A DNA stretch of 64,000 nt, taken from the NCBI RefSeq assembly GCF_030687895.1, contig NZ_CP117452.1:5447001-5511000 (forward strand). Reading direction: 5' to 3'. The DNA comes from Pseudomonas sp. FP198 (lineage in GTDB: Bacteria > Pseudomonadota > Gammaproteobacteria > Pseudomonadales > Pseudomonadaceae). Shown here piece by piece: positions 1 through 64,000 of the stretch. Below the pieces are notes generated by a model, which worked only from the letters and a program-made list of their open reading frames with translations, had not been told where the DNA came from and did not search any database. Position 1 is the first letter of the stretch. Each line of letters opens with the position of its first letter. Position numbers and translations under genes: made by a program.

Positions 1-165
1 GGATTCCCCTCTTTTACACCGGGCTCATCGAGCCCACTGTTTTGGGGGCCTTGATACAGGCAGGTCAAGGTTTCCCTTCTTTACATCCGGGCTGCGCCTT
101 CACGGCAAGCCCTCCCGTTTTGGGGACCTTTGGTACAGGCAGGCCGGGGATTCCCTCTTTTATTG
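1..165. repeat. Imperfect tandem direct repeat at window start
   Basis: Two partial units of about 85 bases repeat in the same direction. Each holds a run like TTTTGGGG followed by a CCTTGATACAGGCAGG-like block and then TTCCCTCTTTTA (blocks near 39-85 and 118-165). The first unit is cut by the window edge. No gene is visible here. The repeat lies just downstream of the leftward gene at 160-600, so it may belong to its 3' region. The function is unknown. Confidence 0.4.
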
Positions 166-600
166 CTCCTGGAGACGGATCTCCAGCCGCCAGCGGTCAT
201 CGACCTCGCTGCCGGTCCACTCCCCTCGCAACGGACGCGCCGCCACCAAAGTCAGCAACAGCCCCTTGTCACTCAACCGCACCCGCCAGTTCACGTCCTT
301 GCCGTTGAGCTTGAGCTGGCCTTTCTGCGGCCGACCTTGCGCCTGAAATAACAGCGCCACGGAGCCGTCGATGATTTCCCCATGGAGCTCCGGTTCGTTG
401 TTGAACCAGGCCACCAGCCCTCCCTGGGTGACCTCGACCTGTTGCAACTCGCTCGGATCGGGCGTCGTCAGGCGGCCGATCATCAGCCCGACCATCATGC
501 CGACGATCGCCAGAGAGCCCATCACCCGAGGCAATAGCTTCGAACGCCGATCGGTTTGCGGCGTAGAATGCCGCTCATCTTTATCTGCGGAGCCGTGCAT
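160..600 (-). CDS. Conserved hypothetical membrane-anchored protein
   Basis: This encodes 146 residues if the first ATG is used. A basic N-terminus is followed by one hydrophobic segment at about residues 27-43 (MGSLAIVGMMVGLMIGRL), then a soluble, probably periplasmic region of about 100 residues. No enzyme motif is seen. It is divergent from trmL and the two ATG codons share bases in a CATG, so the real start could be the internal Met27. It resembles small conserved Pseudomonas proteins found beside trmL. The function is unknown. Confidence 0.6.
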   Translation of the reverse strand: MHGSADKDERHSTPQTDRRSKLLPRVMGSLAIVGMMVGLMIGRLTTPDPSELQQVEVTQGGLVAWFNNEPELHGEIIDGSVALLFQAQGRPQKGQLKLNGKDVNWRVRLSDKGLLLTLVAARPLRGEWTGSEVDDRWRLEIRLQEQ

Positions 601-1054
601 GTTTCACGTCATCCTTTTTCAACCGGAAATACCACCCAATACCGGCAACGTCATCAGGCTGTGCGCCAACAGCGGCTGCCACCTGCACCTGATCGAACCG
701 CTGGGCTTCGAAATGGACGACAAGCGCCTGCGCCGCGCCGGCCTCGACTACCACGAGTATGCCACCTTGCAGCGGCACGCCGACTTGGCCAGCTGCCTGG
801 AAAGCCTGGGGCATCCGCGCCTGTTCGCCTTCACCACCAAGGGCTCGCGGCCGTTTCATGACGCCAGCTTCGTCGCCGGCGATGCATTCCTGTTCGGCCC
901 GGAAAGCCGTGGCCTGCCGGCCGAAGTGCTGGACGCACTACCGGCGGACCAACGCTTGCGCTTGCCGATGCGTGAAGGCTGCCGCAGCCTGAACCTGTCA
1001 AACACCGTGGCGGTGGCGGTTTATGAGGCGTGGCGGCAGAACGGCTTTCAATAG
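599..1054 (+). CDS. trmL: tRNA (cytidine/uridine-2'-O-)-methyltransferase TrmL
   Basis: This 151-residue SPOUT methyltransferase is predicted to methylate the 2'-O of nucleotide 34 in tRNA-Leu isoacceptors. It begins MFHVILFQPEIPPNTGN, the family N-terminus that holds the PxNxGN motif. The C-terminal knot region shows LFGPESRGLP and RSLNLSNTVAVAVYEAWRQ, which bind S-adenosylmethionine. The length fits the family (about 150). The ATG at 599 was chosen because the protein then starts exactly at the conserved N-terminus; an upstream in-frame extension to 371 runs antisense to the neighbouring gene and is not credible. Confidence 0.93.
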   Translation: MFHVILFQPEIPPNTGNVIRLCANSGCHLHLIEPLGFEMDDKRLRRAGLDYHEYATLQRHADLASCLESLGHPRLFAFTTKGSRPFHDASFVAGDAFLFGPESRGLPAEVLDALPADQRLRLPMREGCRSLNLSNTVAVAVYEAWRQNGFQ

Positions 1055-1068
1055 CATCGCATAACAAA

Positions 1069-1157
1069 TGTGGGAGCGAGCCTGCTCGCGAAAGCGTCAG
1101 CTCAGTCGGTACTTGATTGACTGATATAGCGCTTTCGCGAGCAGGCTCGCTCCCACA
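1069..1157. repeat. REP-type inverted repeat, GAGCAGGCTCGC class
   Basis: The left arm reads TGTGGGAGCGAGCCTGCTCG followed by CGAAAGCG, and the right arm is its reverse complement. About 34 bases lie between them. The same pair recurs at 13470-13559 and 55152-55241. It sits between the convergent ends of trmL and secB, a typical place for Pseudomonas REP/BIME pairs. Confidence 0.9.
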
Positions 1158-1184
1158 GGTGTGATACTCGGCCGACAGCGCCGC

Positions 1185-1667
1185 TTACTGGACGGTCGCG
1201 CCGCCTTCTTGTTGCATGCGCTGCAGCTCTTGCGCGTACAGGGCATCGAAGTTCACCGGGGCCAGCATCAGGGCCGGGAACGAACCGCGGGTCACCAGGC
1301 TGTCCAGTGTTTCGCGGGCGTACGGGAACAGGATGTTCGGGCAGAACGCGCCCAGCGTGTGGCTCATCGAAGCGGCATCCAGATTCTTGATCAGGAAGAT
1401 ACCGGCCTGCTGGACTTCGGCGATGAACGCGACTTCGTCGCCATTCTTCACGGTCACCGACAGGGTCAGCACCACTTCGTGGAAGTCTTCTTCCAGGGCT
1501 TTCTGGCGGGTATTCAGGTCCAGGGCCACGCTCGGCTCCCACTGCTGGCGAAAGATCGCCGGGCTTTTCGGGGCTTCGAAGGACAGGTCGCGAACGTAAA
1601 TACGCTGCAAGGAGAATTGCGGTGCGGCTTCTTCTTCAGTGGCAGCTGTGTTCTGTTGGTCAGTCAT
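1185..1667 (-). CDS. secB: Protein-export chaperone SecB
   Basis: This 160-residue cytoplasmic chaperone keeps precursor proteins unfolded and hands them to SecA. The sequence carries family landmarks: [16 protein letters not shown] near residues 20-36, [19 protein letters not shown], and the strongly conserved [20 protein letters not shown] and [15 protein letters not shown] near the C-terminus. Length and acidic character fit the family. It is followed on the same strand by the order grxC and yibN on its upstream side, the standard secB cluster. Confidence 0.97.
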
Positions 1668-1707
1668 CGCAGATCCTTCTTACTTTCAGGTTCTATTAAT
1701 TGGGAAT

Positions 1708-1962
1708 TCAAGCCTTGAGCAGCGCGTCGAGCTTGCCGGCGCGCTCCAAGGCGAACAGGTCGTCGCAACCGCCCACGTGGGTGTCGCCGATCCAGATCTG
1801 CGGCACGGAGGTACGCCGGGCCTTCTGGGTCATTTCGGCGCGCAGTTGCGGCTTGCCGTCGACCTTGATCTCTTCGAAGGCTACGCCCTTGTTCTTGAGC
1901 AGCATCTTGGCTCGGGAGCAATAGGGGCAGTAATCGCTGGAATAGACAACTACGTGGGGCAT
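1708..1962 (-). CDS. grxC: Glutaredoxin 3
   Basis: An 84-residue glutaredoxin that reduces disulfides with glutathione in the cytoplasm. It has the CPYC active site at residues 12-15 (SSDYCPYCSRAK), the cis-proline segment TSVPQIWIG, and the GGCDDL glutathione-binding motif. It lies between secB and the rhodanese-like gene with short spacing, so it is probably cotranscribed with them. Confidence 0.96.
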   Translation of the reverse strand: MPHVVVYSSDYCPYCSRAKMLLKNKGVAFEEIKVDGKPQLRAEMTQKARRTSVPQIWIGDTHVGGCDDLFALERAGKLDALLKA

Positions 1963-1963
1963 G

Positions 1964-2377
1964 TCACTTCACCAGGGGCAGATTGTCGGCTTTCCAGCTC
2001 GCAACGCCACCAGACAGTTTGGCGGCGGTGAAGCCGGACTTCATCAGTTCGCGGGCAAGGGTACCGGCCTGCTGGCCTTGGGCGTCGACCAGGATCAGCG
2101 TCTTGGCCTTGTGTTTTTCCAGTTCGGCCACACGAGCGATCAGTTTGTCCTGAGGAATGTTCAGCGCGCCGACGATGTGACCGGCGGCGTAATCCTTGGT
2201 CGGGCGGATGTCGACCACTACGCCGGCGTCCTTGTTGACCAGCGCGGTCAGCTCGCCGGTGCTCAGGCTGCGACCGCCGCCCTGCATCGTGTGGGCAACC
2301 AGCAACGCCAGCAGTACGACGAAGATACCGACGAGAATGTAGTGGTTAGTGGCAAATTCAATCAGGTGAGCAACCAT
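1964..2377 (-). CDS. Rhodanese-like domain membrane protein (YibN-like)
   Basis: The 137-residue product has an N-terminal transmembrane segment (about residues 10-27) and then one rhodanese fold with VVDIRPTKDYAAGHI and IPQDKLIARVAEL. The active-site loop reads LILVDAQGQQAG, so the usual catalytic cysteine is missing and sulfurtransferase activity is doubtful. The ATG at 2377 is chosen over an upstream start at 2461 because it matches the family N-terminus (MVAHLIEFATNHYILVGIF). It ends 1 base from grxC and belongs to the yibN-grxC-secB cluster. The role is uncertain. Confidence 0.88.
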   Translation of the reverse strand: MVAHLIEFATNHYILVGIFVVLLALLVAHTMQGGGRSLSTGELTALVNKDAGVVVDIRPTKDYAAGHIVGALNIPQDKLIARVAELEKHKAKTLILVDAQGQQAGTLARELMKSGFTAAKLSGGVASWKADNLPLVK

Positions 2378-2529
2378 CGAAGGAGGTTCCAGGGCGTTAA
2401 AATGTCGGCCAGTATACACAGCACGCAAGGCCGGCCAAACCCCGCCCGGCGGTGACGGCACCGGAACTTACCTTTAAACTGCCCGTCCCTTTTCCATCGT
2501 CTTCTTTTAACCAGCCACGAGTGGATTCC

Positions 2530-4059
2530 ATGACTACCACGCCTAAACCTTTGGTCCTGATGATTCTGGACGGCTTCGGTCACAGTGACAGCCACGAATC
2601 CAACGCCGTCTACGCGGCCAGGAAGCCTGTGCTGGATCGCCTGTGGGCCACCGTGCCGAACGGCTTGATCTCCGGCAGCGGCATGGACGTCGGCCTGCCC
2701 GACGGGCAGATGGGCAACTCCGAAGTCGGCCACATGAACCTCGGCGCCGGCCGCGTGGTGTATCAGGATTTCACCCGCGTGACCAAATCGATCCGCGACG
2801 GCGAATTTTTTGAAAACCCGACCATCTGCGCCGCCGTGGATAAAGCCGTAGCTGCCGGCAAGGCCGTGCACTTCATGGGCCTGCTGTCCGACGGTGGCGT
2901 GCACAGCCATCAGGACCACCTGATCGCCATGGCCGAGCTGGCCGCCAGGCGCGGTGCTACCAACATCTATCTTCACGCCTTCCTGGATGGCCGCGACACG
3001 CCGCCGAAGAGCGCCGAATCGTCGATCAAATTGCTCGACGACACGTTCAAGACCCTCGGCAAGGGCCGAATCGCCAGCCTGATCGGCCGTTACTTCGCCA
3101 TGGACCGTGACAACCGCTGGGACCGCGTCGCCCAGGCCTACAACCTGATCGTCGACGGCAATGCCGAATTCCACGCCGCCACCGCGCAAGAAGGCCTGCA
3201 AGCTGCCTATGAGCGTGGTGAAAGCGACGAGTTCGTCAAGGCCACCACCCTCGGCGAGCCGGTAAAAGTCGAAGACGGCGACGCCGTGGTGTTCATGAAC
3301 TTCCGCGCCGACCGTGCCCGCGAACTGACTCGCGTATTCGTCGAAGATGATTTCAAGGAATTCGAGCGCGCCCGCCAGCCGAAACTGGCCGGTTTCGTGA
3401 TGCTGACTCAATACGCCGCCAGCATTCCCGCGCCATCGGCCTTCGCTGCCGGTAGCCTGGAAAACGTGCTGGGCGATTACCTGGCGAAAAACGGCAAGAC
3501 CCAACTGCGCATCGCGGAAACCGAGAAGTACGCCCACGTGACGTTCTTCTTCTCCGGCGGCCGCGAAGAGCCCTTCCCGGGCGAAGAGCGCATCCTGATC
3601 CCGTCGCCGAAAGTCGCCACCTACGACCTGCAACCGGAAATGAGCGCGCCGGAAGTGACCGACCGCATCGTCGACGCCATCGAGAACCAGCGTTATGACG
3701 TGATCGTGGTCAACTACGCCAACGGTGACATGGTCGGCCACAGCGGCGTGTTCGACGCAGCGGTCAAGGCCGTGGAATGCCTGGACACCTGCGTCGGCCG
3801 CATCGTCGAGGCGCTGGAAAAAGTCGGCGGCGAAGCGCTGATTACCGCCGACCACGGTAACGTCGAGCAGATGTCCGACGAGTCCACTGGCCAGGCCCAC
3901 ACGGCCCACACCACTGAGCCGGTGCCATTCATCTATGTCGGCAAGCGTGACTTCAAGGTCCGCGACGGCGGCGTGCTGGCCGACGTGGCGCCGACCATGC
4001 TGATGCTTCTGGGCATGGAACAGCCGGCGGAGATGACCGGGACTTCGATCCTGGTCTGA
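2530..4059 (+). CDS. gpmI: 2,3-bisphosphoglycerate-independent phosphoglycerate mutase
   Basis: This 509-residue enzyme interconverts 3- and 2-phosphoglycerate in glycolysis and gluconeogenesis, using two manganese ions. It starts with [11 protein letters not shown], carrying the metal-binding Asp. The catalytic Ser64 lies in [16 protein letters not shown]. Later metal ligands are in [12 protein letters not shown] and [13 protein letters not shown]. Length fits the family. The ATG at 2530 fits the family start. It is divergent from yibN and precedes the envelope operon, as in other Pseudomonas. Confidence 0.97.
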
Positions 4060-4084
4060 CGTCGCAGCATTGAGCAGGGGTTTG

Positions 4085-4198
4085 TGTGGCGAGGGAGCTT
4101 GCTCCCGTTCGATGGCGCAGCCATCGCAGAGCCTTCTGGCTTGATCTATTGTCGAGGGGCTGCTTCGCAGCCCAGCGGGAGCAAGCTCCCTCGCCACA
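4085..4198. repeat. REP-type inverted repeat, GAGGGAGCTTGCTCCC class
   Basis: The left arm TGTGGCGAGGGAGCTTGCTC and the right arm GAGCAAGCTCCCTCGCCACA form a long imperfect hairpin, with a second pair in the middle (GATGGCGCAGCCATCGC). It is followed directly by a piece of the other class (GCAAGCTCGCTCCCACA, 4199-4215). A full copy lies at 62643-62746 and half a copy at 43382-43422. It sits just after gpmI. Confidence 0.88.
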
Positions 4199-4327
4199 GC
4201 AAGCTCGCTCCCACAATGGTTTCTGGTGTTTTTTCGGCCAGTTATCACACAGCCCCAAATGGGCGTTTTTTTTGCAGCGTGGGGCGGGCATACTAGGCCG
4301 TCCCTTTCCCTGGTGCCACCCGCCTCT

Positions 4328-5620
4328 ATGCTCCGCGTCCTGATAGCCCTTGCTCTGACCTGCCTGCTCCAACCGGCCTTCGCGGACGAGCGCGCGCAAA
4401 CCCAACAACAGTTGGAAGCCACGCGCCAGGACATCGCCGAGCTGAAGAAGCTGCTGAACAAGTTGCAGGAAGAAAAATCCAGCGTGCAGAAAGACCTGCG
4501 CGGCACCGAAACCGAGATGGGCAAGCTGGAGAAGCAGGTCGACGCCCTGCAGAAAGAGCTGAAGAAAAGCGAATCCGAGTTGCAGCGCCTCGATGGAGAG
4601 AAAAAAAAACTCCAGAGCGCGCGCACTGAACAGCAAAAGCTGATCGCCATCCAGGCTCGGGCGGCCTACCAGAACGGTCGCCAGGAATACCTCAAGCTGC
4701 TGCTCAATCAGCAGAATCCCGAGAAATTCGCCCGCACCCTCACCTATTACGACTACCTGAGCCAGGCCCGCCTGGAGCAGCTCAAGAGCTTCAATGAAAC
4801 CCTGCGCCAGCTGGCCAATGTCGAGAAAGACATCGAGCTGCAGCAAGCCCAGTTGCTCGTGCAGAAAAGCAGCCTCGACACCCAGCGCGAAGAACTCGAG
4901 AAGGTTCGCAAGGAGCGCCAGGTGGCCCTGGCCAAGCTCAATGACGACGTGAAGGCTCGCGACAGCAAGCTCAAGGCCCGCGAACAGGACCAGGCCGAAC
5001 TGGCAAATGTCTTGAAAACCATCGAGGAAACCCTGGCTCGCCAGGCTCGGGAGGCGGAAGAAGCGCGGCAGAAAGCGCTGATCGCCCAGCAGGAAGCCGA
5101 AAAAAAGCGTTTGCGTGAAGCCCAGGCCGACGCCGATGCCGGCGAAGCCCCGCGCAAGCCGGCTAAATCCAGCCCCGGCGCAGTGGTTTCCAGCGATGGC
5201 GAAACCTTCGGCGGTGCTTTTGCTTCAGCCCGGGGCAAACTTCCATGGCCGGTCAATGGTCGATTACTTGCACGCTTCGGTGAAACCCGTGGCGACGATA
5301 CCCGCACCAAGTGGGACGGCGTGATGATCAGCGCTTCCGCCGGTAGCCAGGTGCACGCCGTACATGGCGGGCGCGTGGTGTTTGCCGACTGGCTGCGCGG
5401 TGCCGGCCTGCTGGTGATCCTCGATCACGGCAACGGATACCTGAGCCTTTACGGCCACAACCAGACGCTGCTCAAATCGGCGGGGGATGTGGTCAAGGCC
5501 GGCGAGTCCATCTCCACGGTCGGCAACAGTGGCGGGCAGGACACGCCAGCACTGTATTTTGCTATTCGCCAGCAGGGTCGCCCCAGTGACCCGGCACAAT
5601 GGTGTCGTGCGCAAGGATAA
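4328..5620 (+). CDS. EnvC-like murein hydrolase activator
   Basis: This 430-residue periplasmic protein probably activates AmiA/AmiB-type amidases for septal peptidoglycan splitting. It has a signal peptide (MLRVLIALALTCLLQPAFA), a long coiled coil at about residues 20-290 rich in Lys, Glu and Gln, and a C-terminal LytM/M23 domain. In that domain the usual zinc ligands are not seen (KWDGVMI and LYFAIRQQG in place of His-bearing motifs), as in EnvC-type activators that do not cut themselves. The ATG at 4328 gives a proper signal peptide. It is followed by ctp and yibQ in one operon. Confidence 0.92.
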   Translation: MLRVLIALALTCLLQPAFADERAQTQQQLEATRQDIAELKKLLNKLQEEKSSVQKDLRGTETEMGKLEKQVDALQKELKKSESELQRLDGEKKKLQSARTEQQKLIAIQARAAYQNGRQEYLKLLLNQQNPEKFARTLTYYDYLSQARLEQLKSFNETLRQLANVEKDIELQQAQLLVQKSSLDTQREELEKVRKERQVALAKLNDDVKARDSKLKAREQDQAELANVLKTIEETLARQAREAEEARQKALIAQQEAEKKRLREAQADADAGEAPRKPAKSSPGAVVSSDGETFGGAFASARGKLPWPVNGRLLARFGETRGDDTRTKWDGVMISASAGSQVHAVHGGRVVFADWLRGAGLLVILDHGNGYLSLYGHNQTLLKSAGDVVKAGESISTVGNSGGQDTPALYFAIRQQGRPSDPAQWCRAQG

Positions 5621-5652
5621 GCGCGCCCATCCAACTCAGGAGTTCGTTCGAC

Positions 5653-6969
5653 ATGCTGCATTTGTCCCGCCTCACCTCGCTGGCCCTGACGATCGCCCTC
5701 GTGATCGGCGCGCCCCTGGCTTTCGCTGCGCAACCCGCGCCGGCGACGACCGCCGCTACGGCCGCCACCACCAAGGCCCCGCTGCCGTTGGATGAATTGC
5801 GCACCTTTGCCGAAGTCATGGACCGGATCAAAGCCGCGTACGTGGAACCGGTGGACGACAAGATGCTGCTGGAGAATGCCATCAAGGGCATGCTCAGCAA
5901 CCTTGACCCGCATTCGGCCTACCTCGGCCCTGAGGATTTTGCCGAGCTGCAGGAAAGCACCAGCGGCGAATTCGGCGGCCTGGGCATCGAAGTCGGCAGC
6001 GAAGACGGTTTCGTCAAGGTGGTCTCGCCGATCGACGATACGCCCGCCTCCAAGGCTGGCATCCAGGCTGGCGACTTCATCGTCAAGATCAACGGCCAAC
6101 CGACCCGTGGCCAGAGCATGACCGAAGCCGTGGACAAGATGCGCGGCAAGATCGGAGAAAAGATCACCCTGACCCTGGTGCGCGACGGTGGCACGCCATT
6201 CGACGTGACCCTGACCCGGGCGGTCATCCAGGTCAAGAGCGTGAAGAGCCAACTGCTGGAGTCCGGCTACGGCTACATCCGCATCACCCAATTCCAGGTC
6301 AAGACCGGCGAGGAAGTCGCCAAGGCCCTGGCCAAGATGCGCAAGGACAACGGCAAGAAGCTCAACGGCCTGGTCCTGGACTTGCGCAACAACCCCGGCG
6401 GCGTCCTGCAATCGGCCGTGGAAGTGGTGGACCATTTCATCACCAAGGGCCTGATCGTCTACACCAAGGGCCGCATCGCCAATTCCGAGCTGCGCTTCTC
6501 GGCCACCGGCAACGACCTCAGCGAAGCCGTGCCACTGGTCGTGCTGATCAATGGCGGCAGCGCGTCGGCGTCGGAGATCGTCGCCGGTGCTCTGCAAGAC
6601 CAGAAGCGTGGCGTCGTCATGGGCACCACCAGTTTCGGCAAGGGCTCGGTGCAAACCGTGTTGCCGCTGAACAACGACCGCGCCCTGAAGATCACCACCG
6701 CGCTGTACTTCACGCCCAACGGCCGCTCCATCCAGGCCCAGGGCATTGTCCCGGACATCGAGGTACGCAAGGCCAAGATCACCAGCGAGGCGGACAGCGA
6801 GTACTTCAAGGAAGCCGACCTGCAAGGTCACTTGGGCAACGGCAACGGCGGCGCGGACAAACCGACCGGCTCCGGCGCCAAGGCCAAGCCGATGCCGCAG
6901 GATGACGACTATCAGTTGGCCCAGGCCTTGAGCCTGCTCAAAGGGTTGAACATTACGTCCGGCCGCTGA
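5653..6969 (+). CDS. S41 family C-terminal processing peptidase (CtpA-like)
   Basis: The 438-residue periplasmic serine protease has a signal peptide (residues 1-22), an N-terminal helical region (LDELRTFAEVMDRIKAAYVEPV), a PDZ domain with GGLGIEVG and SKAGIQAGDFIVKING, and the S41 catalytic core with LRNNPGGVL, INGGSASASEIVAGAL (serine) and GTTSFGKGSVQ (lysine). Length is typical of CtpA-like processing proteases, which trim envelope proteins. It starts 32 bases after the EnvC-like gene and ends 1 base before yibQ, so the three are probably cotranscribed. Confidence 0.94.
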   Translation: MLHLSRLTSLALTIALVIGAPLAFAAQPAPATTAATAATTKAPLPLDELRTFAEVMDRIKAAYVEPVDDKMLLENAIKGMLSNLDPHSAYLGPEDFAELQESTSGEFGGLGIEVGSEDGFVKVVSPIDDTPASKAGIQAGDFIVKINGQPTRGQSMTEAVDKMRGKIGEKITLTLVRDGGTPFDVTLTRAVIQVKSVKSQLLESGYGYIRITQFQVKTGEEVAKALAKMRKDNGKKLNGLVLDLRNNPGGVLQSAVEVVDHFITKGLIVYTKGRIANSELRFSATGNDLSEAVPLVVLINGGSASASEIVAGALQDQKRGVVMGTTSFGKGSVQTVLPLNNDRALKITTALYFTPNGRSIQAQGIVPDIEVRKAKITSEADSEYFKEADLQGHLGNGNGGADKPTGSGAKAKPMPQDDDYQLAQALSLLKGLNITSGR

Positions 6970-6970
6970 G

Positions 6971-7750
6971 ATGGGCCTGCGTTTCATCTTCGTCCTGTTG
7001 TGCCTGCTGGCGGGAGCCGTTGACGCGGCTCCCGCCACAGCGTCCCCGCCGCAGAAGGCTTACCTGAGCCTGATCATCGATGACCTGGGACAGAATCTGC
7101 CCCGGGATCGCCGTGTCCTGGCCCTGTCCGGTCCGGTCACCGCGGCAATCATGCCCGACACGCCCCACGCCGCCGAAATCGCCCGCGAGGCTCATCGCGC
7201 CGGCAAACTCGTCATGCTGCACATGCCCATGGACCCGGCCACCGGGCCGTTCGCCTGGCACCCGGAATTATCCATCGAAGAATTGGGCAAGCGCCTGGAC
7301 GCCGCGTTTGCCGCGGTGCCCTACACCAGCGGTATCAACAACCACATGGGCAGCCGCATGACCGCGCAACCCCAGGCGATGGCATGGCTGATGGCGAACC
7401 TGCAACAGCGTCACAAGTTTTTCGTCGACAGCCGCACCAGCGCGCAGACCGTCGCCGCTGCCGAAGCACAAAAGATCGGCCTCGCCAGCGTGTCGCGGGA
7501 TGTATTTCTGGATGACGAACGCACCGAAGCGGCTATCGCCGGCCAGCTTCAGGTCGCCATCGAACTGGCTCGGCGGCAGGGCTCGGCCGTGATGATCGGC
7601 CATCCCTATCCACAAACCCTCGCCGTACTCGAGCGCGAACTGCCCAAGCTCAAGGCCCAGGGCATCGAGTGGATCGACATCAAGTCGATGATCAGCCTGC
7701 GCAGCAACCGAGCGATGGCCGGGCATGGGAAGGATGGGGTTTATCGTTAG
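6971..7750 (+). CDS. yibQ: Divergent polysaccharide deacetylase family protein (YibQ)
   Basis: A 259-residue exported protein of the divergent polysaccharide deacetylase family (DUF610). A signal peptide is followed by LSLIIDDLGQN (the conserved DDLG), VTAAIMPDTPHA, VMLHMPMDP, INNHMGSRMT and FFVDSRTS, all landmarks of the family. The fold resembles NodB-type deacetylases. The substrate is not established; the link with EnvC and Ctp suggests a cell-wall role. It starts 1 base after the ctp stop codon. Confidence 0.9.
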   Translation: MGLRFIFVLLCLLAGAVDAAPATASPPQKAYLSLIIDDLGQNLPRDRRVLALSGPVTAAIMPDTPHAAEIAREAHRAGKLVMLHMPMDPATGPFAWHPELSIEELGKRLDAAFAAVPYTSGINNHMGSRMTAQPQAMAWLMANLQQRHKFFVDSRTSAQTVAAAEAQKIGLASVSRDVFLDDERTEAAIAGQLQVAIELARRQGSAVMIGHPYPQTLAVLERELPKLKAQGIEWIDIKSMISLRSNRAMAGHGKDGVYR

Positions 7751-7760
7751 GCTTGGCGTC

Positions 7761-8516
7761 TCAGAGATAGCGCGCCATGATCGCGTCCACTTCGCCTTCC
7801 TTGCGCAGCTCATCCAGGGCCTTTTGCAGGCGGCTCACCACCTCGTCCGGCACGTCCTTGTTCAAGGCCAGGTAGAGCTCGGCACTGTTGAATCGCAGTA
7901 CGGTCTTGAGATCGCTCACCCCCTCCTGACGCGCCAGATAACGCCCTGCCGGGTCGCCGGTGGCCCATAGGTCTATCTGGCCGTTGACGAGTTTCCTGGC
8001 GTTGTCCTGATCGCGCAACACGACAATTGGCCTGAGCCCCTGTTTGGCCAATGTTTCGGCAATTGCATCGCCCTTGTAGGCACCAATCCGGTACTGACGC
8101 GCCTGCTCCAACGAGTCGAGGGCAATCTTGCTGTCGGCCTTGGCGAGCATGATCCAATCGTCCGGGCCGATGGGGCCAACCCATTTGAAGAGCTTTTCGC
8201 GCTCAGGCAGCCGAGCCGTTACAAACACCCCATAACCGGGTTTTTCCAAGGCAAGCTTGTAGATTCGTTCCCAGGGGAAACGCAGCGTCAGGCTGTAGGA
8301 AATGTCAGCTCGCTTGAATATCTCGCGGACGATGTCCACCGCAATGCCATGAATGTTTTCGTCCTGGGCGAAGTTCTTGCCGTTCTTCGCCATGTTGTAG
8401 GGCGGAAAGTTCTCCGTCAGCAATACCAGGCCAGCATCGCGGCCGTCCCCGGCCTGCGCCCCGCTCATGAACAGCAGGAAAGTGCTGGTAAATACAACAA
8501 GAGCGCGTTTGAACAT
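7761..8516 (-). CDS. Substrate-binding domain protein, amino-acid ABC type (SBP_bac_3)
   Basis: A 251-residue periplasmic binding protein with a signal peptide (MFKRALVVFTSTFLLFMSGAQA). It shows LVLLTENFPPYNM, IAVDIVREIFKRADISYSLTLRFPWERIYKLA and YRIGAYKGDAIAETLAKQG, features of the small SBP_bac_3 proteins often found without transporter genes. No permease or ATPase lies next to it, so it may be an orphan or sensor-type protein. The ligand is unknown. The ATG at 8516 gives a good signal peptide. It is divergent from the secreted protease. Confidence 0.85.
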   Translation of the reverse strand: MFKRALVVFTSTFLLFMSGAQAGDGRDAGLVLLTENFPPYNMAKNGKNFAQDENIHGIAVDIVREIFKRADISYSLTLRFPWERIYKLALEKPGYGVFVTARLPEREKLFKWVGPIGPDDWIMLAKADSKIALDSLEQARQYRIGAYKGDAIAETLAKQGLRPIVVLRDQDNARKLVNGQIDLWATGDPAGRYLARQEGVSDLKTVLRFNSAELYLALNKDVPDEVVSRLQKALDELRKEGEVDAIMARYL

Positions 8517-8672
8517 ATCTGATTGTCCGGGTCCATGGCGTATTCCAGAGTGCCTTGGGCCTGCCGGCATGTCTACTGTCGTTTTTCACGACAAACACCC
8601 AACCAAACAGGATGCGCGCAAACGCAACCTTGGCGGAGGTAATTAGTTACCACCTTCCATCACGCCGAGGCT

Positions 8673-8713
8673 GATTAATTAGCGAAGCCGGCCAAGACCG
8701 GCCCCAATTAATC
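8673..8713. repeat. Inverted repeat in front of secreted protease gene
   Basis: GATTAATT and AATTAATC flank a second pair, GCCGGCC and CCGGCC, to give a 41-base hairpin that ends 14 bases before the ATG at 8728. It may be an operator or an mRNA hairpin near the ribosome-binding site. No protein is assigned to it. Confidence 0.5.
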
Positions 8714-8727
8714 AAAGGCATGACTCA

Positions 8728-10236
8728 ATGAAAACGATCTACTTGTTACTGGGCGGTTTGCTTTGCCTGTCTGGCGCACTGAGCGTTGCACACGGCAAAG
8801 ATTATGGCGAAGGGGTTCAGAACTTCACCGACTCAAAAATCCTGAACAACAAGGACGGCTCACATGACCATTGGCAGGGTATCGGACGCTTGTACACAAT
8901 GAACGGGCGTTGTACCGCGGCGCTTCTCGATACCCAAGACGTTACGGGGTCACCGCCCACGCCCGCCTACGTGCTTACCGCGGGGCATTGCACCGAGTTG
9001 ACCAACGCGAACATCGTTACCAACAAGCCAATACAAGGCTTCATGCAGTTCAACTATTTCGCCGATACCGCACCCTATCTTACTTATCCATTGAAAAAAA
9101 TTGCCTGGAGGAGCGTTCAAGGCGTAGACATTGCAGTCATTGAACTGGACGTCAGCCTGCAAACTTTGCTCAAGGAAGGGATACGGCCACTGGGCCTGGC
9201 CACTGAGCGCCCCGTCGACGGGACGGATGTCCTGATCGTAGGCGCACCAGTCCACGAGCAGGACACGCTGCGATTGGCCGCCTGCACACTGCAACCTGCC
9301 CAGGAGATTGTGGAAGGCCGGTGGGTCTGGCGTAACACGCTGATGACCCGCTGCAAGGATATAAAAGGTGGCGGCTCTGGCAGCCCGCTACTTGATCGCC
9401 ATACCAACCAGATCATCGGCGTGATAGGCACGGGCAACCTGACCGCCCAAGCCTACCCCTGCGAACAGCACGCTCCATGCACGCCCGACGGCGGACACTA
9501 CAAGGCCATACTGGGCAATATATACGGTAATGCGACGAACTATCTCAGCGGCTGTTTTGTACAGGGCCGCCTCGTTCAAGGCGCGACTTCTTTCTGTCCG
9601 CTCTATCCGGTCTTTTCCGTCAGTGCCCCAGCGGACAGCCCGCAAAGGTACAGAAGAGCGGGAAAAAAGGCCAACGGTAGCGCAGATATTCCGAACTGGA
9701 ATTACAAGTTCTCCATCGACACGCCTTTCTACCGTCATAAAACCGTTCAAACCGCGAAGGACTGCCAACAAGGCCCAGGCTATAGCCAAACAATAAGTGC
9801 CAAGAATGCCTTTATAAACACTGCAATAGGGGATCAGCCCGGTTTGTACTTCTTATGCATCCTGGGCGTGGGTTCCGCAGACCAACGCCCAGAAGAAGGG
9901 CTGACCAACAATGCGTTGTCCCTTCCGGTCGAAATTCTGGAAAACGCCCCGACAGCTCAGCCTGAACTGATGTTCACTACTGGCGTGCAAGTGTCGACAA
10001 CGAAGAATGAGCAGCCGCATCGAACCTACGCTTACAAGTTCGGCCCGACAGGGGAGACAGACTGCTCAGACAAATCCGATTACGACACCAGCGAAGATAT
10101 ATATGCGTGGCTTGAAAATTCACACTTGCCTGGAAAGCTCTGCACCATTGCCTATGACATATCCAAACAAGCATCCGAGCCAAGGATGGACATCCTGAAC
10201 CCTACCCCGCTCAGGGACGTCCAGCACTCGCCCTGA
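8728..10236 (+). CDS. Secreted trypsin-like serine protease
   Basis: A 502-residue exported protein with a signal peptide (about residues 1-23). A chymotrypsin-fold triad is visible: His87 in VLTAGHC, Asp134 in GVDIAVIELD and Ser217 in GGGSGSPLLD. The protease part covers about residues 50-260. The remaining 240 residues hold several Cys and match nothing I recognise; they may be a binding or autotransport domain. It stands alone between genes on the other strand. A host-interaction or nutrient role is possible but not shown. Confidence 0.82.
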   Translation: MKTIYLLLGGLLCLSGALSVAHGKDYGEGVQNFTDSKILNNKDGSHDHWQGIGRLYTMNGRCTAALLDTQDVTGSPPTPAYVLTAGHCTELTNANIVTNKPIQGFMQFNYFADTAPYLTYPLKKIAWRSVQGVDIAVIELDVSLQTLLKEGIRPLGLATERPVDGTDVLIVGAPVHEQDTLRLAACTLQPAQEIVEGRWVWRNTLMTRCKDIKGGGSGSPLLDRHTNQIIGVIGTGNLTAQAYPCEQHAPCTPDGGHYKAILGNIYGNATNYLSGCFVQGRLVQGATSFCPLYPVFSVSAPADSPQRYRRAGKKANGSADIPNWNYKFSIDTPFYRHKTVQTAKDCQQGPGYSQTISAKNAFINTAIGDQPGLYFLCILGVGSADQRPEEGLTNNALSLPVEILENAPTAQPELMFTTGVQVSTTKNEQPHRTYAYKFGPTGETDCSDKSDYDTSEDIYAWLENSHLPGKLCTIAYDISKQASEPRMDILNPTPLRDVQHSP

Positions 10237-10268
10237 TTCGCCCTCGGCTCGCCTGCCGGATTCTCGGC

Positions 10269-11039
10269 TTATCTGACGCAGATACCGCGCTGGGCCATGT
10301 AGGCCTTGGCTTCCGGCACGGTATATTCGCCAAAGTGGAAAATGCTCGCTGCCAACACTGCACTGGCATGGCCTTCCAGAATGCCATCGGCCAGGTGCTG
10401 CAGGTTACCGACACCGCCGGAAGCGATGACCGGGATGCCCAGGGCATCGCTGATAGCACGGGTGACGCCGAGATCGAAGCCGTTCTTCATACCGTCCTGG
10501 TCCATGCTGGTCAGCAGGATTTCTCCGGCGCCCAGGCCCTCCATCTTCTTCGCCCATTCGACGGCGTCCAGCCCGGTTGGCTTGCGCCCGCCATGGGTGA
10601 AGATTTCCCAGCGCGGGGTTTCGCCCGGACCGGAGACCTTCTTCGCGTCGATCGCCACGACGATGCACTGCGAGCCGAAATGCTCGGCCGCCTCGCCGAC
10701 GAATTCCGGGTTGAAGACCGCCGCGGTGTTGATGGACACCTTGTCCGCGCCGGCATTGAGCAGGTTGCGGATGTCCTGCACGCTGCGCACGCCACCGCCC
10801 ACGGTCAGCGGGATGAACACCTGGCTGGCCATGCGCTCGACGGTGTGCAGCGTGGTATCACGGCCGTCGACGCTGGCCGTGATATCCAGGAAAGTAATCT
10901 CGTCCGCACCCTGCTCGTCATAACGACGGGCGATTTCCACCGGGTCGCCAGCGTCACGGATGTTCTCGAACTTCACGCCCTTGACCACCCGGCCGTTATC
11001 CACGTCCAGGCAAGGGATGATGCGTTTGGCCAGCGCCAT
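10269..11039 (-). CDS. hisF: Imidazole glycerol phosphate synthase, cyclase subunit HisF
   Basis: This 256-residue TIM barrel cyclises PRFAR with ammonia from HisH to give imidazole glycerol phosphate and AICAR. It begins [21 protein letters not shown], holding the first catalytic Asp, and has VVAIDAKKV with the second. Phosphate-binding segments [12 protein letters not shown] and [11 protein letters not shown] are present. It is the last gene of the hisB-hisH-DUF2164-hisA-hisF run, 9 bases after hisA. Confidence 0.98.
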
Positions 11040-11048
11040 GATGAGTCC

Positions 11049-11786
11049 TCAGCCTTTATAGGAATCGCAGAAGGCCTGGGCCTCGGCGACGTCCAGGGTA
11101 CCTTCATAGATCGCGCGACCGGTGATCGCACCGATGATGCCCGGCGCCCTGGCGTCGAGCAGTGCCTTGATGTCGCCCAGGTTGTGGATGCCGCCGGAGG
11201 CGATCACCGGGATCTTCGTGGCGGCGGCCAGGGCAGCGGTGAACGGAACGTTGCAGCCCTGCATCATGCCGTCCTTGGCAATGTCGGTGTAGACGATGGC
11301 GGACACGCCGTCGGCTTCGAAACGCTTGGCCAGGTCGATCACTTGCACGGTACTCACTTCAGCCCAGCCGTCGGTGGCGACAAACCCGTCCTTGGCGTCG
11401 AGGCCAACGATGACCTTGCCCGGGAAGGCACGGCAGGCTTCGGCGACGAACTCGGGTTCCTTGACGGCCTTGGTGCCGATGATCACGTAGCTGACGCCGG
11501 CCTTGACGTAGTGCTCGATGGTCTCCAGCGAACGAATGCCGCCACCGATCTGGATCGGCAGGTTCGGGTACCGTTTGGCGATGGCCGTGACCACTTCACC
11601 GTTGACCGGCTGGCCTTCGAAGGCACCGTTCAGGTCAACCAGATGCAGACGACGGCAACCGCCCTCCACCCACTTGGCGGCCATGCTCACCGGGTCATCG
11701 GAAAACACCGTGGAGTCTTCCATGCGGCCCTGGCGCAGACGGACGCAAGCGCCGTCCTTGAGATCGATAGCGGGGATAATCAGCAT
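11049..11786 (-). CDS. hisA: ProFAR isomerase HisA
   Basis: This 245-residue TIM barrel isomerises ProFAR to PRFAR. It starts [20 protein letters not shown] with the catalytic Asp, and carries [12 protein letters not shown] with the acid residue, [10 protein letters not shown] and [11 protein letters not shown] for the two phosphates. The ATG at 11786 fits the family start; an upstream start at 11801 would add five residues. It lies between the DUF2164 gene and hisF. Confidence 0.97.
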
Positions 11787-11828
11787 CTGGCAAACCTTCA
11801 AATACGAAAATTCAGCTTGGCTCGAAAA

Positions 11829-12083
11829 TCAGTTTTTCTCGAGCGCCCACAAGTCGCTTTCGATGCTTTCGAACCTTTCCTTAAGGTGCGCCTGCACATC
11901 GAAAATCGCCCTGTTGTAATAGTGCGGAGCAATTTCGCGGGTAAACAGATCAAGAATTTCCGCCGCTTCGAACGAGCCAAGGTCCAGCTCGAAACGCTCC
12001 TCCATGAACCGCTGGATCTTGCGGTTCGCCTCACTTTCCTGCTCAGGCGTGAGAGTGAGGATCGGCGGTTTCTTGCGGGCCAT
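11829..12083 (-). CDS. DUF2164 domain protein
   Basis: The 84-residue acidic protein of the DUF2164 family shows LTPEQESEANRKIQRFMEER, FELDLGSFEAAEILDLFTRE and IAPHYYNRAIFDVQ, all conserved in the family. It overlaps hisH by one base (TAATG), so it is translationally coupled inside the his operon, as in many Pseudomonas. Its function is unknown; position alone suggests a link with histidine synthesis or simple hitch-hiking. Confidence 0.9.
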   Translation of the reverse strand: MARKKPPILTLTPEQESEANRKIQRFMEERFELDLGSFEAAEILDLFTREIAPHYYNRAIFDVQAHLKERFESIESDLWALEKN

Positions 12084-12721
12084 TACCAGCGCCCGTCCCA
12101 CGCCGCGAAGTTCTGCAGCAGTTGCAGGCCATGGGTATGGCTCTTCTCCGGGTGAAACTGCACGGCGAAGCGCGAGCCATCGGCCAGGGCCGCGGCGAAA
12201 TCGACACCATAGTGACCGCTGCCCACCACCTGCCGGGCATTGCCGGCGGCGATGTAGTAGCTGTGCACGAAGTAGAAACGCGCGAGGTCCGGAATATCGT
12301 GCCACAGCGGATGGTCCACCGTTTGCCGCACTTCGTTCCAGCCCATGTGCGGCACTTTCAAGTGCTCGCCGTCTTCATGCAGGCCCTTGCCAAAGAATTT
12401 CACCTGGCCCGGGAACAGCGAGATGCAATCGACCCCGTCGTTCTCTTCACTGCGATCGAGCAAAGCCTGCATGCCCACGCAGATGCCGAGGAACGGGCGA
12501 TCCTGGCTGACTTCGTGCACCAGCTTGTCGAAGCCCAGGCGCCGAATCTCGGCCATGCAATCACGAATCGCGCCGACACCGGGGAACACTACCCGGTCGG
12601 CTTCGCGAATCACGTCGGCATCGCTCGTGATCAGCACCTTGCCGGCGCCTACATGCTCGAGGGCCTTGGCCACCGAGTGCAGGTTGCCCATGCCGTAATC
12701 GATAACCGCAACCGTCTGCAT
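12083..12721 (-). CDS. hisH: Imidazole glycerol phosphate synthase, glutamine amidotransferase HisH
   Basis: This 212-residue class I glutaminase makes ammonia for HisF. It has [11 protein letters not shown] at the start, the nucleophile Cys81 in [10 protein letters not shown], and the His and Glu of the triad in QFHPEKS near the C-terminus. It overlaps hisB upstream and the DUF2164 gene downstream by single bases (TAATG), showing tight coupling. Confidence 0.97.
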
Positions 12722-13314
12722 TACAGGACGCCTTTGGTGGAAGGCATCTGGCCGGCCATGCGGTCATCGAGCTCGACAGCCATGCGCAGCGCGCGGCCGA
12801 ACGCCTTGAACACGGTTTCGATCTGGTGGTGGGTGTTGTGCCCGCGCAGGTTGTCGATGTGCAGGGTCACGTTGGCGTGGTTGACGAAGCCCTGGAAGAA
12901 TTCCTGGAACAGGTCGACGTCGAAGCCGCCGACGGTGGCGCGGGTGTACGGCACATGCATCTGCAGGCCAGGGCGCCCGGAGAAGTCGATGACCACGCGC
13001 GACAGCGCTTCATCGAGCGGCACGTAGGCATGGCCGTAGCGACGGATACCCTTCTTGTCGCCGATGGCTCTGGTGAAAGCCTGGCCCAGCGTGATACCGA
13101 CATCCTCCACGGTGTGGTGATCGTCGATATGCAGGTCGCCCTTGCTGACGATGTCCAGGTCGATCAGCCCGTGACGGGCGATCTGGTCGAGCATGTGCTC
13201 AAGAAAAGGCACGCCGATATCAAACCGGGCCTTTCCGGTGCCATCCAGGTTGATCGAGGCTTTGATCTGGGTTTCCAGAGTGTCGCGCTCGACAGACGCC
13301 TTACGTTCGGCCAT
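12721..13314 (-). CDS. hisB: Imidazoleglycerol-phosphate dehydratase HisB
   Basis: This 197-residue manganese enzyme dehydrates imidazole glycerol phosphate. Metal-binding motifs are visible as DDHHTVED and HNTHHQIE, with GIPFLEHML-like [15 protein letters not shown] and SGRPGLQM. The length fits the monofunctional bacterial form, without a phosphatase domain. The ATG at 13314 is preferred over the adjacent upstream GTG. It is the first gene of this his segment. Confidence 0.97.
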
Positions 13315-13469
13315 CACCAGCTCCGCAAAATCATTGGGCGAAAAAGGCAGCCATTATAGGGGCGCGAGCGCCAAACAGAAACAAAAGAGGTGACACCGCT
13401 GACGGGCTGAAACCGATGCGGCGGCGTTAGACATGTCCATACAAGTCTTCCAGGACTCATGAAAACAAA

Positions 13470-13559
13470 TGTGGGAGCGAGCCTGCTCGCGAAAGCGGTG
13501 CATCAGAAGACATTGTTGTCGACTGACACGCCCCATTCGCGAGCAGGCTCGCTCCCACA
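13470..13559. repeat. REP-type inverted repeat, GAGCAGGCTCGC class
   Basis: Arms identical to those at 1069-1157 (TGTGGGAGCGAGCCTGCTCG and its complement), separated by a different loop. It lies between the hisB promoter region and the end of the MFS gene. Nothing else is seen in the 13315-13605 gap. Confidence 0.9.
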
Positions 13560-13605
13560 GGGTTGGCCCGTTTCCAATGGATTCGGGCCTATTTTGGAGT
13601 GTCGC

Positions 13606-15267
13606 TTAGCGGAACAACACCGCCGTCTTCTGCAGGGTCACCCACACACCCCACGCCAGCGGAATGCCCACCACCAGCCAGGCGGCGATCGCCAGGGGCT
13701 TGGTGCCCGGTGCGGCTTTCCATTCCAGCGAAGTGGTGCTGTCGGCGCCCTTGTCGTGGCCCAGCGCTTGCTCTGCGGCCAGTTCGGCGTCGGTCATGAA
13801 GTACTTGTCGGCGACCGGGCGAACCAGCAGGTTGCACAGGAAGCCCAGCACCAGCAGGCCGGCGAGGATGTACAGGGTGATGTCATAGGCCGCGGCGCGT
13901 TCTACGCCGATGCTCAGTTGATATTCACGCAGGTAGTTCACCAGTACCGGACCCAGTACGCCGGCTGCCGCCCAGGCGGTCAACAGGCGACCGTGGATCG
14001 CACCGACCATTTGCGTACCGAACAGGTCCGCCAGGTAGGCCGGCACGGTGGCGAAACCGCCGCCGTACATCGACAGGATGATGCAGAACGCCGCCACGAA
14101 CAGCGCGACGCTGCCCAGGTGGCCCAGGCTCGGGATCAGCGCATACAAGGCCACACCCAGGGCAAAGAACACGAAGTAGGTGTTTTTGCGACCCAGGTAG
14201 TCCGAGAAGGAGGCCCAGAAGAACCGGCCACCGATGTTGAACAGGCTCAGCAGACCGGTGAAACCGGCTGCAATGGCAGCGATCTGGCCCAGTTGCGCGG
14301 CGTCCAGCTGACCGAACGGCAGGTCGTTGCCGAGCAGTTTGCCGCCGAACACCTCCTGCAGCAGTGGCGAAGCCATGCCCAGGATGCCGATACCCGCGGA
14401 TACGTTCAGGCACAGCACCAGCCAGACCAAACGGAACTGCGGGGTTTTCCAGGCAACGTTCACGTGAACGTGGCGATGGGTGATCATCGCGTTCGCGGCT
14501 TTTTTCGGTGCAGGATTCCAGCCCTCAGGCTTCCAGCCGGTCGGCGGAACGCGATAAGACAAGGCGCCACCGATCATGAACACGAAGTAGATCGCGGCCA
14601 TCACCAGGAAGCTCTGCCATACGCCCACGTCGGTTGGCGTAGCGAAATGGCTCATCAGCGCTGCTGCCAGTGGAGCACCCACCATCGCGCCACCGCCGAA
14701 GCCCATGATCGCCATGCCGGTCGCCATGCCGCGCTTGTCCGGGAACCACTTGATCAGCGTCGACACCGGGGAGATGTAGCCCAGGCCCAGGCCGATACCA
14801 CCGATGACACCGGAGCCGACCCACATCAGCCAGATCTGATGGGTATAGATACCCAGCGCCGAAATCAGCAGGCCACCACACCAGCACAGGGCCGATACCA
14901 CGCCAGCCTTGCGCGGACCGGCATGTTCCAGCCAGCCGCCCCAGATGGCTGCCGAGCAACCCAGGAAAATGAAGAACAGGGTGTAGATCCAGCCGAGCAT
15001 CGAGATCGGCCAGTCACATTGGGACGAAAAGACTTGCGAGATGAAGCTCATGTCCGGCGCGCAGGCTACCGGCTTGGTGATGCCCAAGGCCTTGGACAGC
15101 GGCAACCAGAACACCGAAAAGCCGTAGGCCATGCCGATGCACAGGTGAATGGCCAGCGCGGCCGGTGGCACCAGCCAGCGGTTGAAGCCAGGCTTGGCGA
15201 TAATGCGTTCCTTGGAGAGGAACGCAGGCTGGTCGGCAACGCCGTCCGCCGTAATGCTCGTGCTCAT
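13606..15267 (-). CDS. OFA-family MFS transporter (oxalate/formate antiporter type)
   Basis: A 553-residue integral membrane protein with about 12 transmembrane helices and the MFS fold. Near the N-terminus it has FNRWLVPPAALAIHLCIGMAYGFSVFW, typical of the oxalate/formate antiporter (OFA) family, then GGIGLGLGYISPVSTLIKWFPDKRG, the family signature between helices 4 and 5. A cytoplasmic loop holds His-rich HRHVHV. The substrate is uncertain; a monocarboxylate is likely. The ATG at 15267 precedes MSTSITADGV. It stands alone, with a 263-base gap to the divergent panZ-like gene. Confidence 0.9.
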   Translation of the reverse strand: MSTSITADGVADQPAFLSKERIIAKPGFNRWLVPPAALAIHLCIGMAYGFSVFWLPLSKALGITKPVACAPDMSFISQVFSSQCDWPISMLGWIYTLFFIFLGCSAAIWGGWLEHAGPRKAGVVSALCWCGGLLISALGIYTHQIWLMWVGSGVIGGIGLGLGYISPVSTLIKWFPDKRGMATGMAIMGFGGGAMVGAPLAAALMSHFATPTDVGVWQSFLVMAAIYFVFMIGGALSYRVPPTGWKPEGWNPAPKKAANAMITHRHVHVNVAWKTPQFRLVWLVLCLNVSAGIGILGMASPLLQEVFGGKLLGNDLPFGQLDAAQLGQIAAIAAGFTGLLSLFNIGGRFFWASFSDYLGRKNTYFVFFALGVALYALIPSLGHLGSVALFVAAFCIILSMYGGGFATVPAYLADLFGTQMVGAIHGRLLTAWAAAGVLGPVLVNYLREYQLSIGVERAAAYDITLYILAGLLVLGFLCNLLVRPVADKYFMTDAELAAEQALGHDKGADSTTSLEWKAAPGTKPLAIAAWLVVGIPLAWGVWVTLQKTAVLFR

Positions 15268-15530
15268 TGTGTATCCCCCAGTTATTGGAATAGGTTCGCC
15301 AGCCACGCATCACCCTCAGTCTTCATTTGCACGCAGGCATGACTGTATTTTGCGGTGAAGCTCCATTTTGGTGCGGCATCACGTCGCACAGGGACGGGCG
15401 AACTGACAAAGGTTACCATTTGCTCGTGACAGAATAACCAAAGTGCTATCACCTTTTTTCTGTCATTCGTCTTATCGCGCCTCTTCCCACTTTCTGTAGG
15501 GCGTTATTCGTTTATTTTTCAGGAATCTCC

Positions 15531-15929
15531 ATGCCCATCGTCGTCGAGCGTCTGAATGAAGCCACTCATCAGGATCATCAGGACCTGCAGAAAATCTACC
15601 AGGACGCCCCGGCCTGGCTGTTCGAGCCGTTCAGCGATGCCGGGCAGTTGATCAACAGTTGCCTGACGGAAGGTACGCTGATTGCGGCACGGTTCAACGA
15701 CCGACTGCTCGGCGCCGCACGCCTGCAACGGCACCAGGACGCTTGGTACTTGTCTCACCTGTGCGTAAGAAAGGTTACCCGCCGCCGTGGTGTAGCCGAG
15801 CGCCTGGTGAGCGAGGCAAGGAGGATGGCTCGAGATGATGACGCCGGGCTTCGGCTCGAGGCACCGGCCGGGCATCTGGAGGTGCAGGCCTTGGCGGCGA
15901 AGCTGAAGTTGTCTCTCGATATTTGCTGA
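15531..15929 (+). CDS. PanZ/PanM-like acetyltransferase-fold protein
   Basis: A 132-residue GNAT-fold protein resembling PanZ (PanM), which in gammaproteobacteria binds acetyl-CoA and promotes self-cleavage of PanD, tying pantothenate synthesis to CoA level. The acetyl-CoA loop is visible as LCVRKVTRRRGVAERLV (RRxxGVA form). An aspartate decarboxylase gene is not in the window, so the partner cannot be checked here. It ends just before a REP repeat. Confidence 0.82.
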   Translation: MPIVVERLNEATHQDHQDLQKIYQDAPAWLFEPFSDAGQLINSCLTEGTLIAARFNDRLLGAARLQRHQDAWYLSHLCVRKVTRRRGVAERLVSEARRMARDDDAGLRLEAPAGHLEVQALAAKLKLSLDIC

Positions 15930-15933
15930 CCTT

Positions 15934-16065
15934 TGTGGCGAGGGGATTTATCCCCGTTGGGGTGCGAAGCGCCCCTAAAACCAAACGCCGAGGTTTACCG
16001 ACTGATCTGCATTGCTTGCATCAGGGTTGCTGCGCAACCCGACGGGGATAAATCCCCTCGCCACA
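15934..16065. repeat. REP-type inverted repeat, GGGGATTTATCCCC class
   Basis: The left arm TGTGGCGAGGGGATTTATCC and the right arm GGATAAATCCCCTCGCCACA frame inner pairs (GGGTGCGAAGCGCCCC and GGGTTGCTGCGCAACCC). This is a third class beside the GAGCAGGCTCGC and GAGGGAGCTTGCTCCC forms. It lies between the PanZ-like gene and asmA. Confidence 0.88.
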
Positions 16066-16172
16066 GGTCTATGTCCGGCAGGTCTGCGGTAAGACAGATC
16101 ACCCAACGCTCCACCAACCCGGGACGTTATACTCTCCGGTAAAATTTGAACTCAACCTACAAGGATTCGCCC

Positions 16173-18398
16173 ATGAAAGCGTTCGGCAAAATCCTGGGTC
16201 TGGTACTTCTCGGGCTGTTGCTGATCATTGTGGCCCTGGGCTTTGCCCTGACCCACCTCTTCGATCCCAACGACTATAAGGAAGAGATCCGCCAGATAGC
16301 CCGCGACAAGGCCCACATCGAGCTGACCCTCAATGGCGATATCGGCTGGAGCCTGTTTCCATGGCTGGGTCTTGAATTGCACGAAGCCAGCGTTGCGACC
16401 CTGGCCAATCCGACCCAACCCTTTGCCGACTTGCAGATGCTTGGGCTTTCAGTCCGGGTGATGCCGCTGTTGCGCCGTGAAGTGCAGATGAGCGACGTAC
16501 GGGTCGAAGGCCTGAACCTGCGGCTCAACCGCGACAAGAACGGTCATGGCAACTGGGAAGACATCGGCAAGGCGCCCGCCTCCACGACCGCAACGAAGGC
16601 GCCGGCGCCAACCGAACAGTCCGCCCCGCCGGCCAACGCTCCGACAGAGAAACCGGCCCAACCCACTCGCCTGGACATCGACAGCCTGACCGTGAACAAC
16701 GCCCGGGTCGAGTACAGCGACGAGCAGACCGGCAAGCTGTTTACCGCTGAAAGTATCCAGTTGAGCACCGGCCCGATCCACGATTCCACCAATATCCCGG
16801 TTACCCTCACGGCTTTCCTGTCCAGCAACCAGCCGGCTGTTCGGGTGCGCACCGAGGTGACTGGTGAGCTGCGCTTCGAACGCGCACTGCAACGCTACAA
16901 ATTCGAAGACCTGAAGCTGTCCGGTGAAGCCACCGGCGATCCGTTGCAAGGCAAGACCGTGAGCTTTGCGGCGCAAGGGCAACTGTTCCTCGACAAGGCA
17001 GCCAACGTTGCCGAATGGACCGGTATCAAGCTTTCCTTGAACCAGCTTCGCGCCCTCGGCGAGCTGAAGGTCAACGATCTCGACAAAACGCCGCAGCTGA
17101 ATGGCGGCGTGTCGATTGCTTCATTCGACCTGGCCAGCTTCATCGACAGCATCGGCCAGAAACTGCCGGCGATGGCCGATGGCAGCCTGAGCAAGGTCGA
17201 GCTGGCGAGCCGCATTGCAGCCACACCGACCAGCGTCGAGCTCAACGACATCAACCTGAAAATCGATGAGAGCAATTTCAGTGGTCGCATCGCCGTGGAA
17301 GATATCGCCAAGCAGTCGCTGCGTGCCCAGCTCAAGGCCAACACCTTCAACGTTGATCGCTACCTGCCGCCAAAGTCCGCCGAAGCCAACAGCGCCAAGG
17401 CTGCCCGCGAGGCCGAAGTCAGCAACACCGAGGCCAGCGCCATGGCCGGTGCCGGCAGCACACCGCTACCAAGCGCCCCGACCCAGGGCGCTTGGAGCAA
17501 CGATCGATTGTTCCCGGTGGAGCGCCTGAGCAAGCTCGATGTCGATGCCGACCTGAGCTTCGGCCAGCTGACCCTCGACAAGCTGCCCATCCAGAATGCC
17601 GCGCTGAAGGCCACCGGGCTCGGCGGCCTGTTGACGCTGGAAAACCTGCGGGGCGATTTGTATAACGGCAACTTCGAAGCCAAGGGCACGCTGGACGTGC
17701 GCCAGCCCACGCCGCAGTTGAGCCTGCAAACCCGCATCAACCGGGTACCGGCTGACAAGATCATCGAAAGCCAGGGCAAAAATCCGCCCGTCAAAGGCCT
17801 GGTGACGCTCAACAGCGCCATCACCGCCAGCGGCAACAGCCAGAAGGCCCTGATTGACAGCCTGAACGGCAATGCCGGGTTCGTCATCAACGACGGCGTG
17901 CTGCTCAATGCCAACCTCGAACAGCAGCTGTGCAAAGGCATCGCCACGCTGAACCGCAAGAGTCTTAACGGTGAACCGCGCGGCAAGGACACGCCGTTCC
18001 AGCAACTCGACGGCAACCTCACTTTCCACAATGGCGTGGCCAGCAACCCGGACCTGAAAGTGCGCATCCCCGGCATGACGGTCAATGGCAACGGTGACAT
18101 CGACCTGCGCGTATTGGGCATGGACTACCGCGTCGGCGTCATCGTTGAAGGCGACAAGAGCGACATGCCCGACCCGGCCTGCCAGGTCAACGAGCGTTAT
18201 GTCGATGTCGAGTGGCCGTTACGCTGCCGAGGCCCGCTGGAGCTGGGCGCGAAAGCCTGCCGCCTGGACAACGACGGGCTGGGCAAGGTCGCGGCGAAGC
18301 TGGCCGGCGACCGCCTCGGCGACAAGATCGACGAGAAGCTCGGCGACAAGGTCAGCCCCGAGCTCAAAGACGCGCTCAAGGGGCTGTTCAAGCGATGA
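16173..18398 (+). CDS. asmA: AsmA family protein
   Basis: This 741-residue inner-membrane-anchored protein has one N-terminal transmembrane helix (residues 6-27), then LFDPNDYKEEIRQIARDKAHIELTLNGDIGWSLFPWLGLE, the AsmA N-terminal domain. A Pro/Ala/Thr-rich linker is near residues 130-165, and a C-terminal AsmA domain carries GLVTLNSAITASGNSQKALIDSLNG. AsmA-like proteins form long grooved bridges thought to move phospholipids across the periplasm. The ATG at 16173 follows AAGGA. Its stop overlaps the mutY start (ATGA). Confidence 0.95.
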   Translation: MKAFGKILGLVLLGLLLIIVALGFALTHLFDPNDYKEEIRQIARDKAHIELTLNGDIGWSLFPWLGLELHEASVATLANPTQPFADLQMLGLSVRVMPLLRREVQMSDVRVEGLNLRLNRDKNGHGNWEDIGKAPASTTATKAPAPTEQSAPPANAPTEKPAQPTRLDIDSLTVNNARVEYSDEQTGKLFTAESIQLSTGPIHDSTNIPVTLTAFLSSNQPAVRVRTEVTGELRFERALQRYKFEDLKLSGEATGDPLQGKTVSFAAQGQLFLDKAANVAEWTGIKLSLNQLRALGELKVNDLDKTPQLNGGVSIASFDLASFIDSIGQKLPAMADGSLSKVELASRIAATPTSVELNDINLKIDESNFSGRIAVEDIAKQSLRAQLKANTFNVDRYLPPKSAEANSAKAAREAEVSNTEASAMAGAGSTPLPSAPTQGAWSNDRLFPVERLSKLDVDADLSFGQLTLDKLPIQNAALKATGLGGLLTLENLRGDLYNGNFEAKGTLDVRQPTPQLSLQTRINRVPADKIIESQGKNPPVKGLVTLNSAITASGNSQKALIDSLNGNAGFVINDGVLLNANLEQQLCKGIATLNRKSLNGEPRGKDTPFQQLDGNLTFHNGVASNPDLKVRIPGMTVNGNGDIDLRVLGMDYRVGVIVEGDKSDMPDPACQVNERYVDVEWPLRCRGPLELGAKACRLDNDGLGKVAAKLAGDRLGDKIDEKLGDKVSPELKDALKGLFKR

Positions 18399-19462
18399 CA
18401 TCCGAGCAGTTTTCCAGCGCCGTATTGGATTGGTTCGACCGCCACGGGCGCCATGACCTGCCCTGGCAGCAAGACATAAACCCGTATCGGGTGTGGGTCT
18501 CGGAGATCATGCTCCAGCAGACCCAGGTCAGCACCGTGCTCAATTACTTCGACCGGTTCATGGCCGCCCTGCCTTCCGTCCAGGCCCTTGCCGCCGCGCC
18601 GGAGGATGAAGTGCTGCATCTGTGGACCGGGCTGGGCTATTACACCCGCGCCCGCAATCTGCAGAAAACCGCGAAAATCGTCGTCGAGCAATACGGCGGC
18701 GAGTTTCCCCAGGATGTGGAAAAGCTCACCGAACTGCCGGGAATCGGCCTATCCACCGCTGGCGCGATTGCCAGCATCAGCATGGGCCTGCGGGCGCCGA
18801 TTCTCGATGGCAACGTCAAGCGGGTGCTGGCGCGCTTTACTGCCCAGGAAGGCTACCCGGGCGAGCCCAAGGTTGCGAAACAGCTCTGGGCCACCGCCGA
18901 ACGCTTTACCCCTCAGGATCGGGTCAACGCCTACACCCAGGCGATGATGGACCTGGGCGCCACGCTCTGTACCCGCAGCAGACCCAGTTGCCTGCTCTGC
19001 CCGCTGGAAAAAGGCTGCGAAGCCCACATGCTGGGCCTGGAAACCCGTTATCCGATTCCCAAGCCGCGCAAGGAAGTGCCCAAGAAACGCACCTTGATGC
19101 CGATGCTGGCTAACCGCGAAGGCGCCATCTTGCTTTACCGCCGCCCATCCACCGGTTTGTGGGGCGGTCTGTGGAGCCTGCCGGAACTCGACGACCTCGA
19201 TGACCTGCAACACCTGGCCCTGCAACATTCGCTGGAACTGGGCCAGCAGCAGGCAATGCCAAGCCTGGTACACACATTCAGCCACTTCCAGCTGGCCATC
19301 GAACCCTGGCTGGTCCGGGTCCGGGAAACCGGCCATCACGTGGCCGAGGCCGACTGGCTCTGGTATAACCTCGCCACCCCGCCGCGCCTGGGCCTCGCCG
19401 CCCCGGTCAAGACGTTGCTCGAACGTGCGGCCGCCGTATTGAACGCAGGAGAGTTGCAATGA
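18395..19462 (+). CDS. mutY: A/G-specific adenine DNA glycosylase MutY
   Basis: The 355-residue repair enzyme removes adenine mispaired with 8-oxoguanine. It has [12 protein letters not shown] with the catalytic Glu, the helix-hairpin-helix [14 protein letters not shown], the catalytic Asp in [10 protein letters not shown], and the 4Fe-4S ligands Cys-x6-Cys-x2-Cys-x5-Cys ([17 protein letters not shown]). A C-terminal Nudix-like domain recognises 8-oxoG. It overlaps asmA and yggX by four bases each. Confidence 0.97.
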
Positions 19463-19731
19463 CCCGCACCATCATGTGCCGCAAGTACAAAGAAGAATTG
19501 GAAGGCCTGGAGCGCGCACCGTTTCCCGGCGCCAAGGGCCAGGATATCTACGACAATGTCTCGGCCAAGGCCTGGGCCGACTGGCAAAAACACCAGACCC
19601 TGCTGATCAACGAAAAACGCCTGAACATGATGAATGCCGAAGATCGCAAATATCTTCAAGGGGAGATGGACAAGTTCTTTTCTGGCGAAGAATACGCCAA
19701 GGCCGAGGGCTACGTGCCGCCCTCCGAATAA
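19459..19731 (+). CDS. yggX: Oxidative damage protection protein YggX
   Basis: This 90-residue cytoplasmic protein protects iron-sulfur clusters from oxidation and takes part in iron traffic. It starts [22 protein letters not shown] with the conserved Cys7, then [25 protein letters not shown], matching the family over its full length. It overlaps mutY by four bases (ATGA); the mutY-yggX link is the standard arrangement. Confidence 0.96.
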
Positions 19732-19794
19732 GCTGCCCGGAGCGGGGGCGAATCGTAAGCGACGGTAATAGTTAAATATTTTTTGATAACTTGC

Positions 19795-19823
19795 TTGACG
19801 CCCCCCTGAAAAACCCGTTTAAT
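19795..19823 (+). promoter_or_regulatory. Likely sigma-70 promoter of tRNA-Phe
   Basis: TTGACG (19795-19800) and TTTAAT (19818-19823) are 17 bases apart. The -10 box ends 10 bases before the tRNA. This is seen by eye only. Confidence 0.55.
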
Positions 19824-19833
19824 GCGCCCCGTT

Positions 19834-19909
19834 GCCCAGATAGCTCAGTCGGTAGAGCAGGGGATTGAAAATCCCCGTGTCGGCGGTTCGATTCCGTCTC
19901 TGGGCACCA
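19834..19909 (+). tRNA. tRNA-Phe (anticodon GAA)
   Basis: A 76-base cloverleaf. The acceptor stem pairs GCCCAGA with TCTGGGC, the D arm has AGCTCAGTCGGTAGAGC, the anticodon stem-loop is GGGGATTGAAAATCCCC with GAA, and the T arm has GGTTCGATTCC. The encoded ACCA end is present. A terminator follows. Confidence 0.98.
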
Positions 19910-19916
19910 AATACCG

Positions 19917-19950
19917 AAAACCTCGATCAAGAAATTGATCGGGGTTTTTT
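19917..19950 (+). terminator. Rho-independent terminator after tRNA-Phe
   Basis: The stem CCTCGATCAA / TTGATCGGGG has a GAAA loop and is followed by six T (19945-19950). A run of A precedes it, so it could act on both strands. Confidence 0.85.
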
Positions 19951-20027
19951 ATTGGCCGGGATTTCTTCCTGTGCCCTGTCGACTCAGTTACATTCGTCCG
20001 CCTCCCTCCTCCTGCATGCGAGTCGAC

Positions 20028-20357
20028 ATGGATATCACCGGCATCCCCTTCGGCACCACTGACTGGTCCACCATCGAACCCACCGAACACAAAGGCATTA
20101 CCGGAACCGCTTACTGGCGCACGCAGCATTTCGGCACCGTTCGGGTACGGATGGTGGAATACACGGCCGGCTACCTGGCCGACCATTGGTGCACCAAGGG
20201 CCATATCCTGCTCTGTCTCAAAGGCGAGCTGAACACCGAGCTCGAGGACGGCCGGCAATTCCTGCTCAAGCCCGGCATGAGCTATCAGGTGGCCGACCAG
20301 GCCGAGCCTCATCGCTCCTCCACTCCATCCGGGGCGACGCTGTTCGTGGTGGATTGA
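20028..20357 (+). CDS. DHCW-motif cupin fold protein
   Basis: A small single-domain cupin of 109 residues. It shows VRMVEYTAGYLADHWCTKGHILLCLKGELNTELEDGRQFLLKPGMSYQVAD, matching the DHCW-motif cupin family, although here the motif reads ADHWCTKGH. The His residues in it and in EPHRS could bind a metal. The activity is unknown. The ATG at 20028 gives the family start; a second ATG 12 bases upstream is possible. It stands alone. Confidence 0.82.
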   Translation: MDITGIPFGTTDWSTIEPTEHKGITGTAYWRTQHFGTVRVRMVEYTAGYLADHWCTKGHILLCLKGELNTELEDGRQFLLKPGMSYQVADQAEPHRSSTPSGATLFVVD

Positions 20358-20418
20358 GATTCGAAGCGTTCGCGTCGAAGCTGTAGGATAGATGGCCTTA
20401 TTCATCAGGAATCCGACC

Positions 20419-20826
20419 ATGTCATCGGCGAACAAACAGCAAAAACGCAGCCAGCGCGCCAAGGAAAAAGCCAAGAAGAATCGCATTCAGCGTGCCGCTG
20501 CGCCGAACGACTTCCTGGACCCGAACGACGAGCGCATCGACCTGGAAACCGTGGATCTGTCGGACCTGTTCCGCATCATGAGCGCCGCCGAGAAGGTCAG
20601 TCAGAAAGCCATGTGCGAAGCGTTCCTGGGCCATCCATTGCTGGCGCTCGTGCTGGAGCAGGAAGGCGAGGAAGAAGCGACCGACTTCATCATCACCGCC
20701 TTGATCGAATACCGTCGCCTGACCACGGGCGTCGATGAGCAGACTGCCCTGGATTGGGTGGAAAGCAAGCAGTTCCAGGCTGACTATGTGGCCGCATCCC
20801 AGGCGCTGACGCAAGGCCAAGGCTGA
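20419..20826 (+). CDS. Conserved hypothetical protein, paralog of 24566-25012
   Basis: The 135-residue product has a very basic N-terminus (NKQQKRSQRAKEKAKKNR, residues 5-22) and an acidic helical body. It shares the N-terminal pattern and the spacing AExVSxxxM ... ALxWVxSxxFxxD with the protein encoded at 24566-25012 on the other side of bphO-bphP. The basic tail could bind nucleic acid or ribosomes; this is inference. No known domain is recognised. Confidence 0.78.
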   Translation: MSSANKQQKRSQRAKEKAKKNRIQRAAAPNDFLDPNDERIDLETVDLSDLFRIMSAAEKVSQKAMCEAFLGHPLLALVLEQEGEEEATDFIITALIEYRRLTTGVDEQTALDWVESKQFQADYVAASQALTQGQG

Positions 20827-21024
20827 TTTAATCAGCGACTGGCGATGGATCATACGCTGGTGGGACGGCTCCTACAGACCAAGGTCCACCGGCATGGGCG
20901 GTGTCATACCCGTCCTGCATCAATCAGCTATTTTTCCTCCAGGGCAATCAGCTCCGTCTGACATCAACGAAGCTTTCATTGGCGCATTCTTCTGGTCCGC
21001 CCCTTCCAATGGCTGGACACTTCG

Positions 21025-21588
21025 ATGAAGCCGATACTGCCCCAAGACGATCCACAGCTCGCGCCCTTGATCAATGAACTGGGCGAGCTGATTCGCCAGG
21101 CACGCCAGAAAGTGTTGCGTGCCGTTGACACTCTCCAGGTACAGACCTGCTGGCAGATCGGCCGGCACATCATCGAGTTCGAGCAAGGAGGCGCCGAACG
21201 CGCGGCTTATGGCGCAAGGTTGCTAGCCTCGTTGGCGAAGGTGCTGACGGCGCGGTTTGGGAAAGGGTTTGATGAACGTAACCTGCGGCATATGCGGGAT
21301 TTTTATCTGAAGTTTTCGATTTGGAACGCAGTGCGTACCGAATTGAGCTGGACCCATTACCGCACGCTTCTGCGGGTAGGACACGACAACACTCGACATT
21401 GGTACATGAACGAAGCCGCCACCCAGAATTGGTCCACCCGCGCCTTGGAGCGCCAGATCGGCACGTTCTATTACGAACGCCTCCTGGCAAGCCGCGATCG
21501 ACCTGCGGTAGAGCAGGAAGCAAGCGCAAGGCGCTGGATTGCGAACGGGCGCGACTTGAGGAGTCGCCCCTCGAACGCAGCGACTTGA
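21025..21588 (+). CDS. DUF1016 (YhcG-type) N-terminal domain protein, truncated
   Basis: The first 155 or so residues match the DUF1016 N-terminal domain: LINELGELIRQARQKVLRAVDTLQVQTCWQIGRHI, LLASLAKVLTARFGKGF, RNLRHMRDFYLKFSIWNAVRTELSWTHYRTLLRV, ALERQIGTFYYERLLASRDR. Full YhcG-type proteins are about 340 residues and end in a PD-(D/E)XK nuclease domain. That domain is absent here: after AVEQEASARR the reading becomes unrelated and stops at residue 187. It is probably a decayed remnant, perhaps of a defence or transposon-linked gene. Confidence 0.75.
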   Translation: MKPILPQDDPQLAPLINELGELIRQARQKVLRAVDTLQVQTCWQIGRHIIEFEQGGAERAAYGARLLASLAKVLTARFGKGFDERNLRHMRDFYLKFSIWNAVRTELSWTHYRTLLRVGHDNTRHWYMNEAATQNWSTRALERQIGTFYYERLLASRDRPAVEQEASARRWIANGRDLRSRPSNAAT

Positions 21589-21688
21589 AGAAATGAAAGC
21601 CGACATCCAGGAGCGCATAAGCAATAAACCCATGTAACATTGATGCGTTTTTTTTCAGCAACGCTCCAGTCAACGAGCTTCATTCTGC

Positions 21689-22294
21689 ATGTCACCGGCC
21701 GCAACCCACCCCTCTTTGATCCAGGCATTGCGGACTGAAACCGCCGAGTTGCATGTCGCCTTGGAAAAACGCCTGCCATTTTTCTCGGAACGGCTGGACC
21801 TGGCTTTGTACCGGCGCCTGATGGCGGCCTATTACGGTTTTTACCAGCCATTGGAACAACGGCTGCAGGTTTTGGCGCTGATTCCGTCCGGGCTGGACCA
21901 ATCCCTGCGCATCAAGCTTCCGGTATTGCGGGCCGATCTCGTGGCGCTGGGCATGGATGCAGCCGCTATCGAGGCGCTGCCCGTTTGCCAGCAACTGCCG
22001 CAGATCGACTCCCGCGCGGCCGCCCTCGGGGTTTCCTACGTGCTGGAAGGAGCGACCCTCGGCGGACAGATTCTGCGACGCAGGGTGGCGGAGCAGCTTG
22101 GCCTGGATGCCTCCAGTGGCGCTGCCTTTCTCAACGTGTACGGTGAACTCACCGGCCGCCGCTGGAAGGATTTCCTCCAATACCTGGACGACAGGAACCT
22201 TGGCGAACCCCAGACGCTCGAAGTCACACGCGCCGCCAAGGCGACGTTTACTCATTTTGAACACTGGCTGGACAGCCAAAAGGTACTGCTATGA
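21689..22294 (+). CDS. bphO: Biliverdin-producing heme oxygenase BphO
   Basis: This 201-residue enzyme opens heme to biliverdin, the chromophore of the phytochrome encoded next. The proximal heme ligand is His22 in TAELHVALEK. Further family features are YYGFYQPLEQRL, LGVSYVLEGATLGGQILRRR (the distal helix, with GATLGG) and FLNVYGELTGRRWKDFL. The length fits the family. It overlaps bphP by four bases (ATGA), so the two are translated together. Confidence 0.94.
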   Translation: MSPAATHPSLIQALRTETAELHVALEKRLPFFSERLDLALYRRLMAAYYGFYQPLEQRLQVLALIPSGLDQSLRIKLPVLRADLVALGMDAAAIEALPVCQQLPQIDSRAAALGVSYVLEGATLGGQILRRRVAEQLGLDASSGAAFLNVYGELTGRRWKDFLQYLDDRNLGEPQTLEVTRAAKATFTHFEHWLDSQKVLL

Positions 22295-24525
22295 ACCCGG
22301 AAAACCAGGAAGCCTTCGAAGAACTGCTGGCTAATTGCGCAGACGAACCGATTCGCTTCCCCGGCGCCATCCAGCCTCATGGCGTGCTGCTGATGCTGTC
22401 CGAGCCCGACTTCCTGATCCGTCAGGTCAGCGCCAACGTATTGCAGCTTATGGGACAAGATCCCAACAGATTGCTGGACCAGACGCTTGATGCACTGGTG
22501 GGACTGGAGCAGGCGCAAGCCATCCTCATTGCCTGTCATGCAGCCCCGGGAAGCGACAACGCGCCCGTAGCCATTGTCGTGAACCAGCAGCGTTTTGACG
22601 CCTTGGTGCATCGTCATCAGGGCGCCCTGATCATCGAGCTGGAACAACACCTGAGCGACTATCGCCCCGAAGGCGTCAGCGGCGAGGCCAACCTAGGCCG
22701 CATGCTCCAGCGCCTGCAAAGCGCAAAAGACCTTCAAACGCTGTACGAAATCAGCGTGCGGGAAATCCAGGCCATGACCGGCTACGACCGCGTGCTGATC
22801 TATCGTTTTGAGGAAGAAGGCCACGGGCAGGTCATCGCCGAAGCCAGCGCGCCATCCATGGAGCTCTACAAGGGACTGTTTTTTCCTGCCTCGGATATTC
22901 CCGAACAGGCCCGTGAACTGTATCGCACCAACTGGTTGCGCATCATTCCCAACGCCGACTACACGCCGATACCCCTGGTGCCCGAGCTGCGTCCCGATAC
23001 CCAGGCGCCGCTGGACCTGAGCTTTTCGACGCTGCGCAGCGTCTCGCCGATCCACCGTCAATACATGAAGAACATGGGCGTGCTGTCGTCGATGAGCATC
23101 TCGTTGATGAAAGGCGAGCAGCTGTGGGGCTTGATCAGTTGCGGCAATCGCCAGCCGCTGCTCGTGCCCCACGAAATGCGCATGGCCTGCCAGACCATCG
23201 GCCAGATCCTGTCACTGCAGATCAGCGCCATGGAAACCCTTGAACTGACTCGGCAACGGGACGCCAAGCTGGAGGATCTACAGGCGCTTGTCGCCGCCAT
23301 GGCCGAATCCAGCGAGAACGTCTTCGATGGCCTGTGCCGCGAGCCACAACGTCTGATGGAGCTCACCGGGGCCAGTGGCGTTGCGATCTTCGAGGACAAC
23401 AAACTGCATCGCCACGGTCAGTGCCCCGAACCGGAGCAAATCCGTGAATTGCACAAGTGGATATTGGCAACAGGTCAGCCGGTTTTTTCTCACCATAACC
23501 TGGGCAGCGTTTTCGCCCCAGCCAAGGTTTTTCAGGATGTAGCGAGCGGGGTGCTGGCGATTCATCTGCCCAAGCCTGTGGAAAACGGCGTGCTGTGGTT
23601 CCGTCCCGAAGTGAAGCAAACCATCAATTGGAGCGGCGACCCGCAAAAACCCCTCGACCTGGAAGACAGCGAGGCCGGATTACGCCTGCGGCCGCGCACC
23701 TCGTTTGAAATCTGGAAAGTCGAGATGGACGGTATCAGCGCCAAGTGGAGCTATGGCGACTTGTTCGCCGCCAACGACCTGCGCCGCTCGGCCCTGGAAA
23801 ATGATCTGGCCCGCCAGGTGCGCAAGGAGCGCCAGGCGGTGCAAGCACGCGATGAACTGGTGGCGGTCGTGTCCCATGATTTGCGCAACCCGATGACGGT
23901 CATTTCCATGCTCTGCGGCATGATGCAAAAGGCCTTCAGCTCCGACGGCTCACACAGCTCGAAGCGAATTGCCTCGGCCATCGACACCATGCAACAAGCC
24001 GCCAGTCGGATGAATGCACTGCTGGAAGACCTGCTCGACACCTCGCGCATCGACGCCGGGCGCTACACCATCAACCCTCAGCCGATGGACGTTAGCCAGA
24101 TATTCGAAGACGCGTGTTCGCTGCTCACGCCGCTGGCCTCCGCCAAGGCAATCGATATTTCTTTCCATGCCGAGCCCAACCTCAAGATCAATGCAGATCC
24201 CGAGCGGCTGTTCCAGGTGCTGTCCAACCTGATCGGCAATGCCATCAAATTCACGCCGCAGCAAGGGACCGTCGGCATCAGCGCGATGTCGGTGGGCGAT
24301 GAGATCGTGTTCAGCGTCCGCGATACCGGTGAAGGCATTGCCCCCGAACAGTTGCCGCATGTTTTTGACCGCTACTGGACGACCAAGGAAGGCAACCCGA
24401 ATGGCACCGGACTTGGGCTGTATATATCCAAAGGGATTGTCCAGGCTCATGGCGGTAAACTGCACGCCGAAAGCCAGCCAGGCCAGGGCAGCGAATTTCG
24501 CTTTACCGTGCCGAAAATCGACTGA
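22291..24525 (+). CDS. bphP: Bacteriophytochrome sensor histidine kinase BphP
   Basis: A 744-residue red/far-red photoreceptor kinase. Cys16 near the N-terminus (LANCADEPIRFPGAIQPHG) is the likely biliverdin attachment site. PAS and GAF domains follow with PASDIPEQARELY (the conserved PASDIP motif), then a PHY domain with the tongue motif RPRTSFEIWK. The kinase has His529 in VVSHDLRNPMTVI, SNLIGNAIKFTP (N box) and RDTGEGIAPEQL with GTGLGLYISKGI (ATP site). No receiver domain is fused or adjacent, so its response regulator is elsewhere. It has a cytoplasmic layout with no membrane segments. Confidence 0.96.
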   Translation: MNPENQEAFEELLANCADEPIRFPGAIQPHGVLLMLSEPDFLIRQVSANVLQLMGQDPNRLLDQTLDALVGLEQAQAILIACHAAPGSDNAPVAIVVNQQRFDALVHRHQGALIIELEQHLSDYRPEGVSGEANLGRMLQRLQSAKDLQTLYEISVREIQAMTGYDRVLIYRFEEEGHGQVIAEASAPSMELYKGLFFPASDIPEQARELYRTNWLRIIPNADYTPIPLVPELRPDTQAPLDLSFSTLRSVSPIHRQYMKNMGVLSSMSISLMKGEQLWGLISCGNRQPLLVPHEMRMACQTIGQILSLQISAMETLELTRQRDAKLEDLQALVAAMAESSENVFDGLCREPQRLMELTGASGVAIFEDNKLHRHGQCPEPEQIRELHKWILATGQPVFSHHNLGSVFAPAKVFQDVASGVLAIHLPKPVENGVLWFRPEVKQTINWSGDPQKPLDLEDSEAGLRLRPRTSFEIWKVEMDGISAKWSYGDLFAANDLRRSALENDLARQVRKERQAVQARDELVAVVSHDLRNPMTVISMLCGMMQKAFSSDGSHSSKRIASAIDTMQQAASRMNALLEDLLDTSRIDAGRYTINPQPMDVSQIFEDACSLLTPLASAKAIDISFHAEPNLKINADPERLFQVLSNLIGNAIKFTPQQGTVGISAMSVGDEIVFSVRDTGEGIAPEQLPHVFDRYWTTKEGNPNGTGLGLYISKGIVQAHGGKLHAESQPGQGSEFRFTVPKID

Positions 24526-24565
24526 GCCGGGCACCGCCCCCTAACGAATTGGAAACCGAAGCCCA

Positions 24566-25012
24566 ATGGCCTCACTGAACAAACAGCAGAAACGCGCCAA
24601 GCGTGCCAAAGACAAAGCCAAGCAGATCCGCATGACCGGGCGAAAATCCATCCCGATGTATGGCGATCCGGCCCATGCCACCGCCCAGCCACCGGTCTAC
24701 GTGCAGGAGTTGTTCGTCAAGCTGCGCGACGCCGAGGCTGTCAGCCGCAGCGAAATGCTCGACACATTGCTGGCAAACGTCAGCGAAATGATCATCGAGC
24801 GTCCGGGCCTGCTGGATCTGAAGAACGCCGAAAACGAGAGCATGGCCGCCACCAACCTGGCGGCCGACATGCTGGTGGACTACCGCATGTGGGTCGATGA
24901 CATGGACCGCGAGGCGGCCCAGCGCTGGCTCAGCACGCCGGAGTTCATCAAGGACTTCAGCGAGGCGCTGGACCGTTATCGTCAGACGATGGAAGAGCCC
25001 GCCGGCGAATAA
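24566..25012 (+). CDS. Conserved hypothetical protein, paralog of 20419-20826
   Basis: This 148-residue protein has a basic N-terminus (NKQQKRAKRAKDKAKQIR, residues 5-22) and an acidic helical body with AEAVSRSEMLDTLL and QRWLSTPEFIKDFSEAL. The N-terminal tail and the body pattern recur in the protein at 20419-20826. It starts 40 bases after bphP and may be cotranscribed with it. The function is unknown; no domain is recognised. Confidence 0.8.
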   Translation: MASLNKQQKRAKRAKDKAKQIRMTGRKSIPMYGDPAHATAQPPVYVQELFVKLRDAEAVSRSEMLDTLLANVSEMIIERPGLLDLKNAENESMAATNLAADMLVDYRMWVDDMDREAAQRWLSTPEFIKDFSEALDRYRQTMEEPAGE

Positions 25013-25021
25013 GCGGGCTGG

Positions 25022-25471
25022 CTACTCGCTGCTGTTCCAATGGAATACCAGCTTGCGCGCGGCTCCGCTGCCTAGGTCGGCGGTGTCGCGGCGCTCCTCC
25101 CCATTGCGCGTCGCCACCACGCTGTACTTGCCCGGCGGCAGTTGCACATACACCAGCGGGCCCGCATCGCTGAGCGTCAGTAATGTTTGTCCTGATGCGT
25201 TCAGCACATTCACGTCCACATCCGGAACGTATTTGTTCTCCGGGCCGATCGCAAAAGTCATGTGCAAGTTGTAACCCTGGGCCTGCCCGATGGCCCGGGC
25301 TTCGTCTTCGCCGATGCCGCCGGACAGATAAGTAATGCCGTTCTGCTGCATGGGTTGGATCTGGACGCCTGTGTTGTCGATGGGCGCGAGGTTGGTGGCG
25401 TTGAGGGCGATGGGGAATAGCAGGACGCCGAAGGCGGTGAAGGGCAATAGAAGATAGCGAATAAGCTTCAT
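25022..25471 (-). CDS. Exported protein with carboxypeptidase-regulatory-like fold
   Basis: The 149-residue product has a signal peptide (MKLIRYLLLPFTAFGVLLFPIALNA). The mature part contains FAIGPENKYVPDVDVNVLNASGQTLLTLSDAGPLVYVQLPPGKYSVVATRNG, a prealbumin/CarboxypepD_reg-like beta sandwich. The ATG at 25471 follows GGAG on the minus strand. It converges on the gene at 24566-25012 with only 9 bases between. The function is unknown; a periplasmic or surface binding role is possible. Confidence 0.78.
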   Translation of the reverse strand: MKLIRYLLLPFTAFGVLLFPIALNATNLAPIDNTGVQIQPMQQNGITYLSGGIGEDEARAIGQAQGYNLHMTFAIGPENKYVPDVDVNVLNASGQTLLTLSDAGPLVYVQLPPGKYSVVATRNGEERRDTADLGSGAARKLVFHWNSSE

Positions 25472-25652
25472 GGCGAGAACTCCAGGTTCTGAAACAACTT
25501 GCACGCTTCCTTTTGGAGCACGACCAAGCGTTTGGGTTTAGAACGATTGGAACTATCGATTAAAGACGGGAATAATTTCGCGCCGCGTATATCCCTTTGA
25601 CATATCCCGTCGTTATCCTATTCTTTCAACTGAATCCAGCGGAGGACCCTAC

Positions 25653-25883
25653 GTGGAACAAACTACCCTCTTCATGAGCAACCGCAGCCAAGCAGTTCGA
25701 CTACCTAAAGCAGTGGCGATGCCAAGCGATGTAAAGCGCGTGGATGTGATTGCGGTAGGCAGAGCCCGCATCATCACGCCGGCCGGCGAAGCGTGGGATA
25801 GCTGGTTCGATGGCGATAGCGCGACAGCTGACTTTATGACAGAGCGTGAGCAACCTGCCGATCAGGAGCGCGAGTCGTTCTGA
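25653..25883 (+). CDS. vapB: Antitoxin VapB
   Basis: A 76-residue AbrB/SpoVT-type antitoxin. The N-terminal swapped-hairpin DNA-binding domain reads TLFMSNRSQAVRLPKAVAMPS, typical of VapB. The C-terminus (ADFMTEREQPADQERESF) would wrap the toxin. The start is GTG at 25653 with a strong GGAGGA six bases upstream. Its stop overlaps the vapC start (TGATG). The antitoxin probably represses its own promoter in the 25472-25652 gap. Confidence 0.92.
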   Translation: MEQTTLFMSNRSQAVRLPKAVAMPSDVKRVDVIAVGRARIITPAGEAWDSWFDGDSATADFMTEREQPADQERESF

Positions 25884-26299
25884 TGATCAAATTCATGCTC
25901 GATACCAACATCTGTATTTTCACCATCAAGAACAAGCCCCAGGCAGTTAGAGAAGCATTCAATCTTCACCACGGACAGCTCTGCGTTAGCGCCGTCACAC
26001 TGATGGAGCTGATCTACGGCGCGGAAAAATCATCTGCCCCAGAAAAAAATCTTGGGGTCATCGAAGGGTTTTGTGCCCGACTCGAGGTTTTACCTTTTGG
26101 TTTTGAAGCAGCAGCACATACCGGAATGATCCGGGCGGAGCTGGCAAAAATAGGCAGGCCAATCGGGCCTTACGACCAGATGATTGCCGGCCATGCCCGT
26201 TCCCTCGGCCTGATCGTAGTCACTAACAATCTGAAAGAATTCGAAAGAGTCCCCGGGCTACGCATCGAGGATTGGGCTACCCTGGCTCCACAGCCGTGA
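25883..26299 (+). CDS. vapC: Ribonuclease toxin VapC (PIN domain)
   Basis: This 138-residue PIN-domain RNase is the toxin of the pair; VapC proteins often cut initiator tRNA or rRNA. Acidic residues for metal binding are Asp7 (MLDTNICI), Glu42 (TLMELIYG) and Asp98 (GPYDQMIAG), with VVTNNLKEFERVPGL at the C-terminus. It is complete and appears active. It is translationally coupled to vapB. Confidence 0.94.
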   Translation: MIKFMLDTNICIFTIKNKPQAVREAFNLHHGQLCVSAVTLMELIYGAEKSSAPEKNLGVIEGFCARLEVLPFGFEAAAHTGMIRAELAKIGRPIGPYDQMIAGHARSLGLIVVTNNLKEFERVPGLRIEDWATLAPQP

Positions 26300-26656
26300 A
26301 ACGAGTCTGCCTCAAGGCTCTCTGAATATCGGGACATATCGAGCCCGGCCTCGAATGACCCAATAGATTTTTAATCCATCAACGCTCATCCGGTAAACCC
26401 TTCCCACCCCCGCCCAAAGCTGGCACCATCGCGCCTTTTTTTACGCGACTCCCCAGCCAATTCGCTGACAGGCAGGTTCAAACAGCCGTTCGGTTGTTGA
26501 CGGCGCGACAGTCTGCTGTGCCGATGCGACAACCTGTCGCAAGTCGCCGGTTTACCGCGCGTAGCGCTGTTGGCGGCCATCAGGACGCATGCTAGCTTGG
26601 CCGCCTCGCCAGGAAGGCTGCCGACAGCAAGGGAGCACATATCATGAGGAACGCAC
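26300..26656. other. Intergenic region between vapC and ABC importer
   Basis: This 357-base stretch has no credible gene. It holds GC-rich text with short repeated GCGACA/TGTCGC words around 26506-26545 that could be an operator, and a GAGGA ribosome-binding site before 26657. It presumably contains the promoter of the ABC operon; I cannot place it. Confidence 0.4.
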
Positions 26657-27430
26657 ATGGCCCAGGCCACGCCCGCGCTTGAAATCCGCAACCTGCACAA
26701 ACGCTACGGCCAGCTGGAGGTGCTCAAAGGCGTCTCGCTGACCGCCCGCGACGGCGACGTGATCTCGATCCTCGGCTCTTCCGGATCCGGCAAGTCTACG
26801 TTCCTGCGTTGTATCAACCTGCTGGAGAACCCCAACCAAGGCCAGATCCTGGTGGCTGGCGAAGAGCTTAAGCTCAAGGCGGCGAAAAACGGTGAACTGG
26901 TAGCGGCCGACGGCAAACAGATCAACCGCATACGCAGCGAGATCGGTTTTGTCTTTCAGAACTTCAACCTCTGGCCGCACATGAGCGTGCTCGACAACAT
27001 CGTCGAGGCCCCGCGCCGGGTGCTTGGCCAGAGCAAGGCCGAAGCCGTCGAAGTCGCCGAAGCCTTGCTGGCCAAGGTCGGTATCGCCGACAAGCGCCAC
27101 GCCTACCCGGCCGAACTGTCCGGCGGCCAACAGCAACGTGCTGCAATTGCCCGCACGCTGGCGATGCAGCCCAAGGTGATTCTGTTCGACGAACCCACCT
27201 CCGCCCTTGACCCGGAAATGGTCCAGGAAGTACTTAGTGTGATCCGCGCCCTGGCCGAAGAAGGCCGTACCATGCTGCTGGTTACCCACGAAATGGGGTT
27301 TGCCCGCCAGGTTTCCAGCGAAGTGGTATTTCTTCATCAGGGCCTGGTCGAAGAACAAGGAACGCCACAGCAGGTTTTCGAAAGCCCGCTTTCGGCGCGC
27401 TGCAAACAATTCATGTCCAGCAACCGCTAA
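26657..27430 (+). CDS. Polar amino-acid ABC transporter, ATP-binding protein
   Basis: A 257-residue ABC ATPase of the HisP/AotP type. It shows Walker A GSSGSGKST, the Q loop FQNFNLWPHMSVLDN, the signature LSGGQQQRAAIAR, Walker B VILFDEPTSALDPE and the H loop TMLLVTHEMGFAR. It powers uptake by the downstream binding protein and two permeases. The gene order ATPase, binding protein, permease, permease and the sequences fit basic amino acids (lysine/arginine/ornithine/histidine), but the ligand is not proven. Confidence 0.94.
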   Translation: MAQATPALEIRNLHKRYGQLEVLKGVSLTARDGDVISILGSSGSGKSTFLRCINLLENPNQGQILVAGEELKLKAAKNGELVAADGKQINRIRSEIGFVFQNFNLWPHMSVLDNIVEAPRRVLGQSKAEAVEVAEALLAKVGIADKRHAYPAELSGGQQQRAAIARTLAMQPKVILFDEPTSALDPEMVQEVLSVIRALAEEGRTMLLVTHEMGFARQVSSEVVFLHQGLVEEQGTPQQVFESPLSARCKQFMSSNR

Positions 27431-27443
27431 CGGAGCAGTACCT

Positions 27444-28196
27444 ATGCAGACCTACAGGAAAATTCTCTTGGCCGCTGCGGCCAGCCTGGTCCTTTCGGCC
27501 AACGCCATGGCGGACGGCAAACTGAAAATGGGCATCGAAGCAGCCTACCCTCCGTTCAACAACAAGGACGCCAGCGGCCAGGTCGTGGGTTTCGACAAGG
27601 ACATCGGCGACGCGCTGTGCGCCAAGATGAAAGTCGAGTGCGAAGTGGTCACTTCAGACTGGGACGGGATCATTCCGGCCTTGATGGCCAAGAAGTTCGA
27701 TTTCCTGATTTCTTCGCTTTCGATCAATGAAGAGCGCAAGCAATCGGTGGATTTCACCGACCCGTACTACACCAACAAACTGCAATTCATCGCACCAAAA
27801 AACGTCGATTTCAAAATCGATAAAGAGTCTCTTCAGGGTAAGGTCATCGGGACACAGCGCTCCACGCTCGCCGGTACCTGGATGGAAGACAACATGGAAG
27901 GTGTCGAGCTGAAACTGTATGACACTCAAGACAACGCCTATCTGGACCTCACCTCCGGTCGTCTCGACGGAATCCTGGCAGACAAATACGCGAACTACGA
28001 CTGGCTGAAAACCGAAGCTGGCCGGGCTTACGAATTCAAAGGTGACCCGGTGGTAGACGGCGACAAAATCGCTATCGCCGTGCGCAAGGGTGACGATGAA
28101 TTGCGCAACAAGCTGAACGCCGCATTAAAAGAGATCGTTGCCGACGGCACCTATAAAAAGATCAACGACAAGTACTTCCCGTTCAGCATCTATTGA
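27444..28196 (+). CDS. Basic amino-acid ABC transporter, substrate-binding protein
   Basis: This 250-residue periplasmic protein has a signal peptide (MQTYRKILLAAAASLVLSANAMA) and the SBP_bac_3 signature GFDKDIGDALCAKMKVECEVV. The ligand site shows IEAAYPPFNNKDASG, SSLSINEERKQSVDFTDPYY and GTQRSTLAGTW, as in lysine/arginine/ornithine-type binding proteins. It starts 13 bases after the ATPase gene and precedes the two permeases. Confidence 0.93.
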   Translation: MQTYRKILLAAAASLVLSANAMADGKLKMGIEAAYPPFNNKDASGQVVGFDKDIGDALCAKMKVECEVVTSDWDGIIPALMAKKFDFLISSLSINEERKQSVDFTDPYYTNKLQFIAPKNVDFKIDKESLQGKVIGTQRSTLAGTWMEDNMEGVELKLYDTQDNAYLDLTSGRLDGILADKYANYDWLKTEAGRAYEFKGDPVVDGDKIAIAVRKGDDELRNKLNAALKEIVADGTYKKINDKYFPFSIY

Positions 28197-28274
28197 TCCT
28201 GACGTGCCTGACCGGCGCCGCTGTTGTACGGCGCCGGTCCTTAGCAAAGCCTGCCGCGATATGAACACATACCC

Positions 28275-28970
28275 ATGATGATCGATCTCTACGGATTCGG
28301 CCCGGCGCTTGCCGCCGGCGCGCTGATGACCGTCAAGCTGGCGCTCTGTGCCCTGTGCCTGGGTCTGGTGCTCGGCCTGCTCGGCGCCTTGGCCAAGACC
28401 TCGCCGCACAAGCCGCTGCAATGGCTGGGCGGCACCTATTCGACACTGGTGCGCGGCATCCCGGAATTGCTCTGGGTGCTGCTGATCTACTTCGGCACCG
28501 TCAACCTGATGCGCGCCTTGGGTGAATATTTCGGCAATCCCGACCTTGCCCTCAACGCCTTCGCCGCCGGCGTCATCGCACTCGGCTTGTGCTTTGGCGC
28601 CTACGCTACTGAAGTGTTTCGCGGCGCGATCCTGGCGATTCCCAAGGGCCACCGTGAAGCCGGCGTCGCTTTGGGCCTGTCGAAATGGCGGATCTTCATC
28701 AGGTTGATCCTGCCGCAAATGTGGCGCATCGCGCTGCCCGGCCTGGGCAACCTGTTCATGATCCTGATGAAGGACACCGCGCTGGTCTCGGTGATCGGCC
28801 TGGAAGAAATCATGCGACACGCGCAAATCGGCGTAACCGTTTCCAAACAGCCGTTCACCTTCTATATGGTCGCCGCGCTGATGTACCTGGGGCTGACAGT
28901 ACTCGCCATGATCGGCATGCACCTGCTTGAACGACGCGCGGCCCGTGGCTTTGCCAGGAGCACCCAATGA
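28275..28970 (+). CDS. Amino-acid ABC transporter permease (HisQ-type)
   Basis: A 231-residue inner-membrane permease with about five helices. The ABC-coupling EAA loop is seen as GHREAGVALGLSKWRIFIRLILP. The N-terminal TVKLALCALCLGLVLGLLGALAKTS and VRGIPELLWVLLIYFG match the HisQ/AotQ group. Start is ATG ATG at 28275; the second is equally possible. It overlaps the next permease by four bases (ATGA). Confidence 0.93.
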   Translation: MMIDLYGFGPALAAGALMTVKLALCALCLGLVLGLLGALAKTSPHKPLQWLGGTYSTLVRGIPELLWVLLIYFGTVNLMRALGEYFGNPDLALNAFAAGVIALGLCFGAYATEVFRGAILAIPKGHREAGVALGLSKWRIFIRLILPQMWRIALPGLGNLFMILMKDTALVSVIGLEEIMRHAQIGVTVSKQPFTFYMVAALMYLGLTVLAMIGMHLLERRAARGFARSTQ

Positions 28971-29656
28971 ACTGGGAAGTCATCATCAAGTGGCTGCCGA
29001 AACTGGCCCAGGGCGCGACGTTGACCCTGGAGCTGGTGGCTATCGCTGTGATTGCCGGCCTGTTGCTGGCAATACCGCTGGGCATCGCCCGCTCATCGCG
29101 TCTGTGGTACGTGCGGGCGTTGCCCTACGCCTACATCTTCTTTTTCCGCGGTACGCCGTTGCTGGTTCAGCTGTTCCTGGTCTATTACGGCCTGGCGCAG
29201 TTCGATGCCGTGCGCAGCAGCGCCTTGTGGCCCTATCTGCGGGACCCGTTCTGGTGTGCCACGGTCACCATGACCCTGCACACCGCCGCCTACATCGCCG
29301 AGATCCTGCGCGGCGCGATCCAGGCCATCCCCCGTGGCGAGATTGAAGCCGCGCGGGCCCTGGGCATGTCTCGCCCCAAGGCGCTGCTTTACATCATGCT
29401 GCCCCGCGCCGCGCGCATCGGCCTGCCGGCCTACAGCAACGAAGTGATCCTGATGCTCAAGGCCAGCGCCCTGGCGAGCACCGTGACCCTGCTGGAACTC
29501 ACCGGCATGGCCCGAACGATCATTGCCCGGACCTACCTGCCGGTAGAAATCTTCTTCGCGGCCGGCATGTTCTACCTGGTGATGTCCTTCGTCCTGGTAC
29601 AAGGCTTCAAGCAACTGGAACGCTGGTTGCGCGTCGATGCCTGCCAAGGGCGCTGA
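28967..29656 (+). CDS. Amino-acid ABC transporter permease (HisM-type)
   Basis: The 229-residue second permease of the importer has the EAA loop GEIEAARALGMSRPKALLYIMLP and FFRGTPLLVQLFLVYYGLAQF, matching the HisM/AotM group. It forms a heterodimer with the preceding permease. Its 3' end overlaps the methyltransferase gene by 20 bases. Confidence 0.93.
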   Translation: MNWEVIIKWLPKLAQGATLTLELVAIAVIAGLLLAIPLGIARSSRLWYVRALPYAYIFFFRGTPLLVQLFLVYYGLAQFDAVRSSALWPYLRDPFWCATVTMTLHTAAYIAEILRGAIQAIPRGEIEAARALGMSRPKALLYIMLPRAARIGLPAYSNEVILMLKASALASTVTLLELTGMARTIIARTYLPVEIFFAAGMFYLVMSFVLVQGFKQLERWLRVDACQGR

Positions 29657-30890
29657 GAGCGAGGTGCTGACGGGCGAAGCATTGCTCGCCCGTTTCATGG
29701 CCCTGGATGCTTTTCTCACAGAGCACCAGGCACTATGGAAGCCCCGCCCCTTCACTCATCTGCAGCTACCTTGGGAAACTTCCCACCCCGAATTGGCCCA
29801 ATGGCTACGCCAGCGTTCGCTGCAAGCGGCGGAAAACGACCATCACCAGCCGTGGTTGATTGAAGACGCGCCCGCGCCGTTTGCGCAATGGGCCGCTACC
29901 GCCCGCGCATTGAGCGCTGTCGCCGAGCTGCCCGCCAGCCCGCTGAGAGCGTCAACTCATCGCCTCAACGTCGACGTACCCGGGCGCAAATGGCAGCAGA
30001 TCGAGGCCTTCGCCAGCCGCCTGAACTTCACCACCAAACCGACCCACTGGCTCGACTGGTGCGCCGGGAAAGGCCACCTGGGTCGACGGTTATTGCACGA
30101 CGATCAGCACCTGACCTGCCTGGAATACGACCCCATGCTGGTCGCCGCCGGCCAGCAACTGAGCCAGCGCCACAACCTGCCCGCCGTGCACCTGCAGCAA
30201 GACGTGATGGCGACGGACGCGGCCCAGGCGGTCCAACCGAAACACACCCCGGTAGCCCTCCACGCCTGCGGCGACCTGCATGTGCGGCTCATGCACCTGG
30301 CGAGTATCGCCGGCTGCGCACAAATGGCTATCGCGCCGTGCTGCTACAACCGCATCAGCACGGCGCAGTATCAACCGCTGTCCGATGCGGCCAGCCAATC
30401 CCGCCTGCAACTGTCGCTGGACGACCTTGGCCTGCCACTGAGCGAAACCGTCACCGCCGGCGCGCGCGTCCGACGGCAACGGGACAAATCCATGGCCCGG
30501 CGCCTGGCCTTCGACCTGCTGCAAAGGCAAATCCGCCACAGCGACGACTACCTGCCCACACCGTCATTACCCAGCGCCTGGCTGGAAAAACCGTTCGCCC
30601 AATACTGCACCGAGCTGGCGGCCCTGAAGAATTTACCCATAGTCGGTTCCCCCGATTGGGAGCAATTGGAGGCTGCGGGTTATAAACGCCTGGCCGAGGT
30701 GCGCAACCTGGAACTGGTGCGAGGCCTTTTCCGACGGCCGTTGGAGCTTTGGCTGGCGCTGGACCGGGCACTTTTCCTCTGCCAGAGCGGTTATCACGTA
30801 CGCCTCGGTATCTTCTGCGAAGCACCTCTTACGCCACGAAATCTGTTGCTCTTGGCAGAGCGTCGTCCCCGCCGTACAGCCTGTGGATAA
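29637..30890 (+). CDS. SAM-dependent methyltransferase-domain protein
   Basis: A 417-residue protein with an N-terminal accessory region (about 1-130) and a class I methyltransferase core: THWLDWCAGKGHLGRRLL (glycine-rich SAM motif), LTCLEYDPMLVAAG (acidic loop), PVALHACGDLHVRLM and IAPCCYNRI. The CGDLH and PCCYNR motifs recall the methyltransferase domain 25/TRM13-like group that may act on tRNA. The substrate is unknown. It overlaps the upstream permease by 20 bases; an ATG at 29697 is an alternative start. Confidence 0.82.
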   Translation: MPAKGAESEVLTGEALLARFMALDAFLTEHQALWKPRPFTHLQLPWETSHPELAQWLRQRSLQAAENDHHQPWLIEDAPAPFAQWAATARALSAVAELPASPLRASTHRLNVDVPGRKWQQIEAFASRLNFTTKPTHWLDWCAGKGHLGRRLLHDDQHLTCLEYDPMLVAAGQQLSQRHNLPAVHLQQDVMATDAAQAVQPKHTPVALHACGDLHVRLMHLASIAGCAQMAIAPCCYNRISTAQYQPLSDAASQSRLQLSLDDLGLPLSETVTAGARVRRQRDKSMARRLAFDLLQRQIRHSDDYLPTPSLPSAWLEKPFAQYCTELAALKNLPIVGSPDWEQLEAAGYKRLAEVRNLELVRGLFRRPLELWLALDRALFLCQSGYHVRLGIFCEAPLTPRNLLLLAERRPRRTACG

Positions 30891-31210
30891 GTCTGTTGAT
30901 GAAATAAGCCTGGATCTAAGTAGGTCCTGATTTTTTGAGTATTTGTAAGCTGGTCATTTTTTGTTCACATGGATAAAAAACCATGAAAACAGGGATTTGC
31001 GATCAAACGAGAAAAGTGTCACAAAAAGGAAAGATTCCGTTCGGCGCTTCCTTCCCATTGTGCATAAGCGCCAAAACAAACCGACATAACGGTTGGTTTT
31101 AACGCCTTCAGGGCAGCATTTTCGCTGGCCGTGCGTCGATTGATGCCCGCACGCAAGCTCCGCCGCCCCGCCGAGCCACGGCTTGCGTAAAAATAGTCAG
31201 AATTCAGGGG
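30891..31210. other. Intergenic region upstream of tRNA-Thr
   Basis: No gene is seen in this AT-rich stretch. It starts with a CTGTGGATAA run (30881-30890) in the end of the methyltransferase gene. The last 40 bases lead into the tRNA promoter. Confidence 0.4.
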
Positions 31211-31238
31211 TTTACAGAACCCGCCCAATCGCTATAAT
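31211..31238 (+). promoter_or_regulatory. Likely sigma-70 promoter of tRNA-Thr
   Basis: TTTACA (31211-31216) and a perfect TATAAT (31233-31238) are 16 bases apart and 12 bases before the tRNA. It may also drive transcription into the island, limited by the terminator at 31371. Confidence 0.7.
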
Positions 31239-31250
31239 CGTCGCCCACAC

Positions 31251-31326
<76 letters not shown>

Positions 31327-31370
31327 CATTAGGCTCCATTGCATTCCACTGAATGCTCTGGAAGCCCCGA

Positions 31371-31396
31371 AAACCCGCCCTTTGGCGGGTTTTTTC
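31371..31396 (+). terminator. Rho-independent terminator after tRNA-Thr
   Basis: The stem AACCCGCC / GGCGGGTT has a CTTT loop and is followed by TTTTT. It lies inside the island, 45 bases after the tRNA, and so replaces the original terminator that now sits at the far end (42243). Confidence 0.85.
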
Positions 31397-31450
31397 GTTC
31401 CAGCACCCTCTGTCGGAATCCAACAAAATCCCCCTTCCCCGAGGGTATGT

Positions 31451-31491
31451 TAGGGGTACTGCGATTTCCCGGTCAGGAGCGCGTACCCCTA
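31451..31491. promoter_or_regulatory. Inverted repeat over integrase ribosome-binding site
   Basis: TAGGGGTAC (31451-31459) and GTACCCCTA (31483-31491) are perfect 9-base arms. The second includes the A of the integrase ATG, and the AGGAG ribosome-binding site lies in the loop. It could be an operator or a hairpin that limits integrase translation. Confidence 0.55.
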
Positions 31492-32819
31492 TGCCACGTC
31501 TAGCGATCCCCCTCAGCGACCTGCAATGCCGCACGGCCAAAACCCGCGAACGCGCCTACAAACTGTTCGATGGCGGCGGCATGTACCTTTTCGTCAAACC
31601 CAATGGCGTGAAGACCTGGCGCTTGAAGTACACCAAGCCCAGCGGCAAGGAAGGCACGCTCATCATCGGCAATTACCCCATCGTTACCCTTTCCGTCGCA
31701 CGACGTAAGCGAGACGAAGCCAAGGCGTTGCTGCTAGACAACCTCGACCCAATGGAAGAAAAGAAGAAGGCCAAGATCGTAGCCCAGCGGGCGGCACTGC
31801 TTTTCGAAACCGTTGCCCTGGAGTGGCACGCCGATATGTCCCGCCGCTGGACCGAAGGCCATGCAAAAACCGTAATGAGCCGACTGCGCACCCACGTCTT
31901 CCCGCTGATCGGCCAACGCCCCATCGCTGAACTCGATACCCACGACCTGCTAGAGATCACTCAGCGCATCAAGGAACGCGGCACCATGGATGTGGCGTTA
32001 AGGGTACAGAACTACTTATCCACGATCATGCGCGGGGCCAAAAGGGCTCGGCAGATCACCATGAATCCTGCACTGGATCTGGCAGGCTCGATTCACGCGC
32101 CGCGCACAGTCCATCGCCCCGCCCTATCCCTCAACCGCCTACCCGAACTGCTACAACGCATCGACAACTACAAAGGTCGCGAGCTGACGCGCCTTGCCGT
32201 CCTGTTGACGTTGCATGTATTCGTCCGCTCCAGCGAACTACGCTTCGCTCGATGGAGTGAGTTCGACCTTCAACGCGCCATGTGGGAAATCCCAGATACG
32301 CGCGCACCGATTGAAGGGGTACGCAACTCCACACGCGGGACCAAAATGAACGGCGACATTCAAATGGTTCCGCTATCGCCGCAGGTCATCGAAATACTGG
32401 AGCGCCTGCGCAGCCTCAGTCGCTTTTCAGAGTTGGTGCTACCGGGCGACCACAAGTACTGGAAGCCCATGTCCGAGAATACGGTGAACACCATGCTCCG
32501 CAACGTCGGCTATGACACCAGCAAGGACGTGTGCGGCCACGGCTTCAGGACCATGGCCTGTAGCGCCCTGCTTGAGTCCGGGTTATGGACCGACGCAGCC
32601 ATCGAAAGACAAATGAGCCACAAGGAACGCAACCGCGTGCGCGCCGCTTATATCCACAAGGCCGAATTCCTTGAACAGCGCAGGCTGATCATGGCGTGGT
32701 GGAGCAACTACATCGACGCCAACCGCCATGAGCATGTGACACCCCACGAATTCGCTCACCCAGTCGGCAACAACATCACCGCCCTACAAAATAGCCGTGG
32801 CGCATCCAAACGCGGGTAA
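31491..32819 (+). CDS. P4-type tyrosine integrase
   Basis: A 442-residue site-specific recombinase. The N-terminal DUF4102 arm-binding domain reads YKLFDGGGMYLFVKPNGVKTWRLKY and GNYPIVTLSVARRKRDEAKALL. The catalytic domain shows the first Arg in HVFVRSSELRFARW, HGFRTMACSALLESG (HxxR box) and the Tyr in RVRAAYIHKAEFLEQR. It faces away from the tRNA at its integration site, as usual for this family. AGGAG lies 12 bases before the ATG at 31491, inside an inverted repeat. It appears intact. Confidence 0.96.
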   Translation: MPRLAIPLSDLQCRTAKTRERAYKLFDGGGMYLFVKPNGVKTWRLKYTKPSGKEGTLIIGNYPIVTLSVARRKRDEAKALLLDNLDPMEEKKKAKIVAQRAALLFETVALEWHADMSRRWTEGHAKTVMSRLRTHVFPLIGQRPIAELDTHDLLEITQRIKERGTMDVALRVQNYLSTIMRGAKRARQITMNPALDLAGSIHAPRTVHRPALSLNRLPELLQRIDNYKGRELTRLAVLLTLHVFVRSSELRFARWSEFDLQRAMWEIPDTRAPIEGVRNSTRGTKMNGDIQMVPLSPQVIEILERLRSLSRFSELVLPGDHKYWKPMSENTVNTMLRNVGYDTSKDVCGHGFRTMACSALLESGLWTDAAIERQMSHKERNRVRAAYIHKAEFLEQRRLIMAWWSNYIDANRHEHVTPHEFAHPVGNNITALQNSRGASKRG

Positions 32820-32854
32820 GCCAATGAGATCACCGCAGTCCGCCCTTCCACGCG

Positions 32855-32899
32855 GGTCCATCCAAGCGGGGCTGCAAAGCCGCCCTGCTTGGATGGACC
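32855..32899. repeat. Perfect 13-base inverted repeat after integrase gene
   Basis: GGTCCATCCAAGC (32855-32867) and GCTTGGATGGACC (32887-32899) extend inward with one mismatch to a stem of about 18 pairs. There is no T run after it, so a protein-binding or nick site is as likely as a terminator. Confidence 0.6.
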
Positions 32900-33260
32900 T
32901 CACTTAAAAAATCTAAAGCCCACGCAACTGTCTGTGGAAAACCACTGATTTCCACCGGGTGGATAATTTCATCCACAGCCGCAGAACTTCCGAAAATTCG
33001 AGCCTTGACCCAAATTATCCACAGGCGTAGAAAAGATCGGGCAAGTGCTGTCGTTGACAGCAACCCAAGTAGCCAGAACCTTTAAGGCTACGCCACACCG
33101 TGGTGGTTCTCCCAAAGTGCGACTAGCGTCCGGTGGCTCGCACGGTCACTCACCGAGTGATGGATGCCTACTTCAGATCATTGCCATTGCGGCAAATACA
33201 TCCCCCTACCTAGCTGCCCTGCAGCAACCTATCCGCTTGGCCATTTCACTGCGCCAATCT

Positions 33261-33295
33261 GCGCCCGTCTCTTTCTTCCGGAAAGAGACGGGCGC
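33261..33295. repeat. Perfect 15-base hairpin
   Basis: GCGCCCGTCTCTTTC and GAAAGAGACGGGCGC flank a 5-base TTCCG loop. It is very stable in RNA or single-stranded DNA. The role is unknown. Confidence 0.65.
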
Positions 33296-33723
33296 TCCTA
33301 CCACTGCTGCAGCCCACCTCGTACAAGGCATTGCGGCATTTCCCCTCGTGACAATCGGCGTGACAAACATCGAAGTCACCAGCAACAGCGATGCAGATGA
33401 TGGTGCCGCAGTCCAAGGAATGGACTGCACCTGAGTGACAGTCAGGCACGCCCCGGTCATCGCCTCACTGCCTTCACCCGACTCAGGATCTCGCGGCGCT
33501 GGTCTCGTCAGCCAGTGCGGCCTCCACCCGCCCACGTCTTTGGAAGTGTTCAGGAGGCCAGATCATGAGATGCCCAAGCTCCCGGTCGTAAGGAGTCGTC
33601 AGTTCCGCGTTAGTGGACAACCCTCACAGGTCGCAGGGGCCTTGATCCCTGATAACACTCAGCATTTCTTGGCGGGATGACGTGGGGAAAGTTTCAAAGG
33701 TTTGGCTTCAGAGGAGTTCGATC

Positions 33724-34704
33724 GTGGCGCTGGTAGGTAAACGTGGCGGGCGCAATTTTGGCTATGGCCGGCAACTGAGCTATGCCGGACCACAGGCATT
33801 GAAAGATCTGTTTGGCAGCGGTCATTACGGGACGGTCAAGGCGCACAGTGATCGCTGGCAGGCGTTTGTACGCTGGTGTCGGTCGGAGGATGGACCTGGG
33901 TTTAACGATGCGCGGCAGATTGATCGGCAGACCTTGCTGGACTACGCCGGGCATCTGCGCCAACAAGTTGAACAAGGTGAGCTGGCCATCGCCACTGCGC
34001 AAAACCGGTTATCCAGTGTGAATCGGACCATGGCCGCGCTTCGCGGTGATCCGTATGTGAAAGTGCCGAGCCCGAGTAAGGCGTTGGGAATGCGGCGCAC
34101 CACTGTTCGTCGTTCAGTGCCGCAAGGCCAAGACCGCGAACAGGTGAAGCGGATCGTAGAGGTACTTTGCGAAAACCAGCAGCCGCGCGTCGCGGCCATC
34201 GCTCAGTTAGCGCGAGCCACCGGTATGCGCTTGCGCGAGGCGATTTTGGCCAACCTTCCCCGTCTAAAACGTGAAGCCAAGCAATTCGGAAAGATCAACA
34301 TCCAGGACGGCACCAAAGGTGGCCGTTCAGGCGAGTCAGCACCTCGTTGGATTACGGTAGATGATCATATTCGTGACGCACTGAGGTTTGCCGAAAAGAT
34401 CTTGCCCGACGATAGCCGCAACCTGCTTGCACAGAACGAACGCTACCTCGATTTCTTGCAGGGAATCGTCCGCCCCGCACGGGACATCCTCCATCAGCAC
34501 AACTTCAAAGGCTTCCACGAATTGCGGGCAGCCTACGCGTGCGAACGCTATGAGCAAATCACTCGACATCTTGCGCCCATCTACGGCGGCAACTGCTACC
34601 AGCTCGACCGACGCCTTGATCAGGAGGCCCGAGCGCAAGTCAGCTATGAGCTGGGGCACGGCCGTATCGACGTGGTTTCGGCTTACATTGGTGGTAGAGC
34701 ATGA
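33724..34704 (+). CDS. Second tyrosine recombinase (integrase-domain protein)
   Basis: This 326-residue protein has a core-binding helical domain (LLDYAGHLRQQVEQGELAIATAQNRLSSVNRTM) and a tyrosine-recombinase catalytic domain: first Arg in ARATGMRLREAILANL, HxxR box in FHELRAAYACERYE, then LGHGRIDVVSAYIGG with the likely nucleophile Tyr. GTG at 33724 is chosen because AGAGGAG stands 8 bases before it; a GTG at 33682 has none. It overlaps a small gene downstream (ATGA). It may move a cargo block or be a stabiliser. Confidence 0.85.
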   Translation: MALVGKRGGRNFGYGRQLSYAGPQALKDLFGSGHYGTVKAHSDRWQAFVRWCRSEDGPGFNDARQIDRQTLLDYAGHLRQQVEQGELAIATAQNRLSSVNRTMAALRGDPYVKVPSPSKALGMRRTTVRRSVPQGQDREQVKRIVEVLCENQQPRVAAIAQLARATGMRLREAILANLPRLKREAKQFGKINIQDGTKGGRSGESAPRWITVDDHIRDALRFAEKILPDDSRNLLAQNERYLDFLQGIVRPARDILHQHNFKGFHELRAAYACERYEQITRHLAPIYGGNCYQLDRRLDQEARAQVSYELGHGRIDVVSAYIGGRA

Positions 34705-34976
34705 ACATGGCATTCGATATGGAGCTGTTCCTGTCAGGCGTCCTGACCGGGTCGCATACCACACGCCAACGCCACCTTCGTCAGGCAAAGACTATCCAAG
34801 CAGCAATCGCTGATCGCTGGCAACGCGACAATCCATGGACTTGGCAGAGAAAACACCTTGCGTGGTTTTTGAATCGCCACCTAAACCAGCACACTGAATC
34901 GACGCGCTATTACTATTTGCTGACCATGCAATTACTCACTCATAGCTTAGGAAAAACCTGGCAGTTCAACCGCTAG
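34701..34976 (+). CDS. Small hypothetical protein coupled to recombinase
   Basis: A 91-residue basic, aromatic-rich protein (AIADRWQRDNPWTWQRKHLAWFLNRHL, YYYLLTMQLLTHSL). Its start overlaps the recombinase stop (ATGA), so the two are translationally coupled. It is not recognised. It might be an accessory factor for recombination; this rests on position only. Confidence 0.6.
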   Translation: MNMAFDMELFLSGVLTGSHTTRQRHLRQAKTIQAAIADRWQRDNPWTWQRKHLAWFLNRHLNQHTESTRYYYLLTMQLLTHSLGKTWQFNR

Positions 34977-35506
34977 ACGAAGGTCAGAAAACGGTCGGTT
35001 CTGTTGAAAACAGTCGGCCATGGTTTCCACGGCAGAAAAGTACGCGCTTGAGATTGAATCTTTTCTTTTAGCAGAGGATTCCGGGCTCGGATTTCGCGTA
35101 GCTGCGCGCAAAAAAGGCGTTTTCAGCAGTCAGTACGCGAGTAGCTTAGAAGGACCGACTTTTTCAACAGAATCGGCCATACGGACGTTCGCCTTTAACC
35201 ACTCCTACTGTCCCTGCGTATCTTTCGATCAAGGCAAAAGTGTGGAGTGGTAGGTCCGTTCGCGACCTTTGTGAGTATTTGGCCGTATGCCAAGTACTCC
35301 CTGAACGTCCACTCGCTGGGATGACCAACAGTCTTGCTTCGTAGATAGGTAAGGCAGCGCCTGTCTAAAGACTCAGCGCGTCAATCATCCTACTGCAAAC
35401 TGAACCGACTGCTTGCCGGATTGTAAACAGCTCCCGGCTCGCGCGGGAATATAAACCAGCGGGGCGGCGTTGTGTGTCGCCGGAGGTAAGTGAAGGGCCG
35501 ATAGAA
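34977..35506. other. Non-coding spacer between recombinase block and nuclease gene
   Basis: Apart from the MITE-like element at 34990-35181, I see no gene in these 530 bases. The TGTCCCTGCGTATC and AACGTCCACTCG text near 35210-35320 resembles the scar sequences found between other island cassettes. Confidence 0.35.
34990..35181. repeat. MITE-like element with imperfect terminal inverted repeats
   Basis: The left end has GGTCGGTTCTGTTGAAAACA followed by GTCGGCC; the right end, reversed, has GGCCGATTCTGTTGAAAAAG followed by TCGGTC. They share TTCTGTTGAAAA within about 25 bases. The 190 bases between carry no transposase. TGTTGAAAAAG ends are usual for some IS families, so this could be an IS relic. 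A short frame at 35020-35253 crosses the end and is not called as a gene. Confidence 0.45.
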
Positions 35507-36241
35507 CTAGAATTTCTGGATATCAGTGAGGGTTGCAGCAAACGCCTGGAGAATCTCCACCTTGCTTCGGCCGCCGCCGGTGAGGTGGATGAACTCATCA
35601 AAATCGATGTTCACGAGCCTGCCCGTTCTCGGATTCATTAAGACGCACGATCTCCACTCATAATTGCCCGTCTCTACAGCCGCCGCATAGCTCAACAGCC
35701 AGTACATTGCGACTTGCCTATAATCGGCAGCGGAGAAATTACCGGCTATGCATTTCACTTCGATTAGCGACGACCCGGCAAAAAAATCGCCGGTTCCTGA
35801 GGCGATCCAGCGAAAGCCGGGGATCACCGGCGCCGCGCCATAAGCCGAGTTACAATCAGTAGCTACCTGCTTGACCATAGTCACCAGGTTGTCCGCTACG
35901 CGCAGGGCGATACGTTGATCATTCTCAGAAATTTCCGATGGGCTGATTGCATCGAAGAACCCGCTTTGCCTGTCTGTTGCGGTAGCAACGCATTCTCCCC
36001 ACGTTGGATTGTTACCAAGGACGAGCTGCTCACCTACGGCAAAGGCCAGTTCGAATAGCAGAGATTTTTGTAGTTCACTTGCCTGAATCGCTTCTGCCGG
36101 CACGACGATCACCGCACAATCGATAGCCAGTTTGTTATAAAAGGACACGATGCCAGGCGTTAGCCCTGGGAAAATAGCATTCAATATGCCGGGAATATTT
36201 CGAGCAATCGTTCTAGGGTCACGGCCAGCTTTAGTTATCAT
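35507..36241 (-). CDS. RecB/Cas4-like PD-(D/E)XK nuclease, RT partner
   Basis: A 244-residue protein not recognised as a named family, but with a clear nuclease core: Asp152 in SGTGDFF, Glu161 and Lys163 in SLIEVKC, and Gln176-x3-Tyr180 in YRQVAMYWLLSY. The D...ExK...QxxxY order is that of RecB/Cas4-type PD-(D/E)XK nucleases. The first 130 residues are helical and unassigned. The ATG at 36241 has GGAG 9 bases upstream; its start overlaps the reverse transcriptase 3' end by 11 bases. Tight coupling suggests one RT plus nuclease system. Confidence 0.72.
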   Translation of the reverse strand: MITKAGRDPRTIARNIPGILNAIFPGLTPGIVSFYNKLAIDCAVIVVPAEAIQASELQKSLLFELAFAVGEQLVLGNNPTWGECVATATDRQSGFFDAISPSEISENDQRIALRVADNLVTMVKQVATDCNSAYGAAPVIPGFRWIASGTGDFFAGSSLIEVKCIAGNFSAADYRQVAMYWLLSYAAAVETGNYEWRSCVLMNPRTGRLVNIDFDEFIHLTGGGRSKVEILQAFAATLTDIQKF

Positions 36242-37857
36242 CACACCAGCTCCGATAGAGACCGGCGAAGTTCGGGCGATCCTGACGCTCTATTCCTAGC
36301 CTCCATGACTGCTCCAAGCTTGGCCCAATCTGACGGCGTAGACCATCCCCTTGGTCTCCAAAGGACTCGGCTGCGAGCCATGTCAATCGCTGACATTCAG
36401 CGTTGATTTCACTCCATCGGCTTGAGATAGAGCTGAAACCGGACCTGTCTTTCCATAGACGCCAGCAGTCTATGCACGCCCTTTTGACTGTGTGGGACGA
36501 GTTGTATTTATAAGTACTTTGGACAAAAGCAGCTCTAGCTGGCGTTTGCGCAAACTTCAAGACTCGAAGGTAGTGCAGCAAGCTGGCTTCAGCTTGCAAC
36601 AAATGAGCAGAGTGGACAGCCACTCTATCTATCACAGCATCCAGATCGGAGTGGATTTCTTCATATCCCGCGCCCGCTCTGAGATTGGCCACACCTCGCA
36701 TTATGGTTGACCACGAAGCGCGAAAGGCATGCAAGTTATTCGGCTCCAGTAGCGTCGACGCAAGTTGCAGGGCTACGATTGGGCTATGGAACTTCAGGGT
36801 CCTACCTATCTGGGTTATCAAGAAATTATCCGGGAGCGACTTTTGCAATTCGTTGCCGAGCAATTTCTGGACGTCTAGATTTTCGACAGTCATTTTCAGC
36901 GACTCATAATCCCCCTCGGGGTTATCAGAGTAAGGATCATAATGTAGGTCGATATGTCTCAAGATTCCGGCGTTGGTATCGTCACCACCAAGCTGAGTGG
37001 TAACGTCCTCATAATGTTTAGCCGTCATCATTATAGTTTTCGATTTATTCAGCGTGATCCCATAGTCCGCGAGAGCGTGTGATAAAAATGCTAGCCCTGC
37101 GTAAGCGGCGGAATTCGAATCTGCAATGAGCACATAGTCGTCAACATATCGGTACCAACGTAAGCCGTCATGCGTCATTCGATGGTCGACAGAGTTCAAA
37201 AACAGCTCCGCCAGAATCCGCGAGCACTGTCCGCCGACAGGTAATCCGAAGGAACGCCCCGCTGAAAAATTTTGATAACAGTGCGGTGATTTGGTTACCT
37301 ACCCTGCCATCCGGGAACAGGTCATCGATGAGGTTTTCTAAGTAATGATGCGAGATGTGTTCGTAAAAGCTTGAAATGTCGGTTTGGACGACTACTGTCC
37401 CCTTGGGAGCGAGCGCAGCCTCTTTCGACGTAGCCTCTCTGAACACTCTCCAGGATGAGCCCCGGTCGAATAGCTCAGACCCACCCTCCGCCTGGAACCT
37501 ATATGAGAAGGTTCGCTGATCACGTATTGGTTCTAACTGATCGGCAATAGCTACGCCGAGTCCGTTGAAATAAATGCTCCAAAACGGGTGGAGTTTTGTA
37601 GTCACCCTGAATCCTGATGCACCGGTTGCGACCAAAAGGCGCTCGCTGAATACGGTTAATGCTGCGATTTTGTTCTTGCTGTTGGACACACTGTCTTTGC
37701 GAAGCTCCTCCGAAAAACCGAAAGCGACCTCTGCTAGCTCATTTTGCTTAGCTGAAACGAAATTCGTGTCGACATCGAAAGGTAGCGTGTCGTTGTCACC
37801 GTGCGCTCCGATATCAGCTGCCGCACGCAGAAAATGCTCCAGTGTTACTTCAGACAT
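36231..37857 (-). pseudogene. UG/Abi-type reverse transcriptase, frameshifted
   Basis: Reading from ATG 37857 gives RT landmarks: TFSYRF, then motif A with Asp160 in VVVQTDISSFYEHI. At a GGGG run (37257-37260 on the plus strand as CCCC) the frame breaks after residue 200. With one G removed the protein goes on as GRSFGLPVGGQCSRILAELF (motif B), then motif C RYVDDYVLIA (Asp239 and Asp240), a long helical C-terminal half, and ends at 36231, about 541 residues in all. The FSYRF and helical tail fit defence RTs of the UG/Abi class, not group II introns or retrons. AAAGGA precedes the start. The break may be a true mutation, a read error or programmed slippage. Confidence 0.82.
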
Positions 37858-38140
37858 GTCCTTTCCCCGGCCGACGACCTCTGTTAGCCGGGCTCAGCGC
37901 ACCGACAATCCCTCACCCAGCGATCATCTCAGTACGCCCGCTGCATGTCGATAGACGGCCAAAAGCGGACCGCCCTGCAGCTCCAGATTTCTCCATTGTT
38001 GTAATCGCACCCGGGTTAAGCAGCAGTAAATGCGCAGCCCATCGATATCGATTTTTTCTGCATATGTAGGCCTGGAGGTCTTGGAGTGACGCTATAGAAG
38101 GATGAGGGCATAATGCCACTTCACAGCAATAGGAGTGTTT

Positions 38141-38956
38141 ATGAACAAGGATACGGTCGAAGGTGCGATGAGCCGCTTGGCTAATACGATGCGGATCTAT
38201 ATAGAAACCTTCCTGCGATATAAGGGACTGGTAGCTATCGATAAAGAAGAGGCTATCAATAATATGGATAGAGCCTGGGAGGCAAAGCTAGAGGCCTTCC
38301 ATACGCTATATGATGTCACCCAGGGTGAGATCGATTATTTTGATCGTCCGGATACGGCTTTTCTGATATTTTTACGCAACGCGTTGCATCACCGTAATCA
38401 CTCCCTCTTCCAAAGTTTAAATTCAACTTTGTGGTTGTGTGATGAGCCAGAGCGACTGGCTGGAGCCGCATATCTGCTCGCAAATCACCCTCCTAAAGGA
38501 GGTGGTCCATCACGTATGCATCATTTCATCAAGCTCGAAGATATCTACTCTCGACTTGATCCGCGCCGGAATGCTCCCGAGCTTGATAGAATGAAGAAAG
38601 TTCAAAGCCAATTCCGTTTTATCGAGGAGGGTCTGTCGTTTGAGAAGATATGGGCACAAGCAGACTCTGAGCGTTACCCAAATCACCAAGTCTACTTGGA
38701 TCTGATGCCAGTTTTTATTTCCGCAGTAAGTAGCACGCTAATACGATTGAAAGCGCTCGGTTATTCTTTTAAAGGATATGACGCAGGAACGTATGAAAGC
38801 TGCTTCACAGAGGAGCTTGGGACAGATTTACAAAATCTTAAATTTAGGGGACTCCGGATGAATGATTTGCAATACTTAATGGGTCCGTCGCATACGATTA
38901 ATGAAGCAGCAGTTCCCTACAATGATAAAGGTGAGATGACTTATGCTGAATTCTGA
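38141..38956 (+). CDS. HEPN-like protein divergent from the reverse transcriptase
   Basis: The 271-residue protein is helical and AT-rich in its gene. It carries Arg79 to His84 in FLRNALHHRNHSLF, a good match to the RNxxxH (R-x4-6-H) motif of HEPN RNases. Flanks show a helical array (RIYIETFLRYKGLVAIDKEEAINN). The rest is not recognised. ATG 38141 has AGGAG 5 bases upstream. It is transcribed away from the RT gene, with a shared 283-base promoter region. A toxin-like RNase role is inferred only from the motif and the neighbours. Confidence 0.65.
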   Translation: MNKDTVEGAMSRLANTMRIYIETFLRYKGLVAIDKEEAINNMDRAWEAKLEAFHTLYDVTQGEIDYFDRPDTAFLIFLRNALHHRNHSLFQSLNSTLWLCDEPERLAGAAYLLANHPPKGGGPSRMHHFIKLEDIYSRLDPRRNAPELDRMKKVQSQFRFIEEGLSFEKIWAQADSERYPNHQVYLDLMPVFISAVSSTLIRLKALGYSFKGYDAGTYESCFTEELGTDLQNLKFRGLRMNDLQYLMGPSHTINEAAVPYNDKGEMTYAEF

Positions 38957-39501
38957 GCGGTAGAAGGTCAATGACATCGGCCTCAGCCTAGGGTCTAGGT
39001 ATTGATGACTGGGGCAAGCATGGCCTTATTCATCTGCTTTGGGTCGATTTCTGCCTGTCGCAGCTGACAGTAAACTGCCATATCCGGGGCCTTACCTCAA
39101 GGCTGCGTCATGGCGATAGCTAGATCGCTTCGTGGATAATTCCTTACGTTGCGCTGGCTGCAAGAAACCGAGATCAGCGCACCTTACACCTGCAGTTTCT
39201 AACACCATTTGACTGGCGGCTCTAATTCAACGAAGTATCGCCCGCCCGCTCTAAAGCTGCCAAGATGAAGTCGCTTTTCGCTGCGCAAGCAATCTGAGCC
39301 AATGGTCACCTTCACCATCGCGTCCAACACAGGAGGGTGATCCACCAATGGAAAATGTTTCTTCAAATAATAATTGCCCTAGAGCCCGCATGCGGTGCGT
39401 CCACCACTTGACAACTTAGAAAATCTATAGCGCCAACAGATATTTACCGGTAGAATTCACACGCCATGCACAACATGGAAGATATAATTATGGAGTTTTC
39501 G
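38957..39501. other. Intergenic spacer with scar sequence before SIR2 gene
   Basis: No gene is visible. A text near 39033-39080 (CTGCTTTGGGTCGATTTCTG followed by CCTGTCGCAGCTGACAG) resembles sequence at 40701-40806 and 41922-41973. A TTGACA lies at 39410-39420 in the probable promoter of the SIR2 gene, without a clear -10 at the proper distance. Confidence 0.4.
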
Positions 39502-40626
39502 ATGGCTCAGAATAAAACATTAGAAAAAAAGAAGACAGAAAAAGAAAAATGGCGAGCTGTCTACTGCGACTCGGTAAAATTTAAAGGGTACCTTGCCCCC
39601 AAGTCATGGACTCTTTGTGTAGGAGCTGGAATATCCAAGGGAATCGTCCCTGACTGGCACAACCTTGCACACCATGTTGTAAATAGTGCATATAATTTAA
39701 GCCTTAATGACGATGAATTTCAAAAGATCGTTTCGGAGACCGGCTGGTCATTAGACTCATGGATTCAAGCTGCCGCGAACAAATTTCAGGCTGACGGCAG
39801 AGAATCTGCTGACTTTAAAAGCCTCATCGAGTCACAAATTTATTCTATAATTCGTTCGAAAGCCACCGGCATGGGGTTGAGTCGTTATTTAATTCAAGTT
39901 TTAAGTGATCCACATAGCGCTCCCCGTGATCGTGTCATTGAGATCTGTGATTTCTTGGAAAACACTTTCTCTGGCAGCTCGTTATTTCAGACTGGAAGAG
40001 CGCTGATCCAGTGTGAAAAAAGCGGCACGGCACCTAAAGCTGTTTTGACATTTAATGCAGATACTTTGTTAGAAACATATATAAATCTCAATCTTCGCAG
40101 GACGCACTACCTTGGCCCTGGCCCATATGGGCATCCAGAATTTCCCTTTGTACAAGTCACGAGACCTGTCATAAAGTCAGGAAATAACATTCCAATCATT
40201 CACTGCCATGGCGCTATTGCTCCCAAAGACACAGGGATGCACCGCCACAGAGACTCAAGAGATCGGCTTATCTTTCTAGAGCAAGAATATCTTGATATGG
40301 CTAGTAGCCGAGCATCTTGGGGAGAGTCGCAATTTCTTTTTCACGCCCACTCCACAAAGATGGTCTTCCTTGGGTTATCGATGGCGGACTCCAATATACG
40401 AAAGTGGATGAATGGTATCAATATTGAAAAATCTCGTGACTTGCAGCTTTTTGGCTACGAAGAAATACCGAATCCTCACCACGTTTGGATTAAGCCCGAG
40501 CCGGCAGCCCCTCAGATGAAACAGGTCTATTTGCTATCACTTCTTCACTTAGGTGTGAGGCCAGGATGGATAAAATCTTGGCGTGACGTTGAAACCGCAT
40601 TGCTCAACCTTTCGAGTGCGATTTAA
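39502..40626 (+). CDS. SIR2-domain protein, probable antiviral NADase
   Basis: A 374-residue SIR2-fold protein. NAD-binding motifs are visible: Gly-Ala-Gly-Ile-Ser at 41-45 (LCVGAGISKGIVP), TFNAD at 183-187, the catalytic His236 in IIHCHGAI, and LGLSMADSN at 290-298. No zinc-binding Cys pairs are present, unlike deacetylase sirtuins; stand-alone SIR2 proteins of this kind act in phage defence by destroying NAD. ATG 39502 has GGAG 6 bases upstream; ATGs at 39466 and 39490 are alternatives. No partner gene directly adjoins it. Confidence 0.82.
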   Translation: MAQNKTLEKKKTEKEKWRAVYCDSVKFKGYLAPKSWTLCVGAGISKGIVPDWHNLAHHVVNSAYNLSLNDDEFQKIVSETGWSLDSWIQAAANKFQADGRESADFKSLIESQIYSIIRSKATGMGLSRYLIQVLSDPHSAPRDRVIEICDFLENTFSGSSLFQTGRALIQCEKSGTAPKAVLTFNADTLLETYINLNLRRTHYLGPGPYGHPEFPFVQVTRPVIKSGNNIPIIHCHGAIAPKDTGMHRHRDSRDRLIFLEQEYLDMASSRASWGESQFLFHAHSTKMVFLGLSMADSNIRKWMNGINIEKSRDLQLFGYEEIPNPHHVWIKPEPAAPQMKQVYLLSLLHLGVRPGWIKSWRDVETALLNLSSAI

Positions 40627-40853
40627 ATAGTTTTACATGAGACAGGTACCGCTTCTTCAGACTCAAATCGAGATACTTCGATTGTACGAATGGCAGATTT
40701 AGCCACCAGCAGCTATGAGCGAAGGGCTGCTTCGGGTCGGAAAGCGGATGTTCCCGACCAACTGCTTTCGGCCACTCAGGTTCACGGAGCTAGCTGTAAA
40801 CTGCCTCTCATGGTATCTACTTGCCATCGCCGAAATGAACAGGACGGTGTTGC

Positions 40854-41849
40854 ATGTTTGATAATTTGCAGAAAGAGCTTCGCCGACTAGCTGCGACTCA
40901 GCAGGTGTCTGTGCCCATTGAAAGTGATGCGGAGGGTTACATCGACAAGGAATGTCCCGCTGAGGCATGCCTGTTCCAATTCAAGATCTACGGTGATGAT
41001 TGGACAAATATCGTGCGGGACGATGAGGTTTTTTGCCCATCCTGCCGGCACGCTGCTCCAGCCAAATCATGGTTCACAACCGCACAGATCGAAGGGGCGA
41101 AGGAGTACGCTTTGGGCACTGTGATCAACGGTCTAAACGGCGCAATGCGAGCAGACGCCCAAGCCTCTAAACGACGGCAAAAACCGGGCGCTTTCCTCAG
41201 CATTACTTTAGACGTCAAAGGCGGAAAGGATGCTGTTCTTTTGCCGATAGCCGCAGCGGAACCGATGCGCCTACGTACAAGGTGCGATGATTGCGCGTGC
41301 AGATATTCCTACGTTGGCGCGGCCTACTTCTGTCCGAGTTGCGGGAAAAACTCGGCGAGCCACACCTTTCTGCAAACGTTAGCGACTATCCGAACGTCGG
41401 CTGCACTAGGTGGAACGCTGCGCGGAGTGCTCGAGCCCGACGAGGCCGAGGTGATGACACGAACTCTTCTGGAGAAGGCCATTTTAGATACAGTTACTTC
41501 TTTCCAGCGGCTTGCTGAGCAGCTATATGAAGCTCGAACCGGCAAAGAGCCGCGGCGTAATGCCTTCCAGAATCTTGATGCAGGCTCTGCATTGTGGGAA
41601 ACAGAACTCGGAGTTTCATACGCTCAGCTACTGGAGGCCGCTGCTATGACACAACTGCGTGTCTACTATCAGCAACGCCATCTTCTGGCACACCAGCAGG
41701 GTATCGTTGATAACGACTATGTTACACGTAGTGGCGATACAACCTACGAGGTCGGACAACGGCTACTCATCAAAGAAAGTGCTGCGCTTAAGTTTGCAGA
41801 CCTGGTAGACCGGCTTGGAACCGCGCTAATGGCCCGTTGCTCGCCCTGA
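40854..41849 (+). CDS. Zinc-ribbon protein with C-terminal HEPN-like motif
   Basis: A 331-residue protein with two cysteine sets: Cys34, Cys39, Cys61, Cys64 and Cys144, Cys147, Cys160, Cys163, suggesting two zinc ribbons. The C-terminal helical part has Arg275 to His280 in QQRHLLAHQQGIVDNDYV, a common form of the R-x4-H HEPN motif. ATG 40854 follows AGGA. It is the last cargo gene before attR. Nucleic-acid sensing by the ribbons and RNA cleavage by the HEPN part is a plausible but untested reading. Confidence 0.7.
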   Translation: MFDNLQKELRRLAATQQVSVPIESDAEGYIDKECPAEACLFQFKIYGDDWTNIVRDDEVFCPSCRHAAPAKSWFTTAQIEGAKEYALGTVINGLNGAMRADAQASKRRQKPGAFLSITLDVKGGKDAVLLPIAAAEPMRLRTRCDDCACRYSYVGAAYFCPSCGKNSASHTFLQTLATIRTSAALGGTLRGVLEPDEAEVMTRTLLEKAILDTVTSFQRLAEQLYEARTGKEPRRNAFQNLDAGSALWETELGVSYAQLLEAAAMTQLRVYYQQRHLLAHQQGIVDNDYVTRSGDTTYEVGQRLLIKESAALKFADLVDRLGTALMARCSP

Positions 41850-42219
41850 GCTGAGTGTGGCCCCGCCGACTCCCTGCCAACGGTCGTGAGTTGTTAAGCG
41901 CTCTAGTTTCGTAGACATCTTTGAGTGTCCGCCTCTGGCCGTCTGCTGCCTGTCGCCACGGCAGCTTTGGCGGATTCCTTCCTATTCTCTACGAAAGAGA
42001 TGATCGACAACGTTCAAATTCAGGGGGGGTTACCATTCGTATGCGGCTCTGAATTACTTACAGGCCGACAATGTGCTCACATCGAAAAAATCCCGAGTTC
42101 GATTCCATCGAGCGCCATAACCAGCTGATTTATTTATAGTTACTAGTTGGGGTACGCCGAATTTTCCAGCGAACTCCAGACGCCCGAAAAACCTAGCCCC
42201 GCAGAAACATACCGCTCGT
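41850..42219. other. Non-coding end of island with tRNA-like fragment
   Basis: No gene is seen. A scar sequence lies at 41922-41973. At 42085-42118 there is CCCGAGTTCGATTCC followed by ATCGAGCGCCA, which looks like the T arm and 3' end of a tRNA without the rest. It could be an older att site or chance. Confidence 0.35.
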
Positions 42220-42234
42220 CTGGTGCCGGCACCA
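42220..42234 (+). other. attR: duplicated tRNA-Thr end
   Basis: An exact copy of CTGGTGCCGGCACCA from the tRNA-Thr 3' end. It is followed 8 bases later by a strong terminator that most likely once followed the tRNA directly. Nothing upstream of it folds as a tRNA, which marks it as the displaced site. Confidence 0.82.
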
Positions 42235-42242
42235 TACAAAAC

Positions 42243-42273
42243 AAAGCCCTCGCAGAAATGCGAGGGCTTTGTT
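42243..42273 (+). terminator. Displaced terminator of tRNA-Thr
   Basis: A 12-base perfect stem AAAGCCCTCGCA / TGCGAGGGCTTT has a GAAA loop and is followed by GTTGTTT. It lies right behind attR, so before insertion it would have ended the tRNA-Thr transcript. Confidence 0.8.
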
Positions 42274-42501
42274 GTTTCTGGAAGGCTTAAACCTTTTAAA
42301 GCTGGATAAGGGCCCGCACGACCTTACCGGCATCGAGAGACCAAGCCTTGCCCACTCGCCTACTCGGTGCAATTTCACGTCAGCCCAACGTTGACGGCCT
42401 CTTACACCTACCTATAATGCACTCCAACACACCCGCCAAGCCTAGGTTGACCCAGTCAGCAAGCTCAAATCGTGCGGTTTTTTTTGCCTGGAAAAAACTA
42501 C

Positions 42502-42597
42502 ATGAGGCCCTACGACAAACCGACCCTCAGCGTAGAACAGCAATTGGAACTGCTAAAGCAACGGCTTACACACCGCCAACGTGTATCCCGGTCATGA
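42502..42597 (+). pseudogene. Abi family (Abi_2) protein, N-terminal remnant
   Basis: The 31-codon frame reads MRPYDKPTLSVEQQLELL then KQRL, the usual beginning of Abi_2 (AbiD/AbiF) abortive-infection proteins. It breaks after that into THRQRVSRS and a stop, and no further Abi_2 sequence is seen. It lies just outside attR, which hints that this spot has taken up defence genes before. Confidence 0.6.
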
Positions 42598-43038
42598 CAG
42601 CCTCGATGACGAGCGAGTTTTTGGCATCTTAAACCGCCTGGCGCTGGCTTGAATTGATAACCCGTCGCGAGAAGGTTCACGATTTTTTGTGCTCAGGCTC
42701 ATCCGCTTTGCTGCGTTTGCTGGAGACACACTAAGCATCACTCGCCACCATCGCGCCACGATTGCGTGCTTTCCAATCACCCAATACTCTCTGATCGTCG
42801 CTGCCAATTCAGCGACCGGGCGTAGGAAACCCGAAATAATCAAGGCGCATCAGCTGCGCCCCGCTTACTATTGCAGGCGCTTTTTTTGTGTCTGCGATAC
42901 GCGTTATGGCGGCTGTGCGCGGGACACCTTCGGGTGTGCCGGGTGCCTTGATTCCCGGTTTTCCTACCCCGTGCACGGCCGCCACCCCATCCCGTAGGAA
43001 AGGACGGTAGGCGGCTCTCATAGTCAAGGAGCCAGACC
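42598..43038. other. Long leader of the DUF3077 gene, possibly structured RNA
   Basis: No gene is called here. From about 42820 the text is rich in pairing segments, such as GCGCATCAGCTGCGCC, GGGACACCTTCGGGTGTGCC and CCCGTAGGAAAGGACGGTAG, and runs to the AAGGAG ribosome-binding site at 43026. In Pseudomonas such a leader is often seen before DUF3077 genes. An antisense frame (42809-43045) spans it and is not supported. Confidence 0.45.
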
Positions 43039-43317
43039 ATGCCAAACCCGCGAGACCTCAAAACCCCAGGCCTAACCCCCTTCTCCTACCACTCCGACCG
43101 CCCCCTGTTCCGCGTCAACAGCGGCATCCCCATCGGCGAAGCCCTCTCTCACGCCTCCGATCTTCTCCACATCGCCATGCGTCTGGCCGATGATGCGGCG
43201 ATGGTTCGGGGTACGGATCGTTATGCCTGGGCGTCGTGTTATTTGCAGGAGATGAGCAAAGCCGTCATCGATGACGTGGTGAAGGTGCTGGAGGCGCCGG
43301 GGAGTAATCCTGCTTAG
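43039..43317 (+). CDS. DUF3077 domain protein
   Basis: A 92-residue protein with the family pattern PLFRVNSGIPIGEALSHASDLLHIAMRLADDAAM and a C-terminal SCYLQEMSKAVIDDVVKVL. These small helical proteins occur in many copies in Pseudomonas; the function is unknown. AAGGAG precedes the ATG. The long leader ahead of it is described separately. Confidence 0.82.
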   Translation: MPNPRDLKTPGLTPFSYHSDRPLFRVNSGIPIGEALSHASDLLHIAMRLADDAAMVRGTDRYAWASCYLQEMSKAVIDDVVKVLEAPGSNPA

Positions 43318-43381
43318 GGCGCAGTGACGCGATGCTGCTCCTTGTGCGGGGGCAGCATTGGGTTTCGTCGGTAGCAAAGAG

Positions 43382-43422
43382 GGGCCGCTTCGCAGCCCAG
43401 CGGGAGCAAGCTCCCTCGCCAC
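43382..43422. repeat. Half REP repeat, GAGGGAGCTTGCTCCC class
   Basis: Only the right arm is present: GGGGCCGCTTCGCAGCCCAG and then CGGGAGCAAGCTCCCTCGCC. The matching left arm, seen at 4085 and 62643, is missing. Confidence 0.7.
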
Positions 43423-43549
43423 GGGTGAATGGAGCATTCATCTATTTATTTTCGCCGCCGATAGCCTCAATTAAGAGCATGCCTTTCCAAGGCTCGGCGA
43501 GCGCTCATCTACACTTGCCCGAAATCCCCCGCTCCAGGAGCAATAAGCG

Positions 43550-45157
43550 ATGAAAATCCGCACCAAGGTTGTAGGTTCGGGGTTGGTCAGCCTGTTTTTT
43601 GCGCTGTTGCTGGGCGGTATCGGGCTGTGGGGTTACCACGCCATGACCGAGGCCCTGGCGCAGAACGAGACCAGTATCTCGGCGATGCGCAAGCACATGG
43701 AGGCGGACATGATGCACGACGCCATTCGTGGCGATGTGTTGGCTGCCTTGCTGGTTGCACCGGGGGATGCCGAGGGTGCGAAGGAGGTGACCGAGGCGTT
43801 CGATGAGCATTCGCAGCGGATGCGCAAGGTTATCGCGGAGAACGCCGAGGCTCAGTTGCCGGGTACGATTTCACAAACCATTGCCGAGCTGAAGCCTCAG
43901 GCCGAGGCCTATATCGCCTCGGCGAAGCAAGTGATTGGCAAGGCGTTGGGTGGGGCTCAGGATGGCCGGGCGTTGCGTACCGAGTTCGATAAAGCGTTTT
44001 CGGCGCTGGAAGAGCGTAACGAAGCGGTCAGCGAATTGATCGAAAGCCAGGCGCAAGTTTCTCGCGAGCATCAGGACCACAGCATCCATACCTCGGAGCG
44101 CTGGTTGATCATCACGTTGCTGGCCACCTGCGTGGCGCTTGCATTGCTGTCGTGGAGCCTGCTCAAGGCAGTGCTCACGCCGCTGAACAAGATCATCATC
44201 AATACCCAGGCAATTTCCCAAGGCGATTTGCAGCGCTCGATGGGCCCTCATGGCGATGATGAATTGGGTCAGTTGCAAGCCGTGATCGAACAGATGCAGG
44301 CCAACTTGCGGCAGATGATCGCGACGATCCGTGGCCAGAGCGATGAGCTGCACGGCACGTCACGCAATCTGGGCGATACGGCGCGGCAGATTGTGTCCAG
44401 CGCCGACCAGCAGGCCCAGAGCGCTACCAGCATGGCGGCGAGTATGGAGCAGATGATGGCGAACATCAGCCAGATCCATCAGCACGCCGACAGCGCGCGG
44501 ACGATTTCGGCGCAATCCGAACAACTGGCGAGCAGCGGTGGGCAGGTGATCCTGGGGGTGGTGGAAGGCATGAACCGGATTGCCGAGGTGGTCAACCAAT
44601 CGTCCAGCAAGATCACCGCCCTGGACGCGTCCTCCGAGGATATCCATTCGATCATCCAGGTGATCAAGAGCATTGCCGAACAGACCAATCTGCTGGCCCT
44701 TAACGCCGCTATCGAAGCTGCTCGAGCCGGCGAGGCGGGCCGCGGTTTTGCGGTGGTGGCCGATGAGGTGCGCAACCTGGCAGCGCGCACCACTCAGTCC
44801 ACCCAGGAAATCACCGCGATGATCGAGCGCATCCAGTCCAGCGCCCGGGATGCGGTGGCGAACATGCAGGCCTGCGTCAGTCGCGTGGACGAAGGCGTCA
44901 ACCTGGCCCAGCAGGCCGGCGTCTCGATCAGCGAGATCCGCACGGGCGCACGGCATGCTGCCGAAGTGGTGGAGGAAATCTCCCAGACCATCGCCGAACA
45001 ATCAAAAGCCAGTGATGAAATGGCTCAGCGGGTAGAAGCAATAGCCGAGCAGTCTCGGGAAAACACCCGCTCGATTCACGATCTGACAAAAACGGCTGAC
45101 CATCTGAACGATGCCGCGGGCTCGATGCAGGCTTCGGTGCAGCAGTTCAAGATTTGA
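43550..45157 (+). CDS. Methyl-accepting chemotaxis protein
   Basis: A 535-residue chemoreceptor. It has an N-terminal transmembrane helix (about residues 9-30), a four-helix periplasmic ligand domain, a second helix at about 186-205 ([18 protein letters not shown]), a HAMP domain ([22 protein letters not shown]) and a signalling domain with the hairpin tip [20 protein letters not shown] and [16 protein letters not shown]. The ligand is unknown. It stands alone, with no chemotaxis genes next to it. Confidence 0.96.
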
Positions 45158-45221
45158 TCAACCACGTCCACATGTAATTGGAGTAAAGGAGCTTGCCCGC
45201 TGGCGCACGGCAGCTCCTTGT

Positions 45222-45899
45222 TCACACCTGGCTGACCTCAAACACAAACGAAATCTCCCGTTTCTGCGCACTCCACACGTAACGAATGTGCTTGCCCTGC
45301 ACCGGAATCGACACCGCCGGCGGACGAAACGCGGCCACGCATTCATGGCCGGGCAAGCGGACGCTGTTGTACAGCAATCCCCACGACAAGGTTTCACGCA
45401 GCTCCCGGGCAAATACCTGGGACGGGCCGTAGGCGTCAGGGTCCGGGTTATGCAGATGGGGATAATCGTGGCGGATGTCGTGCAGGGGTTTGACGATCTT
45501 GTTGACGTAGGTGCGCATGGTCAACTCCAGGTCCGGCTCGTTGGTCGCGCCAAGGAAGCGTGCCTGGTGGTAGCAGGTCTCGGCAATCGCGGCTTCCTGG
45601 CTGCTGGCAGCGTAGTAGACGCCGAACGTGCCGTCGCTGAAGCGGCTGCGCTTGCCGATGTGGGTGAATGCCGCCATCACCGGCGACGAGCCCGGGCCGG
45701 AAACCCGGTCTTCGGGGCGTACCCGGGACAGCACGCCGGCCTCTTCCATGAGCCGGTCATTGGTCAGCGCTTCGAGGGCGTAGGCGGTGGGCAAGTCTTC
45801 GGGATCAAGCACGTCTTCGAACAGCGTGATCGGCGGAAAGCTGCTGTTGACGATCCGATAGGCCCGTTTCCATTGCGGGTCCGCCAGTGGTGGCATCAT
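45222..45899 (-). CDS. RES-domain toxin (NAD+ phosphorylase)
   Basis: A 225-residue RES-domain protein. Known RES toxins break down NAD+. The sequence has KRAYRIVNSSFPPI with the conserved Arg and FSDGTFGVYYAASSQEAAIAET, which carries the RES core, and ends in a strand-rich part (IRYVWSAQKREISFVFEV). It is the downstream gene of a toxin-antitoxin pair; its ATG overlaps the antitoxin stop (TGATG). Confidence 0.9.
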   Translation of the reverse strand: MMPPLADPQWKRAYRIVNSSFPPITLFEDVLDPEDLPTAYALEALTNDRLMEEAGVLSRVRPEDRVSGPGSSPVMAAFTHIGKRSRFSDGTFGVYYAASSQEAAIAETCYHQARFLGATNEPDLELTMRTYVNKIVKPLHDIRHDYPHLHNPDPDAYGPSQVFARELRETLSWGLLYNSVRLPGHECVAAFRPPAVSIPVQGKHIRYVWSAQKREISFVFEVSQV

Positions 45900-46309
45900 C
45901 AGCCGCGCACTCCGTCGAGGTATCGCCGCACATCGGCGATGTCCACCACTCGCCCGTTCAGCATGTAGGAAAGCGCCGACTGGCCGTTGAATGGCGCCGC
46001 GTTATTGGGACTGCTGACCCATTGATACACGCGGTCCCGGCTGTTGCTGAAGATGATGCTCAGGGCTTTATGAATACCCATAAGGTAGGAGATTCGCTCG
46101 AGGGTATCGCGCGGCAGCCTTACGTTGTCGGGTAATTGTTTGTACTTGTAGAAAGTCGTGTTCCCTACCTTGCCCAACAGCGTGCGCTGCTGCTCGACGC
46201 TGCAGCCCCACAACTCCATGAGATTGAAGAAGAACTTCAACGCGATTCGACCCGCGTCCGGGGAATCCAATTGTTGCTGTGCGTTGAGCGTGATGGAGGA
46301 AGTCGCCAT
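45899..46309 (-). CDS. Xre/MbcA/ParS-type antitoxin (DUF2384)
   Basis: A 136-residue antitoxin. An N-terminal helix-turn-helix-like region (WGCSVEQQRTLLGKVGNTTFYKYK) is followed by the DUF2384 part with ERISYLMGIHKALSIIF and NAAPFNGQSALSYMLNGRVVDIADVRRYLDGVRG, typical of RES antitoxins. AGGAG lies 11 bases before the ATG. It is cotranscribed with the RES gene and probably represses the pair. Confidence 0.9.
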   Translation of the reverse strand: MATSSITLNAQQQLDSPDAGRIALKFFFNLMELWGCSVEQQRTLLGKVGNTTFYKYKQLPDNVRLPRDTLERISYLMGIHKALSIIFSNSRDRVYQWVSSPNNAAPFNGQSALSYMLNGRVVDIADVRRYLDGVRG

Positions 46310-46622
46310 GAGGTTTGGGCTCCTGTATTACGGACTGTTGCGTAAAGAATAATACATAAACGGATAAAAATTAAGTTTTAATTCGCAAGCGAATAGATTG
46401 AGAACCAGGAAGTCTGGATTTACCCGCAAATGTTTCGACCTATAAACAGCACCAGCAAAAAATCAGAATCGCGCATAAGCTCCAATCATCGCCTGCCGGA
46501 GCTTTTCGCCACAAAACCGCGACAACCGTGGCAAGGTGCTTGATGATAGCCAGCATCGCACCGCCAGACCCTGGCCAGGTGCCAAATAACAGCGAGCCCA
46601 CTTAAGCAGAGGGCATTACCTC
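46310..46622. other. Divergent promoter region of RES-Xre pair and lysR gene
   Basis: No gene is seen in these 313 bases. The AT-rich block at 46335-46395 (TTAAGTTTTAATTCGC with ATAATACATAAACGG) probably carries the toxin-antitoxin promoter. I cannot fix the boxes. Confidence 0.4.
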
Positions 46623-47546
46623 ATGGATAGCAGAACCTTACGCAACCTCATGCGCATCGTGCAGACCGGCTCGTTGTCGGCTGCGGCGGAGCAGTCGTGC
46701 CTGACGGTGCAGGCATTGGCGGCACAATTGAACAAGGTCGAGGAACAATTCGGGTTTCGGTTGTTCCGCCGCTCGAACAAAGGCCTCGCATTGACCAGCC
46801 AAGGCTCGGAACTGACGCCCTTCATGGATCAGGTCCTGGCGGCCACCCGGCAACTGGAGGAAAAAGTCGCGGCGCTCAAGACGCCCCGGCGACGTACCCT
46901 CAAGGTAGCGCTCAACACGACGCTGCCGGCGGAATTCAATCGACGGATGATCGAACGCCTGATCGCCGTTTTTCCCCAGTATCAGTTGGAGTTCAGCTAC
47001 GCCGAATCGATGGAGAACCTGAGCAAGCTCAAGAACGAGCATTTTGACCTGGCGATCCTGGTCGGACAGCCGAGCGGATTTACCAGCATCGCGATGCCGG
47101 ATGTCCAGGTACGCGTGGTCGGCGCTCATTGTGGCGAGGAAGATGATTCCCTTGGCCTGCTGGGTGACCGGTTCCAGGTGCGTCCGGCAGAGGAATGTCC
47201 TTATTCGCGCAGTTTCCTGCGCTTCCTCGACGCCGGTCTCGGTGAATACGGGCCGAGCCAGCGAATGGTCTATTCCTGCAGCGAAACCCTGACGCTGTCG
47301 TTGATTACCCAGCTCGACGGTTTGGGCCTTGTCTCCCGGGACGCGGCGCTGCGCAACGGCCTGGCTATCTTCCCGGATTTCGAGGACTTCCTGGAGGTAC
47401 GCCTGGCGGTAAACAACCCTGAGCTTTCGGACCAGGCGTTGCATGATGTGGTGGACCTGACGCTACAGGAACGAACCGAGCGCGATATACGCCGCCGTGC
47501 CCACCGCCACACTGAGAAACAGGTTGCGGCTGAAATACGCACATAG
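46623..47546 (+). CDS. LysR family transcriptional regulator
   Basis: A 307-residue regulator. The N-terminal winged helix reads RTLRNLMRIVQTGSLSAAAEQSCLTVQALAAQLNKVEEQFGFRLFRRSNKGLALT, with the substrate domain at about 90-295. It converges on azlD and overlaps its 3' end by 84 bases (47463-47546), so the last residues are read antisense to AzlD. It may regulate the dioxygenase-azlCD operon; this rests on position only. Confidence 0.92.
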   Translation: MDSRTLRNLMRIVQTGSLSAAAEQSCLTVQALAAQLNKVEEQFGFRLFRRSNKGLALTSQGSELTPFMDQVLAATRQLEEKVAALKTPRRRTLKVALNTTLPAEFNRRMIERLIAVFPQYQLEFSYAESMENLSKLKNEHFDLAILVGQPSGFTSIAMPDVQVRVVGAHCGEEDDSLGLLGDRFQVRPAEECPYSRSFLRFLDAGLGEYGPSQRMVYSCSETLTLSLITQLDGLGLVSRDAALRNGLAIFPDFEDFLEVRLAVNNPELSDQALHDVVDLTLQERTERDIRRRAHRHTEKQVAAEIRT

Positions 47547-47780
47547 CAGGGTCGGAATCGCGGCGTAGAACTCTGGACGGTCGAGCTGTATCTGCTGGTC
47601 CTTGATCAGTAACGGCGTCAGGGTGATCGCAGCGACGATCGCCACCGGCAGGTATTCCAGTGCACGGGCAACGAAGGGTGGCCAGTTTTCGGTGTTGACC
47701 TGCAGCGGCAAGGCCCGGGGCAGGAAGGTCACGGCCATCATCAGGACCACAACCAGGATCAGGAACGTTTGGTCAGGCAT
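47463..47780 (-). CDS. AzlD-type branched-chain amino-acid exporter subunit
   Basis: A 105-residue membrane protein with about three helices. It shows LPRALPL near residue 22 and EYLPVAIVAAITLTPLLI, as in the AzlD family. It is the small subunit acting with AzlC in efflux of branched-chain amino acids. Its start overlaps azlC by 22 bases. Its 3' end overlaps the lysR gene on the other strand. Confidence 0.9.
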   Translation of the reverse strand: MPDQTFLILVVVLMMAVTFLPRALPLQVNTENWPPFVARALEYLPVAIVAAITLTPLLIKDQQIQLDRPEFYAAIPTLLCAYFSRNLFLSVAVGTAAYIALGSFL

Positions 47781-48472
47781 ACGCCCACCCCGCAGCCAAA
47801 AAACGTGGCAATGAATACGTTGAACGGCGAGCTGCCCAGCAGGCTCAGCGCGCCCATGCAGGCTACGGCCGCCAGAGCCGCGATCAGTTTGTTACGCGTG
47901 TTGCACAGCGAAACCAGAACATAGAGCATCATCGCGGTCAGGGCGTAATCGAGCTGATACTTGATCAGGTGCGCGGCGTATTGCGCACAGACAGCACCCA
48001 GCAAACCGCCCAGCACCCAGGACGTGTGGCAGAAGAGGTTGAAACCGATCAGGTAGCGCACGCTTACCGGCGCCCCGCTGCCGAGCTTGACGCTGTGGAA
48101 AGCGAACGACTCGTCGGTGAGCCCCGACGCGTAGCACCAGCGCTCGAAGCGGCTAAGCCCCAATGCTCGCAAAGCCTTGGCCATATAGACAGACATCAGC
48201 ATGTGACGGGCATTGATCAGGAATGTCGTCAGCACGATGGTGGTCAAGGAGGCCCCGCTGGAAATCAACGCCAGCGCGGCGAATTGTGAAGCTCCCGCGT
48301 ACACGAACAGGCACATCGCAACTGGCAGCCACAAGGGCAAGCCGGCGTTGACCGCCATCAGACCGAACACAAACGAAACCGTGAAATAACCCGCTACCAC
48401 CGGACTGGCTTCAGCAAAGGTTCGCGAGGCTTGTGGTTCGACCGCCAGCGGCTGGCTGGAAGTCTTGTTCAT
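47759..48472 (-). CDS. AzlC-type branched-chain amino-acid exporter subunit
   Basis: A 237-residue membrane protein of the AzlC family. It has GYFTVSFVFGLMAVNAGLPLW, FVYAGASQFAALALISSGAS, FLINARHMLMSVYMAKAL and GLTDESFAFHSVKLG, all family features. With AzlD it exports branched-chain amino acids or analogues. It overlaps the GNAT gene upstream by four bases and azlD downstream. Confidence 0.92.
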   Translation of the reverse strand: MNKTSSQPLAVEPQASRTFAEASPVVAGYFTVSFVFGLMAVNAGLPLWLPVAMCLFVYAGASQFAALALISSGASLTTIVLTTFLINARHMLMSVYMAKALRALGLSRFERWCYASGLTDESFAFHSVKLGSGAPVSVRYLIGFNLFCHTSWVLGGLLGAVCAQYAAHLIKYQLDYALTAMMLYVLVSLCNTRNKLIAALAAVACMGALSLLGSSPFNVFIATFFGCGVGVCLTKRS

Positions 48473-48906
48473 AAATCCCTCTCGAAAGTGATTTCACCCC
48501 GGGGTTCGCAGAACCCCTGGGCCGCCCAGAAACGCTTGCCGGCCAGATTGGCATCGTCGACGAACAGGAACATGCGCAGCACGCCAACCCGCTTCATGTC
48601 GGCCGATGCCGCCTCCACCAGCCGCTGGCCCAGGCCTTGAGTGCGATGCCTTGGGCTGACGGCCAGGTGATTGATGGTGCCGCGAGTGCCAAGCATACCG
48701 CCGATGACCGCGCCGACGACGTCACCCGTCGCATCGAAGGCCAGGTAGGCAGTGGTGGTTTCCTGCAGCAACACCCCGCGCAGGAACCGGGCATCCTGCC
48801 ATTCGCAGAACGACACTTCGGCAAAACCGCGAAAAAACTGCTCCAGTCGTTCGGCGTCCCTGACCATGGCCCGGCGCAGCAGGACCTGCTGCGCCGACTC
48901 ATCCAT
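48469..48906 (-). CDS. GNAT family N-acetyltransferase
   Basis: A 145-residue acetyltransferase. The acetyl-CoA loop reads INHLAVSPRHRTQGLGQRLV (R/Q-x-x-G-x-G/A form), and the fold ends with RFWAAQGFCEPRGEITFERDL. ATG 48906 is preferred over a TTG at 48930 that overlaps the upstream gene. It is cotranscribed with a dioxygenase gene upstream and azlCD downstream, so it may acetylate the hydroxylated amino acid or protect the cell from it. The substrate is unknown. Confidence 0.85.
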   Translation of the reverse strand: MDESAQQVLLRRAMVRDAERLEQFFRGFAEVSFCEWQDARFLRGVLLQETTTAYLAFDATGDVVGAVIGGMLGTRGTINHLAVSPRHRTQGLGQRLVEAASADMKRVGVLRMFLFVDDANLAGKRFWAAQGFCEPRGEITFERDL

Positions 48907-48919
48907 GGGTTCGAGCTGT

Positions 48920-49666
48920 TCAGCGAACAATGTCGAAAGCGGTCCCGGGCCGCGAGAAAGAAATCGCCAGAATCTGCCTGAAGGCCATTTCGTGGCTATG
49001 GGTGTTGCGGGCAGGGGTCACGTAATGGCGCATGTCGCGATCAAGGAAGAACGTCGTGTCGAGGATGTCCTCGTAGGTGGTCGCCGCCAGTTGCTCTTCC
49101 TGGGGACTGTAGAGACGGCTTTCAGCGCCCGCCACATTGTTGCGGCCCCAGAAGTGCACGCCGCTGAACGGATACCCATCGCAATGGATGCCCTCGGGGG
49201 TGATTTCCAGTTGCTTGCCCGGCTTGATCTCGATGCGGATCTGGTGGATCTGGCACTGCCAGATCTCATCGTGCAATTCCTGCGGGAGGACGTTCTTGTA
49301 CACCTCGAAGTCCGTGTCGATCAGGCTGCGCATGACCGGCGAATTGATCACTTCGTTGGAGAAATCCTGGAAGTGCCGCTCCAGCCCGCCGACATAGCTG
49401 TTGTTGGCCTTGGACTGGACGTAGGCCCGGTGCTCGAGTTGCTTGAGCTCACGGGTTGCGGGGTTGTATTCGAAATCGCTGTAACGACGAAAACGCATGC
49501 CAGACTCGGCCTGACCGTAATAACTGTCGGGCTCCATGTTTTCCCAGCTTTTGGTCAGCCGGACAAAGTCGCCGAAATGACCGTAGAGATTGAAGTCACC
49601 ACCGCGGACGTTGACGTATTTGTCACGCCTTAGCGCTTCGCCCACTTCCCTGTTCAGAACGATCAT
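48920..49666 (-). CDS. 2OG-Fe(II) dioxygenase family protein (amino-acid hydroxylase type)
   Basis: A 248-residue protein of the 2OG-Fe_Oxy_2 family, to which L-isoleucine 4-hydroxylase belongs. Iron ligands are His161 and Asp163 in EGIHCDGYPFSGVHFWGR, with His214 in DMRHYVTPA as the likely distal His and Arg230 for 2-oxoglutarate. It is the first gene of an operon with GNAT, azlC and azlD. A hydroxylation of a free branched-chain or similar amino acid is inferred from family and context. Confidence 0.85.
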   Translation of the reverse strand: MIVLNREVGEALRRDKYVNVRGGDFNLYGHFGDFVRLTKSWENMEPDSYYGQAESGMRFRRYSDFEYNPATRELKQLEHRAYVQSKANNSYVGGLERHFQDFSNEVINSPVMRSLIDTDFEVYKNVLPQELHDEIWQCQIHQIRIEIKPGKQLEITPEGIHCDGYPFSGVHFWGRNNVAGAESRLYSPQEEQLAATTYEDILDTTFFLDRDMRHYVTPARNTHSHEMAFRQILAISFSRPGTAFDIVR

Positions 49667-50068
49667 TTTTATCAGGTCTCCACTGCAATGAGCGGACTAA
49701 TCTATTAGGTGCAGGATTTCCGTCCATGAGAAAGTATTTGAGGCATTTCAAGCCGCGCTTGAAACGGTGCAAAAAATTTCATTAGTGCGACTTTTTGCCA
49801 TGAAGATCACGTTCGAGAGGTCGTTTTTAAAGCGAGCGCTGGTGAAAACATTGCCGCTGCCCTGAATGCGCAAAAACCGACGCAGCACAACGCCATCTGT
49901 TAGGCATTTTTCTGTGAAAAACCCCGCCCAGCCCGTCTGAAGCATTCCTGGAAATCTCTGGACCCGCCGGTTCGCAGGCGTTCCCAGCTATCTGGCTCAT
50001 TCCTTGATAGACGTGCGGCCCCGGGACAAATCCCGGTTCCGACACTACCTTTCGGCAAGGAGAGCCTC
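49667..50068. other. Divergent intergenic region
   Basis: These 402 bases hold no gene I can support. They should contain the promoters of the dioxygenase operon (leftward) and of the DUF4123 gene (rightward, with AAGGAGAG before 50069). Confidence 0.4.
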
Positions 50069-50815
50069 ATGACGCCATCGGCGTTCACGCCCCTCGATCC
50101 CAGGACATGGCTGGCGCAACAGCCGTTGCAGGAAAACGAACACCTGTACCTGATCATCAGCGCGGCGAGCGAAGCCGATGCGTTGCAAGCCCTTCGCACT
50201 TCAGTTCCCGCTCATCCATTGCTGCCCATCTGGAGCGACACCCCCTACGCCGCCTGGCAAACGGTGATGCCCTATGTCACCAAGCTTGAGCCCGACTCAG
50301 CGTTCCTGACATGGATCGCTGGGAACGATGCCCTCGATTGGGGCTGGCTGGCCGTGTCCCACTGCGAACCCGGCGAGGTACTGGCGCATCTGCGCAGCTT
50401 GACCCAAGTGCGGATGCCGGACGGAAACCCGGTGTTCTTTCGGTTCTGGGATGGGCGGTTCATTTATCCGTTGCTTGAAAAGCTCGGCGCGGCGGCCGGG
50501 CAGGTGTTGCCGACGTTCGATCGATACCTGATGAACGGCAAGGCCTTACAGATCGGTCCAAGAAGAGTTCCGGCTGTCAGGGACTGGCCATGGTGGGACA
50601 TACCGCAGGAGGTGCTCGACATGTTGCCGGACGAGAACCGGTCCATGCACGTCGACCGTCTGCTGCAATGGCTGGAAGAAGAGCATCCAGGTGTCCACGC
50701 CGCTTGGTCAGAAAACAATCTGAAGCAGAAAATTTCCCGTTTCGTCAGCCGGGTGGGTCTTTCGGAAAACCTGCGCGATGCGCTGCTCGAGGACCTTATC
50801 CTGGAACAAGGCTGA
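50069..50815 (+). CDS. DUF4123 domain protein (T6SS adaptor-type), orphan
   Basis: A 248-residue protein with the DUF4123 pattern: LIISAASEADAL, LPIWSDTPYAAW, SPYV-like MPYVTKLEPDSAFLTWIAGNDALDWGWLAVS, and HLRSLTQVRMPDGNPVFFRFWDGRFI. DUF4123 proteins usually load effectors onto VgrG spikes of type VI secretion. No vgrG or effector gene is next to it, so it is an orphan or acts in trans. AAGGAGAG lies ahead of the ATG. Confidence 0.85.
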   Translation: MTPSAFTPLDPRTWLAQQPLQENEHLYLIISAASEADALQALRTSVPAHPLLPIWSDTPYAAWQTVMPYVTKLEPDSAFLTWIAGNDALDWGWLAVSHCEPGEVLAHLRSLTQVRMPDGNPVFFRFWDGRFIYPLLEKLGAAAGQVLPTFDRYLMNGKALQIGPRRVPAVRDWPWWDIPQEVLDMLPDENRSMHVDRLLQWLEEEHPGVHAAWSENNLKQKISRFVSRVGLSENLRDALLEDLILEQG

Positions 50816-50931
50816 TGCTGTCGAAAGGGTATGGGAAGAAAGCCGTCCTCTCGCCGGGAGACAACGGCATTCTTCATCAGGCGAGGCGCGTCCCGAACCC
50901 GGTCGAGACGCGTTTCAAACAGCGTGAATCA

Positions 50932-52218
50932 TCAAAAAACGTTGATCGGATAATCCACAAACACCCGCAGCTCATTACCGCTGACGTTGTACTCACTGGA
51001 TTTCTGCGACACGCGCAGGACCGAACTGCGCAAGCGTACGCTCAGGTCCTTGGCCGGGCCGCTCTGGACCACGTATTTGAACTGGTTGAAGATCTCGCGT
51101 TCGGTGCCGCCTTCGCTGGTGGAGGTGGTGATGTTGTCGCCCCGCACATAGGCCACGTTGTAGGTCAGGCCCGGTACACCGAAGGTGGTGAAGTCCAGGC
51201 CGTAGCCCAGCTGCCAACTGCGTTCGTCTTCGGCGTTGAAGTCGGACCAGTAGGAGTTCGCCAGATAGATGGTGTTGCCACCGTCGCCGACACGATTCTG
51301 ATCACGTTGATAGCCGCCGTAGGCGTAGCCCAGGTTGCTGTCGCCGGTGCTGCGCTGGTGGGCGAGCGTGAAGCTGTGCGGGCCGGTGGCGAAAGTTGCC
51401 GCCAGGCTCCAGATTTTGTTGTCGTCACCAGTGACGCCGTTTTCGCGAACATAGCTGTCGTCCAGCTTGGTGCGATAGCCGTTGAAGTCCAGGGTCAGGG
51501 ACTGGTCCTTGGCCAACGGGAACACGTAGTTGGCGTTCACGTATTGCTTCTTCAATACGTCTTCGACATCGGATGCGTAGAGCGAAGCCTTGAATTGCTC
51601 GGTGAACTGGTAGCTACCGCCCAATACGTTGATCGATTTCAAGCCACCACTGTCACGGCCTTCAGCGCTTTTACGGGACTCGGCGGTGAAACGGCCGGCG
51701 TTCAGTTCGAGCCCTTTGATCTCTTTGGAGGTGATCAGCGTGCCGGTGTAGCTTTCTGGCAGCAGGCGCGAATTGTCGTAGTTCAACACCGGCAGGGCCG
51801 GCATCTGGTCGCCGTAGGCCAGCACCGTGTTGGAGACACGGAATTTCACCGCGGCGCCGAATTTGGAGAGGTCATCGGCCGCGTTGCCGCTGTCGCCTTT
51901 CTTGAAGAAATCGATGCCTTGTGCACCGGTGCGCCCCTTGCCGCCGTCCAGACGCAGTGCATACAAGCCGAACGCATCCACGCCTACGCCCACGGTGCCT
52001 TGGGTGAAGCCGGACGAGAATGTACCGATGGCGGCCTGGCCCCATTCGGCCTTGTCCTTGTTGCCGTCCTTGTAGTCGCGGTTGATGTAGGCGTTGCGCA
52101 ACAGGACTTTCAGGCTGCTGTCTTCGACGAACCCCTTGGACTCGGACTGATCGCTGGCCATGGCGTGGGTTGTGCTCAAAATCCCCAGTGCTAGCAAAGT
52201 AAAGCGTTTGTTCAACAT
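50932..52218 (-). CDS. OprD family outer-membrane porin
   Basis: A 428-residue exported beta-barrel. It has a signal peptide (MLNKRFTLLALGILSTTHAMA), then GFVEDSSLKVLLRNAYINRDY and AEWGQAAIGTFSSGFTQGTVGVGVDAFGLYALRLDGGKGR, which are OprD family landmarks, and it ends in a terminal Phe as outer-membrane proteins do. Such porins take up amino acids, peptides or aromatic acids; the substrate is not clear. A hairpin lies in its upstream region at 52315-52352. Confidence 0.93.
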   Translation of the reverse strand: MLNKRFTLLALGILSTTHAMASDQSESKGFVEDSSLKVLLRNAYINRDYKDGNKDKAEWGQAAIGTFSSGFTQGTVGVGVDAFGLYALRLDGGKGRTGAQGIDFFKKGDSGNAADDLSKFGAAVKFRVSNTVLAYGDQMPALPVLNYDNSRLLPESYTGTLITSKEIKGLELNAGRFTAESRKSAEGRDSGGLKSINVLGGSYQFTEQFKASLYASDVEDVLKKQYVNANYVFPLAKDQSLTLDFNGYRTKLDDSYVRENGVTGDDNKIWSLAATFATGPHSFTLAHQRSTGDSNLGYAYGGYQRDQNRVGDGGNTIYLANSYWSDFNAEDERSWQLGYGLDFTTFGVPGLTYNVAYVRGDNITTSTSEGGTEREIFNQFKYVVQSGPAKDLSVRLRSSVLRVSQKSSEYNVSGNELRVFVDYPINVF

Positions 52219-52314
52219 GATTATTTTCCTTGTACGGGTTGATACGCACCGTAACCGGCAACCGAAATGGCGCTTTTTGCGCTCTTTTTCAGACTCTTGC
52301 TCCTGGAAATAATG

Positions 52315-52352
52315 AAAAGGCCCGGCCACGGAATGAGCGTGTCGGGCCTTTT
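52315..52352. terminator. Hairpin in the oprD-type gene leader
   Basis: AAAAGGCCCG (52315-52324) and CGGGCCTTTT (52343-52352) form a 10-pair stem with an 18-base loop. It lies about 100 bases before the porin ATG. The T run is better on the plus strand. It may be a terminator for read-through or an attenuator. The rest of the 52219-52584 gap has no gene. Confidence 0.5.
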
Positions 52353-52534
52353 TATTATTTAAGAGTCATGGCTGTTGGCCACAGGCGTGGGCGAATCCTA
52401 GTCGCGCCCTGAAGTCCGTGTCAATTTCGTGAATCTTCGGTAATCAGGCGAAAAAGCTATAAGAACACCACAGTACTAAAAGCCATCCAGGCCACAACTG
52501 CTGCTGAATCAGGGCGTGCTTCGGCAGACCCCCA

Positions 52535-52570
52535 TAAAAAAGCGCCAGCCTTTCGGCCAGCGCTTTTTAT
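52535..52570 (-). terminator. Rho-independent terminator, probably bidirectional
   Basis: AAAAAGCGC and GCGCTTTTT are complementary arms with an inner GCC / GGC pair around TTTC. It lies 15 bases after the stop of the small gene at 52585-52785. Confidence 0.75.
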
Positions 52571-52584
52571 CAATCCTTCGAATT

Positions 52585-52785
52585 CTATCCCTGCATGACA
52601 TCCCACAACGCTTCCAGCTCCGCCTCGCTGAACAGGCCAACGGGGTAGCGCTCGATGATCATCCGGCGCGGATCAGGTTCTCTGATCTGACGCGTTCCAT
52701 TGGACTTCAACCACTGCGCCAACGCTTGAAGCGACTCACCATTTACGGCCAAGGGATGGCATGTGCGCTCGCTTATCATATTCAT
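52585..52785 (-). CDS. Small conserved hypothetical protein
   Basis: A 66-residue protein (from ATG 52785, which has AGGAGAGGG upstream) with HPLAVNGESLQALAQWLKSNGTRQIREPDPRRMIIERYPVG and SEAELEALWDVMQG. I do not recognise it. The strong ribosome-binding site and the terminator right behind it support a real gene. A TTG start at 52827 would be less likely. Confidence 0.65.
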   Translation of the reverse strand: MNMISERTCHPLAVNGESLQALAQWLKSNGTRQIREPDPRRMIIERYPVGLFSEAELEALWDVMQG

Positions 52786-52924
52786 TCCAGCGCCCTCTCC
52801 TGGTTGATGAGCGGCCAATTTATCCAAGGTTTATGACAAAACAACGCAGCTCCACTCCCCGAGACTGCAAGGATGCCGATACAAGAGCTATGCCAAGGTA
52901 ATCGGCTCGCCGACGAACCGCGCA

Positions 52925-52960
52925 CAAAAAAGCCCGCGCCCCAATGGGGACGCGGGCTTG
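52925..52960 (-). terminator. Rho-independent terminator of aguB-aguA
   Basis: On the minus strand the stem AAGCCCGCG / CGCGGGCTT, extended by CCCC / GGGG around a short loop, is followed by six T. It lies 70 bases after the aguA stop. Confidence 0.85.
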
Positions 52961-53029
52961 CCAGGATGGATCCAAAAGCACCGGTGTAGAGCCGCTGCGA
53001 TTGATGTCACCGGGCTGTTACATCCCCAC

Positions 53030-54136
53030 TCATTTTGTGTGCGCGGCAGGTTGCTGTTGGGTAAGGCAATGGATATTTCCGCCCCCCAGTAACAGCTCTC
53101 GCCCAGGCACCATGACGACTTCATGCTGGGGAAACAGGTCCTGCAGGATTTGCCTGGCCGTGCTGTCCAGCGGATCGTCGAAACTCGGGGCGATGATGCC
53201 GCCATTGACGATCAGGAAGTTCACATAAGAGCCGGCCAGACGCTCGCCAGGTTTGCGCTCCTGTGAACCTTGCACCACGTCCACGCCGGCGCATTCTTCT
53301 TCGGTGGCATACAGCGGCCCGGGAATCGGCATTTTATGCACCGTGAACGAGCGGCCCTTGGCGTCGGTGCTGTTTTGCAGCACATCCATCGCCGCGTGGC
53401 AGCGGGCATAGTTCGGGTCCTGCGGGTCGTCGGTCCAGGCCAGCAGCACTTCACCAGGGCGTACGTAGCAGCAGAAGTTATCCACATGGCCGTCGGTTTC
53501 GTCATTGAACAGGCCATCGGGCAGCCAGATGATCTTGTCCACCGCCAATTGGGCACTGAGCACCGCCTCGATTTCCTGGCGGTTCAGGTGCGGGTTGCGA
53601 TTGTGGTTGAGCAGGCATTCCTCGGTGGTGATCAAAGTGCCTTCGCCATCGACATGAATCGAACCACCTTCGAGGACGAAGCCCTCGGTGCGGTAGCGCG
53701 GGCTGCGCTCGATTTCGAGAATCTTGCCGGCCACCAGCGAATCCCGGTTCCATGGGGAATACAGCCCACCCTCGAAGCCGCCCCAGGAATTGAAGTCCCA
53801 ATCGACACCGCGCACTTCGCCGTTGTCGTTGATCACGAACGTCGGGCCTGTGTCCCGGACCCAGGCGTCGTCGCTGGACATTTCCACCAAGCGGATATTC
53901 GGCACGTCGAGTCGCGCCCGGGCGTTTTCGTATTGGGCGGCGGACACCGCCACGGTGACCGGCTCGAAACGGGCGATGGCCTTGGCTACCGCCACGTGGG
54001 CGGCCTGTGCGGGCTTGCCGCCAAGGCGCCAGTTATCCGGGCGCTCGGGCCAGATCATCCAGACCTGGGTCTGGGGTGCCCACTCGGCAGGCATGTAAAA
54101 ACCGTCCGCGCGCGGAGTGCTGTACAAAGTTGTCAT
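53030..54136 (-). CDS. aguA: Agmatine deiminase AguA
   Basis: This 368-residue enzyme turns agmatine into N-carbamoylputrescine and ammonia. It has [25 protein letters not shown] at the start, [39 protein letters not shown] and the nucleophile Cys357 in [13 protein letters not shown]. Length fits the family. It starts 3 bases after aguB, so the two form an operon for agmatine to putrescine. Confidence 0.97.
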
Positions 54137-54139
54137 GAT

Positions 54140-55018
54140 TCAGGACTCCAGTGAGCCGTCGAGGGTTTTGATCGCGCCGTACAGGTTCGGGCGCCGATCA
54201 CGGAAAGTGCCCCAGGCACTGCGAATGTGTTCCAGTTCGTCGAGGTCGAAGCTGTGTACCAGCACGCCTTCTTCGGTCCCGTTCAATTCCTGGACTTTTT
54301 CACCGAACTGATTGGCGATGAACGAGGAGCCGTAGAACGTGATGTCATAGCCATCCTGCTCTTCGTTGCCGATGCGATTGCTGGCGACCAGCGGCATCAG
54401 GTTGGCGCCGGCATGGCCCTGTTGTACACGCTGCCAATGACCGCGCGATGAAATGGTCTTGTCGTGCGGTTCGCTGCCGATGGCGGTCGGGTAAAACAGA
54501 ATTTCCGCACCTTGCAACGCCATGCTACGGGCGCACTCCGGAAACCACTGGTCCCAGCAGATGCCTACGCCGATTTTCGCATAGCGGGTGTTCCACACCT
54601 TGAAGCCGGTATCGCCAGGGTTGAAATAATACTTTTCATGGTAGCCGGGACCGTCCGGGATGTGGCTCTTGCGGTAGATGCCCAGGTTGCGACCGTCGGC
54701 GTCGATGATCGCAATGCTGTTGAAACGCGCACGCCCGGCCCGTTCAAAAAAACTGATCGGCAGCACGACCTGCAGTTCTTCGGCAATTTTCTGGAAGTGC
54801 TTGATGGCCACGTTTTCGTCAACCGGAGTCGCCAACTGTAAATAATCCGGGTTCGGCTTCTGGCAGAAGTACGGCGTCTCGAACAATTCCTGGATGAGGA
54901 TGACCTGCGCGCCTTGTGCAGCGGCCTGGCGGACCAGCTTTTCAGCGGTCTCGATGTTCGCTTCGAGATCCCAGGAACAGGCCATTTGCGTGGCGGCTAC
55001 GGTAACGATACGGCTCAT
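54140..55018 (-). CDS. aguB: N-carbamoylputrescine amidase AguB
   Basis: This 292-residue nitrilase-superfamily enzyme splits N-carbamoylputrescine to putrescine, carbon dioxide and ammonia. The Glu-Lys-Cys triad is Glu44 (LIQELFETPYF), Lys117 (YRKSHIPDGPG) and Cys154 (VGICWDQWFPE). Length and sequence fit AguB. It is the first gene of the aguB-aguA operon; a regulator such as AguR is not next to it here. Confidence 0.97.
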   Translation of the reverse strand: MSRIVTVAATQMACSWDLEANIETAEKLVRQAAAQGAQVILIQELFETPYFCQKPNPDYLQLATPVDENVAIKHFQKIAEELQVVLPISFFERAGRARFNSIAIIDADGRNLGIYRKSHIPDGPGYHEKYYFNPGDTGFKVWNTRYAKIGVGICWDQWFPECARSMALQGAEILFYPTAIGSEPHDKTISSRGHWQRVQQGHAGANLMPLVASNRIGNEEQDGYDITFYGSSFIANQFGEKVQELNGTEEGVLVHSFDLDELEHIRSAWGTFRDRRPNLYGAIKTLDGSLES

Positions 55019-55151
55019 GAATCATCTCCTGGGCGATGGACAGTAGCGCCTTTATAGCCGATAAAAATCGGTATTTGAAGCATGAAAACCCATAAATCTG
55101 TTAATCAGCCGTTAAAACATCGACAAAAATCGAATTAACCTCCAATAAACC

Positions 55152-55241
55152 TGTGGGAGCGAGCCTGCTCGCGAAAGGGCCGGAACATTCAACATTGATG
55201 TTGATTGATCCACCGCTTTCGCGAGCAGGCTCGCTCCCACA
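55152..55241. repeat. REP-type inverted repeat, GAGCAGGCTCGC class
   Basis: Arms TGTGGGAGCGAGCCTGCTCG and the complement, as at 1069-1157 and 13470-13559. It lies between aguB and the end of the aminotransferase fusion gene. Confidence 0.9.
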
Positions 55242-55270
55242 GGGGGACACCGTTAGGCATGCCAGGGAGA

Positions 55271-58183
55271 CTACAACCCCTCCTCCAGCGCTTTCGCCAG
55301 CATGTCGACGAAGAAGTCCACGCTCTGGCGACTGGTGACCATCGGTGGCTTGATCTTGAGGATGTTCAAGTAATCACCAGTCGGCTGCATGAAGATGCCC
55401 AATTCCCGCAAGCGATTGCACAGCGCGGTGGTTTCCTCGGTGGCCGGTTCGAGGGTGTCGCGATTGCGGATCAGCTCCACGCCCAGGTAGAACCCGGAGC
55501 CATGCACCGCGCCGACCAATGGATACTGGTCGATCAGCGCTTCCAGGCGGGCCTTGAAATGGCCGCCAACGACCCGGGCGTTTTCCCACAGGTTTTCTTC
55601 CTCCATGACGTCCAGCACGGCCATGCCGATCTGGCAACTGACCGGACTGCCGCCGGCGGAAGAGAAAAAATATCCCTCGGCTTCCAGCGCCTCGGCGATT
55701 TCCCGGCGGGTGATGACGGCTCCCAGCGGCTGGCCGTTGCCCATGCCCTTGGCCATGGTGATGATGTCCGGCACCACGCCTTGCTCCTCGAAGCCCCAGA
55801 AAAACTCGCCCATGCGCCCGTAGCCGACTTGCACCTCGTCGGCGATACAGACACCACCGCGCTCGCGCACCAAGGCGTAGACCTGTTTCAGGTACCCCGG
55901 TGGCAGCGCGATGCCGCCGGCATTGCCATATACCGGCTCGCAGATGAAGCCGGCGAGCTGACGTTTCTGTTCGGCGATTTTTGCCAGGTTGTGCTCGACG
56001 CTGCGCACGTAGTCCGGCGCACTTTCGACACCGCGGAATTCACCACGATAGGTGTTCGGCGCCGTCACCGGGTGCACCCAGTCCGGACGGCTGCTGAGGG
56101 CCTGGGGATTGTCGGCGATGGACGTCGAGACCGCATCGGCCGCCACCGACCAGCCGTGATAGGCCTCCAGCACGCTGAGCATGTCGCGCCCGCCGCTGTA
56201 GGCCCAGGCCAGGCGGATCGCCAGGTCGTTGGCTTCGGTGCCGCTGTTGACCAGGAACACCCGGTCCATGTTCGACGGCGCCAGCGCCAGCAGGCGTTCG
56301 GAAAATTCGGCGATCGCCGCGTAGTGGAAACGCGAGTTGGTATTAAGCAGCGACCACTGCCTGGCCGCGACCGCCGCCATGCGCGGATGACCATGGCCCA
56401 GCACTGCGACATTGTTGAGCATGTCGAGGTACGAGCGGCCCTGCATGTCGATCAGGTGGTTGCGCCAGCCACGCTCGATGCGCGGCGGGTCGACGTAGTA
56501 GTGCTTCTGCGAGCGGGCAAAACTGGCATCGCGACGGGCCAGCAGCGCCTGCGGATCGATTTCCGGCTCGGCATCGCAAGCCAGCCCCAACAGCACCGCA
56601 GGTGATGGGCAGAGCGCTTGCCAGGCCTGCGCCCGGGACGGTGTGCAGAACAATGGCGGGGCCAGATGCGCGCCCCGGCACAGCTGGACCAGCAATGGCC
56701 CAGCCACCTCGCCCACTACCTGCCCCTTTGCCAGCGCGGCCCCGGGTTGCAGCGACGAGGAAACGCCCCACAAACGCACGCTCAGTTTCGGGCCATCGAG
56801 CCGCAGCAAGCCGTCAGCATCGCTGTGCAACACCCCGGCGAAGGGTGACTCCAGCGGCGTACCGTGAGGAATGTGCAGTTCGACATGGAGCGGATAAGTA
56901 TCGGGCTCTTCGGCACTGTCCGGCCGGGTGCGGGACAACCGATACTGCCCGTAACGGCTGGCCGCCAATCCATGCACGGCGGCGGCTTCGCTCAGCAGGC
57001 GCTGATCGATCCCCGGCTGCTCCCAATTGCCCGCCTCGAAATGCGGGCTGAGCACACCCAGGTCGATAAGGGCGAAGTCACGCCCCACCAAAGTCGGCAA
57101 CAGCGGCGCGAAACCCTCGTTGGCAAGGGGCGGCAGGCTATGGCCCACGGCGGCCAGGATCGCCGCTTCCATCAACTCAAGCGGCACGGAATGGGCGACG
57201 TCGAAGATTTCCCATTCATGCTTGAGGTTGTCGCGGGCATATTGATTATCCGGATCGACAGCGACTTGTTGCTCACCGCTGAGTACCAGCACAGCGGCGC
57301 GGGCCACGATCAACGGCCAAAGCGCCTGGAGCTCTTCGCGCTGCAATGGATTGACCGCGTGATAGGCCTTGATCGCCGGCAGGATGAAAAACGGATCTGC
57401 ATCGGCATGATGCAACAGCGCCGCGCAGGTGACCGACAGATCGGTGACACGCCAGGTGCGAATCAGGTCGCCGAAATCGATGACGCCCTGCAGTTGCCAT
57501 TGGCGCTGCGCATCGCGTTGCCAGACCACGTTGTCATCGGTGATGTCCATGTGGATCGCCTGCATCGGCAGGCTCGCCTTGAGCGGCTGCAAGCGCTGTT
57601 CGGCCTGCTGTGCGACCTCGGCGATCAACTGGCGCCGTTGGTCATCGTCGATGACAGGCAACAGGTGTTCGATCAAGGCTGGCGCGTGGCGCGCGTCCCA
57701 TTGCAGGGTTCGCTCCAGGCCCGGGTGGTCGAACGTGGCCAGGGCCAGGTCCATGTCGGCGCACAGGCGGCCCAGCCCAGTCACCAGGTCAGGCGTGAGG
57801 TGCTTGAGCTGAGTGAGGGACTGGCCGTCGATGTATTCCAGCAGGCGCATGTGTATCGCTTGGCCGTCGACTTCAAGGGTCAGCAGATCCTGGCCATTGG
57901 CGGCCTCGATCACCCGTGGCACCTTCACCGCTCCATGCCCGGCCAACTGCTTGAGGGCGGCATGTTGGGCCTGGAGTTCCTGGACGGCGTAGTCGCCGTG
58001 GCAGATTTTCAGCACGAACCGCCCGCGTTCGCTGTCGACGCGGTAGTTGAGGTCCTGATGACTGCCAAGGGGTCGCAGGTCACCGCTGAGTCCGTAATTC
58101 GAGCGCAGCAGTACCAGTGCCTGTTCGGCGCTGATCTGTGGGCTTGGCAAACTGGCACGGTGAACCAACGTGGCGAGTGGCAT
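55271..58183 (-). CDS. Kinase-M23-aminotransferase fusion protein
   Basis: A 970-residue three-domain protein. Residues about 20-340 form an APH/choline-kinase-type phosphotransferase with His211-Asp213-Asn218 (AIHMDITDDNVV) and VIDFGDL. Residues about 430-540 resemble an M23 peptidase/lipoyl-like fold (PHGTPLESPFAGVL). Residues about 560-970 are a class III PLP aminotransferase with Lys812 in ITMAKGMGNGQ. In animals a kinase of this type and a class III PLP phospho-lyase act in order on hydroxylysine or phosphoethanolamine; the fusion suggests the same two steps in one chain. The substrate is unproven. It lies near aguBA. Confidence 0.88.
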   Translation of the reverse strand: MPLATLVHRASLPSPQISAEQALVLLRSNYGLSGDLRPLGSHQDLNYRVDSERGRFVLKICHGDYAVQELQAQHAALKQLAGHGAVKVPRVIEAANGQDLLTLEVDGQAIHMRLLEYIDGQSLTQLKHLTPDLVTGLGRLCADMDLALATFDHPGLERTLQWDARHAPALIEHLLPVIDDDQRRQLIAEVAQQAEQRLQPLKASLPMQAIHMDITDDNVVWQRDAQRQWQLQGVIDFGDLIRTWRVTDLSVTCAALLHHADADPFFILPAIKAYHAVNPLQREELQALWPLIVARAAVLVLSGEQQVAVDPDNQYARDNLKHEWEIFDVAHSVPLELMEAAILAAVGHSLPPLANEGFAPLLPTLVGRDFALIDLGVLSPHFEAGNWEQPGIDQRLLSEAAAVHGLAASRYGQYRLSRTRPDSAEEPDTYPLHVELHIPHGTPLESPFAGVLHSDADGLLRLDGPKLSVRLWGVSSSLQPGAALAKGQVVGEVAGPLLVQLCRGAHLAPPLFCTPSRAQAWQALCPSPAVLLGLACDAEPEIDPQALLARRDASFARSQKHYYVDPPRIERGWRNHLIDMQGRSYLDMLNNVAVLGHGHPRMAAVAARQWSLLNTNSRFHYAAIAEFSERLLALAPSNMDRVFLVNSGTEANDLAIRLAWAYSGGRDMLSVLEAYHGWSVAADAVSTSIADNPQALSSRPDWVHPVTAPNTYRGEFRGVESAPDYVRSVEHNLAKIAEQKRQLAGFICEPVYGNAGGIALPPGYLKQVYALVRERGGVCIADEVQVGYGRMGEFFWGFEEQGVVPDIITMAKGMGNGQPLGAVITRREIAEALEAEGYFFSSAGGSPVSCQIGMAVLDVMEEENLWENARVVGGHFKARLEALIDQYPLVGAVHGSGFYLGVELIRNRDTLEPATEETTALCNRLRELGIFMQPTGDYLNILKIKPPMVTSRQSVDFFVDMLAKALEEGL

Positions 58184-58333
58184 ACAACGACCCCTGAGGT
58201 GGTTTTGTCTGGATGCCTATCTCGCCACCGAGTCGATGGATAAGCAACCCCCTCTTCGACTCGGGGCTCGCGCAGCTCGCTGCTTTGGGCAAGAATGGGC
58301 ATCCTTGCTTCTGCCATCTCATGGAGACACCCA

Positions 58334-58882
58334 ATGAATGTAATCGCCACCGACCTGCCCGGTGTCCTGATCATCGAACCCAAGGTATTTGGTGACGAGC
58401 GCGGTTTTTTTTATGAAAGCTTCAACGCCAAGGCATTCAGGGACGCGACCGGCATCGACACTCAATTCGTGCAGGACAATCATTCCCGCTCGCAGAAAGG
58501 CGTATTGCGTGGCCTGCATTATCAATTGCAGAACACCCAGGGCAAACTCGTACGTGTCACCGCCGGTGAAGTGCTCGATGTGGCCGTGGACATCCGCCGC
58601 AGTTCGCCGAATTTCGGCAAATGGGTTGCGGTACGCCTCAGCGCCGACAATCACCGTCAACTCTGGGTGCCACCAGGGTTCGCCCACGGCTTTGTGGTCC
58701 TGAGTGAATTCGCGGAATTCCTCTACAAGACCACCAACTACTACGACCCGACATCCGAACGCAGCCTGCTGTGGAACGACCCTGCGCTAGACATCGACTG
58801 GCAGTTGGGGGATATCCAGCCGCAACTGTCCGGCAAGGACCTGGCGGCTTCGACCCTGGAGCATGCCGACGTCTTCGCCTGA
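58334..58882 (+). CDS. rfbC: dTDP-4-dehydrorhamnose 3,5-epimerase
   Basis: This 182-residue cupin-fold enzyme makes dTDP-4-dehydro-L-rhamnose for O-antigen or rhamnolipid precursors. It has VFGDERGFFYESFN, FVQDNHSRSQKGVLRGLHYQ (with the catalytic His), GEVLDVAVDIRRSSP and PPGFAHGFVVLSE. GGAG stands 8 bases before the ATG at 58334. The usual partners rfbA, rfbB and rfbD are not in this window, so it is an isolated copy here. Confidence 0.95.
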   Translation: MNVIATDLPGVLIIEPKVFGDERGFFYESFNAKAFRDATGIDTQFVQDNHSRSQKGVLRGLHYQLQNTQGKLVRVTAGEVLDVAVDIRRSSPNFGKWVAVRLSADNHRQLWVPPGFAHGFVVLSEFAEFLYKTTNYYDPTSERSLLWNDPALDIDWQLGDIQPQLSGKDLAASTLEHADVFA

Positions 58883-58937
58883 TCGAAGACGCTGGCGTGC
58901 GTCCTAGGCATAATGCGCCTGTCCCCACAGGCGCATC

Positions 58938-60752
58938 ATGCTCATGAATTCCACTCTCCCCCGCAGACCCCGTTGGCGCAGCCTGGCACTGCTGGCCCTG
59001 TGCCTGGCGCCTTTGCTGTGGCCGCTGGAGCACCTGGCGGAGCGTTACTACCGCAGCGAGCTGGCCGGGCAGAATCGCCAGACGCTCGATCTCTACGTCG
59101 CCAACCTGTTGGGCACCCTGCACCGCTATGAAGTGCTGCCGCAGATTCTTGGCGAGCTGCCGCCCCTGCGCGCAGTCCTGTCGGCGCCAGATGATGGCGT
59201 TACCCAGGGCAATGCCAATCGATTGCTGAAGAACATCAGCGCTCAGACTGGTGCTGAAGTCATGTACTTGATGGACGCCACTGGCAAGACCCTGGCGGCA
59301 TCGAACTGGGACAAGCACGACAGTTTCGTCGGGCGCAATTTTGCTTTCCGCCCGTACTACATCGAAGCCATGGCCGGGCGTCTTGGCCGCTTCTTCGGCC
59401 TGGGCACCACGTCGGGCAAGCGCGGTTATTTCTTCGCCGCCGCCGTACGTGATCGCGAAAAAGTCATTGGCGTACTGGTGGTCAAGGTCGACCTGGACCA
59501 CACCGAAAGCCTGTGGGGCAAGACCCCTGAGCAATTGCTGGTGACCGACCATAATGGCGTGGTCATTCTGACTTCACGCCAGGAATGGCGGTTTCGCGCA
59601 ACCCGCCCTTTGAGCGCCGAAGAGAGCAAGGCAATCAGTGCGGTCCAACCCTACCCGACCCGCGATCCGAAGCCGCTTCATCTGGACGCCAATGCCTGGC
59701 TGCCCCAGACCCAGGTCATCGAAGAGACTGGCTGGAACGTGAGCATCCTGGCCCCGCGAACGCTGATCGATCGTCCGGTGCGCACGGTGGTGGTCATTGG
59801 TGGCGCGGCGTTGCTGGTCTTGATGTTGCTGCTCGGGTTGATGATGCAGCGCCGGCGCCATTACCTGGAACGGATCGCCTTCGAAGCCAAGGCCCGGCAT
59901 GAGCTGGAAGGTCGGGTGGCGGAACGCACCAGTGACCTGGAAGGCCTCAACCGGCGCCTGCGCCAGGAAGTGCTGGAGCGCGAGCAGGCCCAGCAGGAGC
60001 TGGTCCGCGCCCAGGACGACCTGGTGCAGGCCGGCAAGCTGTCGGCCCTTGGCACCATGTCGGCGAGCATCAGCCATGAACTCAACCAGCCGCTGGCGGC
60101 CATTCGAAGCTACGCGGAAAACGCCGGAATCCTGCTCGACCATCAGCGCACCGACGACGCCCGGGGCAATCTCAAGCTGATCAGCGAACTGACCGGGCGC
60201 ATGGCCTCGATCATCGCCCATTTGCGCGCTTTTGCCCGCCGCGACCGTCACGCGCCGGAAAGCGTCGCCCTGCAACCGGCGCTGGACGATGCCTTGGCGC
60301 TGCTCGCCAAACGTCGGCGCAGCATGGAAGTGGAACTGATCCGTGACCTGCCGGCCGCCACCTTGTGGGTCGAGGCCGGCGAAACACGCTTGCGCCAGGT
60401 GCTGGGCAACCTGCTGGCAAACGCTCTTGATGCCCTGACCGAAAAGGGCCCGCCGCGCAGACTCTGGCTCAGTGCCCAGGCAACGGAAACCGGCGTCAAC
60501 CTGTACATACGCGATAACGGCCCGGGGTTCTGCATGGAAGCCCTGGGCCGGGCCGGCGAGCCTTTTTATACCACCAAGACCCGCACCCAGGGCCTTGGCC
60601 TGGGGCTGGCGATTTGCGACACCCTGATGCGCGCCTTCGGCGGCGAGCTGTTGTTCGCCAATCACAAGGAAGGTGGCGCCCTGATTACCCTGAAGCTGCG
60701 CGCGGGCGCGCCCGGGGTGAGCCTGCAACCGTCCGAGGACCGTAGTGTATGA
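58938..60752 (+). CDS. dctB: C4-dicarboxylate sensor histidine kinase DctB
   Basis: A 604-residue membrane sensor. Two transmembrane helices (about residues 16-35 and 289-308) flank a periplasmic double-PAS sensor with RNFAFRPYYIEAMAG and GKRGYFFAAAV. A cytoplasmic coiled coil (LEGRVAERTSDLEGLNRRLRQEVLEREQAQ) leads to the kinase: SASISHELNQPLAAIRSYAENA (phospho-His), NLLANALDALTEKG and RDNGPGF, GLGLGLAIC. It overlaps dctD by four bases (ATGA). The dicarboxylate transporter gene is not in the window. Confidence 0.9.
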   Translation: MLMNSTLPRRPRWRSLALLALCLAPLLWPLEHLAERYYRSELAGQNRQTLDLYVANLLGTLHRYEVLPQILGELPPLRAVLSAPDDGVTQGNANRLLKNISAQTGAEVMYLMDATGKTLAASNWDKHDSFVGRNFAFRPYYIEAMAGRLGRFFGLGTTSGKRGYFFAAAVRDREKVIGVLVVKVDLDHTESLWGKTPEQLLVTDHNGVVILTSRQEWRFRATRPLSAEESKAISAVQPYPTRDPKPLHLDANAWLPQTQVIEETGWNVSILAPRTLIDRPVRTVVVIGGAALLVLMLLLGLMMQRRRHYLERIAFEAKARHELEGRVAERTSDLEGLNRRLRQEVLEREQAQQELVRAQDDLVQAGKLSALGTMSASISHELNQPLAAIRSYAENAGILLDHQRTDDARGNLKLISELTGRMASIIAHLRAFARRDRHAPESVALQPALDDALALLAKRRRSMEVELIRDLPAATLWVEAGETRLRQVLGNLLANALDALTEKGPPRRLWLSAQATETGVNLYIRDNGPGFCMEALGRAGEPFYTTKTRTQGLGLGLAICDTLMRAFGGELLFANHKEGGALITLKLRAGAPGVSLQPSEDRSV

Positions 60753-62137
60753 CCATCGATAACCAGATTGAGGTGGTGCTGATCGACGACGATCCCCACC
60801 TGCGTCAGGCCTTGAGCCAGACCCTCGACCTGGCCGGCCTGAAGATCCTGCCCCTGGGCGAGGCCAATGGCCTGGCGGGGCAATTGCCGCGAGACTGGCC
60901 CGGCGTGGTTGTCAGCGACATTCGCATGCCCGGCATGGACGGCCTTGAACTGCTGAACCAGCTGCACGCCCAGGATCCGGAGCTGCCGGTCCTGTTGATC
61001 ACCGGCCACGGCGATGTTCCGCTGGCGGTCCAGGCAATGCGCGCCGGGGCCTATGACTTTCTGGAGAAGCCCTTCGCCAGCGATCATCTGCTCGACAGCG
61101 TTCGCCGAGCCCTGGCCTTGCGTCGCCTGGTTCTGGACAACCGCAGCCTGCGCCTGGCCCTTAGTGACCGGCATGAACTCAGCGCCCGCCTGGTTGGCCA
61201 ATCGACGCCCATGCTGCGCTTGCGCGAGCAGATCGGCGCCTTGGCGGCGACCCGCGCGGACGTGTTGATCCTCGGTGAAACCGGGGCCGGCAAGGAAGTG
61301 GTCGCTCGCGCACTGCACGACCTCTCAAGCCGGCGCAACGGGCCGTTCGTGGCGATCAACGCCGGCGCCCTGGCTGAGTCAGTGGTGGAAAGCGAACTGT
61401 TCGGCCACGAGCCCGGCGCCTTCACCGGCGCGCAAAAACGCCGTATCGGCAAGTTCGAATTCGCCAATGGGGGCACATTGTTCCTCGATGAAATCGAAAG
61501 CATGAGCCTGGACGTCCAGGTCAAACTGCTGCGCCTGCTGCAAGAGCGCGTAGTGGAACGGCTGGGGGGCAACCAACAGATCCCGCTGGATATCCGCGTC
61601 ATCGCCGCCACCAAGGAAGACCTGCGCCAGGCCGCCGATCAGGGCCGTTTTCGCGCCGACCTGTATTACCGCCTGAACGTCGCGCCGCTGCGTATTCCGC
61701 CGTTGCGCGAACGCGGCGAAGATGTGCTGATGCTGTTCCAGCACTTTGCCAACGAAGCCAGCACCCGCCATGGCCTGCCGCCGCACGAACTACAGCCGCC
61801 CCATCGGGCGCTGCTGTTGCGCCACAGCTGGCCGGGTAACGTGCGCGAATTGCAGAACGCCGCCGAACGTTTTGCCCTGGGCCTGGAACTGGCGCTGGAC
61901 AACAGCGCGCCGGACAGCGGCCTCGCTGCGGTGGATGTGGTCAGCGGCGGCCTGAGCGAGCAGGTGGAGAACTTTGAAAAAGCCCTGATCGCTGCCGAAC
62001 TGGCCCGCTCCCACAGCTCCGTACGCAGCCTCGCCGAAGCCTTGGGCATTCCGCGCAAGACGCTGCACGACAAGTTGCGCAAACACGGGCTGAACTTCGG
62101 CGACAGCAGCCATGGCCCGACCGAAGAGTCGGATTGA
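60749..62137 (+). CDS. dctD: Sigma-54 response regulator DctD
   Basis: A 462-residue transcription activator. The receiver domain has DDDPHLRQ and phospho-acceptor Asp57 (VVSDIRMPGMDG). The AAA+ domain has Walker A GETGAGKE (176-183), the sigma-54 contact GAFTGA (223-228) and a C-terminal Fis-type helix-turn-helix (SSVRSLAEALGIPRKTLHDKLRKHG). It is translationally coupled to dctB and probably turns on dctA elsewhere. Confidence 0.92.
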   Translation: MTIDNQIEVVLIDDDPHLRQALSQTLDLAGLKILPLGEANGLAGQLPRDWPGVVVSDIRMPGMDGLELLNQLHAQDPELPVLLITGHGDVPLAVQAMRAGAYDFLEKPFASDHLLDSVRRALALRRLVLDNRSLRLALSDRHELSARLVGQSTPMLRLREQIGALAATRADVLILGETGAGKEVVARALHDLSSRRNGPFVAINAGALAESVVESELFGHEPGAFTGAQKRRIGKFEFANGGTLFLDEIESMSLDVQVKLLRLLQERVVERLGGNQQIPLDIRVIAATKEDLRQAADQGRFRADLYYRLNVAPLRIPPLRERGEDVLMLFQHFANEASTRHGLPPHELQPPHRALLLRHSWPGNVRELQNAAERFALGLELALDNSAPDSGLAAVDVVSGGLSEQVENFEKALIAAELARSHSSVRSLAEALGIPRKTLHDKLRKHGLNFGDSSHGPTEESD

Positions 62138-62172
62138 GCTCCACCCTTTCACTTTCAGCCAAGAGGGTCTGC

Positions 62173-62628
62173 ATGAACCGCGACAGCCGCTACCTGGAAA
62201 CGATCCTGCACCGGGATATCCCGCTGACGCAGGACATGGGCCTGAAGGTGCTCGGCTGGCAAGCCCGGCAGCTACGCTTATTCCTGCCGATCGCAGCCAA
62301 CGTCAACCACAAGAGCACCATGTTCGGCGGCAGCCTGTATTGCGGCGCCGTGCTCGGTGGCTGGGGCTGGCTGCACCTGGCGCTGCGCGAGGAAGGCATA
62401 GAAGACGGGCACATCGTGATCCAGGAAGGGCAGATCAGTTATCCGCTACCGGTTACCCGCGACGCGACCGTCATCTGTGAGGCGCCCGATGAAAAGACCT
62501 GGACGCGTTTCCTGGCCACTTATCGTCGCTACGGACGGGCAAGGCTGGCCTTGCAGACGCACGTGGTGAATGTGGACAACGAGGACGTGGCGGTGCAGTT
62601 TGAAGGGCAGTACGTGCTGCATCGCTGA
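62173..62628 (+). CDS. YiiD C-terminal-type thioesterase-fold protein
   Basis: A 151-residue hotdog-fold protein matching the C-terminal domain of YiiD: LPLTQDMGLKVLGW-like IPLTQDMGLKVLGWQARQLRL, and AANVNHKSTMFGGSLYCGAVLGGWGWLHL. It is a putative thioesterase with unknown acyl substrate. ATG 62173 has AAGAGGG upstream; a TTG at 62134, overlapping dctD, is less likely. Confidence 0.82.
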   Translation: MNRDSRYLETILHRDIPLTQDMGLKVLGWQARQLRLFLPIAANVNHKSTMFGGSLYCGAVLGGWGWLHLALREEGIEDGHIVIQEGQISYPLPVTRDATVICEAPDEKTWTRFLATYRRYGRARLALQTHVVNVDNEDVAVQFEGQYVLHR

Positions 62629-62642
62629 TTGGCGCATAGACC

Positions 62643-62746
62643 CGTGGCGAGGGAGCTTGCTCCCGCTCGGCTGCGCAGCAGACGCTTTGGGGCCGCTTCG
62701 CCCGAAGCGTCGGACCGGCCCAGCGGGAGCAAGCTCCCTCGCCACA
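62643..62746. repeat. REP-type inverted repeat, GAGGGAGCTTGCTCCC class
   Basis: CGTGGCGAGGGAGCTTGCTC and GAGCAAGCTCCCTCGCCACA flank a loop with a CTTTGGGGCCGC/ GAAGC pair. It matches 4085-4198. It sits between the convergent thioesterase and cysQ genes. Confidence 0.88.
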
Positions 62747-62772
62747 AAAGCTCCTGGCTAAAAGATCAGATT

Positions 62773-63600
62773 TTAAGAACGAGCCAGCTCCAGCAACTTC
62801 CCACGCCACGGCGCTTTCGCCGGAAGCGCCAGGAAAGACGTATTCAACAACGACTCCCGTGCCGGATAGCAGAACGGCTGGCCCTGCAGGTCGAGTACCT
62901 CGCCACCCGCGCCCTCCAGCACGCCCTGGGCAGCGGCGGTGTCCCACTGCGACGTCGGCGCCAGACGCGGGTAGCAATCCGCCGCACCTTCGGCCACCAG
63001 GCAGAACTTCAGCGAACTGCCGATACTGGTCAATTGCAGCGCCCCCAGGCTTTCGCTCAAACCGGCCAACAGGCGTTCCTGCTCCGGGCTGGTATGACGG
63101 CGGCTCGCGACCACCGTAAAGGTTTCACCGGGCGCCAGCACGTTACGCACCGCGATGGCCGCAGGCTCGGCATCCCTGTCGCCGCGCCAGGCACCCAGGC
63201 CCGCACCGCCGGCATAATAACGACCGTTGGTGGGCATCGACACCACACCAAACACCACTCGTCCGTCCTCGATCAGGGCGATATTGACGGTAAATTCCTC
63301 ACTGCCGGAAATGAATTCCTTGGTGCCGTCCAGCGGATCCACCAGCCACCAGCGCTGCCAGCCGGCGCGGACGCTTTGCGCAATATCGGCATCCTCTTCG
63401 GAAAGGATCGGGATATCCGGCGCCAGGGCTTTGAGCCCGGCCACGATCACATGGTGAGCTGCCATGTCCGCGGCCGTCACCGGCGATTCGTCGGCCTTGC
63501 GCACGACCTCCACATCGGCCCGCCAGAAGGGCAGGATCGCGTCGCCAGCCGTGAGCGCGAGCTCGATAACCGGGGCCATCAGGGGATGCGGAAAATTCAT
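62773..63600 (-). CDS. cysQ: 3'(2'),5'-bisphosphate nucleotidase CysQ
   Basis: A 275-residue magnesium phosphatase that removes the 3'-phosphate from PAP formed in sulfate assimilation. It shows KADESPVTAADMAAHHVI, SEEDADI (metal), WWLVDPLDGTKEFISGSEEFTVNIALI (the DPxDGT signature) and QWDTAAAQGVLEGAGG near the end. It overlaps nudE upstream by four bases, as in other Pseudomonas. Confidence 0.96.
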   Translation of the reverse strand: MNFPHPLMAPVIELALTAGDAILPFWRADVEVVRKADESPVTAADMAAHHVIVAGLKALAPDIPILSEEDADIAQSVRAGWQRWWLVDPLDGTKEFISGSEEFTVNIALIEDGRVVFGVVSMPTNGRYYAGGAGLGAWRGDRDAEPAAIAVRNVLAPGETFTVVASRRHTSPEQERLLAGLSESLGALQLTSIGSSLKFCLVAEGAADCYPRLAPTSQWDTAAAQGVLEGAGGEVLDLQGQPFCYPARESLLNTSFLALPAKAPWRGKLLELARS

Positions 63601-64000
63601 GGCAGGTAGGCTCCGCGCTGAGTCAGCAGATCGCGGGCCAGGTACAGCGCCGCCAACGCCCGGCCCTCGGTGAATTGAGGGTTCTGCGCCAGGGCCGACA
63701 GCTCGCCCAGGTTGACCTTGTCCACACGCATCGGCTCGGGCTCGTCGCCTTCCAGACGCTCTTCGTACAGATCGGTCGCAAGCACCACCTGGATCTTCTG
63801 ACTCATGTAGCCGGGAGACAATGACAACTCGGTCAGGTGTTCCAGTTGACGGGCGCCAAAACCGGCTTCCTCCTTGAGCTCGCGCTCGGCCGCCGCCAGC
63901 ACATCTTCACCCGGCTCGATCAGGCCCTTGGGCAGGGACCATTCGTAGGCCTCGGTACCGCCGCAATACTCTTCCACCAGCACCGCATGGTCGGCGTCGA
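63597..64000 (-). CDS. nudE: ADP compounds hydrolase NudE, partial
   Basis: The C-terminal 134 or so residues of a Nudix hydrolase that acts on ADP-ribose, NADH and similar dinucleotides. The Nudix box is complete: GLIEPGEDVLAAAERELK followed by EEAGFG. The rest, LTELSLSPGYMSQKIQVVLATDLY, fits NudE. The family is about 190-205 residues, so the N-terminus lies beyond the window end. Its stop overlaps the cysQ start. Confidence 0.92.
   Translation of the reverse strand, partial: DADHAVLVEEYCGGTEAYEWSLPKGLIEPGEDVLAAAERELKEEAGFGARQLEHLTELSLSPGYMSQKIQVVLATDLYEERLEGDEPEPMRVDKVNLGELSALAQNPQFTEGRALAALYLARDLLTQRGAYLP

Follow-up and report, generated by a model that had tools for sequence, protein, structure and literature searches.

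Does the reverse transcriptase (RT) gene that overlaps a nuclease gene in Pseudomonas sp. FP198 belong to a known type of defence RT (DRT), and which role would the nuclease play beside it? We examined this locus within a stretch of 64,000 nucleotides (the window, to which all coordinates refer unless a locus is named). The initial annotation, made from the sequence alone, had proposed an undescribed DRT-type system. Its observation is confirmed and its interpretation is partly supported: the RT-nuclease pair itself is not new and belongs to a DRT type that is already known, its RT being broken in this copy. Almost certainly, the locus is a frame-broken DRT8 module composed of a class-1-type RT and a RecB-type PD-(D/E)XK nuclease.

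Gene organization and frame break of the window copy

Both genes are located on the minus strand. The RT is divided into an N-terminal open reading frame at 37857-37168, which contains the motifs FSYRF and DISSFY (37380-37363), and a C-terminal piece at 37199-36231 with the YVDD motif (37148-37137), a linker including DPYSD, and a helical tail. The RT-associated PD-(D/E)XK nuclease follows in an open frame at 36244-35507 (ATG at 36241) and is a complete protein of 244-245 aa, depending on a start at 36244 or 36241. The RT stop and the nuclease ATG overlap by 11 bases (36231-36241), which probably couples their translation. The two overlapping leftward genes, their coordinates, the three RT motifs and the length of the overlap were all found as initially annotated.

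The N-terminal RT piece corresponds to residues 1-200 and the C-terminal piece to residues 196-541 of a Paraburkholderia homologue that is intact, which places the loss of the frame near 37,260, after DISSFY and before YVDD. The break hits motif 4, which corresponds to residues 201-209 of the intact RT L006 from Pseudomonas sp. Irchel s3b2; all 49 related RTs have the same R, S, F, G, P, G, and G there. The catalytic YVDD (xVDD) is encoded but lies downstream of the frame break, and since the break precedes it, the window copy is, judged from its sequence, probably inactive. The C-terminal part of the RT and the nuclease carry a signature of purifying selection, which speaks for the past of these parts and not for the current state of the window copy. 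Intact copies with an open RT frame are present in other Pseudomonas, and their nucleases are 91-95% identical to that of the window.

Instead of being damaged, the RT could be produced by programmed ribosomal frameshifting, in line with the otherwise open halves and the purifying selection on the C-terminal part. However, the closest copies (L006, L007, L008, and L099) read the RT in a single open frame, and the broken RTs of L046, L058, L066, and L053 (with an insert) break at other places. Because the nearest copies are open, we reject programmed frameshifting as highly improbable; the break is better explained by a recent mutation or by an error in sequencing. At L053 (1420-3885), an insert of about 2.4 kb interrupts the RT.

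Assignment to the DRT8 family

The founding DRT8 survey by Mestre et al. in 2022 reportedly equated DRT8 with UG7 and included phage tests. Among the PADLOC models, Drt8 was the best for both window RT pieces (E 1.5e-53 for the N-terminal and 5.1e-68 for the C-terminal piece), and the window nuclease matched RTasPDDEXK with 224.8 bits (E 2.6e-67). These matches are far beyond chance, and both models carry the DRT label. The intact RT of L006 reaches 485 bits with Drt8 and 104 bits with the next family. Pfam recognized a generic RT domain, just below the cut-off in the C-terminal window piece and with 62.9 bits in L006; matches of the window proteins to NCBIfam were all far below its cut-offs, and neither Pfam nor NCBIfam matched the window nuclease.

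In a passage of a paper from 2025 (PMC12596737), DRT8 is characterized by a PD-(D/E)XK domain. A table in PMC10952713 lists Cap17 SLOG/PNP domains with DRT8, and DRT8 as named by others may therefore have further partners. Passages of reviews from 2026, including PMC13213688, give the mechanism of DRT8 as not established, and anti-phage activity is reported in passages of 2026 reviews at the family level only. The literature searched, which most subscription papers lay outside, contained no paper on the mechanism of DRT8. For the P. syringae complex, a section of PMC13182921 reports strong horizontal transfer of DRT8, with 14% of it encoded in prophages.

Pairing of RT and nuclease across genomes

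When the species genomes of GTDB were scanned with an alignment of five nucleases as query, 68 loci were obtained. Going by their names, most are from alpha-, beta-, and gammaproteobacteria, and one is from a MAG named Verrucomicrobia. An RT is located directly upstream of the nuclease in 67 of these loci, in agreement with the side-by-side arrangement seen in the window; in the exception (L054), the nuclease is preceded by only 523 bp, in which even an E limit of 10 gave no credible match to an RT. The RT is full-length and open in 57 loci, cut by contig ends in six (L014, L028, L034, L039, L042, and L061, which has an in-frame stop as well), broken or interrupted in four (L046, L053, L058, and L066), and missing in one. 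In-frame stops in the nuclease occur in L019, L060, and L066 (L046 left out). RT and nuclease overlap in 66 of 68 loci and by exactly 11 bases in 37, counted over the 68 loci with both coordinates among 73 (L002-L074) and with start codons chosen by script; the value of 134 for L045 is an artefact of frame extension past its stop.

On plasmids, the nuclease and the C-terminal RT piece each found the same four records. The truncated RT of the plasmid locus L003 adjoins an IS3 transposase gene, and on the Sphingobium plasmid of L004 a 3.7-kb “reverse transcriptase like protein” gene (6828-10520) adjoins the DRT8 pair. IMG/VR yielded one contig, the same one from either gene, and no match for the window nuclease alone. 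A phage collection contained no relative of nuclease or RT at the limits used, and among 57 genomes of the same genus and order (own included) the window nuclease found its own genome only.

A search starting from the RT is a less one-sided test of the pairing. The Drt8 family, compared with 369, 398, and 398 genomes, gave 14 foreign hits with E <1e-40, to which the RT of L006 added three at E <1e-30 from 385 genomes; a further search of 340 genomes returned the own genome only. The nuclease is next door in four of these 17 hits (L099, L100, L108, and L109), L100 being the same locus as L008 of the nuclease scan, which comes from Pseudomonas umsongensis DSM 16611. No nuclease was found within about 1.5 kb on each side (less in L076) of the remaining 13, nor next door to the RT in 17 weaker UG-RT loci used as a control. 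The nuclease thus belongs to a part of PADLOC's Drt8 and not to all of it. At L076 (556-3036), a Drt8-profile RT of 826 aa has a C-terminal extension of about 300 aa; it was considered as an RT fusion and dismissed, as the PADLOC match of its C-terminal 306 residues did not exceed chance level (E 0.15).

In the RT tree, 63 nuclease-paired and 11 solo RTs are separated with 100/100 support by a very long branch, and the tree program flags this split as one where long branches meet. L108 (719-3087) and L109 (1453-3788) represent a second paired lineage in which FADD replaces YVDD, and their RTs fall between the paired and solo groups in a quick tree. These RTs have 514-537 bits to Drt8, and their nucleases 180-220 bits to RTasPDDEXK. 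The pairing of RT and nuclease is real and conserved, and by these scores the existing PADLOC models already cover both nuclease-paired lineages.

The initial annotation could not match the pair to a named DRT type. An RT-nuclease defence outside the named types would be consistent with the identity of only 24-33% between the paired RT clade and the solo RTs under the same PADLOC model, as well as with the fully supported, very long branch between them; on these grounds the nuclease-paired clade could be its own subtype. It would also agree with the silence of the cited passage (PMC12596737) on whether the PD-(D/E)XK domain of DRT8 is fused or encoded by a separate gene. Against such an undescribed type, Drt8 exceeds the other families by about 380 bits, both PADLOC models are labelled DRT, and even the second paired lineage scores highly with both. 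The claim of novelty fails because the RT falls in a known DRT type with the same partner described; the reading is largely refuted by the Drt8 scores, the RTasPDDEXK match, and the passage in PMC12596737, and we consider it very unlikely.

Structural features of RT and nuclease

The model of the L006 RT consists of the RT domain and an alpha-helical repeat tail, and it aligns with DRT6, DRT4, and AbiK over at least 440 residues and thus over its whole length. Together with the Drt8 profile, this agrees with the UG/Abi RT with helical tail that had been annotated. Tyrosines Y310 and Y318 of L006 are placed by the model in a disordered linker between RT domain and helices; the corresponding codons of the window are at 36932-36930 and 36908-36906 (minus strand). 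Both tyrosines are conserved, Y318 invariantly and Y310 in 21 of 23 sequences. AbiA primes DNA on its own tyrosine in the corresponding linker (PMC11077055).

The nuclease residues D152 (35788-35786), E161 (35761-35759), K163 (35755-35753), Q176 (35716-35714), and Y180 (35704-35702), all on the minus strand and as initially annotated, do not vary among the 56 aligned nucleases. The D, E-x-K, and Q-x3-Y elements follow in that order on a predicted alpha-beta core, and the predicted fold has the PD-(D/E)XK core expected from the initial annotation, with AdnA, AddA, MGME1, and RecE as the closest folds among those listed. A comparison of the nuclease profile with the sequences of solved structures gave nothing useful. 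In Cas4, four conserved cysteines bind an Fe-S cluster. No cysteine column of the nuclease family is invariant (the best are conserved in 46, 32, 13, and 13 of 56), and Cas4-type Fe-S cysteines are therefore absent. From the earlier description as RecB/Cas4-like, the RecB-type fold class can be retained and the Cas4 cysteines cannot.

Module edges and search for a non-coding RNA

DNA homology to L006, L007, L008, and L099 starts sharply at 37957-37966. On the other side, L006, L007, and L008 share sequence on to 35169-35196, whereas L099 stops at 35484. Hence all four Pseudomonas copies have in common only the approximately 100 bp of the upstream leader or promoter (37858-37957) and 23 bp past the nuclease stop (35484-35506), which form the right edge of the block shared with L099. 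About 300 bp past the nuclease are 67-85% identical to the window in three relatives; their absence from L099 rules them out as a required part of the module. The mobile unit, as delimited by these alignments, comprises a leader of about 100 bp, the two genes, and little else. This small size argues against a large non-coding RNA and leaves room for a short one. A conserved non-coding RNA next to the RT would mark a class 2 DRT, in which such an RNA serves as template. The leader is well conserved in the Pseudomonas copies; RNAalifold detected in it no pair changed on both sides, the folds of ten leaders had z-scores from -1.3 to 1.8 with single-strand folds that were not unusual, and Rfam gave no match between 33.2 and 42.1 kb of the window.

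Genomic island and neighbouring genes

The island setting named by the initial annotation is evident from a tRNA-Thr gene, an integrase, a second recombinase, and a SIR2 protein. The left part of the island (31251-34704) starts with tRNA-Thr, followed by the integrase (31353-32819), which we take to be of the P4 type, a radC RNA motif (33033-33167; 80 bits), and the second recombinase with Integrase_1 (33682-34704). Three candidates for further defence genes are found at 38135-41849. The first is an unnamed 273-aa ORF (38135-38956) and the second the SIR2_2-domain protein (39466-40626); the third gene product (40854-41849) matched PDC-M14A in PADLOC and gave weak hits to Zn ribbons. A C4 antisense RNA (83 bits) with an a1/b1 target motif, a combination typical of P1/P4-like immunity, was detected right of the DRT8 pair at 42784-42989. 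The tRNA end is not directly repeated anywhere within 31240-46000, a pattern search for the att site gave matches little above chance, and the right end of the island was not placed.

Proposed mechanism of the module

Class 1 relatives synthesize DNA without a template, in some cases protein-primed (PMC11077055 and a section of PMC13174585), and according to a passage of PMC13213688 the single-stranded DNA (ssDNA) of DRT4 turns toxic once the phage protein ORF55 protects the 3′ end against exonuclease. By analogy, an intact DRT8 RT would need no template and would start DNA synthesis on a tyrosine of its own linker, Y310 and/or Y318, in the manner of AbiA; such protein-primed, untemplated synthesis is fairly probable. 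The nuclease, as an exonuclease, would continually shorten the resulting ssDNA at the free 3′ end and thereby leave the cell unharmed. That it processes the RT product is plausible, and its role as trimmer or brake is suggested tentatively, as somewhat short of an even chance. Infection would shield the DNA end or disable the nuclease, ssDNA would accumulate, and growth would stop (abortive infection). DRT8 would thereby follow the logic of DRT4 with the exonuclease built in as brake and sensor. Overall, a DRT8 module with protein-primed synthesis and nuclease trimming is the best explanation and a reasonably probable one. We regard it as rather unlikely that the nuclease is safety catch and sensor in the full sense, degrading protein-linked ssDNA in healthy cells until a phage that protects ends or inhibits RecB exonuclease frees the toxic DNA; if true, anti-RecBCD phage proteins would trigger the defence.

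AdnA, AddA, MGME1, and RecE act in end-processing in recombination and in the upkeep of mitochondrial DNA. These being the closest folds, they speak against the nuclease as an effector, which would be activated by RT-made DNA or by the RT complex upon infection and would degrade phage or host DNA; the many solo Drt8-profile RTs likewise suggest that the RT product alone can suffice. An effector would fit the invariant catalytic residues, the position beside the RT in 67 of 68 loci, and the PD(D/E)XK domains listed for several other defence proteins in part of PMC10952713, and is a doubtful but real possibility. The brake and effector models share the module and assign opposite roles to the nuclease; the data leave the choice between the two models undecided. 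The question at stake is whether evolution has equipped DRTs with a built-in control over the toxic DNA they make. As for the window locus, it contributes only a damaged copy of a known DRT type; material for testing DRT8 comes from the conservation of the two-gene unit, its clean edges, the open homologues, the five invariant nuclease residues, and the two candidate tyrosines for priming.

Comparison with known systems

With DRT8 as represented by the PADLOC models Drt8 and RTasPDDEXK, the window locus shares the RT family, the PD-(D/E)XK partner, the gene order, and the overlap. It differs from a typical member in its frame-broken RT, and its paired clade stands at 24-33% identity from the solo RTs of the same profile. 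DRT4 and DRT6 are alike in the full-length fold of RT and helical tail but are listed as single-gene systems in the review PMC13213688, which, in the part concerned, names no co-encoded nuclease for them. The fold is also similar in AbiA, AbiK, and Abi-P2, of which AbiA likewise has tyrosines in the RT-helix linker, although the identity is only 10-18%; AbiA has a HEPN part (PMC11077055) and the window pair a PD-(D/E)XK protein instead. The window nuclease resembles AdnA, AddA, MGME1, RecE, and Cas4 in its predicted fold and in the order of D, E-x-K, and Q-x3-Y, and differs from RecB-type nucleases as a stand-alone protein of 244 aa with neither a helicase nor invariant Fe-S cysteines.
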